The notes beneath the pieces are model-generated. The model did no database searches, was not told where the DNA came from, and saw only the letters and a list, made by a program, of their open reading frames with translations. 33,711 nt of DNA, taken from positions 1 through 33,711 of the IMG/VR virus record IMGVR_UViG_3300044623_000215. The stretch is one strand, 5' to 3'. Origin of the DNA: a virus. A program made the position numbers and the translations under genes. Positions 1 through 33,711 of this stretch are shown here, one piece after another; positions within the stretch are counted from its first letter, which is position 1; every line of letters starts with the position of its first letter.

Positions 1-1129
<1,129 letters not shown>

Positions 1130-1130
1130 G

Positions 1131-1280
1131 TTATTCCTTCTCCGTAGCCCAGATTAAAAATCCGCCAAGTGCGATGAAACTAACAGGAGGAAAAATTAAG
1201 AATAGGCCATATGATGCTAGGGCAACTCCAACTACTTCAGTCGTTAATGACCAGTCTATGTTTGGCTTCTTTGTTTTCAT
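1131..1280 (-). CDS. Small single-pass membrane protein
   Basis: A 49-residue ORF starting MKTKKPNIDWSLTTEVVGVA and ending IWATEKE. It has a short basic N-terminus, then a hydrophobic stretch of about 25 residues (VVGVALASYGLFLIF and PPVSFIALGGFLIW), so one or two membrane passes. The ATG at 1280 follows the large terminase stop closely, with an AAGGAGAAAC ribosome site. Its stop is one base before the ATG of the 116-residue protein. No family is recognised. A membrane peptide between terminase and fibre genes could be a second holin or an exclusion-type peptide, but nothing in the sequence decides this. Confidence 0.65.
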   Translation of the reverse strand: MKTKKPNIDWSLTTEVVGVALASYGLFLIFPPVSFIALGGFLIWATEKE

Positions 1281-1288
1281 GTTTCTCC

Positions 1289-2803
1289 TTATAGTGAATA
1301 GTATCTTGCTACAGGCTTTACTGGAACTGGCACTGTTGCACGATCATAAGAAAAGATTGCTGCTACGCAAGCGTCAATCTTCTTTTTGCTGTTTGCTTTT
1401 TGAATCATAAGTCCTCTTGATGAGGTCTTAGTCATAGAGTTTGCTACATGTCTATTTAATGCTTCGTGTCCAGAGTGTGTAAATGATCCATTCATGACTG
1501 CCTCATAAAATTTAGCAGTTGCAGGAACCATGCGTTCTGCAGTATTTGGATAAGACACTACTGGCATTCCTTCCTCATCAAACAACATAAATGTTCTTGA
1601 GTATCTTGCAGGATCAAAAACAATTTCTCTCATGCTATAGTCTGGATTTCTATAGGCATCAATAATTGTTTGTTCTACTTCTGCTACTGGAATCCACCAG
1701 TTTTGATCTGCATCATCTGGTCTTTCCCAAATTGCTAACACATCTAGGTGAGGTTTTTCTCCACCAAGGTACCAGGCAACTATAGCAGTTGAGTCTCCGT
1801 TAAAAGATCCATCAAACCCAAGTATAACATCTTCTTGTGGAATCTGCTCTCTGTTTTTCAAAGTTAATGCATCCCATGCGTCAGTAGGTATCCATGTCTG
1901 GGCACTGTCTGTCCATAGGTTAAGTCTTTTAGTTTTAAATTCAGCCTCTGGTGTCAATAGCGATGCAGACTTCATATCTTCCGCAGATAATATGTCGCCG
2001 TAAGAAGGATTTGCTAAACGCCAGTTATCTTCGTCCTTGTAATTGAGTTTTTCATCGCCCTGATACCACGCAAAAAAGAAGGAAGGATCTTCAACTTCTC
2101 CTTTTGCTAATTGTACGCCTCTTTGATACATCTGATAACACAGAGATTCTTTGCCTGATGAGTCATATTTCGTTCCAGCAGTGGTGATTGCCACAAGCAT
2201 TGGCTCTAAACGAGCACCCATAGACAGAGACATTGTGTCATACAACTCTCTATTTGGCTGTGAATGTAACTCGTCAAAGGCCACAAATGTGGAGTTTAAA
2301 CCTTCTTTTGTGAACGCTTCTGAGGAAAGGGCTCTGTATATTGTGCCTGTACCTGGATTATAAATAACATCTCTGAATGTTTGCAGTACCTCTGAGAGTT
2401 CTGGCTCTAGTTCAATCATTCGCTTTACCGTTTTAAAAATAATCTTAGCCTGATCTTTATCTGCAGCACAAGAATAAATCTGACCACCGTTTACGCCAAG
2501 CAATAACTGCTCTAGGACCAGAGTCGCTAAGAGTGCAGACTTGCCTGCTTTACGAGGAATCCCAATCAAAGCACGACGATGTTTTAGAAGGCCATTCTCA
2601 TCTTCTGCATATAAATTAATTAGCAGTTCTTTCTGCCAGGGACGCAGGACTAATTTATCTCCTACATTTCCTGCAATTGAATCCTCAGTAATACGACATA
2701 ATGTTTCAGCAAAATCTATAACATCATATCCACGACTATTAACTTTTTCAAGTGCGGAAATTGGAGAGAGGTATGTTGGAGGCCATGATTGTATTTTCTC
2801 CAT
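1289..2803 (-). CDS. terL: Large terminase subunit (ATPase and nuclease)
   Basis: 504 residues, a normal length for TerL. The packaging motor ATPase is at the N-terminus: Walker A-type GIPRKAGKS at about 81-89 and Walker B VAFDE at about 174-178. The C-terminal half carries the RNase H-fold nuclease, with acidic positions in ILGFDGSFNGDST, VFDPARYS and KKIDACVAAIFSYD. The protein translocates DNA into the prohead and cuts the concatemer, together with the small subunit and portal. The start (MEKIQSW) lies just after the stop of the S1-domain gene, so terS, the S1 gene and terL form one transcription unit fed by the promoter at 4194-4222. Confidence 0.95.
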   Translation of the reverse strand: MEKIQSWPPTYLSPISALEKVNSRGYDVIDFAETLCRITEDSIAGNVGDKLVLRPWQKELLINLYAEDENGLLKHRRALIGIPRKAGKSALLATLVLEQLLLGVNGGQIYSCAADKDQAKIIFKTVKRMIELEPELSEVLQTFRDVIYNPGTGTIYRALSSEAFTKEGLNSTFVAFDELHSQPNRELYDTMSLSMGARLEPMLVAITTAGTKYDSSGKESLCYQMYQRGVQLAKGEVEDPSFFFAWYQGDEKLNYKDEDNWRLANPSYGDILSAEDMKSASLLTPEAEFKTKRLNLWTDSAQTWIPTDAWDALTLKNREQIPQEDVILGFDGSFNGDSTAIVAWYLGGEKPHLDVLAIWERPDDADQNWWIPVAEVEQTIIDAYRNPDYSMREIVFDPARYSRTFMLFDEEGMPVVSYPNTAERMVPATAKFYEAVMNGSFTHSGHEALNRHVANSMTKTSSRGLMIQKANSKKKIDACVAAIFSYDRATVPVPVKPVARYYSL

Positions 2804-2805
2804 GC

Positions 2806-3606
2806 TTATCCCTTAAATGCTAACGAGAGCCTATCCTTGTCAAAATCAATATCTATGATTTCTACTTGTAAATCATGACCAATAGTAAATTGCTCAGGAG
2901 TCCATTTGCCCATTTTAGATTGATGGATTAAACCAGATACTAAGCCAAGAGAAACAAATACTCCAAAGTTAGTAATACCTGAAACCTTGCCAGTATGTAC
3001 TTGGCCTACTGCCAATTTACTAAACTGAATCTTCTTATCTTCCTTCTGATCAAACTCAACAAGTGCTTTTCGTGAGATGACGATATTGCCTTTTTCTCTA
3101 TCAAACTGAATAATCTTGGCATCTACAATTTGGCCAATATAGTTAGCCAAGTCCTCTGATTTATCAACATGGAATTGTGATGCTGGCAAAAATGCTCTTA
3201 GGCCAATATCAACTATCATGCCACCCTTGACAATTCTAGTGATTTCTCCAGAGACAATCTTATCATCTGAATTCCATATGGCCTCAACTGAGTTCCATAG
3301 AATCTCAACCTCTGCCTCTTTCATAGAGAGAACATATCCTTCGTCATCTAGGCCTATTACAGTAGCCTGTAGAACCTGGCCTATTGAGACGATATCTTCA
3401 ATATCAAATAGCCTCTTGGCAGATACTTCCTTCTTTGGAATATGGCCTTCGCTCTTACAGCCAATATCCAATAGGATTCCTTCACGATCAATTTGAACAA
3501 CTGTTCCTGTGACAATATCGCCAACAAAGTACTCCTTCATTGATTCGTCTATTGCTTTTAGGAAGTCTTCTAAACTGCCTATGTCGTTAATTGCTACTTG
3601 GTTCAT
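2806..3606 (-). CDS. Ribosomal protein S1-like protein, three S1 domains
   Basis: 266 residues with three S1 (OB-fold) RNA-binding domains at about 26-96, 114-181 and 198-266. The first reads VGDIVTGTVVQIDREGILLD, the second has VKGGMIVDIGLRAFLPAS, the third has ITNFGVFVSLGLVSGLIH. The leader GSLEDFLKAID resembles the N-terminus of actinobacterial RpsA, and the order and spacing match domains R1 to R3 of bacterial S1. Host S1 has four to six domains, so this is a shortened form keeping the ribosome-docking part and the first mRNA-binding domain. It overlaps the end of terS by 20 bases and abuts terL, so it is co-expressed with the packaging genes. Likely acquired from a host. It could direct ribosomes to phage mRNA or compete with host S1; both are inference. 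Confidence 0.9.
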   Translation of the reverse strand: MNQVAINDIGSLEDFLKAIDESMKEYFVGDIVTGTVVQIDREGILLDIGCKSEGHIPKKEVSAKRLFDIEDIVSIGQVLQATVIGLDDEGYVLSMKEAEVEILWNSVEAIWNSDDKIVSGEITRIVKGGMIVDIGLRAFLPASQFHVDKSEDLANYIGQIVDAKIIQFDREKGNIVISRKALVEFDQKEDKKIQFSKLAVGQVHTGKVSGITNFGVFVSLGLVSGLIHQSKMGKWTPEQFTIGHDLQVEIIDIDFDKDRLSLAFKG

Positions 3607-4105
3607 ATGTTGCCCCTTGGTTGTCTATGTCTTCTTCAAAAATTACTTTTGCACGATTCTGTCTTTTTTCTAACAATTTATCAATGGATGTTGCAACTCG
3701 TACTTCTGCAACTCCTAAACGAGATCTTGAAACTGGATCAAAGCCCAGTGAGGTCAATGCATCTGTGTATGCTCTGTTAATTGCTACATAAGCCTTAGCA
3801 TCAGCAGGCTCTGTTGAGACCATATATCTTTCTCTAGCAGCCTCATTAGCATCAGCCAAATGGGATGCATTTTTAATTGCCTCAATATCACTGACTGGAC
3901 TAAGCCAAGTTACAGCGATTCCCCAAGCACGATTCCATAAATCTAATCCAGATTGATTAAGATTTTCTGGTGGTGCTGGTATTTCTTTAGCCATAGGCAA
4001 ATGAGAAATCGTATTTAAATCAGGCAAAGGTCTTCCACCAGGGTTGCCCATTAGCCTTTTAATCTCATTAGGCTTAGGTGGCCTTCCCGCAATTGGTTGA
4101 GTCAT
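3587..4105 (-). CDS. terS: Small terminase subunit, P27 family
   Basis: 172 residues. The N-terminus AGRPPKPNEIKRLMGNPGGR is the hallmark of P27-type small terminases (Gly-Arg-Pro-Pro-Lys-Pro followed by a Gly-Asn-Pro-Gly element). The rest is helical and charged, as expected for the oligomerising core. It recognises the packaging site and recruits TerL. It is preceded by 200 bases without genes containing a sigma-70 type promoter (4194-4222), and upstream of that an HNH nuclease, an arrangement typical of cos-packaging phages. The ribosome site (AAGGA) is about 12 bases from ATG, a little long. The end overlaps the S1 gene. Confidence 0.9.
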   Translation of the reverse strand: MTQPIAGRPPKPNEIKRLMGNPGGRPLPDLNTISHLPMAKEIPAPPENLNQSGLDLWNRAWGIAVTWLSPVSDIEAIKNASHLADANEAARERYMVSTEPADAKAYVAINRAYTDALTSLGFDPVSRSRLGVAEVRVATSIDKLLEKRQNRAKVIFEEDIDNQGATYEPSSN

Positions 4106-4193
4106 TAGTTAGTTTTTTCCTTTTCTACGAATTCCTTTTTGCAACATCGTTGACAAAATTTGTCCAAATGTCCAAATCTGATAATATCGCTAT

Positions 4194-4222
4194 ATTATAC
4201 AGAAGAGGGCAGCCAGGGTAAA
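4194..4222 (-). promoter_or_regulatory. Promoter of the terminase operon
   Basis: On the minus strand a perfect TATAAT (4199-4194) lies 17 bases after TTTACC (4222-4217), which matches the -35 consensus at four of six positions. It lies about 90 bases upstream of the small terminase start and is the only good promoter seen before terS, the S1 gene and terL. Confidence 0.7.
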
Positions 4223-4231
4223 CAAAGATTA

Positions 4232-4250
4232 TTCACGCTCAAGTTTTGAC
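4232..4250. promoter_or_regulatory. Intergenic motif copy 1 (possible operator)
   Basis: TTCACGCTCAAGTTTTGAC on the plus strand. A copy with 17 of 19 matches is at 11147-11165. Here it lies about 10 bases upstream of the -35 box of the terminase promoter. Both copies are in gene-free spacers between modules, suggesting a shared regulatory or packaging signal. The function is unknown. Confidence 0.4.
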
Positions 4251-4255
4251 CCATA

Positions 4256-4283
4256 CCCAGGTTGTGCCAGGCAGGGGCAGGTG
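4256..4283. other. GC-rich patch, candidate packaging (cos) region
   Basis: A GC-rich stretch (around GTTGTGCCAGGCAGGGGCAG) with CCAGG repeated, inside otherwise AT-rich DNA between the HNH nuclease and small terminase genes. Cos sites of HNH-type phages usually lie exactly here. There is no direct evidence of cleavage, so this is a positional inference. Confidence 0.3.
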
Positions 4284-4308
4284 TTTTCCTTGTTTTATTT
4301 AGATTATT

Positions 4309-4599
4309 TTAACCTTTAGAACTGTTGCATTTTCTGCAAAGAACACTGATATTATCAAGTGTATTTAATCCACCATTTTTAATAGACAGTATATGGTCCC
4401 CAGTGAGGTCTTTTGTTGATCCGCATTTGCTGCAATAAGGTTGTAGTTGTCTTGCTAATCGTGACATTTTCTGCCACTCGTAATCATATTTATTATGTCT
4501 TCTTCTTGGGTTTCTTGCCTGCTGTAGTCTGGCACATTGATCGCATCTAGATTTTCTTGTTAGGATCCCACAGCCAGGGCACGGCCTATTAAACTTCAT
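4309..4599 (-). CDS. HNH endonuclease
   Basis: 96 residues. The N-terminus has a CPGC...CDQC zinc knuckle. The C-terminal half holds the HNH fold: CSKCGSTKDLTGDHILSIKN, then an Asn-rich turn (LDNISVLCRKCNSSKG). The DH pair, the central Asn and the two Cys-x-x-Cys zinc ligands are all present. HNH proteins of this size directly upstream of terS and terL act with terminase in cos cleavage in several phages, and the gene order here fits that role. A free-standing homing nuclease is the alternative. It is the last gene of the early operon; the 200-base spacer with the terminase promoter follows. Confidence 0.88.
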   Translation of the reverse strand: MKFNRPCPGCGILTRKSRCDQCARLQQARNPRRRHNKYDYEWQKMSRLARQLQPYCSKCGSTKDLTGDHILSIKNGGLNTLDNISVLCRKCNSSKG

Positions 4600-4635
4600 A
4601 ATATAAAACCTTTGTATTTATTTTAATTAATATAA

Positions 4636-4851
4636 TTAATCTAATTCATCAGGAATAGCAGAGCACTCATCACAGTCTATATCATTATCATAGTTATCAT
4701 ACTTGACTAGACTACCCAGGTGGTGGTCAAATAGGGTAAGGGCTGTGGCTGCTGCTCTATTTAATAATGTATCAATAGCATCAAATGATAATCTCTCATC
4801 TGTATCTAATTGAACATTGACTGGACCTACTGACATGGACATATTAAACAT
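4636..4851 (-). CDS. Hypothetical acidic protein
   Basis: 71 residues beginning MFNMSMSVGPVNVQLDTDER, with an acidic C-terminus (DNYDNDIDCDECSAIPDELD) containing one CDEC pair. No family recognised. The ATG at 4851 has an AAAGGA ribosome site 7-8 bases upstream. It has its own strong promoter at 4939-4967, so it may be expressed separately from the genes upstream, together with the HNH nuclease that follows. Confidence 0.65.
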   Translation of the reverse strand: MFNMSMSVGPVNVQLDTDERLSFDAIDTLLNRAAATALTLFDHHLGSLVKYDNYDNDIDCDECSAIPDELD

Positions 4852-4938
4852 ATATATTCCTTTGATTGTTATTACTACTAATAATGGACTCTATTGATTC
4901 CGTCCAGTTTTTGGGTAGGCTCTGCACTGTCGCTTCTT

Positions 4939-4967
4939 ATTATACAGTATGTTTCAAGATTAGTCAA
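4939..4967 (-). promoter_or_regulatory. Strong sigma-70-type promoter
   Basis: Minus strand TTGACT (4967-4962), 17-base spacer, TATAAT (4944-4939). The -35 box overlaps the last codons of the upstream HTH gene. It drives the 71-residue protein and the HNH nuclease, and perhaps reads on to the terminase genes. Confidence 0.75.
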
Positions 4968-5691
4968 TTAAACTTCTTGCTTTGGCAATAGCAGAGATAT
5001 CATAAAGACCATTCTTCATTGGCACATTATGTTGTCTAACTATCTTATTAAGTTCTACCTTAGACAGATTCATCCATAGACAAATAGCATCTATATCTAA
5101 CCAAAAGGTTCTATTAGGGTTAGCCATAGCCAAGGCTAGTAGTCTATATAATGTCCATGAAGTACGACACTTATGGCATCTTACTCCTGCTAATAGATTA
5201 TCTATATCTATAGCAATATGAGATCTGCATTCATCAGTAGGACATGGGATTCTTCTAGGCTTCTCTATGAAGTTCTTATTGATTGCCATTCCTTTATTAT
5301 GGAGTTCCTTTATTGATCCCGCAAACTCTTCCACCCAATCCTGTTGGACTGTCCATTCAAGATGAGCCAAGTGGAATGAGACTGTTGCAGCAACCTCTAG
5401 TTCTACTGTGGCTTCTCTCTTCAGTAAGGCTGGAGGAGTAAGGGATCTTGCTCTACGGATAAGGGCTTCATACTTATGCATGACCCCTAAGATTTCCTTA
5501 CCCATAGAATAATCTAATGCGTTCACATTAAATCCTATTGATCTCTCTGTGCTTGGTGCACCTGAGCCTGAACGACCTGGACTAACAAATGATGCAGCAC
5601 CTGACTGTAGTTCAGGTAACTCAGTAAGCATAGACTTAAGAGTAAGATACTGACTCCTAGTTAACTTACCTTCGCTCATATTGTTATCCAT
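4960..5691 (-). CDS. DNA-binding protein: zinc ribbon plus MerR-like HTH
   Basis: 243 residues. The N-terminal 60 residues are low in structure. A helical middle (about 60-140) follows, then a zinc-ribbon-like segment with cysteines at CPTDEC and CHKC (about 150-180) and a C-terminal winged-helix-like region (LDIDAICLWMNLSKVELNKI ending in GLYDISAIAKARSL) that resembles the DNA-binding end of excisionase/MerR-type proteins. This layout is seen in actinophage helix-turn-helix regulators. It may control early or late transcription. It overlaps nothing and is followed by a strong promoter. The DNA-binding call is reasonably firm; the target is unknown. Confidence 0.7.
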   Translation of the reverse strand: MDNNMSEGKLTRSQYLTLKSMLTELPELQSGAASFVSPGRSGSGAPSTERSIGFNVNALDYSMGKEILGVMHKYEALIRRARSLTPPALLKREATVELEVAATVSFHLAHLEWTVQQDWVEEFAGSIKELHNKGMAINKNFIEKPRRIPCPTDECRSHIAIDIDNLLAGVRCHKCRTSWTLYRLLALAMANPNRTFWLDIDAICLWMNLSKVELNKIVRQHNVPMKNGLYDISAIAKARSLID

Positions 5692-5693
5692 AC

Positions 5694-5957
5694 TTATCCC
5701 TTTGGCTTCTCTAACTGATTGAATAAGTCATCAACATTATTAACACCTTTAAACTCTTGCTTAACAACATGTTCTTCTACTGCCTCTGTAAACAACTCTT
5801 TGCGTTTATTTAGTTTGTCTACCTTTACTGATAAGAACATCAAGATTGCTGGTGCTATCCATCCTAATACATATGCAGCAAGTACCCATCTGAATAATCC
5901 TCTGCCTTTGGTAAATGCTATAACTCCTGCTACTGTCATCCATACAAGTTCCATCAT
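5694..5957 (-). CDS. Small membrane protein
   Basis: 87 residues. The first 45 contain two hydrophobic segments (MELVWMTVAGVIAF and FRWVLAAYVLGWIAPAILMF) separated by a short basic loop; the rest is a charged cytoplasm-like tail (KVDKLNKRKELFTEAVEEHV). The start ATG overlaps the stop of the 43-residue zinc-ribbon gene upstream, and the stop is just before the HTH gene, so it lies in the middle of one operon. No family recognised. Confidence 0.65.
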   Translation of the reverse strand: MMELVWMTVAGVIAFTKGRGLFRWVLAAYVLGWIAPAILMFLSVKVDKLNKRKELFTEAVEEHVVKQEFKGVNNVDDLFNQLEKPKG

Positions 5958-6085
5958 TTATCTTTCTCCCATTCTACTGTTTCTACCCAACCTATTTCTA
6001 GTTGAGTCTTACCACAAACGATACACTCTGTCTCGTCCTTTGATGCTGCTTTACAATCTTTACAGTAGTAAATCTTGTAGATCAT
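5954..6085 (-). CDS. 43-residue zinc-ribbon protein
   Basis: A short ORF beginning MIYKIYYCKDCKAASKDETE with a second CIVC pair, so CxxC-x9-CxxC, a minimal zinc ribbon. The C-terminus is acidic and Trp-containing (GWVETVEWEKDK). It starts in a four-base ATGA overlap with the upstream gene and ends in an overlap with the membrane protein downstream, which strongly supports that it is translated. The role is unknown; such mini-ribbons often bind nucleic acid or RNA polymerase. Confidence 0.65.
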   Translation of the reverse strand: MIYKIYYCKDCKAASKDETECIVCGKTQLEIGWVETVEWEKDK

Positions 6086-6408
6086 TCTTCAATGCCTTCT
6101 ATTTCCTTTAACTGCCGTTTTGATATTGGCCTGCCAAATGCTTGATAATGTATATAAGCATAGGCTTCATGCATCCTTTGTTGCTTCTCTTCTGCTGTTA
6201 GTTCCTTGATTGTGTACATATGCTTATCTCGTTTCCTATCAACTTCTTGTTCTGCCCTTTTGTTTGCCTGCCATTTGGTCATGTATGCTTTCTTACATAC
6301 TCTACATTCTGTGTGAAGTCTAGCCTTATTCTTTTGCTGAGGACCAAAGAACTCTTCAGTTAATGGCTTCTCAATCTTGCATTTAGAACAAACTCTAGAC
6401 TCTGGCAT
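6082..6408 (-). CDS. Zinc-binding hypothetical protein
   Basis: 108 residues from the ATG at 6408 (MPESRVCSKCKIEKPLTEEF). An earlier start at 6468 would overlap the upstream gene by about 56 bases and has no better ribosome site. The first 40 residues hold two CxxC pairs (CSKC and CRVC) in the arrangement found at the N-terminus of many small phage zinc proteins and endonuclease VII-like proteins. The rest is a highly charged helix. It resembles the 84-residue protein at 6652-6906 over the ribbon. The nuclease residues of endonuclease VII are not visible, so only zinc binding is claimed. Confidence 0.6.
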   Translation of the reverse strand: MPESRVCSKCKIEKPLTEEFFGPQQKNKARLHTECRVCKKAYMTKWQANKRAEQEVDRKRDKHMYTIKELTAEEKQQRMHEAYAYIHYQAFGRPISKRQLKEIEGIEE

Positions 6409-6412
6409 TAAA

Positions 6413-6655
6413 CTACTCTTCTTCTGGTAGTTCCGTACTAGACTGGCTGTACATAGTGTAGAAAGCATTTAGTCTGTTATGCATACGAAGCATATAGTCA
6501 AACTGCTCATCAGTTAGGTTAGGCCAGTCTGATCTACCTGTACCTGGAAGAATTCCAATACCTGTGTTTAGAAAGTTAAGAATCTTTTCTGCTTCATAAA
6601 GCATCACTCCACTTGGAAGTACTGTGCTTGGATTTGCTTGTTCTTGCTGTATCAT
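6413..6655 (-). CDS. Hypothetical protein
   Basis: 80 residues, starting MIQQEQANPSTVLPSGVM and ending in an acidic tail. Mainly helical, with an aromatic patch (LNAFYTMYSQSS). No cysteines and no recognised domain. The start overlaps the upstream stop by ATGA, so it is part of the same tightly coupled operon. Confidence 0.6.
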   Translation of the reverse strand: MIQQEQANPSTVLPSGVMLYEAEKILNFLNTGIGILPGTGRSDWPNLTDEQFDYMLRMHNRLNAFYTMYSQSSTELPEEE

Positions 6656-6906
6656 TTGTTTTCCTTCTTCTCTCGTCTGATTAGTTTATGATAGCAACAC
6701 TTGCATACTGTACGAGCATAGTGTGGCTTATCACATCCTGCTGTTGAACATTTCTTCTTATTGGTGTCCCATGTTTTCTTTACTGAGACATTGCGACATG
6801 TCTTGCAATAGTAATCATAGCCATCATCATTAGGACGATAAGCCTTCATCTTATAGAAGACGCTTATATCCTTTGTCTCTTTGCACTTAGAACATGTTTT
6901 TGTCAT
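6652..6906 (-). CDS. Zinc-ribbon protein
   Basis: 84 residues beginning MTKTCSKCKETKDISVFYKM, with CSKC and CKTC ligands, then a second cysteine-rich part (CSTAGCDKPHYART, CKCC, H). It may bind two zinc ions. The same N-terminal ribbon occurs in the protein at 6082-6408. It overlaps the HNH gene upstream by 20 bases, with AGGACGAGTCA as ribosome site. The function is unknown. Confidence 0.65.
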   Translation of the reverse strand: MTKTCSKCKETKDISVFYKMKAYRPNDDGYDYYCKTCRNVSVKKTWDTNKKKCSTAGCDKPHYARTVCKCCYHKLIRREKKENK

Positions 6907-7261
6907 TGACTCGTCCTAAGTTAAATCTATCAGTAACTACCTCAAGGTGTGAAGGATTTACACAAGCCTTGTTCTCACACTTGTGATGTAGTACTTTTCT
7001 GTTCTGTGTTGTATCTGTGCCAATTGGCAAGTTGTTAAAGCCATTTGCAAGGGCATAAGAAAATCTATGTGCTCTTACAGTATAGGTTCTAGTATTGGCC
7101 TTGAAGTAAATATTAAATACTCCATAGCCTTTATCTGATTTGGCTCCTGTCCAAACAATACAACCATCTGGTTGTTCTTCTAAATAAGACTTAAATCTCT
7201 TAACTATTATTTCATTGTTAACATATTTCTTTATATAAGAATCTGCTTGTCCCATAGTCAT
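6887..7261 (-). CDS. HNH endonuclease (HNH_3 type)
   Basis: 124 residues from ATG 7261, chosen because it overlaps the upstream stop (TAATG); a longer frame to 7330 would lie inside the upstream gene. Motifs: CIVWTGAKSDKGYG, then AHRFSYALANG, and the HNH core VLHHKCENKACVNPSHLEVV with HH, Asn and His plus Cys ligands. This is the standard small HNH nuclease seen as a free-standing homing enzyme in phages. It is distinct from the nuclease next to the terminase at 4309-4599, which makes a packaging role less likely for this copy. Confidence 0.85.
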   Translation of the reverse strand: MTMGQADSYIKKYVNNEIIVKRFKSYLEEQPDGCIVWTGAKSDKGYGVFNIYFKANTRTYTVRAHRFSYALANGFNNLPIGTDTTQNRKVLHHKCENKACVNPSHLEVVTDRFNLGRVNDKNMF

Positions 7262-7425
7262 TATGCATTCACCAACCCGTATTCCATCAGATATTCTCCA
7301 ACGGTTGTGATGCCCTTGTATTCGTTGCAATCTGCACAGAACTGTGTCTGGCTGTAATCAATCTTATCCGCAATGATGGTCTCACAGAAGACACAAATAA
7401 CTGCGTTCATATTTTCCATATTCAT
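7261..7425 (-). CDS. 54-residue zinc-ribbon protein
   Basis: The start MNMENMNAVICVFCETIIAD at 7425 is preceded by GGGAATAAA; the longer frame from 7458 lies close to the -10 box and lacks a ribosome site. Two pairs (CVFC and CADC) make a mini zinc ribbon. It is the first gene after the promoter at 7477-7505 and overlaps the HNH gene. The role is unknown. Confidence 0.6.
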   Translation of the reverse strand: MNMENMNAVICVFCETIIADKIDYSQTQFCADCNEYKGITTVGEYLMEYGLVNA

Positions 7426-7476
7426 TTTATTCCCATTTCTAGTAGTATTTAGGAGCATCTCTGCTGCTATATAATA

Positions 7477-7505
7477 AGTATATCATGGCATTATTACCAA
7501 TGCAA
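7477..7505 (-). promoter_or_regulatory. Candidate promoter
   Basis: Minus strand TTGCAT (7505-7500), 17 bases, TATACT (7482-7477). The -35 box is weak, the -10 good. It lies between the glycosyltransferase stop and the zinc-ribbon gene at 7425, the only spacer in this part of the operon. Confidence 0.5.
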
Positions 7506-7542
7506 CTAATATAGCCATATTTGGAATATCGTTACCAAATCG

Positions 7543-8598
7543 TTATAATTGGTACCAGCCCTTGTCAAACTGATTAAGCAGTCTTCTAAAATATCTGTCA
7601 TATTGATATCTAATCATATCACTAGAGTATTTTGCATATGCATCTGTGGCTATTGCTCTATGATCAAGGTGCTTTACTTTTTCCGTTGCCGTCACAAATT
7701 CAGCAAATGAGTTACAACGATAGCCATTAAATCCGTTCTTAACTGTCTCAGTAAAAATGCCTAGATCTGTGGTTATAACGGGTGTTCCAACAGCCAAGGC
7801 CTCTAGATGTGAGTTGCATCCTGGTTCAAGGTATAAGGTAGGGCTGAAGGCTCCTAATGCACCTCCTAGCAGTGCTGCTCTGTCTTCTGCTTTAACATTT
7901 CCAATGTAAGTTCCATAGGCTGGACGATAATCTCCAGTACCACCAAGAATTAATTCAACTCCAAGATGCTCACAGACCTGAGATGCTATGTCAATTCCTT
8001 TACGCTGTGTTAAACGACCTAAATAGACATAGTAATCTTTTTTGTCCAATTGCATAGAAAACATCTTAGGATCAAAGTAAGGATTAATAACAGTATCCAT
8101 AAAGTTAATGTCTACTGATGCAGCATTGCGATGTTGAGCATAGACTGCTGATCTCCATGTATTGCTTTCAAATACCTTGTAATTACTAAATACACCAGAG
8201 TACCCAATACCGTACTCCACTGAAATATTTTCAGGGAATGCATCTGATACTGGCTTCTGAGCAAGACCTCCAATAATACAGATAAAGTCTTTTGGTTGTA
8301 TGCGTTTCTTTATTTCTCTGATTGCATTGCTGTTAAAAGTTACCCAATGTGGAAGAGTATTATCAAAGGATGTTGATGTAAAATGATTATTGCCAACAGC
8401 CTCTGCTCTTTCTCCTTCAGAAATACAGGTAATCAATTCTGTAGGATTAGATGTTGTTTCTTCACCAGCATACAAAAATACCTCATGGCCAATGCTAGTC
8501 ATCATTCTAACAAAACCATGGGTTTTAGCCGTATACGCACAGGAGAAGTAATCTTCAGTTACTTGCGTATGAGGCAATGCCAAAACATGAAATCTCAC
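7543..8598 (-). CDS. Glycosyltransferase, GT-B fold, family 4-like
   Basis: 351 residues. The start is GTG at 8598, forming a GTGA overlap with the upstream stop; an upstream TTG would lie inside that gene. The C-terminal Rossmann half has YYVYLGRLTQRKGIDIASQV, GTGDYRP and the donor-binding LEALAVGTPVITTDLGIF, typical of GT4 retaining glycosyltransferases using nucleotide sugars. The N-terminal half is less conserved and would bind the acceptor. In this phage the acceptor could be a fibre protein or the host surface. It sits in the early operon, away from the sugar dehydrogenase at 13568-14836, although the two could work together. The family call is firm; donor and acceptor are unknown. Confidence 0.85.
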   Translation of the reverse strand: MRFHVLALPHTQVTEDYFSCAYTAKTHGFVRMMTSIGHEVFLYAGEETTSNPTELITCISEGERAEAVGNNHFTSTSFDNTLPHWVTFNSNAIREIKKRIQPKDFICIIGGLAQKPVSDAFPENISVEYGIGYSGVFSNYKVFESNTWRSAVYAQHRNAASVDINFMDTVINPYFDPKMFSMQLDKKDYYVYLGRLTQRKGIDIASQVCEHLGVELILGGTGDYRPAYGTYIGNVKAEDRAALLGGALGAFSPTLYLEPGCNSHLEALAVGTPVITTDLGIFTETVKNGFNGYRCNSFAEFVTATEKVKHLDHRAIATDAYAKYSSDMIRYQYDRYFRRLLNQFDKGWYQL

Positions 8599-8747
8599 TT
8601 GCAGCAACCATCCTCACAGTCACAACTGTCACTCATGCTGTCAATAAGAAAATCTAATTGCTCAAGTGCATTGATCAAAGAAATCTTGATACCAATAAGT
8701 TCTTCAATCTCGTATTGATTATTATCTTGGTTTGTTGTTAGTTCCAT
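8595..8747 (-). CDS. 50-residue protein with Cys-rich tail
   Basis: The ORF from ATG 8747 begins MELTTNQDNNQYEIEELIGI, has a short amphipathic helix, and ends with a striking cysteine-rich tail (DSCDCEDGCCK). It overlaps the upstream gene by 26 bases and the downstream glycosyltransferase by GTGA, so it is embedded in the operon. The tail could bind metal. No family is recognised. Confidence 0.55.
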   Translation of the reverse strand: MELTTNQDNNQYEIEELIGIKISLINALEQLDFLIDSMSDSCDCEDGCCK

Positions 8748-8901
8748 TGTTTTGCCCCATTTCCTTCATCTCGTTAATAATTGCATCAAGTCTATCAATA
8801 GCAGCATTTAGTGAATCTACTGCTTCTTGTACTTTATGTTCAGGAGTAACTTGTCCTCTAATCCATTCTGAACGAACTCCGTCTAAACTTATTCCACCCA
8901 T
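8722..8901 (-). CDS. Small helical hypothetical protein
   Basis: 59 residues from the ATG at 8901 (MGGISLDGVRSEWIRGQVTP), which has a GGAG ribosome site 7 bases upstream. A longer frame to 8967 adds a basic 22-residue extension without a ribosome site, so the shorter start is preferred. The C-terminal half is a coiled-coil-like helix (VQEAVDSLNAAIDRLDAIIN). The function is unknown. Confidence 0.6.
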   Translation of the reverse strand: MGGISLDGVRSEWIRGQVTPEHKVQEAVDSLNAAIDRLDAIINEMKEMGQNNGTNNKPR

Positions 8902-8971
8902 TTCTTTTCTCCATTTCTTGTTATAGTGTTTATCATTCATATATCTATGAAAATATCGTCTTACCATTGTA

Positions 8972-9217
8972 TCATGACCTAACTATCTTTGGTGCTTTAC
9001 TAATGTTGGTTCTCTTGTTACGAACATCAGCAATTGTGCCTTTGGCTAGATCTGGAAAGTCTTTGCCCTTATTCCTTTTTTGCCAGGAATCCATAAAGGT
9101 CTCAACATGAGAATCAATCAACTGCATAATCTGCTCATCAGACATAGCATTAAGTTCTGCCTCATTGTGCTTTCTCCAAAAGGATTTAACTATTACTGGC
9201 TCGTACTCTTTAGTCAT
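8972..9217 (-). CDS. Hypothetical charged protein
   Basis: 81 residues, beginning MTKEYEPVIVKSFWRKHNEA, helical in the middle (DEQIMQLIDSHVETFMDSWQ), with a basic C-terminus. GGAGCAGCAAAA precedes the ATG, and the start overlaps the end of the upstream membrane peptide gene. No family recognised. Confidence 0.6.
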   Translation of the reverse strand: MTKEYEPVIVKSFWRKHNEAELNAMSDEQIMQLIDSHVETFMDSWQKRNKGKDFPDLAKGTIADVRNKRTNISKAPKIVRS

Positions 9218-9332
9218 TTTTGCTGCTCCAATAGAAATATGCTAACCAACCAATGGACATTGCAATGATTGGGCTTCCTGTTACTAGATTAATAACGCCT
9301 GCCGTTACTATGGCTTTAAATACATTATCCAT
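9210..9332 (-). CDS. 40-residue membrane peptide
   Basis: The ORF from ATG 9332 (MDNVFKAIVTAGVINLVTGS) continues with a hydrophobic segment (PIIAMSIGWLAYFYW) and a short polar end. It starts 5 bases inside the stop codon region of the upstream 52-residue gene and overlaps the downstream start by 8 bases, a strong sign of translational coupling. One membrane pass is expected. The function is unknown. Confidence 0.55.
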   Translation of the reverse strand: MDNVFKAIVTAGVINLVTGSPIIAMSIGWLAYFYWSSKND

Positions 9333-9483
9333 TTTTTACCTTGGTCTTTTTCTTTCTTAGTTTTCCACCTCTTGGACCAACAGGTTGTCTATCAGCCAAA
9401 GATGCTTCATATTCAAGAAGTAGTCCTAAATCAGAAGAAGGTTCTTTATAGGTAACTTTTACAGGAAATACTTTTCTACTCAT
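9325..9483 (-). CDS. 52-residue hypothetical protein with basic C-terminus
   Basis: The ORF from ATG 9483 begins MSRKVFPVKVTYKEPSSDLG and ends in a lysine/arginine-rich tail (GGKLRKKKTKVKNG). It starts in an ATGA overlap with the upstream gene. The basic tail suggests nucleic-acid contact. No family recognised. Confidence 0.55.
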   Translation of the reverse strand: MSRKVFPVKVTYKEPSSDLGLLLEYEASLADRQPVGPRGGKLRKKKTKVKNG

Positions 9484-9704
9484 TTGTAAGATACCTCTAC
9501 TGGAAACACATATTGTGATTCTTCTACTCTTCGCTTTGGCATTTTCTTTCTAATGCCCAAAAAGTTACACATCTCAGGTTGATGCATTGATTCTTTTGTT
9601 TTCTTATTCCACAGGATTAATTCTCCTGTAACCATAGACCTATTACAAACATTACAAGTCTTCTTGTATTTATTGATTATAGTTAACCAATCATTATCTA
9701 ACAT
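9480..9704 (-). CDS. Zinc-ribbon-like protein, first gene of early operon
   Basis: 74 residues, with CNVC near residue 17 and a later Cys and His pair (ESMHQPEMC). A basic segment (RKKMPKRRVEESQ) follows. GGGATAAAT precedes the ATG. It is the first gene after the promoter at 9864-9893 and a long leader, and its stop overlaps the next start by ATGA. The role is unknown; the cysteine pattern suggests a metal-binding fold. Confidence 0.65.
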   Translation of the reverse strand: MLDNDWLTIINKYKKTCNVCNRSMVTGELILWNKKTKESMHQPEMCNFLGIRKKMPKRRVEESQYVFPVEVSYK

Positions 9705-9863
9705 ATTTATCCCATTTCCTTATATAGTATATAGAAGATATACAGTGCCTAATTTCTCTAAGCAACCGTAACCACTATTTTAATTAAAAAATAGTAAGAA
9801 ACAGATTGACTAGAGAAAATTATTTCTCACTGGAGAGGTACCGTAAAACTTCGCAGTGATATC
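9705..9863 (-). other. Long structured 5' leader of the early operon
   Basis: About 150 transcribed bases without a gene. Two hairpins are visible on the minus strand: GAGAAATAATTTTCTC, and ACTATTTT...AAAATAGT with a 6-base loop (around 9773-9794). No known riboswitch class is recognised. The leader may govern translation or early termination of the operon. Confidence 0.4.
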
Positions 9864-9893
9864 AGTGTACCATGATGTTTTATTAAAAGTCAA
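9864..9893 (-). promoter_or_regulatory. Early-operon promoter
   Basis: Minus strand TTGACT (9893-9888), 18-base spacer, TACACT (9869-9864). A direct repeat of CAGTG (9 bases apart, around 9854-9867) overlaps the -10 region and could be an operator. The promoter lies immediately after the terminator at 9902-9951. Confidence 0.65.
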
Positions 9894-9901
9894 ATGTATA
9901 C

Positions 9902-9951
9902 AAAAAAAGGAAGCCCTGGCCAGAAACGGGAGTTAAAGAACCAGGACTTCC
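9902..9951 (-). terminator. Rho-independent terminator of the lysis block
   Basis: On the minus strand GGAAGTCCTGG pairs with CCAGGGCTTCC (11-bp stem with one G-U pair, 21-base loop), followed by seven T residues. It ends the transcript containing the transglycosylase and the two mini-ORFs at 10017-10217. Confidence 0.85.
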
Positions 9952-10016
9952 TATATCTATGAAATCACGGAGGTGTCAACATAGAATACTATTGTAGCAG
10001 GTGGTATAAGTGTATG

Positions 10017-10106
10017 TCAATATAGTTTGATTTTTGTTCTATTACCGTTTTCATCAGTAGTCCAAACTTCAACAAAATCTTCTTCTTGTGTAATTTCTTC
10101 TGTCAT
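10017..10106 (-). CDS. 29-residue mini-protein, paralogue of its neighbour
   Basis: The ORF from ATG 10106 (MTEEITQEEDFVEVWTTDEN, ending GNRTKIKLY) has an AAGGAGAAATC ribosome site. The C-terminal half matches that of the 33-residue protein just upstream (EVWxxDxxGNxxKxKxY), so the two arose by duplication. This conservation supports translation. The function is unknown. Confidence 0.55.
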   Translation of the reverse strand: MTEEITQEEDFVEVWTTDENGNRTKIKLY

Positions 10107-10115
10107 GATTTCTCC

Positions 10116-10217
10116 TTAGTATATCTTTACTTTTACTAGATTACCGTCTTTGTCACGGCTCCATACTTCAGTAGACTCTAGTTTTAAATCTTCAATTATC
10201 TTATCTAGTTCTTCCAT
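10116..10217 (-). CDS. 33-residue mini-protein
   Basis: The start is ATG 10217 (MEELDKIIEDLKLESTEVWS), directly after the transglycosylase stop; a longer frame to 10319 lies inside that gene. It ends DGNLVKVKIY, paralogous to the 29-residue protein downstream. A short acidic helix followed by a beta hairpin is plausible. The function is unknown; the position suggests a lysis or late accessory peptide. Confidence 0.55.
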   Translation of the reverse strand: MEELDKIIEDLKLESTEVWSRDKDGNLVKVKIY

Positions 10218-10218
10218 T

Positions 10219-10635
10219 TTAATACCAGCCTTTCTTCTGAAAATGTTTCCAGGCTCCACATGGATGTGAATGCCTTCTGGAAATATAAGATAGCGTAGCA
10301 ACCAATTGGGATACTGCACTATCTGATTTCTTCATTCCTAGACTGCTTGCTGTGCTGTCTAAGAGTTGTCCAATTCCACTGGCTGTAGAAGTTGGGTTCT
10401 GTGCCTTTGAATTCCACGCTGACTCTTTGCCAATCAGCCTGGTCAGGCACAAAAATTGCTCTTTATTGAGCAAATCCTTAGCCACTTCCTTTGCATTTAC
10501 GCTCAGCAAGGGTGGTCTATCCTTGTAAATAACTAACTCTGGTACTGCTTGTTCTGTTGTAATACTCGCTTGTAAAAATACTGCCAGCAAAATAGCAATT
10601 ACTGCTCTTTGCCATAGGTTTTTGTTTCGCTTAAT
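10219..10635 (-). CDS. Secreted lytic transglycosylase-like endolysin, ATT start
   Basis: About 138 residues from an ATT codon at 10635 with a well-placed GGAG (10646-10643, 7 bases away); no ATG lies in frame upstream before a stop. That start gives a basic N-terminus and hydrophobic core (WQRAVIAILLAVFLQ), a classic signal or signal-anchor sequence. A TTG at 10590 is the alternative but would cut the signal sequence. The catalytic region is FLCLTRLIGKESAWNSKAQN, then GIGQLLDSTASSLG, matching SLT-type transglycosylases with the catalytic Glu in GKES. The C-terminus (HPCGAWKHFQKKGWY) is typical of actinophage and actinobacterial members. It would cleave peptidoglycan at lysis. The adjacent holin-like genes at 11366-11817 fit. 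Confidence 0.75.
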   Translation of the reverse strand: MKRNKNLWQRAVIAILLAVFLQASITTEQAVPELVIYKDRPPLLSVNAKEVAKDLLNKEQFLCLTRLIGKESAWNSKAQNPTSTASGIGQLLDSTASSLGMKKSDSAVSQLVATLSYISRRHSHPCGAWKHFQKKGWY

Positions 10636-10679
10636 AAATCTTCTCCTTTGGTAGTTGAACTGCCCCTACTCATTGGCAT
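10599..10679 (-). CDS. Possible 26-residue leader peptide overlapping the endolysin start
   Basis: ATG at 10679 has a very strong site (AAAGGAGGTAAG, 8 bases). It encodes MPMSRGSSTTKGEDLLSETK and stops within the signal-peptide region of the transglycosylase, in another frame. It could be a regulatory leader whose translation controls the atypical ATT start, or a frameshift feed. Translation is likely from the ribosome site; the role is inference. Confidence 0.45.
   Translation of the reverse strand: MPMSRGSSTTKGEDLLSETKTYGKEQ
10643..10646 (-). promoter_or_regulatory. Ribosome binding site that decides the ATT start
   Basis: AAAGGAGAAG on the minus strand, with GGAG 7 bases before the ATT codon at 10635. 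It lies inside the overlapping 26-residue ORF. Confidence 0.5.
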
Positions 10680-10693
10680 AAGACTTACCTCCT

Positions 10694-10834
10694 TTACAAT
10701 TTGTTCTTCTCAATTAAATCACAGATCTGATCAATGGTCCAGGAATCTAGACCTTCAACCTCAGATAATCTCTCCACCAGTTCTTCCTTGGCGAAGATAT
10801 ATCCGTCTGTGAAACCTTCTTTGTACTCTGACAT
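10694..10834 (-). CDS. 46-residue hypothetical protein
   Basis: The ORF from ATG 10834 (MSEYKEGFTDGYIFAKEELV) ends CDLIEKNKL. Acidic and helical. Small proteins opening with a 'YKEGFxDGYxxAKEEL' pattern are common in phages, but their function is unknown. There is no clear ribosome site: TAAACT lies six bases before ATG, so it may be leaderless. It is divergent from the plus-strand gene at 10891. Confidence 0.6.
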   Translation of the reverse strand: MSEYKEGFTDGYIFAKEELVERLSEVEGLDSWTIDQICDLIEKNKL

Positions 10835-10854
10835 TACTCTAGTTTACACCATTC

Positions 10855-10882
10855 TTGACAATTACGACATGGATGATATAGA
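10855..10882 (+). promoter_or_regulatory. Plus-strand promoter with leaderless start
   Basis: TTGACA (10855-10860), 16-base spacer, TATAGA (10877-10882). The ATG at 10891 is only 8 bases after the -10 box and lacks a ribosome site, so transcription should begin at or next to the start codon. Confidence 0.7.
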
Positions 10883-10890
10883 CTTTAATT

Positions 10891-11127
10891 ATGAAACTAG
10901 AAAACTTTATTAATCCTTACACAGGTGAACAACTACAAAACTTCATTGAGGTCTGCTCTGGCTGCCACCTCAATTTTGCTACTACTGAGGCTGGAGACAA
11001 GCATCGTATTGGTGCCTTTGGAAAGGACAGACGCTGTGCTTCTCCTGAAGAGGTTGGCCTCAAAAAAGTAATAAATAAATATGGGTCTACTGTCTATAAA
11101 AGAACCAGGGATAAGGTCCGTCTCTGA
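10891..11127 (+). CDS. Zinc-finger-like protein, only plus-strand gene
   Basis: 78 residues. The core CSGCHLNFATTEAGDKHRIG followed by RRCASPEEVGL and a late 'NKYGSTVY' strand matches a small protein family frequent in actinobacteria and their phages, which has a Cys-x-x-Cys...His-Arg...Cys zinc site. It is the only gene on this strand, with its own consensus promoter and probably a leaderless mRNA, so it is expressed independently of the two flanking minus-strand operons. A DNA-binding or regulatory role is likely from the layout but not shown. Family recognition is from the pattern only. Confidence 0.75.
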   Translation: MKLENFINPYTGEQLQNFIEVCSGCHLNFATTEAGDKHRIGAFGKDRRCASPEEVGLKKVINKYGSTVYKRTRDKVRL

Positions 11128-11146
11128 ATGCCCTTTTTCACTTTTT

Positions 11147-11165
11147 TTCACGCTCAGTTTTTGAC
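11147..11165. promoter_or_regulatory. Intergenic motif copy 2
   Basis: TTCACGCTCAGTTTTTGAC on the plus strand, 17 of 19 identical to 4232-4250. It is followed by a possible plus-strand promoter (TTGACG, 17 bases, TATAGG at about 11170-11198). Confidence 0.4.
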
Positions 11166-11202
11166 GATTGACGGGTTTTGGTCACTGAGGTATAGGTAGA
11201 TG

Positions 11203-11245
11203 CCTAAACGGGCCTTAAAACGGCTGCTAGGCACCTAAAACAGGC
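11203..11245. repeat. Three degenerate short repeats
   Basis: CCTAAACGGGC (11203), CTTAAAACGGC (11214) and CCTAAAACAGGC (11234) resemble each other and lie in the gene-free spacer between convergent genes. They might be protein-binding sites or iterons; too short and degenerate to be sure. Confidence 0.3.
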
Positions 11246-11260
11246 ACTCTAGAAACAAGG

Positions 11261-11286
11261 AAAAGACCTCAGAATTAACTGAGGCC
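11261..11286 (-). terminator. Terminator after the holin genes
   Basis: Minus strand GGCCTCAG and CTGAGGTC form an 8-bp stem with a 6-base loop, followed by TTTT. It lies about 80 bases downstream of the holin-like gene at 11366 and separates it from the convergent plus-strand gene. Confidence 0.6.
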
Positions 11287-11365
11287 CTTCCATGTAGATA
11301 ATTAATCAGATATGTATTCATATAATGGTGGTTCTGTATTTGATCTACATACACCTATTGTACTC

Positions 11366-11584
11366 TTATTTCTTTGTTATGCCAAATTCTTTTTCATTAG
11401 GCTGTAGGGCTTTTAGTACTGGTCCTGCTAATGCAGCCAAGAACGCATTTGCTAATACCTTTGGATCTGTAATTCCTGCCATGTACATAGCAAGTACGGC
11501 TGCTACGGCTGCTCTAAGATATGATGATCCTGCTGCTAGGGCTTGTTCTTTAACTGTCTTTGGTGCTGGTTTCTTTGTAGCCAT
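11366..11584 (-). CDS. Holin-like membrane protein
   Basis: 72 residues. A basic Pro-rich N-terminus (MATKKPAPKTVKEQALAAGS), one Ala-rich hydrophobic segment (LRAAVAAVLAMYMAGI) and a second (LANAFLAALAGPVLKAL), then a charged end. Small size, two membrane spans and position beside another membrane protein and the endolysin fit a holin. It starts directly at the stop of the upstream gene. The call is by topology and context. Confidence 0.6.
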   Translation of the reverse strand: MATKKPAPKTVKEQALAAGSSYLRAAVAAVLAMYMAGITDPKVLANAFLAALAGPVLKALQPNEKEFGITKK

Positions 11585-11817
11585 TATTTCTCCTTTGGTG
11601 GTGCTTTTCTTTTAGGTCGTACATTCTCAGTCATGAGAATAGTCATAATTTGCTGTACCTGGATTTCTAGCCTATTAACAGAATCTTTTAGGCTTGAGCC
11701 AGAATTGGGTTTTAATTCAGATAGGTAGTGTTTTACCATCCAACGAACTGCTGTAGCAAGTCCTCCAATTAGGGTAAAGATTGCTACAAAAAATGCAGCC
11801 CAGTCTTGTGGTGTCAT
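11584..11817 (-). CDS. Holin or membrane accessory protein
   Basis: 77 residues with one N-terminal membrane span (WAAFFVAIFTLIGGLATAV), then an amphipathic helix (SLKDSVNRLEIQVQQIMTIL) and a basic C-terminus (RPKRKAPPKEK). This layout is common for actinophage holins and antiholins. It overlaps the oxygenase gene upstream by ATGA and touches the next membrane gene, forming a holin pair. Confidence 0.65.
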   Translation of the reverse strand: MTPQDWAAFFVAIFTLIGGLATAVRWMVKHYLSELKPNSGSSLKDSVNRLEIQVQQIMTILMTENVRPKRKAPPKEK

Positions 11818-12515
11818 GACTCTTCTTGGCCTTCCCAGAGATGCTTCTCTAATTGATATTGTCTTTCAAAGTTTAGAACTCCACGATAGTCACAGCATGG
11901 ACAAATTGGTCTGTCATTGCTGTAGTCTGGTTGTGACCAGTAGCCCATCTTGGCTCTAAATCTAAAGTCTGACTTCCATGAGTTTTCAGCATGTCCATCT
12001 GGTGTAAACGCCCAGTGATCAGGTTCTGCAAATTGCATAAATAGCAAGTGCACAAACTTGTCTTCATCTTCTGATGGAAACTCTGGTCTCCAGTGCATTT
12101 GATAATTTCCACAAAAGACAATACAGTCATTTGGTTGTTCATCATAGAAAACATCGTCTACTGCCAATTGCCAGTCAATGTTTTTATCAATGCAAATATC
12201 TAAAGAATACTGGCAGGCTGATTGATCATAATGCTTCCATAGTTGTGGCTTAATACCGTTTTGCTTTTGGTATCTTCCAGTGTGGAATCCTGCTCTTTGG
12301 ATTGTGTCAGAACCAAATGTCTTCTTGGCTATTTCTAAGATTTCTGCTTCTGTCTCAGCATCAAAGCGAACTTCTTCTAACCATCTACCAGCGACTGTAT
12401 GATAGAAATGTGGGCCATCAGGTCCTAGATTCATCTCAAGTAATTGCTTCTTTACCTTCTCAAATAGTTCTGCTGGAAAGAAGTTTTTGACAGATCTTGT
12501 GTCTACTGCTTTCAT
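11814..12515 (-). CDS. 2OG-Fe(II) oxygenase-like protein with C-terminal zinc knuckle
   Basis: 233 residues. The iron-binding pattern is seen as H95-Y-D97 (LWKHYDQSACQYSLDICID) and a distal H141-W-R143, in the context of a double-stranded beta helix. The middle is clearly paralogous to the 184-residue protein at 14833-15387: 'ACxYxLD', 'PNDCIVFCGNYQMHWR' against 'PNEAILFMGEEYEHWR', and 'FAEPDHW' against 'YVEPEHW'. The C-terminus adds CPCCDYRGVLNFERQYQLEK and a His, a zinc-finger-like knuckle absent from the paralogue. It would hydroxylate a protein or other target using 2-oxoglutarate; the substrate is unknown. AGGAGAGTC precedes the ATG. Confidence 0.7.
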   Translation of the reverse strand: MKAVDTRSVKNFFPAELFEKVKKQLLEMNLGPDGPHFYHTVAGRWLEEVRFDAETEAEILEIAKKTFGSDTIQRAGFHTGRYQKQNGIKPQLWKHYDQSACQYSLDICIDKNIDWQLAVDDVFYDEQPNDCIVFCGNYQMHWRPEFPSEDEDKFVHLLFMQFAEPDHWAFTPDGHAENSWKSDFRFRAKMGYWSQPDYSNDRPICPCCDYRGVLNFERQYQLEKHLWEGQEES

Positions 12516-12542
12516 TTAATTGACTCTCCTATCATATTGTTG

Positions 12543-13571
12543 TCATACATTTAGTTTTGACTCTTTCCAATCTCGTTCCCATGTTCCAACACTTAGTCGT
12601 GACCAACTATAGTGTCCACCTTGGGTGTTCTTGTTGTCAAAAACAGGGTTTTTAGAAGGATAGTATTTAAATCTATCGTCTCCGTTGTTATTCCTTAATT
12701 GGTAAATCATTGTGCTAAAAGTAGAAAATGGCGTTCCAACAAAGTCTTCTGCCATAGACATCACAAGAGCACTTATCAAAGCAACTGTCACTCTGTTTTG
12801 AAATCTAAGTTCTTTAAAATCCTTTAAAAATTCTCCAAGAATAATGTCTTCAAGAAGAATTAGTTTATTTTTATCTATTAAATTACTATTAAAGTCATCT
12901 ATGCTGCATAAAATTGGCAATGATTTGTTGTCAAATTGATCTAATCCTTGATTTAAGGCATCTTGAGTAAATTTATAATACTTATGATGATCTGGCATAA
13001 TTCTAATTTGTGTACCGTTAAAATTTTTATAATGCTTTGCTATTTTTTCTGCAATGTCGTAATATTCTTGTTTAAATCTAAATTTGCTTAAGTTAACATC
13101 TATATCTTTAGACCTGTCATAAAAAAATCTGCTATACCACATCAAGGTATTAGTCATTAAATTGTCACAATCTTCTTTAAACTCTACCTTTTTTCTTGTT
13201 CCTGCAAAATCTTTTTCGTTTATTGTATTTCCAGATACATTTAAATATGATTCATGAGTATTAATTAAATTTATTGATGACCTGTCTTTTAAGAAATAGT
13301 CGTTCTTATGTAGAGTGTAATTATCGTAATTAAAATCAACCAAATCAAAAATAGTAGGATTTTTTAAATTGTTTAAATGTTTATCTATTTTTTCTGTATT
13401 AACTTTGTTCCAACTTGCTGATTGAGGATCTTCTATATTTCTATGAGTTAGGTCCCATACAAGGTTAATGTTAGTATCTTTGAGGTGGCCAAGAAGTCCT
13501 GCAAATAATTGAAGACTAGAAAATTGATTTCCCAGACCATTTTGAGAATAACCAATATATGTTAAATTCAC
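12543..13571 (-). CDS. Fucosyltransferase-like glycosyltransferase (putative)
   Basis: 342 residues. It starts at GTG 13571 in a GTGA overlap with the dehydrogenase stop. The N-terminus YIGYSQNGLGNQFSSLQLFA resembles the GDP-binding 'GLGNQ' opening of fucosyltransferases. A mid segment (TQIRIMPDHHKYY) could hold the donor-binding Arg, and the C-terminal VGTPFSTFSTMIYQLRNNNG resembles the Ser-Phe-Ser motif of protein O-fucosyltransferases. It is unusually AT-rich compared with its neighbours, hinting at separate acquisition. A role in sugar transfer fits the adjacent UDP-sugar dehydrogenase. The assignment is by motifs only and could be wrong at family level. Confidence 0.5.
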   Translation of the reverse strand: MNLTYIGYSQNGLGNQFSSLQLFAGLLGHLKDTNINLVWDLTHRNIEDPQSASWNKVNTEKIDKHLNNLKNPTIFDLVDFNYDNYTLHKNDYFLKDRSSINLINTHESYLNVSGNTINEKDFAGTRKKVEFKEDCDNLMTNTLMWYSRFFYDRSKDIDVNLSKFRFKQEYYDIAEKIAKHYKNFNGTQIRIMPDHHKYYKFTQDALNQGLDQFDNKSLPILCSIDDFNSNLIDKNKLILLEDIILGEFLKDFKELRFQNRVTVALISALVMSMAEDFVGTPFSTFSTMIYQLRNNNGDDRFKYYPSKNPVFDNKNTQGGHYSWSRLSVGTWERDWKESKLNV

Positions 13572-14836
13572 TTAGGCCTTCCAATGCTCTTATTCCAAAC
13601 TTGATATTGCCAATGAATAGATTCTTGTTCATCTGCCCACGGATCAATAATCCAAGACTGTACTGGAAGAGATAAAGTTCTAAATACATCATGTGGAGTG
13701 GCAACAAAGAATATCTTTGGCCCATCACAAATAAGTTTTTCATTATTTTGTAGTGGATCAAAAGATCTAAACCTTACTCCTAATTCTTGTAGGTAATGCT
13801 GAAGAAGTATAGATGGACTTCCAGTTGTTATTCCAATATTTTTTTTATAGGAATTTCCTAATACAATAACTTCGTTTCCGCTTTCATCTTGTGCCTTTTT
13901 TAATATTTTTGCAAAATACATAGATTGTTGATCTCTTGCTTTTGCAATCATTTCAAATATATCAAAAGATAGGTCAATCTCTTTTGCTAACCAAGACATC
14001 GCTATCTGGTCTCTTGGGTGGCATCCACCACCATCACCCATTCCAGCCTTCATATATTTGTTAGATATGATTCTGTTTGTGGCTAATGACAATGTGTCTG
14101 TTACTTCATCAACATGGCCACCAATTTTTTCTGTTATCTCTGCCAAAGTATTTGCAAAAACAATCTTCATTCCAATAAATGTATTGTAGGCAACCTTGGT
14201 TAATTCTGCTGATTCTAATGTAATTTCTACAACAGGGCAAGACAAAAATGTTTTATATATTGATACTAGACGAGAAGAGTCTTCTGAGATCCTGCCAATC
14301 AGGACAAACTCAGGGTTTAAAAAGTCATGAATAGTTGTACCCATAGCAATAAAATATGGATTATAGAATATATTAACGCCATCTCTTATGGAAGTCAATA
14401 GTGGTAGGATCTGAGATCTTATTGTTCCTGGCAAAACTGTAGAGATAATTACTATGTCTAGGTTCTTATCTGTTTTCTTAGATAGGTAGTCATTTATTTT
14501 TACTACTACATCTTTTAAATAACTATAGTCAAAGTCTGCACGATCATCTGGAATAGGGCAGTTGCCCTCAAATCTTTCTAAATGTGGAGTAGGTACTGCA
14601 ACAAAAACAATATCTGAGTTATCTAAAACAGAATCTATAGAGTCTTTGATACTAAACTGTGCGTTTGCTAGATAGTCTTCTAACTCTTCTTCAATGTATG
14701 GAGTCTTTCTATCGTCAATGTACTTTTGTATATTAGGATTAACATCAAACCCGTAAACTGTTTTACCAGTTTTAACACTCATCGCTGCAGCACAAGGCAA
14801 GCCAAGTTTTCCTAAACCAATAAATCCTATGTTCAC
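13568..14836 (-). CDS. UDP-glucose/GDP-mannose 6-dehydrogenase family
   Basis: 422 residues from GTG 14836, which overlaps the upstream stop (GTGA) and has GGAG 5 bases before; the longer frame to 14896 lies in the upstream gene. An N-terminal Rossmann fold (NIGFIGLGKLGLPCAAAMS) binds NAD. The central domain has ELTKVAYNTFIGMKI with the catalytic Lys and Asn (about 214, 218), and GMGDGGGCHPRD holds the catalytic Cys at about 272 (Arg replaces the usual Lys after Pro). The C-terminal domain completes the substrate pocket. It oxidises a nucleotide sugar to the uronic acid in two NAD-dependent steps. All key residues are present, so it should be active; the sugar is not known. Confidence 0.88.
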   Translation of the reverse strand: MNIGFIGLGKLGLPCAAAMSVKTGKTVYGFDVNPNIQKYIDDRKTPYIEEELEDYLANAQFSIKDSIDSVLDNSDIVFVAVPTPHLERFEGNCPIPDDRADFDYSYLKDVVVKINDYLSKKTDKNLDIVIISTVLPGTIRSQILPLLTSIRDGVNIFYNPYFIAMGTTIHDFLNPEFVLIGRISEDSSRLVSIYKTFLSCPVVEITLESAELTKVAYNTFIGMKIVFANTLAEITEKIGGHVDEVTDTLSLATNRIISNKYMKAGMGDGGGCHPRDQIAMSWLAKEIDLSFDIFEMIAKARDQQSMYFAKILKKAQDESGNEVIVLGNSYKKNIGITTGSPSILLQHYLQELGVRFRSFDPLQNNEKLICDGPKIFFVATPHDVFRTLSLPVQSWIIDPWADEQESIHWQYQVWNKSIGRPK

Positions 14837-15387
14837 ATTCTCTCCTGCTGTGCCCATATTTCTTTTACATGGTCTGGACCTTTTGTAAAGTACCAATGCT
14901 CTGGTTCAACATAATGGAAGAAGACAACACCAATTTTGCCAGTATTGTTATAAAGAGTTTCTCTCCAATGTTCATATTCCTCACCCATAAACAAAATTGC
15001 TTCGTTTGGATTGGCTGTATATGCTTTACCATCTATGTATAACGCCCAAGGATCTCCTTGATAGAGAACTAAGTCAAGCGTATATGTGCAAGCATTTGCA
15101 TCTTTGTGCTTATGAAGACTAATAGTCTCATCAGAATATTCTGCAAATAATGAATAGGAAGGAAGCATTGTCTGGCTGCCAAAATAGTCTCTTACTTTTG
15201 GTAGTAACATTTCACTAAATTCTTTTAATATTGGTTCTGATTGGTCTCCCGCTAATTTTCTACCAAACTCATCAGTAGGTACAGATTTTAATCCCTCATG
15301 ATTTTTAAAATGCATACGAAGTCTATCAAAATCAGCAGGGCTTAAAACATTCTTAATTAAACCAACTTCTTTGTTTATGCCATCCAT
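14833..15387 (-). CDS. 2OG-Fe(II) oxygenase-like protein
   Basis: 184 residues. Iron ligands are suggested by H94-K-D96 (ISLHKHKDANACTYTLDL) and H140-W-R142 (GEEYEHWRETLYNN). The ending VEPEHWYFTKGPD is shared with the paralogue at 11814-12515. The fold is probably a beta-helix dioxygenase acting on a protein or cell-surface substrate. It overlaps the prolyl hydroxylase-like gene upstream and the sugar dehydrogenase downstream, so all three are co-translated. The substrate is unknown; the family call rests on the His-x-Asp...His pattern. Confidence 0.7.
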   Translation of the reverse strand: MDGINKEVGLIKNVLSPADFDRLRMHFKNHEGLKSVPTDEFGRKLAGDQSEPILKEFSEMLLPKVRDYFGSQTMLPSYSLFAEYSDETISLHKHKDANACTYTLDLVLYQGDPWALYIDGKAYTANPNEAILFMGEEYEHWRETLYNNTGKIGVVFFHYVEPEHWYFTKGPDHVKEIWAQQERM

Positions 15388-15941
15388 TGGACCACCACAT
15401 ATCTTAGTCCATCAGTAACTGGGTGCACCTGATGATTATAAATAAAGTTAGATGGAAAGATTAGAAGGTCATTCTTCTTAGCCTTAAACCTTAATCCATG
15501 TCTGTTAAACTCAACATCGCCACCCTCATACTCATCATTTAAGTAATAAGTCAGAGATATTCTGCGAGTAAAGAATGGATGGTCATCAATATGGTCGTGG
15601 AACTTTTGCTCTTTACCGTATCTCAGTAGTTGTGGGTTTTCAAACTTTTCTATCTTTGCGTAATATGCTGCCATATACTGATCTAAGCAAGGCTTCATTT
15701 GTTCATGAAACTTCTTTGTAAATTCATCAAGAACTGAGTTTCCTTCATCAGTGTGATGTGGAAGCATGATTAAGTCTGTATCTCTAGCCTTAGTATTTGT
15801 ACCAGACTGATGCTCTTCTTCGCTTACAAGTACTTCTGCTGCCCTCCAAGAAATGCCTGCTTCTTCTATCTTGGCAATATAGTCCATTGATTCAGGAAAT
15901 ATATTTTCAAATACTACTATTCCTGGTGCTAGTTCTTTCAT
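15375..15941 (-). CDS. Prolyl 4-hydroxylase-like 2OG-Fe(II) oxygenase
   Basis: 188 residues. The P4H signature is clear: H117-x-D119 in KFHDHIDDHPFFTRRISLTY, YYLNDEYEGGDVEF, the lysine-led KKNDLLIFPSNFIYNH with the distal His at 170, and the 2-oxoglutarate-binding Arg in DGLRYVVVQW (R180). Relatives occur in many marine and freshwater phages. It uses O2 and 2-oxoglutarate to hydroxylate, commonly on proline in proteins. The same genome encodes Pro-rich repeat proteins (16570-17088) and collagen-like fibres, which are obvious candidate substrates; that link is inference. All catalytic residues are present. Confidence 0.88.
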   Translation of the reverse strand: MKELAPGIVVFENIFPESMDYIAKIEEAGISWRAAEVLVSEEEHQSGTNTKARDTDLIMLPHHTDEGNSVLDEFTKKFHEQMKPCLDQYMAAYYAKIEKFENPQLLRYGKEQKFHDHIDDHPFFTRRISLTYYLNDEYEGGDVEFNRHGLRFKAKKNDLLIFPSNFIYNHQVHPVTDGLRYVVVQWMA

Positions 15942-15942
15942 G

Positions 15943-16170
15943 TTACCACTTCCCTATTGGACACTTTGAAATTTGATATTTTGCCTTAAAAGTCATAAAG
16001 CAACCACATTTTTTACATTGATTAGTCATGTGTAAAAAGGATGGACATGCTTTACATGTGTCTAATCTTTGATCATATTGTTCATCAGAGACCTTTGTTA
16101 ATGTAGGATTGATTAGATCTAATGGAGTTATTCCATTCTTTTCTTTATATTTCTTCCAAGGTGTTTCCAT
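15943..16170 (-). CDS. Cysteine-rich zinc-binding protein
   Basis: 75 residues. The second half has RLDTCKACPSFLHMTNQCKK followed by CGCFMTFKAKYQISKCPIGK, giving six cysteines in CxxC-like pairs and a terminal CPIGKW. Proteins with this 'CGCF...CPxGKW' ending occur in phages next to 2OG oxygenase genes (I recall a DUF6171-type family). Probably binds zinc; the role is unknown. It lies 2 bases before the prolyl hydroxylase gene. GGGGCAAACA precedes the ATG. Confidence 0.7.
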   Translation of the reverse strand: METPWKKYKEKNGITPLDLINPTLTKVSDEQYDQRLDTCKACPSFLHMTNQCKKCGCFMTFKAKYQISKCPIGKW

Positions 16171-16188
16171 TGTTTGCCCCGCTTTTTC

Positions 16189-16551
16189 TTATTTCTTTGT
16201 AAATGTTGTATCGCCAAAAAGTATTCTTGGATTACTTGATAGTACAGATCCAAACTCAGAGGTGGTGGTTAGTTGATCTAATTCATTACCGTCAGAATCA
16301 ACAAATCTAACAATTGAGCAGTCATCATTTACACCTTCAATAGTTACTGCTTTGCTTAAAAGTTGAGTAAACCAGGTATATGTTCTTATTTGTCGTAGCC
16401 ACTCAATGTCGCCATTTTCATTAAAAATAGAAACATAAACTAGAGGAATACTATACTGCTTTCCAACTTCAGTGCTATCTATTAATGCTTGCTCATCTTC
16501 GTCTGAGAAACATATATTATCTTCTGTTAACATAGTACTCCATTCTATCAT
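16189..16551 (-). CDS. Hypothetical protein
   Basis: 120 residues beginning MIEWSTMLTEDNICFSDEDE. Acidic, mixed alpha/beta, without a recognised motif. An internal ATG at 16533 has GGAG four bases upstream and may be the true start. A TATAAT sequence at 16574-16569 sits just before it, but no -35 box is visible. Located between the Pro-rich repeat gene and the zinc protein. Confidence 0.55.
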   Translation of the reverse strand: MIEWSTMLTEDNICFSDEDEQALIDSTEVGKQYSIPLVYVSIFNENGDIEWLRQIRTYTWFTQLLSKAVTIEGVNDDCSIVRFVDSDGNELDQLTTTSEFGSVLSSNPRILFGDTTFTKK

Positions 16552-16569
16552 TTAAATTAACTTTTTGCA

Positions 16570-17088
16570 TTATAAACAGGTGCAACCAGTTGATGGGCTT
16601 GTACCAAATGCACAGAGTCCAGATCCATAAGCATTATCACAAACATTACCTGCAATAGCGTATGCTTCTCCTTCAGTTGCTGTTGAGACAGACTGGCAGC
16701 CACCTAAGTTACCACAGCAACAGAAGTAATATGTTGTTGTTGGAACTACAGGAGGTGTTACTGGTGGAACCACAGGTGGAACCACTGGAGGAACAACAGG
16801 AGGTACCACTGGAGGAACAACAGGAGGTACCACAGGAGGAACAACAGGAGGTACCACAGGAGGAACTACAGGAGGTACAACTGGTGGTGTCACAGGTGGA
16901 GGTGTAACTGGAGGTACGACTGGAGGTACAACTGGAGGTACGACTGGTGGAACCACAGGTGGCACTACTGGTGGTACGACAGGAGGAACGACAGGAGGCA
17001 CTACTGGTGGGACCACAGGTGGAGGTGTTGGTGCAATAAATCTTAGTACTACACCTATACCACTTGGGTTACGAAATAACGGACTCAC
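16570..17088 (-). CDS. Pro-Pro-Val-Val repeat protein with Cys-rich tail
   Basis: 172 residues from GTG 17088 (AGGAGAATC before it). After a 20-residue head (MSPLFRNPSGIGVVLRFIAP) comes about 100 residues of tandem PPVV, interrupted by a few PPVT, then a C-terminal domain of about 50 residues with eight cysteines (YYFCCCGNLGGC ... GCTCL). The Pro-rich part should form a stiff polyproline II rod; the Cys-rich end may be a metal or disulphide cap. It follows the tail-tip gene and is three genes before a prolyl hydroxylase-like gene. Hydroxylation of the repeat is a tempting inference, as in plant hydroxyproline-rich proteins. Probably a tail tip or spike component. Confidence 0.75.
   Translation of the reverse strand: MSPLFRNPSGIGVVLRFIAPTPPPVVPPVVPPVVPPVVPPVVPPVVPPVVPPVVPPVVPPVTPPPVTPPVVPPVVPPVVPPVVPPVVPPVVPPVVPPVVPPVVPPVVPPVTPPVVPTTTYYFCCCGNLGGCQSVSTATEGEAYAIAGNVCDNAYGSGLCAFGTSPSTGCTCL
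16745..17030 (-). repeat. Short tandem repeat coding PPVV
   Basis: About 12-nt units (ggaggtaccaca/ggaggaacaaca type on the plus strand) repeated some 24 times. Such DNA is prone to change in copy number and thus rod length. Confidence 0.8.
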
Positions 17089-17109
17089 GATTCTCCTTTT
17101 AAATATTAA

Positions 17110-17826
17110 TTAAGCAAACTTGTTTTGTGAAGCAAGAACAGTATATGTTGATGCTGCTGTCTTTATAATTGTATAAACATATGCATCAACTGAGTTAATG
17201 TTTCCTGAAGAAGGTGCTGTTCCACCTAGCCACTTAGGAGTTACTGCTGATCCATCAATAGTAAAGCCTGTTGGATAGTAAGCAGTGCCAGTATTTGTGT
17301 TAAGATACACAACAGAGATTTGCTCTCCAACTGCCATTGTTGAGTTAAGAGTTGCTGCACCACTTCCACGAACATTTAATGTCCAGTTTCCTGTTGCAGC
17401 ACCAGTATAATATTCAACAGATGCTGTTAAAGTATCAAGATTAATAGTACCTGATGATCCTGCAGCAACAATTTCAATTGTTTCTTTTGGTGATGTTAGT
17501 GTTGGATTACTTGATACAGCGATAGTTGGAATAGGTCCAGTTCCGTTTGTGACTGTAATTCCAGCACCAGCAGTTATTTCAGTTATGTCTCCAGTAGCAA
17601 ATCCTGTCCAAGCAGAGCCTGTGTAAAATTCTACAGTATTACTGTCTGCAAGGTAGCAAAACATGCCTTCTGTTAGGGCAGCCGTTAGTGCTGTGTTAGC
17701 ATCTCTTGTTGCAGCAGATGCAAAGAACATAATTGTTTGATTTTGCAGGTTGTTTTGAACCTGTGCTGCAGTTAGAACATCGCCTGTTGTATATAGACGA
17801 TATCCTGCGTTTGGGCCTAGTGGCAT
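17110..17826 (-). CDS. Minor tail / tail-tip protein
   Basis: 238 residues. The N-terminus (MPLGPNAGYRLYTTGDVLTA) resembles the opening of tail-fibre-like proteins of actinophages: 'GxVLTAAQVQNNLQNQTIMF' and 'CYLADSNTVEFYTGSAWTGF', a stretch often found at fibre N-termini. The rest is Thr/Ser/Gly-rich beta structure ending in a compact domain (VDAYVYTIIKTAASTYTVLA). It lies after the hub gene and before the Pro-rich protein. CTAAAGGAGAAAG precedes the ATG. Possibly a receptor-binding or cap protein. Confidence 0.7.
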   Translation of the reverse strand: MPLGPNAGYRLYTTGDVLTAAQVQNNLQNQTIMFFASAATRDANTALTAALTEGMFCYLADSNTVEFYTGSAWTGFATGDITEITAGAGITVTNGTGPIPTIAVSSNPTLTSPKETIEIVAAGSSGTINLDTLTASVEYYTGAATGNWTLNVRGSGAATLNSTMAVGEQISVVYLNTNTGTAYYPTGFTIDGSAVTPKWLGGTAPSSGNINSVDAYVYTIIKTAASTYTVLASQNKFA

Positions 17827-17838
17827 TGTCTTTCTCCT

Positions 17839-19128
17839 TTAGTATGATAGTGCATTTGTATTAGGTGGATCTGTTAGTCCTAGTATACCTTGTTCTGGCG
17901 AATCTAGGATAAAAGCCTGGATAATTGGTTCTGCTGTGAGAAGTCTAGTTTTCCAGGTTCCTGGCCTTATATCGTGTTGAACACCTTGAACAAACAACTC
18001 ACGAGTAATTGAAGATCCGCCAGGCATAGACTTTGTAATCTTAATAAGAGTATAAATATCCATAGAAACATTTACAAGTGCTTCAAACTCAGTTCCTGTT
18101 GATAAGTTTAATGTCATAGCGTCAATTCTAATATCTGAGTTTTTACGAGCAGCAAGAATAGTCTCTGCTTGATCTAAAGACTCAGCATTTGTTTCAACTA
18201 GGATATCAGATCTTTGTCCAGATTTTCTAAAATAAGTAGCAATACTTTCTGCAGAAACAGCATTTTGAGCAGTTCCACCAACTCTTGTTACTGTAACATC
18301 ATTTAAGATAAGTTGATCATCAAAAGCAAAATCTAGGTTTGTATATGTTAAATCTACTGCACCTGGATTAATATCTGTATAATTTCTTACAGTGGAATCA
18401 GCCAATTCAGATACTGTTGTACGATCTAAAAACTTTGCTTCACCTTGTCTTGACATGTAAAATGCACCAAACTCAGATTGTTCAATTGTCTGAATAGCAG
18501 CAAGAATTGATCTTTCTCCACCTGGATCTACTTGCATTGTAGAATTACCAACATCTATGCTTCTTAAAGAATTTGGAAAACCTGAAAAATCAAGTAATGA
18601 GTTTACTCTAGCACCAGATAATTGTCCTGCAGTACAACCAGGAACTGGAGCAGTATTTGTAGAAACATTGTTTAAAAGACGGAACCCATCAGTACACTGT
18701 AATGTAACTGTAGATGTAGAATCTACTCCTTGATAAAAAGAAGTATCAAATGAATTAATATATCCAGAAAATATAGCAATTCTAAAAGTTTGACCTAAAA
18801 TTGTAGTATCTGCCCATATTCTTATTTTGCGTAATGGTAGTAATTTACCATAGTATGGTGATGAAGTATTCTGTGGGTTGAAATCTGAATTAGGATCATT
18901 TAGCGTTACCGTCGCAGTTCCAGCCTCAAAGTTAGAAAGAATACGGTTACGACCTCTACGAGTAGACACTGACATTACCCTATCAGTAACATTGACAATA
19001 TCTGCTGCGGCATCTGCAAGAATATTTGTTCCTAAGATTCCATAGTCTATATCATCTAATATGAATGGATATCCAAATGATGCACCGTTTGAGAAGTCAA
19101 TCTCTACGCCTACTACTGGTGTCGCCAT
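17839..19128 (-). CDS. Minor tail protein (tail hub / distal tail)
   Basis: 429 residues, directly downstream of the tape measure, the standard place of distal tail or hub proteins in siphophages. The N-terminal third has repeated beta motifs (VMSVSTRRGRNRILSNFEAG, TATVTLNDPNSDFNPQN, PLRKIRIWADT) typical of the tail-hub family of actinophages; the middle has FGAFYMSRQGEAKFLDR. No enzymatic motif is seen. Likely forms part of the tail tip to which the fibres attach. Confidence 0.75.
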   Translation of the reverse strand: MATPVVGVEIDFSNGASFGYPFILDDIDYGILGTNILADAAADIVNVTDRVMSVSTRRGRNRILSNFEAGTATVTLNDPNSDFNPQNTSSPYYGKLLPLRKIRIWADTTILGQTFRIAIFSGYINSFDTSFYQGVDSTSTVTLQCTDGFRLLNNVSTNTAPVPGCTAGQLSGARVNSLLDFSGFPNSLRSIDVGNSTMQVDPGGERSILAAIQTIEQSEFGAFYMSRQGEAKFLDRTTVSELADSTVRNYTDINPGAVDLTYTNLDFAFDDQLILNDVTVTRVGGTAQNAVSAESIATYFRKSGQRSDILVETNAESLDQAETILAARKNSDIRIDAMTLNLSTGTEFEALVNVSMDIYTLIKITKSMPGGSSITRELFVQGVQHDIRPGTWKTRLLTAEPIIQAFILDSPEQGILGLTDPPNTNALSY

Positions 19129-19129
19129 T

Positions 19130-22006
19130 TTATATCGCCTGCAATGTTAGAGTGTTACCATTAGTCTGGGTAGCAAGCAATCCATTTCTTACTGCTGAAA
19201 CCAGATCCTGTTCAGTAGATACAGATCCATTTACTGTTAGATTAACTGTAACTGGTGCTGAAGAAGATGATGATCCAGATATACTTGATGCATTAGCCAT
19301 AGTCATTGATCTGAATCTAAATCTTTCGTCATAATCCATTGTTCTTGCTGCTGCTTGAGATGCTGCTAAATCTGCTGCTTCTTTTGCTTTAAAATCAGCA
19401 AGAGTTGTAGCGTTCTTTTGTGCTTGTTCTGCTGCTCTTAGTTGGGCTGCTATAGATGCTGCACCTATTGCTCCAGATTCACCTGCTGCTAATGCACTTG
19501 GTCTTACTCCTGCTGCTGCTATCGCTGCTGCGTTCATATCTCCTGCAGCCTTTGCAGTTGCATACGCTGCTGCTGCTACGGATGATGCTGCTGCAGAAAC
19601 TGATGCTGCTGATGCTGCTGTGCTTGAAGAACTAGATGAACTTGAAGAACTTGAAGAACTTGAAGAACTTGAGGAAGTTACACCTTTACCAGCAAGTGCT
19701 GCCTGGTATGCTTGAAGTGCTGCTAAAGCATTCTTCCAACCTAGTTCTGCCTGTGTAGCAGGATCAATTAGTGTTCCTGAGAATGTTACTGGCTGTCCAA
19801 GTTTCTTGATGTAAGCAACAACTTCATCTGTTGTTAATCCCCAATTCTTCTTTAGGGCTTCAATCTCTGCATCACTAAGAACATAATCACTAGCCTTAGT
19901 AATTAAATCTGCATAGATTCTAACTTCTTTAGAACTCAAACCCCATCGTTCTTGTAACTTAGCAATTTCTGCATCAGACAATTTACCATCATTTAGGTAA
20001 TTAAAGAAATCAAGATATCTTGCAGCCTGATCTTTGCTGCTGCCCCAAGCCTTAGCCAGATTAGTAACTTCATCATCTGAAATTACTCCATCGCCTACTG
20101 CAATTAATGTTTGAATGTATGACTGTACTGCTTCTGTAGTCATATTCCACTTTTTAGATAGAATAACTATTTCATCAGAAGTGATTACTTTATCTGAAAG
20201 TACTGCAAGCAAATCATTGTAACGAGCAAGTTGCTTATTTGCTTCTGTTAGGGCATCACGGCTTTTAAGGACTGCTGCAATTCGTGCTGCCTCAGCAAGG
20301 TTATTCTGCTTAACTAAATTAAGACGAACAGCCTCAAATTGAATAGCCTCCTGTGCTGCTGGATCAAGCGTACTTGTTGGAGTGACACCCTTTATGGTCT
20401 TCTTACCAGTACCAATGGTGATGCTCATCTTCTTAAGTGCATTTAAAACTGATTGTCTTTTTGCTTCTGCTGCTGCTCTTTTTGCATCATCTTTAGCATT
20501 CTTGGCAGTCATTTCTGCCAGTGCTTTTTCAAGTTCTAATTCTTCTTTTGTCTTAGAATTAATCTCGTCTTGTTTTCTAAGATACTCATTACGAGCATGA
20601 TCCATTCCTGTGTAGCCCTTAATAACAGTTGAATACCACATACTATATTCTGCTGCTTGTGCTTTTGCATCTAGTTTAACTGGATCTTTGTCAAAAAATT
20701 CAATTACTGCAGCAATGGCTCCAAGAATTGCAAGAACAACTGCTATTTGCTTTACATATCTTGCAAGGAAAGCACCAATGCCTTTAAGTGTTGCAATAAA
20801 TGCCACTAAAGCAGCATTGGCTCCTCTAGTAGCAATGGCAAACAATCCCATTCCTTTTGTTCCAGCCATCACTCCTGTAGTTGCTGTTTTTACTGATGTA
20901 TATAGAAGTGATGCTTCTGCTTTCATTGTACCAAATGCACCAGCAACTAGTTTGGCTGCAGGAGATATCTTGCTAAGTTCTCTAAAGATTTTTGCATGTT
21001 CTTGTCTATTTAAAGTTGTAACTAAACTCATTTTTAGTTGTGATGCAGCAACAACATCCATTGCAAACTTAACAGCAATTGCTGCTTTAGCAACACCATA
21101 CATTATTGCTGCTAGTTGAATGTATCCACCAATACCAAGTGGCAAAATATCATTAACTGCGCTAATTACTGCATAGATATTTCCAATGGCGTTAGCAGTT
21201 TCTTTAACATTTTTAACAGTAGCCTCAAGAGCATTCTGCATCTTGTATTGATTTAAGAATATAAAGTATTCAAGTTGAGGAATAACTGCAGTCTTGATAT
21301 AAGTTGCAAGTATAGTCAGTGCTGGCATAAACGCTATACCAATTCTGTCTTTTACCTGGTTTATCTGTAATTGTAGTATTGCTAATTTGCCAGCAAAAGT
21401 ATTTGCTGCTGCAGCAGCCTGTCCTCTGCTTATATTTGCCAATTGAACTAATACTGCTCCTAGGTCTTTAGCCTTAATAGCATTAGCATCAAGAGGTAAT
21501 CCTAATTTTGTAAGTGCCCCAAAATTTCCATTTACTGCTTTGGAAAGTGCCATTGAAACGGCAGATAAATCTTTTCCAGACGCTGCTGAAACATCTGTGG
21601 CAAGTCTTAGTAAGTTTTGCCCTTGTGCTAAGTCTCCAGTTGCTGTTGCTAACTGCTGAAGAGCAGGAATCAGTTGTTCGTTGTCAATAGCAACTTGTAG
21701 TTCAAGAGAATCTAAAAATTGTTCATTAGCCTTTATAGCAGAATCTGTAGCATTAGTGTTATTTCTTAAAGCAATAGATAGTGCTCCTAAAGCCTTTTCA
21801 TCTGCTGCAGCACCTTTAACTGCATCTACAGCAAGTTTAGTAGCAAAGGCTGCAGAGGCAGCACCTGCAATACCAAATGACTTTAAAGCCTTTTTACCAA
21901 ATGCATCAATCTTATTGCTAAGATTCTTAATATCTCTTTGAGCCTGCTTAGATCCTTTATCAGAATACTGGGTGAGGATTCTGGCTACTACTGCACCTGA
22001 TGCCAT
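19130..22006 (-). CDS. Tape measure protein
   Basis: 958 residues from ATG 22006 (a GTG at 22015 is the alternative but has only one base to GGAG). The N-terminal part is helical and Lys/Ala-rich with a phage tail tape-measure pattern (RILTQYSDKGSKQAQRDIKN). Hydrophobic stretches (VVLAILGAIAAVIEFF; MGLFAIATRGANAALVAFIA) could insert in the host membrane at DNA entry. Residues about 595-735 contain four tandem, roughly 35-residue helical units (SDEI/SDDEV...W...Y). A run of about 19 Ser (near residue 780) comes from a small DNA repeat. It sets tail length and is expected to span the tail tube. Confidence 0.9.
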   Translation of the reverse strand: MASGAVVARILTQYSDKGSKQAQRDIKNLSNKIDAFGKKALKSFGIAGAASAAFATKLAVDAVKGAAADEKALGALSIALRNNTNATDSAIKANEQFLDSLELQVAIDNEQLIPALQQLATATGDLAQGQNLLRLATDVSAASGKDLSAVSMALSKAVNGNFGALTKLGLPLDANAIKAKDLGAVLVQLANISRGQAAAAANTFAGKLAILQLQINQVKDRIGIAFMPALTILATYIKTAVIPQLEYFIFLNQYKMQNALEATVKNVKETANAIGNIYAVISAVNDILPLGIGGYIQLAAIMYGVAKAAIAVKFAMDVVAASQLKMSLVTTLNRQEHAKIFRELSKISPAAKLVAGAFGTMKAEASLLYTSVKTATTGVMAGTKGMGLFAIATRGANAALVAFIATLKGIGAFLARYVKQIAVVLAILGAIAAVIEFFDKDPVKLDAKAQAAEYSMWYSTVIKGYTGMDHARNEYLRKQDEINSKTKEELELEKALAEMTAKNAKDDAKRAAAEAKRQSVLNALKKMSITIGTGKKTIKGVTPTSTLDPAAQEAIQFEAVRLNLVKQNNLAEAARIAAVLKSRDALTEANKQLARYNDLLAVLSDKVITSDEIVILSKKWNMTTEAVQSYIQTLIAVGDGVISDDEVTNLAKAWGSSKDQAARYLDFFNYLNDGKLSDAEIAKLQERWGLSSKEVRIYADLITKASDYVLSDAEIEALKKNWGLTTDEVVAYIKKLGQPVTFSGTLIDPATQAELGWKNALAALQAYQAALAGKGVTSSSSSSSSSSSSSSSSSSTAASAASVSAAASSVAAAAYATAKAAGDMNAAAIAAAGVRPSALAAGESGAIGAASIAAQLRAAEQAQKNATTLADFKAKEAADLAASQAAARTMDYDERFRFRSMTMANASSISGSSSSSAPVTVNLTVNGSVSTEQDLVSAVRNGLLATQTNGNTLTLQAI
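19625..19680 (-). repeat. Minisatellite coding the poly-Ser run
   Basis: A near-perfect tandem repeat of a 9-12-nt unit (CTTGAAGAA on the plus strand) within the tape measure gene, coding about 19 consecutive Ser. Confidence 0.75.
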
Positions 22007-22007
22007 A

Positions 22008-22544
22008 CTAGCCACGCTCCTTTTCTAAATTTTGTTGTAATTTTCTCTGTACATCTTCAAAAGCATCAAAAACATTCTTAACTATTCTGTCTTTATTCTT
22101 GTCTACTGATTTCCAGATTAAACGAGATGCTTTTGGCTCTTTCTTCTCAAGGTTACTAATAAATGTACCAGTACCTCTATTTGTTCTTCCTGCTAATTCA
22201 TATATTACACCTGCTGCTGATCTGTTTTTCAACGCTCCCGCAGAAGTTGTGTAGTCTCTTCTTACTTTGCCTTCAGCCTTAGTTGCTGATATTCCTACCT
22301 TAATAACACTTTGGTCCCAAGCAGGCCATCCTGCACCACCACGAGAACGAGGTTTTTTAGGAGGCTGTGTGCTCCACCCACTAAGAGGTGGATCACCAGC
22401 AACAAATCCTTGAGCGTCTTGTTTAGCATTTTTGAGTTCAGAATTAATAACCTTAGTGAATTCTTTAACTGCTTGCTTATCAAAAGACTCCAATGCTTTT
22501 AGTGTATCTTTAACACCAACCAACACTATTGCATCTTTGCTCAT
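22008..22544 (-). CDS. Minor tail / head-tail connection protein (HK97 gp10-like)
   Basis: 178 residues, charged, with a Pro/Arg-rich loop (TQPPKKPRSRGGAGWPAWDQ) and C-terminal helices rich in Lys. The length and the order just before the tape measure fit the HK97 gp10-like group. It starts directly after the frameshift product of the chaperone gene. No catalytic motif is seen; the assignment is mainly from context. Confidence 0.6.
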   Translation of the reverse strand: MSKDAIVLVGVKDTLKALESFDKQAVKEFTKVINSELKNAKQDAQGFVAGDPPLSGWSTQPPKKPRSRGGAGWPAWDQSVIKVGISATKAEGKVRRDYTTSAGALKNRSAAGVIYELAGRTNRGTGTFISNLEKKEPKASRLIWKSVDKNKDRIVKNVFDAFEDVQRKLQQNLEKERG

Positions 22545-22948
22545 TTAATCGTTTCCTTTATTTCTTTCTTTAAGGTAAATAACTATTGCTTCAAGTACTC
22601 CATCTGGAGCATCAAGCAAATCGTTAGGAGATAAGCCTGACTCCACAGAAATCATTGCTAACGAATATGTTAGGCTGTCTCTGTGGATTCTAAATTTGGG
22701 TCTACAACTAATTCAACACTGTCTAATGTGTCAAGGAAACTGTCGCCCCATGGTTTCACAACCTTCCCACTATCCTTCAATGCACTCCATGCAAGGAAGT
22801 AGATGTGTTCTAGTTTCTGATCTTCGCTAAGCAATTTAGCAAATCCTTTGCCAAACTTTTGCTCAAACGATACTATTGATCGTGGTCTTAAGGATAGTGT
22901 TCCTTCAAACCCATCAGTAGTCTTTACTTTTATATGTAGTCCGTCCAT
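22545..22948 (-). CDS. Tail assembly chaperone, frameshifted long form
   Basis: The long product is made by a -1 frameshift at 22700-22691 (CCCAAATTTA). Reading shifts from the 92-residue frame into a frame that continues to the TAA at 22547-22545, adding 49 residues (FRIHRDSLTYSLAMISVESG and on). The total is about 134 residues. It corresponds to gpGT of lambda: the short and long forms bind the tape measure and tube during tail assembly. The extension has no start of its own with a good site, and its stop directly precedes the next gene, supporting the call. Frameshifting is not measured. Confidence 0.75.
22670..22948 (-). CDS. Tail assembly chaperone, short form
   Basis: 92 residues from ATG 22948 (MDGLHIKVKTTDGFEGTLSL), with GGGGC upstream; a longer frame to 23056 overlaps the tail gene before it. 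It ends at a TAA 24 bases after the slippery sequence. This is the unshifted product, corresponding to lambda gpG. The layout tube, chaperone, tape measure is the usual one. Confidence 0.85.
   Translation of the reverse strand: MDGLHIKVKTTDGFEGTLSLRPRSIVSFEQKFGKGFAKLLSEDQKLEHIYFLAWSALKDSGKVVKPWGDSFLDTLDSVELVVDPNLESTETA
22691..22700 (-). promoter_or_regulatory. Programmed -1 frameshift site (double slippery heptamer)
   Basis: The minus strand reads CCCAAATTTA. It contains two overlapping X-XXY-YYZ heptamers (C CCA AAT and A AAT TTA), both giving the same -1 frame. Placed near the end of the short frame. Confidence 0.75.
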
Positions 22949-22962
22949 TTTTTTTGCCCCTT

Positions 22963-23394
22963 CTAAGGTGTTGTTAATTTGATAACATCGCCAGATATTG
23001 GCCATGTTACGCTTACTGTTGTTATTTCTCCTACTGCAGCATTTAATGCTTGCCACTCTGAAATTAGAATTCTACCTGATCCATTTGTTCCATCCATGAT
23101 GTATTCAGGATTATCTGCTGATCTTGCAGCATCTATTGGTTTTATTCTACAAGTGGTAGCAGTGCCCAGTAGAGGAAAAATTATTGACTCTACTGAGCCT
23201 GCCTGGAAATCTTGGTAAAATTCAAAAGTAATTGTGTTAGCAGCAAGGCCAGCAACGAATTGTTTTGAAGTTTGACCAAATTGAGTAGTCTCAACAAGAT
23301 CATACTGTGTTGCAAGAGAGATTGAAGCGATATGGTCGCTCAAATCTGTTCCTGCAATAGTTACCTTTGCGTTTGTTAAGACTAATTTTGCCAT
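22963..23394 (-). CDS. Tail tube protein paralogue 2
   Basis: 143 residues. Clearly paralogous to the preceding gene: MAKLVLTNAKVTIAGTDLSD matches MARIVLTNVQVVVGGVDLSN, both have FEFYQDF/LEFHQDF, IFPLLG/IYPLLG and end SVTWPISG/SVTWPITG. The sheet-rich fold fits a tail tube. It starts 7 bases after the other copy's stop. It may be a second tube subunit or a tail terminator that arose by duplication. Confidence 0.75.
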   Translation of the reverse strand: MAKLVLTNAKVTIAGTDLSDHIASISLATQYDLVETTQFGQTSKQFVAGLAANTITFEFYQDFQAGSVESIIFPLLGTATTCRIKPIDAARSADNPEYIMDGTNGSGRILISEWQALNAAVGEITTVSVTWPISGDVIKLTTP

Positions 23395-23400
23395 TTGTTA

Positions 23401-23838
23401 TTAGACCGTCTTTGTGATTGCGCCAGTGATTGGCCATGTAACAGATGCAGTGGCCAATTCGCCTACAGCACCGTTTAGTGGTGTCCACTCTGAAACCAAA
23501 GCCTCAAATGTGTATTTAGGATTGGTTGGTCCTTGTGTTGCTGAAGTGATTGGTTGAACTTCAATAGCCGTAACTTCTCCAAGTAGTGGATAAATTGTTT
23601 GTTCTACTGGTGTGTTTCCTGCACCAGGATCTGCAAAGTCTTGGTGGAACTCAAGTGTTACTGAGTTATCAACAAGTCCTGCTGTACGAGTCTTTGCTGC
23701 GTCTGGAACATTTCCTCCTGCGAATGCAGTGGTCTCAATTACATCATATGTGCTTCCAAGCGTTACTGAAGCAACATGATTTGAGAGGTCTACGCCTCCA
23801 ACTACTACCTGTACATTTGTTAGTACTATTCTTGCCAT
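23401..23838 (-). CDS. Major tail tube protein, paralogue 1
   Basis: 145 residues. Beta-rich, Thr/Val-rich (ARIVLTNVQVVVGGVDLSN), a pattern typical of siphophage tube proteins, with the paralogue immediately downstream. AAGGAGAAAAAC is the ribosome site. It overlaps the end of the 79-residue protein upstream by 13 bases. Tube assembly around the tape measure is the expected role. Confidence 0.8.
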   Translation of the reverse strand: MARIVLTNVQVVVGGVDLSNHVASVTLGSTYDVIETTAFAGGNVPDAAKTRTAGLVDNSVTLEFHQDFADPGAGNTPVEQTIYPLLGEVTAIEVQPITSATQGPTNPKYTFEALVSEWTPLNGAVGELATASVTWPITGAITKTV

Positions 23839-24065
23839 GGTTTTTCTCCTTGTTCGTTATCTAGATTAAAAACAGGGAGTGTATCCACTACCTGCTGAAC
23901 TGCTTCTACTTCTTTTACTGCTTTTGGTGTATTTGTTGATTCTTTGATATTGCCTGAAGCAAGAAGATGTTCAACACTTCCTCCTGCACTAAGTATATCA
24001 CTTGTAGTAAGTTTTTCACCATTTAATTTACCACAAACTTTAGCACCTGATACTACATATTGCAT
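23826..24065 (-). CDS. Small head-tail region protein
   Basis: 79 residues from ATG 24065 (MQYVVSGAKVCGKLNGEKLT), preceded by AAGGAGAAAACA; the frame to 24152 is unlikely because it overlaps the gene upstream. The middle (SAGGSVEHLLASGNIKESTN) resembles small connector-region proteins of actinophages. The tail is acidic. The role is unknown; it lies between the connector and tube genes. Confidence 0.6.
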   Translation of the reverse strand: MQYVVSGAKVCGKLNGEKLTTSDILSAGGSVEHLLASGNIKESTNTPKAVKEVEAVQQVVDTLPVFNLDNEQGEKPWQE

Positions 24066-24075
24066 TGTTTTCTCC

Positions 24076-24483
24076 TTAGCCCCAAATTGTGAGGTTGTAA
24101 CGGTATGATAAGAAAGACTGATCACCAGAAGTATATGTACCACTTTCAGCACTTATAACTCTGAGTGTATCAACAAGGCCACCTAGTGATCTATCTGACT
24201 CTAAAGCAGTTTTGATTGAACCATTACCACTTCCAGCCAGGAAATTATCAAGTTTGTCTTGTCCTGTTCTTTCTGATATTCTTTGTACAATCACAAATAT
24301 ATCAACAGATGCTTGGTCTAAGCCACGCATGTTGTCAATATCAAATGTGAAATCTAATTGTCCTACTACTGCACATGGTGGAACAATAACATCTGGAATT
24401 AAATCATAAACTCTCAGGTTTGTTATTGTCTGTAGATTTGCTTTTAACGCATCTCTTACACCATTGATATTGGAAATAGCCAT
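24076..24483 (-). CDS. Head-tail connector / tail terminator-like protein
   Basis: 135 residues. Begins MAISNINGVRDALKANLQTI; VPPCAVVGQLDFTFDI and a terminal FLSYRYNLTIWG resemble tail completion proteins that cap the tube. It overlaps the connector gene by one base. Assigned by size, context and pattern. Confidence 0.6.
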   Translation of the reverse strand: MAISNINGVRDALKANLQTITNLRVYDLIPDVIVPPCAVVGQLDFTFDIDNMRGLDQASVDIFVIVQRISERTGQDKLDNFLAGSGNGSIKTALESDRSLGGLVDTLRVISAESGTYTSGDQSFLSYRYNLTIWG

Positions 24484-25121
24484 TAGAATGCCAATCCAAA
24501 GTTTCTACGGTATGTCTTTAGAAGCATCTCAACATCTGGATCTAGACGAGAGTTCAAACGAACTGTTCCTAGTTCTACAGATCCTGCAATACCAAATGGA
24601 GATTGCTTTCTAACAAATAATCTTGATGCCTGAATCTTGCAGGCTAATTCTACTTCGTAAGGTATTGCTTTGAAACCCCAGACTCCAGTTATTTTAACTG
24701 TCTGAGGAAAGAAGTAAGGAAAGACATATGTCTGAATTGCTAATAGTCTTGTTATTGGCATACCTACTTCTGGATTATTAACAGGCTCATACATAAGATC
24801 TGTGTCTAAGTTCCAGACTTGTGTGAATGGTCCAGACTGATTTGCTCTTGATCTTACTTCTGTTGGTTCAATAAGGTCATCTATTTCTAGATACCACGGA
24901 CTTAACGGCGTGTAATATTTAGTTACAGGTGCTGCTAATGTACCTTCTTGATAGAAAGATCTTTGGCAATACTCGTCAATCATACGGCTTGCAGCAAGAA
25001 TCGCTGCTTGGATATCATTATCATCCAGGCTGTCTTCAATCTGCAGTGCATTTCTCACATCTGCTAAAGTCGTATAGACATTATTAGGCTGTGAACTCTG
25101 TGCAAGCGTAGGTCTACTCAT
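24483..25121 (-). CDS. Head-tail adaptor protein (HK97 gp6-like)
   Basis: 212 residues. The N-terminal helices (YTTLADVRNALQIEDSLDDN, IQAAILAASRMIDEYCQRSF) are characteristic of the gp6-like connector family, which binds portal and tail. A longer C-terminal region ends in ARLNSRLDPD-like arginine-rich sequence (VRLNSRLDPDVEMLLKTYRR). It starts in an ATGA overlap with the 34-residue ORF upstream. Confidence 0.75.
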   Translation of the reverse strand: MSRPTLAQSSQPNNVYTTLADVRNALQIEDSLDDNDIQAAILAASRMIDEYCQRSFYQEGTLAAPVTKYYTPLSPWYLEIDDLIEPTEVRSRANQSGPFTQVWNLDTDLMYEPVNNPEVGMPITRLLAIQTYVFPYFFPQTVKITGVWGFKAIPYEVELACKIQASRLFVRKQSPFGIAGSVELGTVRLNSRLDPDVEMLLKTYRRNFGLAF

Positions 25122-25222
25122 TTGCTCCTCTTCTCCATCTTAGGCAACATTGCTTTCTCCATCTTAGGAGTTGCAGTTGCTGTTTCTTTTTTAATTCTAA
25201 AAATCTTTTTAATTCTCTTCAT
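25118..25222 (-). CDS. 34-residue basic peptide
   Basis: The ORF from ATG 25222 starts MKRIKKIFRIKKETATATPK and continues with an imperfect repeat (PKMEKAMLPKMEK). AAGAAGGAATT is the ribosome site and the stop overlaps the next ATG, so it is probably translated. It is very basic and could bind nucleic acid or be a small capsid accessory. No family recognised. Confidence 0.55.
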   Translation of the reverse strand: MKRIKKIFRIKKETATATPKMEKAMLPKMEKRSK

Positions 25223-25241
25223 AATTCCTTCTTAAGGTAAA

Positions 25242-25342
25242 GGCAGGTGAACCTGATAAACGGGGCGAACACCAAATCCACCTGCCACCCTAGGATATTT
25301 TCCTGGGTATCCCAGTAAGGCTAAGCGAACCTAGCCCTACTG
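25242..25342 (-). ncRNA. Structured RNA element after the capsid gene (candidate)
   Basis: Between the capsid stop and the 34-residue ORF the minus strand can fold into three hairpins: CAGTAGGGCTA with TAGCCTTACTG (25313-25342), CTGGG-ATA-CCCAG (about 25300), and GGCAGGTG with CACCTGCC (25242-25286, 29-base loop). No U-run follows, so this is not a plain terminator. It may partly terminate or stabilise the capsid mRNA and lower downstream expression. Confidence 0.45.
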
Positions 25343-25357
25343 AGAATACTTTTTAGA

Positions 25358-26710
25358 TTAGAATGTTGGTGCTACTAGACCAGTACCTGAAATAATAGAT
25401 ACTGCTCCTGGATAACGACCAGCAGTGAATGCTCCGTATCCGTAGACTACAGACTTGATTGTGAGTGAGCCTGCACCTGTTGCATCAAAGTTCAATGCGA
25501 ATGGTGATCCTGCTTGCTCCCAAAGATGCATTTCATTTGCATTTACGCAATAGATACGATCTTCAGTACCTGAAGCACCAGCGTCTGTACGAACATTTGC
25601 ATCTGCAATGATAGGTAGACCCATCAATGTGTAACCTGAGTTACCGTAGTATGCTTGTCCTGCACCTGTTGCAACTGCGTTCATTGGGCCGTTTAGGGCT
25701 GGAAGAACGAGTGGACGCTGTGAACCGTCAACGCCTGCAAGCAAGAATGCTAGACGGCGTGGGTGCATTACCCAGTGTGTTGGGTTTTGGAATACATTTG
25801 TCTGTACCAATTGGTAAGCATCTGCTAACTTTGGATACAGTTCTGCAACTGTAGGTGATGCTTCAGTGAAGGTTACATTGTTTGTTCCTACTGTTCCTTC
25901 AAGACCAACCATTGAGCCTGATGTACCGTCACCATTAAGGATCTGGTCGTCAAGTGTTGTGTGCCATCCACGGATAAGATCCTGGATGATGAACTGGTCA
26001 ATACCTGTTCCACGCTCAATTGCCTGCTTTGAGATATCCTGTTGACCTGCGATTGTACGAACATTCACAGTCAATAGTGTATCGTCAGCATTTGTATTTG
26101 ATACTGCATCATTTTCAGCAGCCTGAACTGCAGTTGATGTACCAGTAGTCATGCGTGAGATATTTAGTGTCATACCTGCTGCTGGCAATACCATCTTGTT
26201 TGTTGCGAAGTCTGCAAATGGGCGACCTGCACGAGCAAATGGTGCTGCTAGATCAACAAGGTACTGAGGAATTACGAGACCAGCAAAGTTGCCAGTTCCT
26301 ACTGAGCGACGCTCAATTTCCTCTTCACGAGTGTGACGAGCAAGACGCTCTGATGCTGCATAGTCATTGCTGAACTTAGCAGTAAATGCATCCTTTACGA
26401 ATGAAACATCTGCATTCTCTGGTGAGTATGTACGGGCTTCACGAGTTACCTTTGTTCCGCCAACCTTTGGCATTGCAACTTCAGCAACTGATGCTCTTGC
26501 TTCTGCTGCCTTAGCATCTGCTGCTGCTTGTGCAGTCAACTTTTCAATCTTTGAATCTAGTGAGCGTGACTCTTCAACTAGGGTATCAACCTTTGCTGAT
26601 TCATCTTCTGTAAGGTCTGTACGGTTCTCTACGGCTACTGCCTCAAGAACTGCGTCCAACTCTGCCTTAACTGCATCACGGCGTTCAATTACTTTGTCTA
26701 AATAAGACAT
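25358..26710 (-). CDS. Major capsid protein, HK97 fold
   Basis: 450 residues. The first 100 are a charged coiled-coil scaffold region (YLDKVIERRDAVKAELDAVL), cleaved by the protease in HK97-type phages; the mature domain begins near residue 105. The HK97 signs are IPQYLVDLAAPFARAGRPFA, an N-arm, and the long spine helix with loops in between. AAAGGAGAACAATAA is a strong ribosome site. It is the most highly expressed structural gene by expectation. The protease lies just upstream. Confidence 0.9.
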   Translation of the reverse strand: MSYLDKVIERRDAVKAELDAVLEAVAVENRTDLTEDESAKVDTLVEESRSLDSKIEKLTAQAAADAKAAEARASVAEVAMPKVGGTKVTREARTYSPENADVSFVKDAFTAKFSNDYAASERLARHTREEEIERRSVGTGNFAGLVIPQYLVDLAAPFARAGRPFADFATNKMVLPAAGMTLNISRMTTGTSTAVQAAENDAVSNTNADDTLLTVNVRTIAGQQDISKQAIERGTGIDQFIIQDLIRGWHTTLDDQILNGDGTSGSMVGLEGTVGTNNVTFTEASPTVAELYPKLADAYQLVQTNVFQNPTHWVMHPRRLAFLLAGVDGSQRPLVLPALNGPMNAVATGAGQAYYGNSGYTLMGLPIIADANVRTDAGASGTEDRIYCVNANEMHLWEQAGSPFALNFDATGAGSLTIKSVVYGYGAFTAGRYPGAVSIISGTGLVAPTF

Positions 26711-26801
26711 TTATTGTTCTCCTTTGTGAGTATTTTTAAGTTTGAGGTGGTGGTTATGGATTTCACGACGCTTACGGGTGTGAGCCTAACTCCGACTTCA
26801 G

Positions 26802-26820
26802 TCCTATCTTTTGGATAGGA
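26802..26820 (-). other. Hairpin in the capsid 5' spacer
   Basis: TCCTATC and GATAGGA form a perfect 7-bp stem with a 5-base loop, just after the protease stop and 90 bases before the capsid start. It could stabilise or process the capsid mRNA; no T-run follows. Confidence 0.4.
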
Positions 26821-26823
26821 ATA

Positions 26824-28296
26824 TTATTTTATTGTGCTTCTCTTTGCTTTTGCTAAGCGTAGAGACATTCTTGGCATGTTATCTGGAAGGAAGTTTAGGA
26901 CTGATGGGAAATCTCCAACAATCTTTCCACCTTGACCAGGAACATCTACAACATTTAGAACATTAGCAGCCTCTTCTTGTGCTTCTGGAAGTGGATCAAT
27001 GTATGTCAAAGTAGACATTTTGTGTCCAACAAGAGTGTCAGTTGCTACCCAACCATCTTCTACTTCTTTGTATACACGAATTAGAACTGCTGGATCTCCT
27101 TCTTCTGCTGCAACGCTGAAATCTGAGTCAGGAACATTAATAGATCCTTCTGTTTTGATTTCTTCAATACGGCCTCTTGCAATGCCACCAGATGAATTCC
27201 AACGAACAAAATCTCCAACTTCTTCACGCTTAGACATTTCTAGTTCGTCTTCTTCAACCTCAAGCATTGGAGACATAGAATCATCTTCCATCTCGCCATC
27301 ACCAAATAGCATAGACATTACTTCTACTGCCTTCATGATGTAGTCGTGACCTTCAGATAAGTCTCCAAAGATTTGCTTTAATACTAATAGGGATTCGCCT
27401 GTTATTTCTCTTCCCGCTTTTATTTCATTCATGGCTCTTTTAATTAATTCTCTAGCCTCTACAGAGGTTGCAGTATATGCAGGATATGTGACTATTGATA
27501 CATCTCCATCAGAAAGGCTTACCTCAGTAAGGGTTCTTTCTGAACGGTCTTTGCTCCAATTTTGACGGATAACTCTAAATGCAAACGACATTTGATCAAC
27601 ATCACCACGCTCAACAAGTGTATATAGGTCTCTTGCTTCTTGTGTGTTTGCTAGTTCTGCTTCAAAGAATAGTCCTTTTTCATCTTCAGACAATCTCATT
27701 GTACCGTTTTTGGTTCTGGCCATAGGTAATCCTTCATGGTTAACCAATAAACGAACATCTGGTGTCTCAGATAGTGTCTTTCTGAATGCACCTGGTGCAA
27801 TCTTCTCAATGAATGGCAAAGGAACAGATGCTTCGTTAAACACAGCAGCATAACCTGCCATACGCATAGTACCGTCTTCTGCCTGTCTTGCCTCTATGTC
27901 TCTGACCGTAAAGGTACGGCGTTCTGTCTTCTTCATCTTACTCCTTGCTTTATTAGTTTCATTATCTAATTTATCTATTTGGCGTTGTGCCCAGTCCTGA
28001 GCAGCATCATCAAAGTTTGCATTTCCACCCCAAAGCAGCCAAGCAACTAATCCTGCACCAGGATATCCTGGGTCTGAAGAGTCTTTGTTCTGTGGTGCTT
28101 GTCCATCTGCCTTGTGTCTTGCGAACCAAGGAGCCATCTTTCTTACTTTATCATCAGAGATACGACCTGCTGCCATCTCTCTTGCTGCTCTCTTGGTACC
28201 TTCAGTTAGACCGTCGCCACCAAAACCTTCTCCCAAATAGTCCAATCCTCTTTGTGCATTATTTTTAATGAACTCTGGAACATTGTCTACAGGCAT
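26824..28296 (-). CDS. Prohead protease with N- and C-terminal extra domains
   Basis: 490 residues, more than twice the length of a plain protease. Residues 1-100 are a separate N-terminal domain (NNAQRGLDYLGEGFGGDGLT; MAPWFARHKADG; AGLVAWLLWGG) known from other actinophage capsid-maturation proteins. The U35-type protease follows (about 125-300): catalytic H187 in LLVNHEGLP and S237 in DVDQMSFAFRV, 50 residues apart as in HK97. After 320 comes an acidic linker and a C-terminal domain (VGDFVRWNSSGGIARGRIEE), which resembles the HVA1/DUF2945 type. It cleaves the capsid scaffold. It overlaps the portal stop (TAATG). Confidence 0.85.
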   Translation of the reverse strand: MPVDNVPEFIKNNAQRGLDYLGEGFGGDGLTEGTKRAAREMAAGRISDDKVRKMAPWFARHKADGQAPQNKDSSDPGYPGAGLVAWLLWGGNANFDDAAQDWAQRQIDKLDNETNKARSKMKKTERRTFTVRDIEARQAEDGTMRMAGYAAVFNEASVPLPFIEKIAPGAFRKTLSETPDVRLLVNHEGLPMARTKNGTMRLSEDEKGLFFEAELANTQEARDLYTLVERGDVDQMSFAFRVIRQNWSKDRSERTLTEVSLSDGDVSIVTYPAYTATSVEARELIKRAMNEIKAGREITGESLLVLKQIFGDLSEGHDYIMKAVEVMSMLFGDGEMEDDSMSPMLEVEEDELEMSKREEVGDFVRWNSSGGIARGRIEEIKTEGSINVPDSDFSVAAEEGDPAVLIRVYKEVEDGWVATDTLVGHKMSTLTYIDPLPEAQEEAANVLNVVDVPGQGGKIVGDFPSVLNFLPDNMPRMSLRLAKAKRSTIK

Positions 28297-29702
28297 TATT
28301 CCTTGACCTCATCACTGTAAGCAGCCTTTGGATCTGTTGGATCAACTAAGGATACTTGCTGTAATTGTGCTGAAGGCAATCCTGTGTGAGTTAGTTCTGA
28401 GATATCTAGCATCTTAGCCACATCATCTGGATTGTATCCAACCTGTACCAAGATAGATGCAATCTCAGCCTTCATCTTATCTCCAACAAGTGGTGCTTGT
28501 GAAGCATCAATGTTTTGTAGAGGAAGTCTGTATTGATCTCCTGAATCACCAAGTGATGATAGGTCTTCATAGTTGCGTACATCGTTTAGTGACAAGAAGC
28601 CTTCTCTTAGTCCCTTTGTGTATGCGTCAAAACGCTCAATTGTAGTACCACGCAAAAGTGCATCAAGGTTAAATCTAATAAATCCATCTGACTCAGGAAG
28701 TAGTGGAGATAGTGCTTGTTCCAAACGCTCTAGCAATGAACGCAATGAATACTGTACAAATGAAAGGTTCTGTGCTTCTACAGATGAGTAGGACATAGCA
28801 CCTGCAACAGGGTGTCCTAGTAGTGTTAGTGGAACACGGAAGATTCTTGCAATGTCTTCAACATTAAACTTTCTTGCTTCAAGTAGTTGTGCATCTTGTG
28901 CATTTAGTGATAGTGGCTTAAATGCTGCACCACCAGAAAGAATACCAACTTTACCTGCCATGTATGGACCTGAGTGTGATTCTTGCCAATTACGAGCAAT
29001 ATCTGCTGCTTGTTCTGAGTTTAATTCTCCTGCAACTTCAATAACTCCACCAGGATTAGCAGCGTTACCAAAATATGAGGCAGCATATGTATCAGAAGCC
29101 TGTGCAATACCAACAGACATACGGCAAGCACCAATTGGGCTTAAGCCATAATATGATCCTGGCATTCTAAATAGTGGAATATGAAGAACTTCGTTACTTG
29201 TTAAAATTTGATCGTACATAGCATTGTCTATATCTTTAACTCTGTAGACAAGTGGTTCTCCTGGGATAGGTCTTTCAATTCTTACTTCATTTGGGTTTAA
29301 TACATATAGTTCTGTTACTTCGTTGTTATCATCTCGTACCGTCAAAATAAATGCATTACCATGTAGGTGCATAGAAGTAATTACTTGCTCAATGAATTCT
29401 AGTCTTGTTTGTTCTGGATTTGGTGTATTAATCCATGCTGGAACATCTCCATAAACTGATGCATAAGATAAACGATTGCGTCCTCTGCGTACATAAGCAC
29501 CCATTGGCAATGAGGAAATAGTATCTCCAAGTAATCTTACACATGCATAAACGGTAGATGTACGAATAGCAGATTCTGTATCAACATATGTACCTGTGTT
29601 GGCTACACCAAACAAAGGACGAGGTGGAATCAATGGAAGAATATATTGACTGTTCATATCTCTGGTTTCGCCAGATGCCTTTAGTCTTTTAGATAGACTC
29701 AT
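28296..29702 (-). CDS. Portal protein, HK97 family
   Basis: 468 residues, a normal length. Characteristic segments: STVYACVRLLGDTISSLPMG, the wing pattern HLHGNAFILTVRDDNNEVTE, and FNVEDIARIFRVPLTLLGH, the diagnostic portal motif. It forms the 12-subunit ring through which DNA passes, contacting TerL, protease and connector. It is followed immediately by the protease gene. A fibre gene, not terL, precedes it, which is unusual. Confidence 0.92.
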   Translation of the reverse strand: MSLSKRLKASGETRDMNSQYILPLIPPRPLFGVANTGTYVDTESAIRTSTVYACVRLLGDTISSLPMGAYVRRGRNRLSYASVYGDVPAWINTPNPEQTRLEFIEQVITSMHLHGNAFILTVRDDNNEVTELYVLNPNEVRIERPIPGEPLVYRVKDIDNAMYDQILTSNEVLHIPLFRMPGSYYGLSPIGACRMSVGIAQASDTYAASYFGNAANPGGVIEVAGELNSEQAADIARNWQESHSGPYMAGKVGILSGGAAFKPLSLNAQDAQLLEARKFNVEDIARIFRVPLTLLGHPVAGAMSYSSVEAQNLSFVQYSLRSLLERLEQALSPLLPESDGFIRFNLDALLRGTTIERFDAYTKGLREGFLSLNDVRNYEDLSSLGDSGDQYRLPLQNIDASQAPLVGDKMKAEIASILVQVGYNPDDVAKMLDISELTHTGLPSAQLQQVSLVDPTDPKAAYSDEVKE

Positions 29703-29729
29703 TTGATTACCCTTTTCCCTTAGTTAATT

Positions 29730-33711
<3,982 letters not shown>

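Follow-up and report, generated by a model that had tools for sequence, protein, structure and literature searches.

A shortened homologue of actinobacterial ribosomal protein S1 is a fixed gene between the terminase genes of a phage clade

Ribosomal protein bS1 is the ribosome's mRNA-catching arm. One phage clade carries, as a fixed gene, a three-domain form of this protein, which is encoded between the genes for the small (TerS) and large (TerL) terminase subunits; it descends from actinobacterial RpsA, was acquired once and has kept its place. The conserved docking and RNA-binding residues of the phage protein suggest a role in redirecting the host ribosome while virus is being produced. 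The gene was analyzed in the virus record IMGVR_UViG_3300044623_000215 of IMG/VR, whose positions 1-33,711 form the whole stretch of DNA under study (33,711 bases, hereafter the window).

The window has a G+C content of ~36-42% and carries a siphovirus-type gene set with TerS, TerL, portal, S78 protease, HK97-type capsid and connector. As the S1 gene shares this contig with the viral hallmark genes for TerS, TerL, portal, protease and capsid, it belongs to a genuine viral genome, and the identical gene order in many independent contigs rules out contamination or misassembly. No tRNA genes were found in the window, hence there is no host pointer from tRNA, and a search for bS20 within the window was also negative. 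The host is probably an actinobacterium, judging from the ancestry of S1 and from the nearest isolate by TerL and portal, which is a Pontimonas phage. Both window edges carry a collagen-like repeat gene (1-779 and 29730-33711, minus strand); the two pieces fit one gene of ~1,585 amino acids and are consistent with a near-complete, circularly permuted genome broken in repeats. Another minus-strand reading frame (16570-17088) consists largely of VPPVVPP repeats, after which it ends in a cysteine-rich stretch (YYFCCCGNLGGC). The same strand encodes a glycosyltransferase (7543-8607), a member of the UDP-glucose/GDP-mannose dehydrogenase family (13568-14896) and a 2OG-Fe(II) oxygenase (15375-15941), which possibly act on surface sugars.

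The S1 gene (P0001) occupies 2806..3606 on the minus strand and encodes 266 amino acids from an ATG start. An earlier note on this DNA had placed an open reading frame exactly there and had proposed that its three S1 domains match actinobacterial RpsA, and profile searches bear this out. Three PF00575 (S1/OB) domains were detected (132 bits, E 9e-39), and the top curated model was the actinobacterial-type 30S protein S1 (NF005911, 253 bits), with residues 2-265 aligned to positions 9-277 of 486. Rival S1-family models scored lower (PNPase 58 bits, GSP13 67 bits), and these scores together with the colinearity with RpsA rule out S1 domains of the PNPase, RNase E or GSP13 type; the closeness to PNPase or RNase E that the earlier note had weighed against its own reading was thus not found. 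The phage protein is colinear with residues 9-277 of actinobacterial RpsA at ~45% identity (45-46% to the proteins of Microbacterium, Nonomuraea and Tsukamurella), and its closest solved structure is M. smegmatis bS1 (E 3e-73). It falls short of the curated NF005911 cut-off of 691 bits and terminates at the OB3 domain boundary, and is therefore a shortened homologue rather than an RpsA equivalog. The earlier note had also described the last domains of RpsA as missing. Nothing indeed follows R3, but the OB domains of M. smegmatis bS1 number four (PMC6133939), so that the phage protein lacks OB4 and the C-terminal tail only. In a library of predicted viral proteins, the nearest entries were longer S1 proteins (360-385 amino acids) from uncultured phages with 16-20% identity. 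The protein matched no PHROG family and gave hits to S1-domain families alone, with no similarity to TerS, TerL or other packaging proteins.

The N-terminal segment (residues 1-25, MNQVAINDIGSLEDFLKAIDESMKE; 3532..3606) was recognized by alignment and by an AlphaFold2 helix at residues 12-22. This helix matches the uS2-binding helix of bS1, with F15, I19 and D20 at the positions of F5, F9 and E10 in the E. coli protein. It is followed on the minus strand by OB1 (R1; 3322..3531; PF00575, 50.6 bits), where D47 and K51 correspond to D39 and K43 in the uS2 pocket of E. coli S1, and by OB2 (R2; 3067..3264; PF00575, 54.6 bits), where K127 and F139 correspond to K117 and F130. The last domain, OB3 (R3; 2818..3018; PF00575, 43.4 bits), has an RNA-binding face of F214, F217, H228, D254 and R259, assigned by the residues that generally serve this purpose in S1 folds of the PNPase type. 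An OB3 loop (window ~2892-2905, minus strand) lacks four residues, WKHI in the host protein, before the HPSE/TPEQ segment in all phage S1 sequences of the alignments shown, and this deletion near the RNA-binding face is, on these alignments, a mark of the phage S1 clade. The AlphaFold2 model of the protein has a mean pLDDT of 83 and a pTM of 0.55, at which its domain arrangement is unreliable; its best matches are ribosome-bound bS1 structures (9gux_B over 264 columns; 8wi7_b with 44% identity).

Residue conservation was surveyed in 74 phage S1 sequences (the window and 73 distinct sampled relatives) using E. coli contact residues taken from PMC10123108, where K117 and F130 sit near the Shine-Dalgarno part of the mRNA. 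The equivalents of the uS2 anchor (F15, D47 and K51) and the OB2 residues K127 and F139 are identical in 74/74 sequences, as are F217, H228, D254 and R259 of OB3, with position 214 occupied by F or Y. Overall, a conservation of 97% is reached by only 51 of the 266 columns. At the E. coli contacts F9, F79 and F120, where actinobacteria differ, the phage proteins mostly have the host-type residues I, E and M/L (I at the F9 position in 73/74, E at the F79 position in 71/74), and I19 and D20 of the window protein are as in actinobacteria. The conservation may partly be due to fold and structure. Nevertheless, the invariant uS2-anchor, OB2 and OB3 residues favour, as far as sequence can tell, a ribosomal role over a packaging role.

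The first scan of IMG/VR yielded 36 relatives with S1 directly before TerL in each, and with TerS preceding S1 wherever the contig extends that far. Sampling was extended by further scans with TerL and with alignments; the relatives listed are a lower bound, and all data for the S1-bearing clade come from metagenomic contigs. S1 lies between TerS and TerL in every sampled relative whose contig shows the junction, as far as ~73% TerL identity to the window, and 11 S1-bearing records contain exactly three S1 domains each in a single gene. The closest relatives without the gene (L304-L342) have TerL proteins with 58-67% identity to that of L103, and their TerS gene directly abuts TerL, in most cases overlapping it; for a few contigs the S1-less call is based on at least 300 bases upstream of TerL. 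No S1 domain was detected anywhere in 22 S1-less records (up to 37 kb, some possibly incomplete). The cultured relative, Pontimonas phage phiPsal1 (TerL 45%, portal 39%), is also S1-less. Absence from near relatives, which the earlier note had named as evidence against its proposal, is thereby ruled out, as S1 is missing only beyond ~67% TerL identity and the survey of terminase neighbourhoods finds it throughout the sampled near relatives. Most rpsA matches in the phage collection represent bacterial contamination; several phage-named records with an ordinary bacterial rpsA look like host contamination (L350, with L348 compared), among them Acinetobacter phage MD-2021a with its cmk-rpsA pair.

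On a TerL tree built by a quick method from 128 rows (44 with S1 and 84 without), the presence of S1 requires a single state change (branch SH-aLRT 100), and no loss is seen. The tree of the domains against RpsA that the earlier note had proposed, with 52 sequences spanning OB1-OB3, unites the 38 phage proteins in one clade (100/100), which joins the four actinobacterial RpsA (100/96). The stem of the phage clade is long (1.02 changes per site), and the four RpsA are the only actinobacterial ones in the tree, low-GC freshwater lineages not being represented; a search of genome contigs for host RpsA returned one unrelated alphaproteobacterial locus. Taken together, the two trees indicate one capture of an actinobacterial rpsA by the ancestor of the clade with vertical descent since. 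The TerL tree itself is unrooted, and gain rather than loss follows from the lack of S1 in the wider phages and from the cellular origin of the gene.

The phage S1 is under purifying selection. Nei-Gojobori dN/dS values over 381 pairs, which are approximate with synonymous sites near saturation in many pairs, were 0.18 for S1, 0.14 for TerS and 0.07 for TerL, and 0.18, 0.14 and 0.16 for OB1, OB2 and OB3, respectively. The protein has 258-271 amino acids in all 73 distinct relatives, so that the three-domain form is fixed. A truncated host gene is what accidental capture would give, and the gene might be a functionless fragment caught in recombination and carried passively. The chance of this is negligible, since no loss is seen in a clade in which the divergence of S1 reaches one half, the three-domain ends are precise and dN/dS is low; the TerL tree, dN/dS and residue conservation refute it in practice.

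The S1 gene is tightly inserted in its neighbourhood. The minus-strand order is TerS (3587..4105; phrog_83, E 5e-11), S1 and TerL (1289..2803; PF03354, PF20441 and phrog_9), in agreement with the position between the two terminase genes given in the earlier note, and this order is found in all sampled near relatives. TerS and S1 overlap by 20 bp in the window and in 62 of 74 relatives, and TerL begins 2 bp past the S1 stop codon. The sole exception seen to the tight TerS-S1 junction is L286, where an open reading frame of ~256 amino acids (600-1373) resembling a SAM-dependent methyltransferase lies between TerS and S1. At least 13 contigs start at a homologous base ~100 bp upstream of TerS (at the base homologous to 4207: L004, L006, L007, L030, L034, L064, L065, L066, L071, L073 and L083), and in contigs spanning the site the conserved sequence CCTGGCTGCC immediately precedes that base. 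Position 4207 (minus strand) thus probably marks the left physical terminus (cos) of a linear genome; with the end at 4207..4208, this genome would open with the three genes TerS, S1 and TerL. Upstream of these genes lies a promoter-like site, TTTACC-17-TATAAT (4194..4222, minus strand; 10/12 matches), which is conserved in the subclade of the window and absent from a more distant S1-bearing subclade, while promoter-like sites in the region show no excess over shuffles. The site straddles the probable cos end, and a promoter there would be complete only once the ends are joined.

This end lies close to TerS, all sampled members have S1 between the two terminase genes, and S1 is inherited together with TerL, which could point to a packaging factor: S1 might be a third terminase component or might assist TerS, TerL or cos recognition in an RNA-dependent way. 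We consider this very doubtful: in near relatives (TerL 58-67%) TerS and TerL do their work with no S1, the conserved residues are those of ribosome docking and RNA binding, a foreign gene separates TerS from S1 in L286, and the shared position is also predicted by late co-expression. A more specific version, in which S1 would be a third, RNA-binding terminase component that couples cos recognition and the packaging of DNA to ribosomes or late mRNA, would explain the unbroken placement between TerS and TerL and is most improbable.

We favour, at slightly better than even chances, the view that the protein is an S1 surrogate, which would be made late, dock on the ribosome at the uS2 site and give phage mRNAs an advantage. 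According to this model, the captured and shortened actinobacterial rpsA would act as a phage-owned bS1. Its position within the terminase operon, closely joined to the neighbouring gene on either side, predicts expression with the late genes, for which the late-expressed bS21 of a phage TerL/capsid module offers a precedent (PMC9723584), and the protein would be translated from this operon, probably late in infection. Docking onto uS2, where mRNA leaves the host 30S subunit, would fall to the N-terminal helix and OB1; OB2 would lie beside the Shine-Dalgarno helix, and OB3 would be the only flexible RNA-binding arm. With its site filled by the phage protein, the four-domain host bS1 would be displaced or substituted, and the resulting ribosomes would initiate preferentially on late phage mRNAs at the cost of host mRNAs needing full-length S1. 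In bS1, OB1-OB2 dock, OB2 touches the Shine-Dalgarno helix and the domains from OB3 onward hold the mRNA (PMC10123108). As OB1-OB3 have been kept precisely, the phage protein should dock and still hold RNA. Several points count against the surrogate model: the rate of evolution is higher in S1 than in TerL, the S1 proteins of L103 and L260 have lost their N-terminal INDIG motif, part of the residue conservation may come from the fold, the predicted domain arrangement is unreliable, and translation in this phage does not look specialized for S1 only. Shine-Dalgarno strength averages -4.4 kcal/mol in phage genes versus -1.8 in the background of all ATG codons (-5.3 in phiPsal1), and the shift off Shine-Dalgarno sites reported for huge phages with rpS1 was not seen. 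Since these sites are still used, the model implies that initiation is biased, and not that it comes to depend on S1 only.

When OB1 or OB1-2 is overproduced in E. coli, the fragment attaches to uS2 and drives native S1 off; bulk translation then halts, but leaderless mRNA is still translated (PMC3296737). The phage protein could act in exactly this way as a dominant-negative shut-off factor, with OB1 docking blocking host bS1 and stopping host translation without aid to phage mRNAs, which would escape via strong Shine-Dalgarno sites or leaderless starts; phage genes do possess Shine-Dalgarno sites. Such a shut-off is unlikely, as OB1 alone would suffice, yet OB2 and OB3 including its RNA face are kept in 74/74 sequences with dN/dS as low as in OB1, and a gene located in the terminase operon is more likely to be expressed late than early. 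The invariance of the OB3 residues would equally suit RNA binding off the ribosome, a property we infer from sequence for the phage protein, by which S1 could coat and protect late phage mRNA, act at RNA polymerase or tmRNA, or regulate its own operon by binding the TerS-S1-TerL mRNA and balancing the terminase subunits. Roles of this kind are known for host bS1, according to the introduction of PMC10123108, and the gene sits within the coupled TerS-TerL junction. This reading leaves the strict conservation of the uS2 anchor (F15, D47 and K51) unexplained, and we regard it as rather unlikely. The surrogate reading gains interest from the phylogenetic setting: a minimal three-domain bS1 is fixed in a clade of ~34-kb phages, and the clean contrast between clades with and without it makes testable whether a phage specializes host ribosomes through a one-protein swap. 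The natural OB1-OB3 form also offers a route to what OB4 and the tail contribute in actinobacteria.

A viral rpsA was noticed in 2013 viromes and could not be placed (PMC3877843), and a survey of freshwater phages reported S21 and L12 as the only ribosomal proteins. Cellular ribosomal-protein genes under purifying selection, with cellular origin as for the phage S1, were described in phages by Mizuno et al. 2019, and incorporation into host ribosomes was shown for phage bS21 and bL12 (PMC6375957). However, this main survey of viral ribosomal proteins omitted bS1, excluding the S1 domain for its functional ambiguity, so the three-domain family was not assessed there; in the open-access papers searched, we found no report of this family. 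Thus, phage bS1 genes are already known, mostly from huge phages, and what is new is a minimal bS1, present in small and presumably actinobacterial phages and fixed in the terminase operon.

Compared with actinobacterial bS1 (M. smegmatis, 8wi7), the phage protein shares the colinear N-terminal segment, OB1-OB3 and the anchor and RNA-binding residues, but differs in the absence of OB4 and the tail, the OB3 loop deletion, the long stem branch and its encoding in the terminase operon. Other phage-encoded bS1 homologues with a proposed role in translation are those of the jumbo cyanophage PhiMa05 (GenBank MaAM05; PMC13157829) and the rpS1-like proteins of huge phages (PMC7162821). These belong to genomes above 200 kb with other phylogenetic affinity, and that of PhiMa05 adjoins bL21 and bL27, whereas here, in genomes of ~34 kb, a whole clade has a protein of three domains only as a fixed part of its terminase operon. 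N-terminal pieces of S1 that bind uS2 or serve a virus are also represented by the E. coli fragments S1-106 and S1-194 (PMC3296737) and the S1 half in Q-beta replicase (4q7j); the former are laboratory fragments and the latter is a recruited host protein, whereas here the virus itself encodes the shortened form. The earlier note had called the coupling of S1 to packaging genes unusual, which holds for bS1 but has a precedent in the bS21 of freshwater Bacteroidetes phages, located in the TerL/capsid module and shown to be expressed late (PMC9723584). Both are genes for ribosomal proteins of translation initiation kept near TerL and capsid genes; bS21 is a different ribosomal protein with other hosts and is encoded on the strand opposite the structural genes, whereas the S1 described here is known from sequence.

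Follow-up and report, generated by a model that had tools for sequence, protein, structure and literature searches.

Phage morons are marked by a promoter of their own, by sporadic presence and by an orientation that is independent of their neighbours. The phage protein family PF24071 (Phage FDXHR zinc binding domain, Phage_zn_bind_3) is named after a literal FDXHR motif, and Pfam's criterion for it is the profile score. At the level of expression, leaderless genes are frequent in Actinobacteria according to the available part of PMC3160421; in the available parts of PMC3160421 and PMC7148126 they are described as having a TANNNT hexamer, whose first T lies about 12 bases before the start codon, and as being without a ribosome site. 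We describe here a phage locus that touches on all three. Comparison of related loci (given as L numbers) shows a predicted FDXHR-type gene, hereafter the zinc gene, with a fixed promoter in a variable slot, reversed in the DNA under study and forward in two relatives. The zinc gene resembles morons in its own promoter, its sporadic presence and its neighbour-independent orientation. It shares with the actinobacterial leaderless genes, as those parts describe them, the position of the hexamer and the missing ribosome site; unlike them, it also has a full -35 at 18 bases, is borne by a phage and is known from sequence alone.

The DNA under study, hereafter the window, is a whole stretch of 33,711 bases (G+C 39.1%) from virus record IMGVR_UViG_3300044623_000215. 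Terminase, portal and capsid families were found in it by profile search, while the window yielded neither an end repeat of 21-400 bases nor an Rfam match at gathering scores. All convincing genes except the zinc gene lie on the minus strand, and the preliminary description of a sole plus-strand gene agrees with a hand-picked list of 48 minus-strand genes. The plus-strand ORFs of at least 40 aa that lie mostly outside minus-strand genes are the zinc gene, one ORF nested inside it, 3-785 and 40-711, both opposite a collagen-like minus-strand gene running off the window end, and three of 41-47 aa (4078-4221, 4866-4991 and 33471-33599). This layout is no rule of the phage group: one more reversed gene is found further up in each of L005 (7962-8639) and L006 (8037-8660).

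The host can be approached through the lysozyme-like gene of the window, since 237 of the 239 isolate-phage records matching it carry actinobacterial genus names (the other 2 read only 'Caudovirales'). The first-listed match of the portal protein is Pontimonas phage phiPsal1 (38.6%), one among 1999 matching records; as these span many phyla, the portal alone says little on the host. We infer that the host is actinobacterial.

The FDXHR-type protein

The zinc gene (10891..11127, plus strand) starts with ATG, is predicted to be leaderless and encodes 78 aa. Its product scores 29.5 bits against PF24071, for which the Pfam curated cut-off is 27; the proteins of L015, L006 and L013 also pass, and those of L005 (23.9) and L148 (24.3, the same contig as L007) lie below. 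The putative zinc site consists of C22, C25, H38 and C49 in the pattern CxxC-x12-H-R-x9-C, and these residues, together with R39, are invariant across 31 aligned homologues. The literal FDXHR motif is not present, the window protein and its phage group reading GDKHR. Because of this replacement we file the protein, by its profile score, as a variant of PF24071, with which it shares the CxxC, DxHR and RxC residues, length and fold; it departs from the family in reading GDKHR for FDKHR and in its leaderless-type promoter, where most of 63 control genes have a ribosome site.

The AF2 model has a mean pLDDT of 92.5. Five named FDXHR proteins, of which four are from Gordonia phages, are among its best nine fold matches in viruses (probability 1.00, E 8e-4 to 0.02). 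Against solved structures, Foldseek gave E 2.1 at best and VIA-align no Z of at least 2 among 145 chains, and a profile search of PDB sequences gave only E values of 0.13 and 0.57. The best PHROG is phrog_2147, of unknown function, and NCBIfam has no family for the protein. A pattern search of bacterial and archaeal genomes gave 32 candidates, of which 0 were confirmed, and tblastn in isolate phages returned a single match, in Streptomyces phage Dagobah (36%). The term 'FDXHR' was met in the literature in two papers with unrelated titles. As a match to a solved structure is absent, the predicted function is drawn from the zinc site and the charge: given a CCHC site and a pI of 9.3, the protein likely binds nucleic acid via one CCHC zinc site.

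Promoter geometry and predicted leaderless starts

Upstream of the zinc gene, a -35 TTGACA (10855..10860, plus strand) is followed by a -10 TAGACT (10879..10884, plus strand) that ends 6 bases before the ATG at 10891 (TTGACA-18-TAGACT-6-ATG), which puts the predicted transcript start on the A of this ATG. No Shine-Dalgarno sequence can be read directly upstream of this ATG. The preliminary description had proposed the same TTGACA and ATG and the same missing ribosome site, all of which hold, but with TATAGA as the -10. A TATAGA does exist at 10877-10882, with a 16-base spacer and 8 bases before the ATG, but it is not the conserved hexamer, since relatives keep TAGACT. The TAG of the -10 is an in-frame stop, and the zinc gene therefore has no ATG, GTG or TTG start upstream.

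The geometry TTGAC(A/T)-18-TANANT-6-ATG is found in 12/12 distinct copies of the zinc gene in the phage group, and the spacer sequences diverge: within the 45 upstream bases, CTTGAC, TA.A.T and few other positions are kept. The 12 copies, which include two near-identical pairs (L023/L025 and L063/L064), come from one phage group and about five lineages and hence are not independent. L007 and L009 (phage Dagobah) were omitted from them as distant FDXHR genes without this promoter. As a control we took the best 80 of 127 confirmed FDXHR-like loci, which gave 63 distinct genes with the motif (L217 is without it). TANNNT at gap 6 occurs in 0/63 of these before any ATG, GTG or TTG start, and a ribosome site precedes some start in 52/63; as the controls come from other phages of unspecified hosts, the comparison indicates a difference of lineage, not of function.

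TANNNT at gap 6 precedes 23 of the 1182 ATGs on the two strands of the window; a -35 matching in at least 5/6 positions is added in one case with spacing 18 and in another with spacing 17. A simple promoter scan of 1-20000 gave no overall excess (63 versus 60.8 expected), so that the evidence for the promoter rests on conservation and not on the single match. We also scanned the window and the related loci (L007 and L009 left aside) for a TTG-type -35, a spacer of 16-19, TANNNT, a gap of 5-7 and 30 codons. This returned 84 matches in 24 clusters: 10 clusters correspond to the zinc gene, another to a 307-residue Cys-rich gene of L038, and the remaining 13 have gap 5 or 7 among the matches listed. 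The missing ribosome site is not special in itself, given that a strict match to a ribosome site precedes some start in only 25/48 minus-strand genes.

Divergent from the zinc gene lies a gene of 46 aa (10694..10834, minus strand) with an acidic product (pI 4.2), predicted to be leaderless as well and without a match at E 1 in NCBIfam, PHROGs or Pfam. Its -10 TAAACT (10841..10846, minus strand) was found as the preliminary description had claimed, at 10846-10841 and six bases before the ATG, and no consensus -35 was seen. In 20/20 distinct copies aligned from residue 1, the ATG is preceded at gap 6 by TANNNT (TAAACT, TAGAAT or TACACT), whether or not the zinc gene faces the 46-aa gene. The divergent region with its back-to-back promoters (10835..10890) measures 56 bp, as it does in 7/7 distinct intervals so arranged. 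Taken together, the conserved spacings lend good support to a leaderless transcription of both genes and to the zinc gene having its own promoter. Literature on leaderless phage genes contained nothing on this phage group among the matches listed.

Some other genes have promoters of similar layout. The L038 gene (3742-4662), encoding the 307-aa Cys-rich protein in the slot of that locus, is preceded by TTGACC-17-TACCAT-6-ATG, a leaderless-type promoter. In another group of loci (L070, L074, L077, L083, L088, L093 and L095), a gene whose product starts M(F/S)L(A/G)YFPQ has TTGACG-19-TATCCT-5-ATG and is possibly leaderless.

A variable slot between terminator and lysozyme operon

The slot was surveyed with the flanking genes as baits, namely the lysozyme-like gene (80 of 203 retained) and a holin-like gene (37 loci), whose label comes from position and size, no family assigning a holin. 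Both flanks were present in 106 loci, which gave 40 distinct intervals, each with a member fetched via a flanking gene; for the interval of the window this member is an identical copy. The left edge of the slot is a terminator-like hairpin after the holin-like gene (11259..11291, minus strand), and the 46-aa gene, present in 19/40 intervals, is the first gene after this hairpin (11291-11259) on the minus strand. The zinc gene is found in 12/40 intervals, reversed in 10 (the window, L003, L004, L013, L015, L023, L025, L032, L063 and L064) and co-directional with its neighbours in 2 (L005 and L006). It is absent from near relatives with a lysozyme 91-93% identical to that of the window (L026, L027 and L030), where a relative of a 97-aa Cys-rich gene occupies the slot. 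In L036 and L041 the site is empty, the promoter of the 46-aa gene coming directly after the terminator. Absence from near relatives, which the preliminary description had named as counting against its own reading, speaks against the regulator or host-takeover role that it had suggested and leaves its leaderless start and independent promoter standing.

In a protein tree, the two forward copies of the zinc gene and three reversed ones form one clade (98/99 support), most inner branches being weak. The non-coding stretch that follows the gene (11128..11258, plus strand) has the same direction relative to it in 12/12 copies, though weakly in the window (0.005), L063 (0.006) and L064 (0.078). In loci without the zinc gene this element is mostly forward, with reversed copies in L037 and L040 and mixed ones in L038; some of the forward matches are trivial, because the four queries include one that reaches into the lysozyme flank. 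The direction shared in 12/12 copies suggests that gene and element were probably turned as a unit. The promoter, too, appears to have been turned together with the gene, still 6 bases away from the start codon.

Other genes were seen in the same place: L043 has an HNH_3 protein in its slot (4399-4794, minus strand) and L005 a Cys-rich or HNH gene (10425-10718). We also considered phase variation by an invertible segment and dropped it, since no flanking inverted repeats were reported (seed 9, length 12).

Among the explanations weighed, we regard it as probable that the zinc gene is an accessory, moron-like cassette, its variable slot lying past the late terminator and ahead of the next operon. 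Its presence in 12/40 intervals and its forward orientation in two relatives are more in keeping with an optional cassette than with a core regulator. A more specific regulatory role, in which the zinc protein acts on the shared region and represses both its own promoter and that of the 46-aa/lysozyme operon, would suit a small and basic protein and a distance between the divergent ATGs of exactly 56 bp (7/7 intervals). Yet we consider it unlikely: no inverted repeat was reported in 10600-11400 (seed 9, length 12, a setting that also missed the imperfect terminator hairpin), the zinc gene is not divergent in L005 and L006, and the promoter of the 46-aa gene is kept in loci that lack the zinc gene. 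We give little credence to a factor for host takeover that would be produced early, from minutes after infection onwards; a near-consensus promoter of host type, which should need no phage factor, speaks for it, but the gene is missing from 28/40 distinct intervals and no family function is known in NCBIfam, PHROGs or Pfam.

The HNH and Cys-rich genes found in the slot of relatives raise another reading, that of a passenger which brings no benefit and came with mobile nuclease-type genes using this slot. However, Pfam finds no nuclease domain in the zinc protein, and the conservation of zinc residues and promoter down to 52% protein identity points to selection, so that we hold a benefit-free passenger to be quite improbable. 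Finally, the absence of an excess of promoter-like sites in the window scan would agree with a match due to chance and a zinc gene read from a longer leader. This is very hard to reconcile with an exact geometry kept in 12/12 zinc-gene and 20/20 partner copies, and with the in-frame stop within the -10, and we deem it highly improbable.

According to the favoured reading as a moron-like cassette, host RNA polymerase with the housekeeping sigma would read the zinc gene without need of a phage factor, the transcript would begin at the AUG and be translated by host ribosomes as a leaderless mRNA, and the small basic protein would bind nucleic acid and give the phage an optional benefit. The predicted starts of the back-to-back promoters are separated by 57 bases and run in opposite directions, so that polymerases on both should exclude each other. 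More tentatively, polymerase footprints in the reversed arrangement would overlap and the firing of one promoter would hinder the other, so that the zinc cassette may dampen the first promoter of the 46-aa/lysozyme operon. Besides its own promoter, the gene shows absence from close relatives with an empty site; since its own terminator was not found on the plus strand past 11127, we call it moron-like and do not file it as a moron. This suggests that phages of the group, whose host is presumably actinobacterial, carry the leaderless layout as a portable, conserved control unit, and the locus offers a setting in which a phage protein family of unknown function can be tested.

The transglycosylase start codon

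The lysozyme-like gene itself (10219..10635, minus strand) encodes an SLT-domain transglycosylase (PF01464, 25.7 bits versus a cut-off of 21.3, on the shorter ORF 10219-10590), of 138 codons if counted from a proposed ATT start. Although its ribosome site is strong, none of ATG, GTG and TTG stands at the expected start. In 65 distinct copies we took as candidate whichever in-frame codon lay 5-9 bases past (A)GGAG, with no codon preset. The candidate was ATT in 40 copies, ATC in 21 and ATG in 2 (L096 and L098), and the 2 copies without a candidate (L024 and L065) lie near a contig end; some copies have further codons at a permitted spacing. In an earlier ATT-directed survey, which took the wrong ATT in L039 and L040, the codons after ATT vary widely. 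The conservation of ATC says less, because the 21 ATC copies share similar N-termini. Against an ATT start, that ATT-directed survey found an in-frame TTG or ATG upstream in 8/40 copies (ribosome sites of these upstream codons unchecked) and none in 32. The transglycosylase thus seems to start with ATT or ATC in these sequences.

The lysozyme start is overlapped, in another frame, by an ORF of 26 codons (10599..10679, minus strand) whose own ribosome site, AAAGGAGGT, is strong, and translational coupling from this short ORF to the lysozyme is possible. A frameshift from one into the other was set aside, as the short ORF of L037 and L041 ends ahead of the lysozyme ribosome site. The available part of PMC5472188 reports that IF3 represses non-canonical starts and that the start codon of infC is ATT in E. 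coli and ATC in Streptomyces, and that of PMC2268962 that excess IF3 inhibits leaderless mRNAs and re-initiation without a ribosome site; the latter effect does not apply to the lysozyme, which has one.

These elements could be joined into a speculative proposal, which we think rather doubtful: that the 46-aa operon is built from kinds of initiation opposed by IF3, namely a leaderless first gene and, downstream of the short ORF, a transglycosylase starting with AUU or AUC, the codons that infC itself uses. If true, how much lysis enzyme is made late in infection would hinge on IF3 or on the state of the ribosomes, and the zinc cassette, being reversed, would bring in a second promoter in competition with that of the operon. 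If the AUU/AUC starts are real, a phage lysis gene would have conserved start codons of the infC type; literature on non-canonical start codons held nothing on this phage group among the matches listed.

Elsewhere on the minus strand of the window, we observed collagen-like long genes at both record ends (3-779 and 29730-33488), a gene whose product has three RNA-binding stretches of the S1 type (PF00575; 2806-3606) and is 92% identical in its L006 copy, and a gene encoding a long PPV(V/T) repeat (16570-17088), likewise present in L005.
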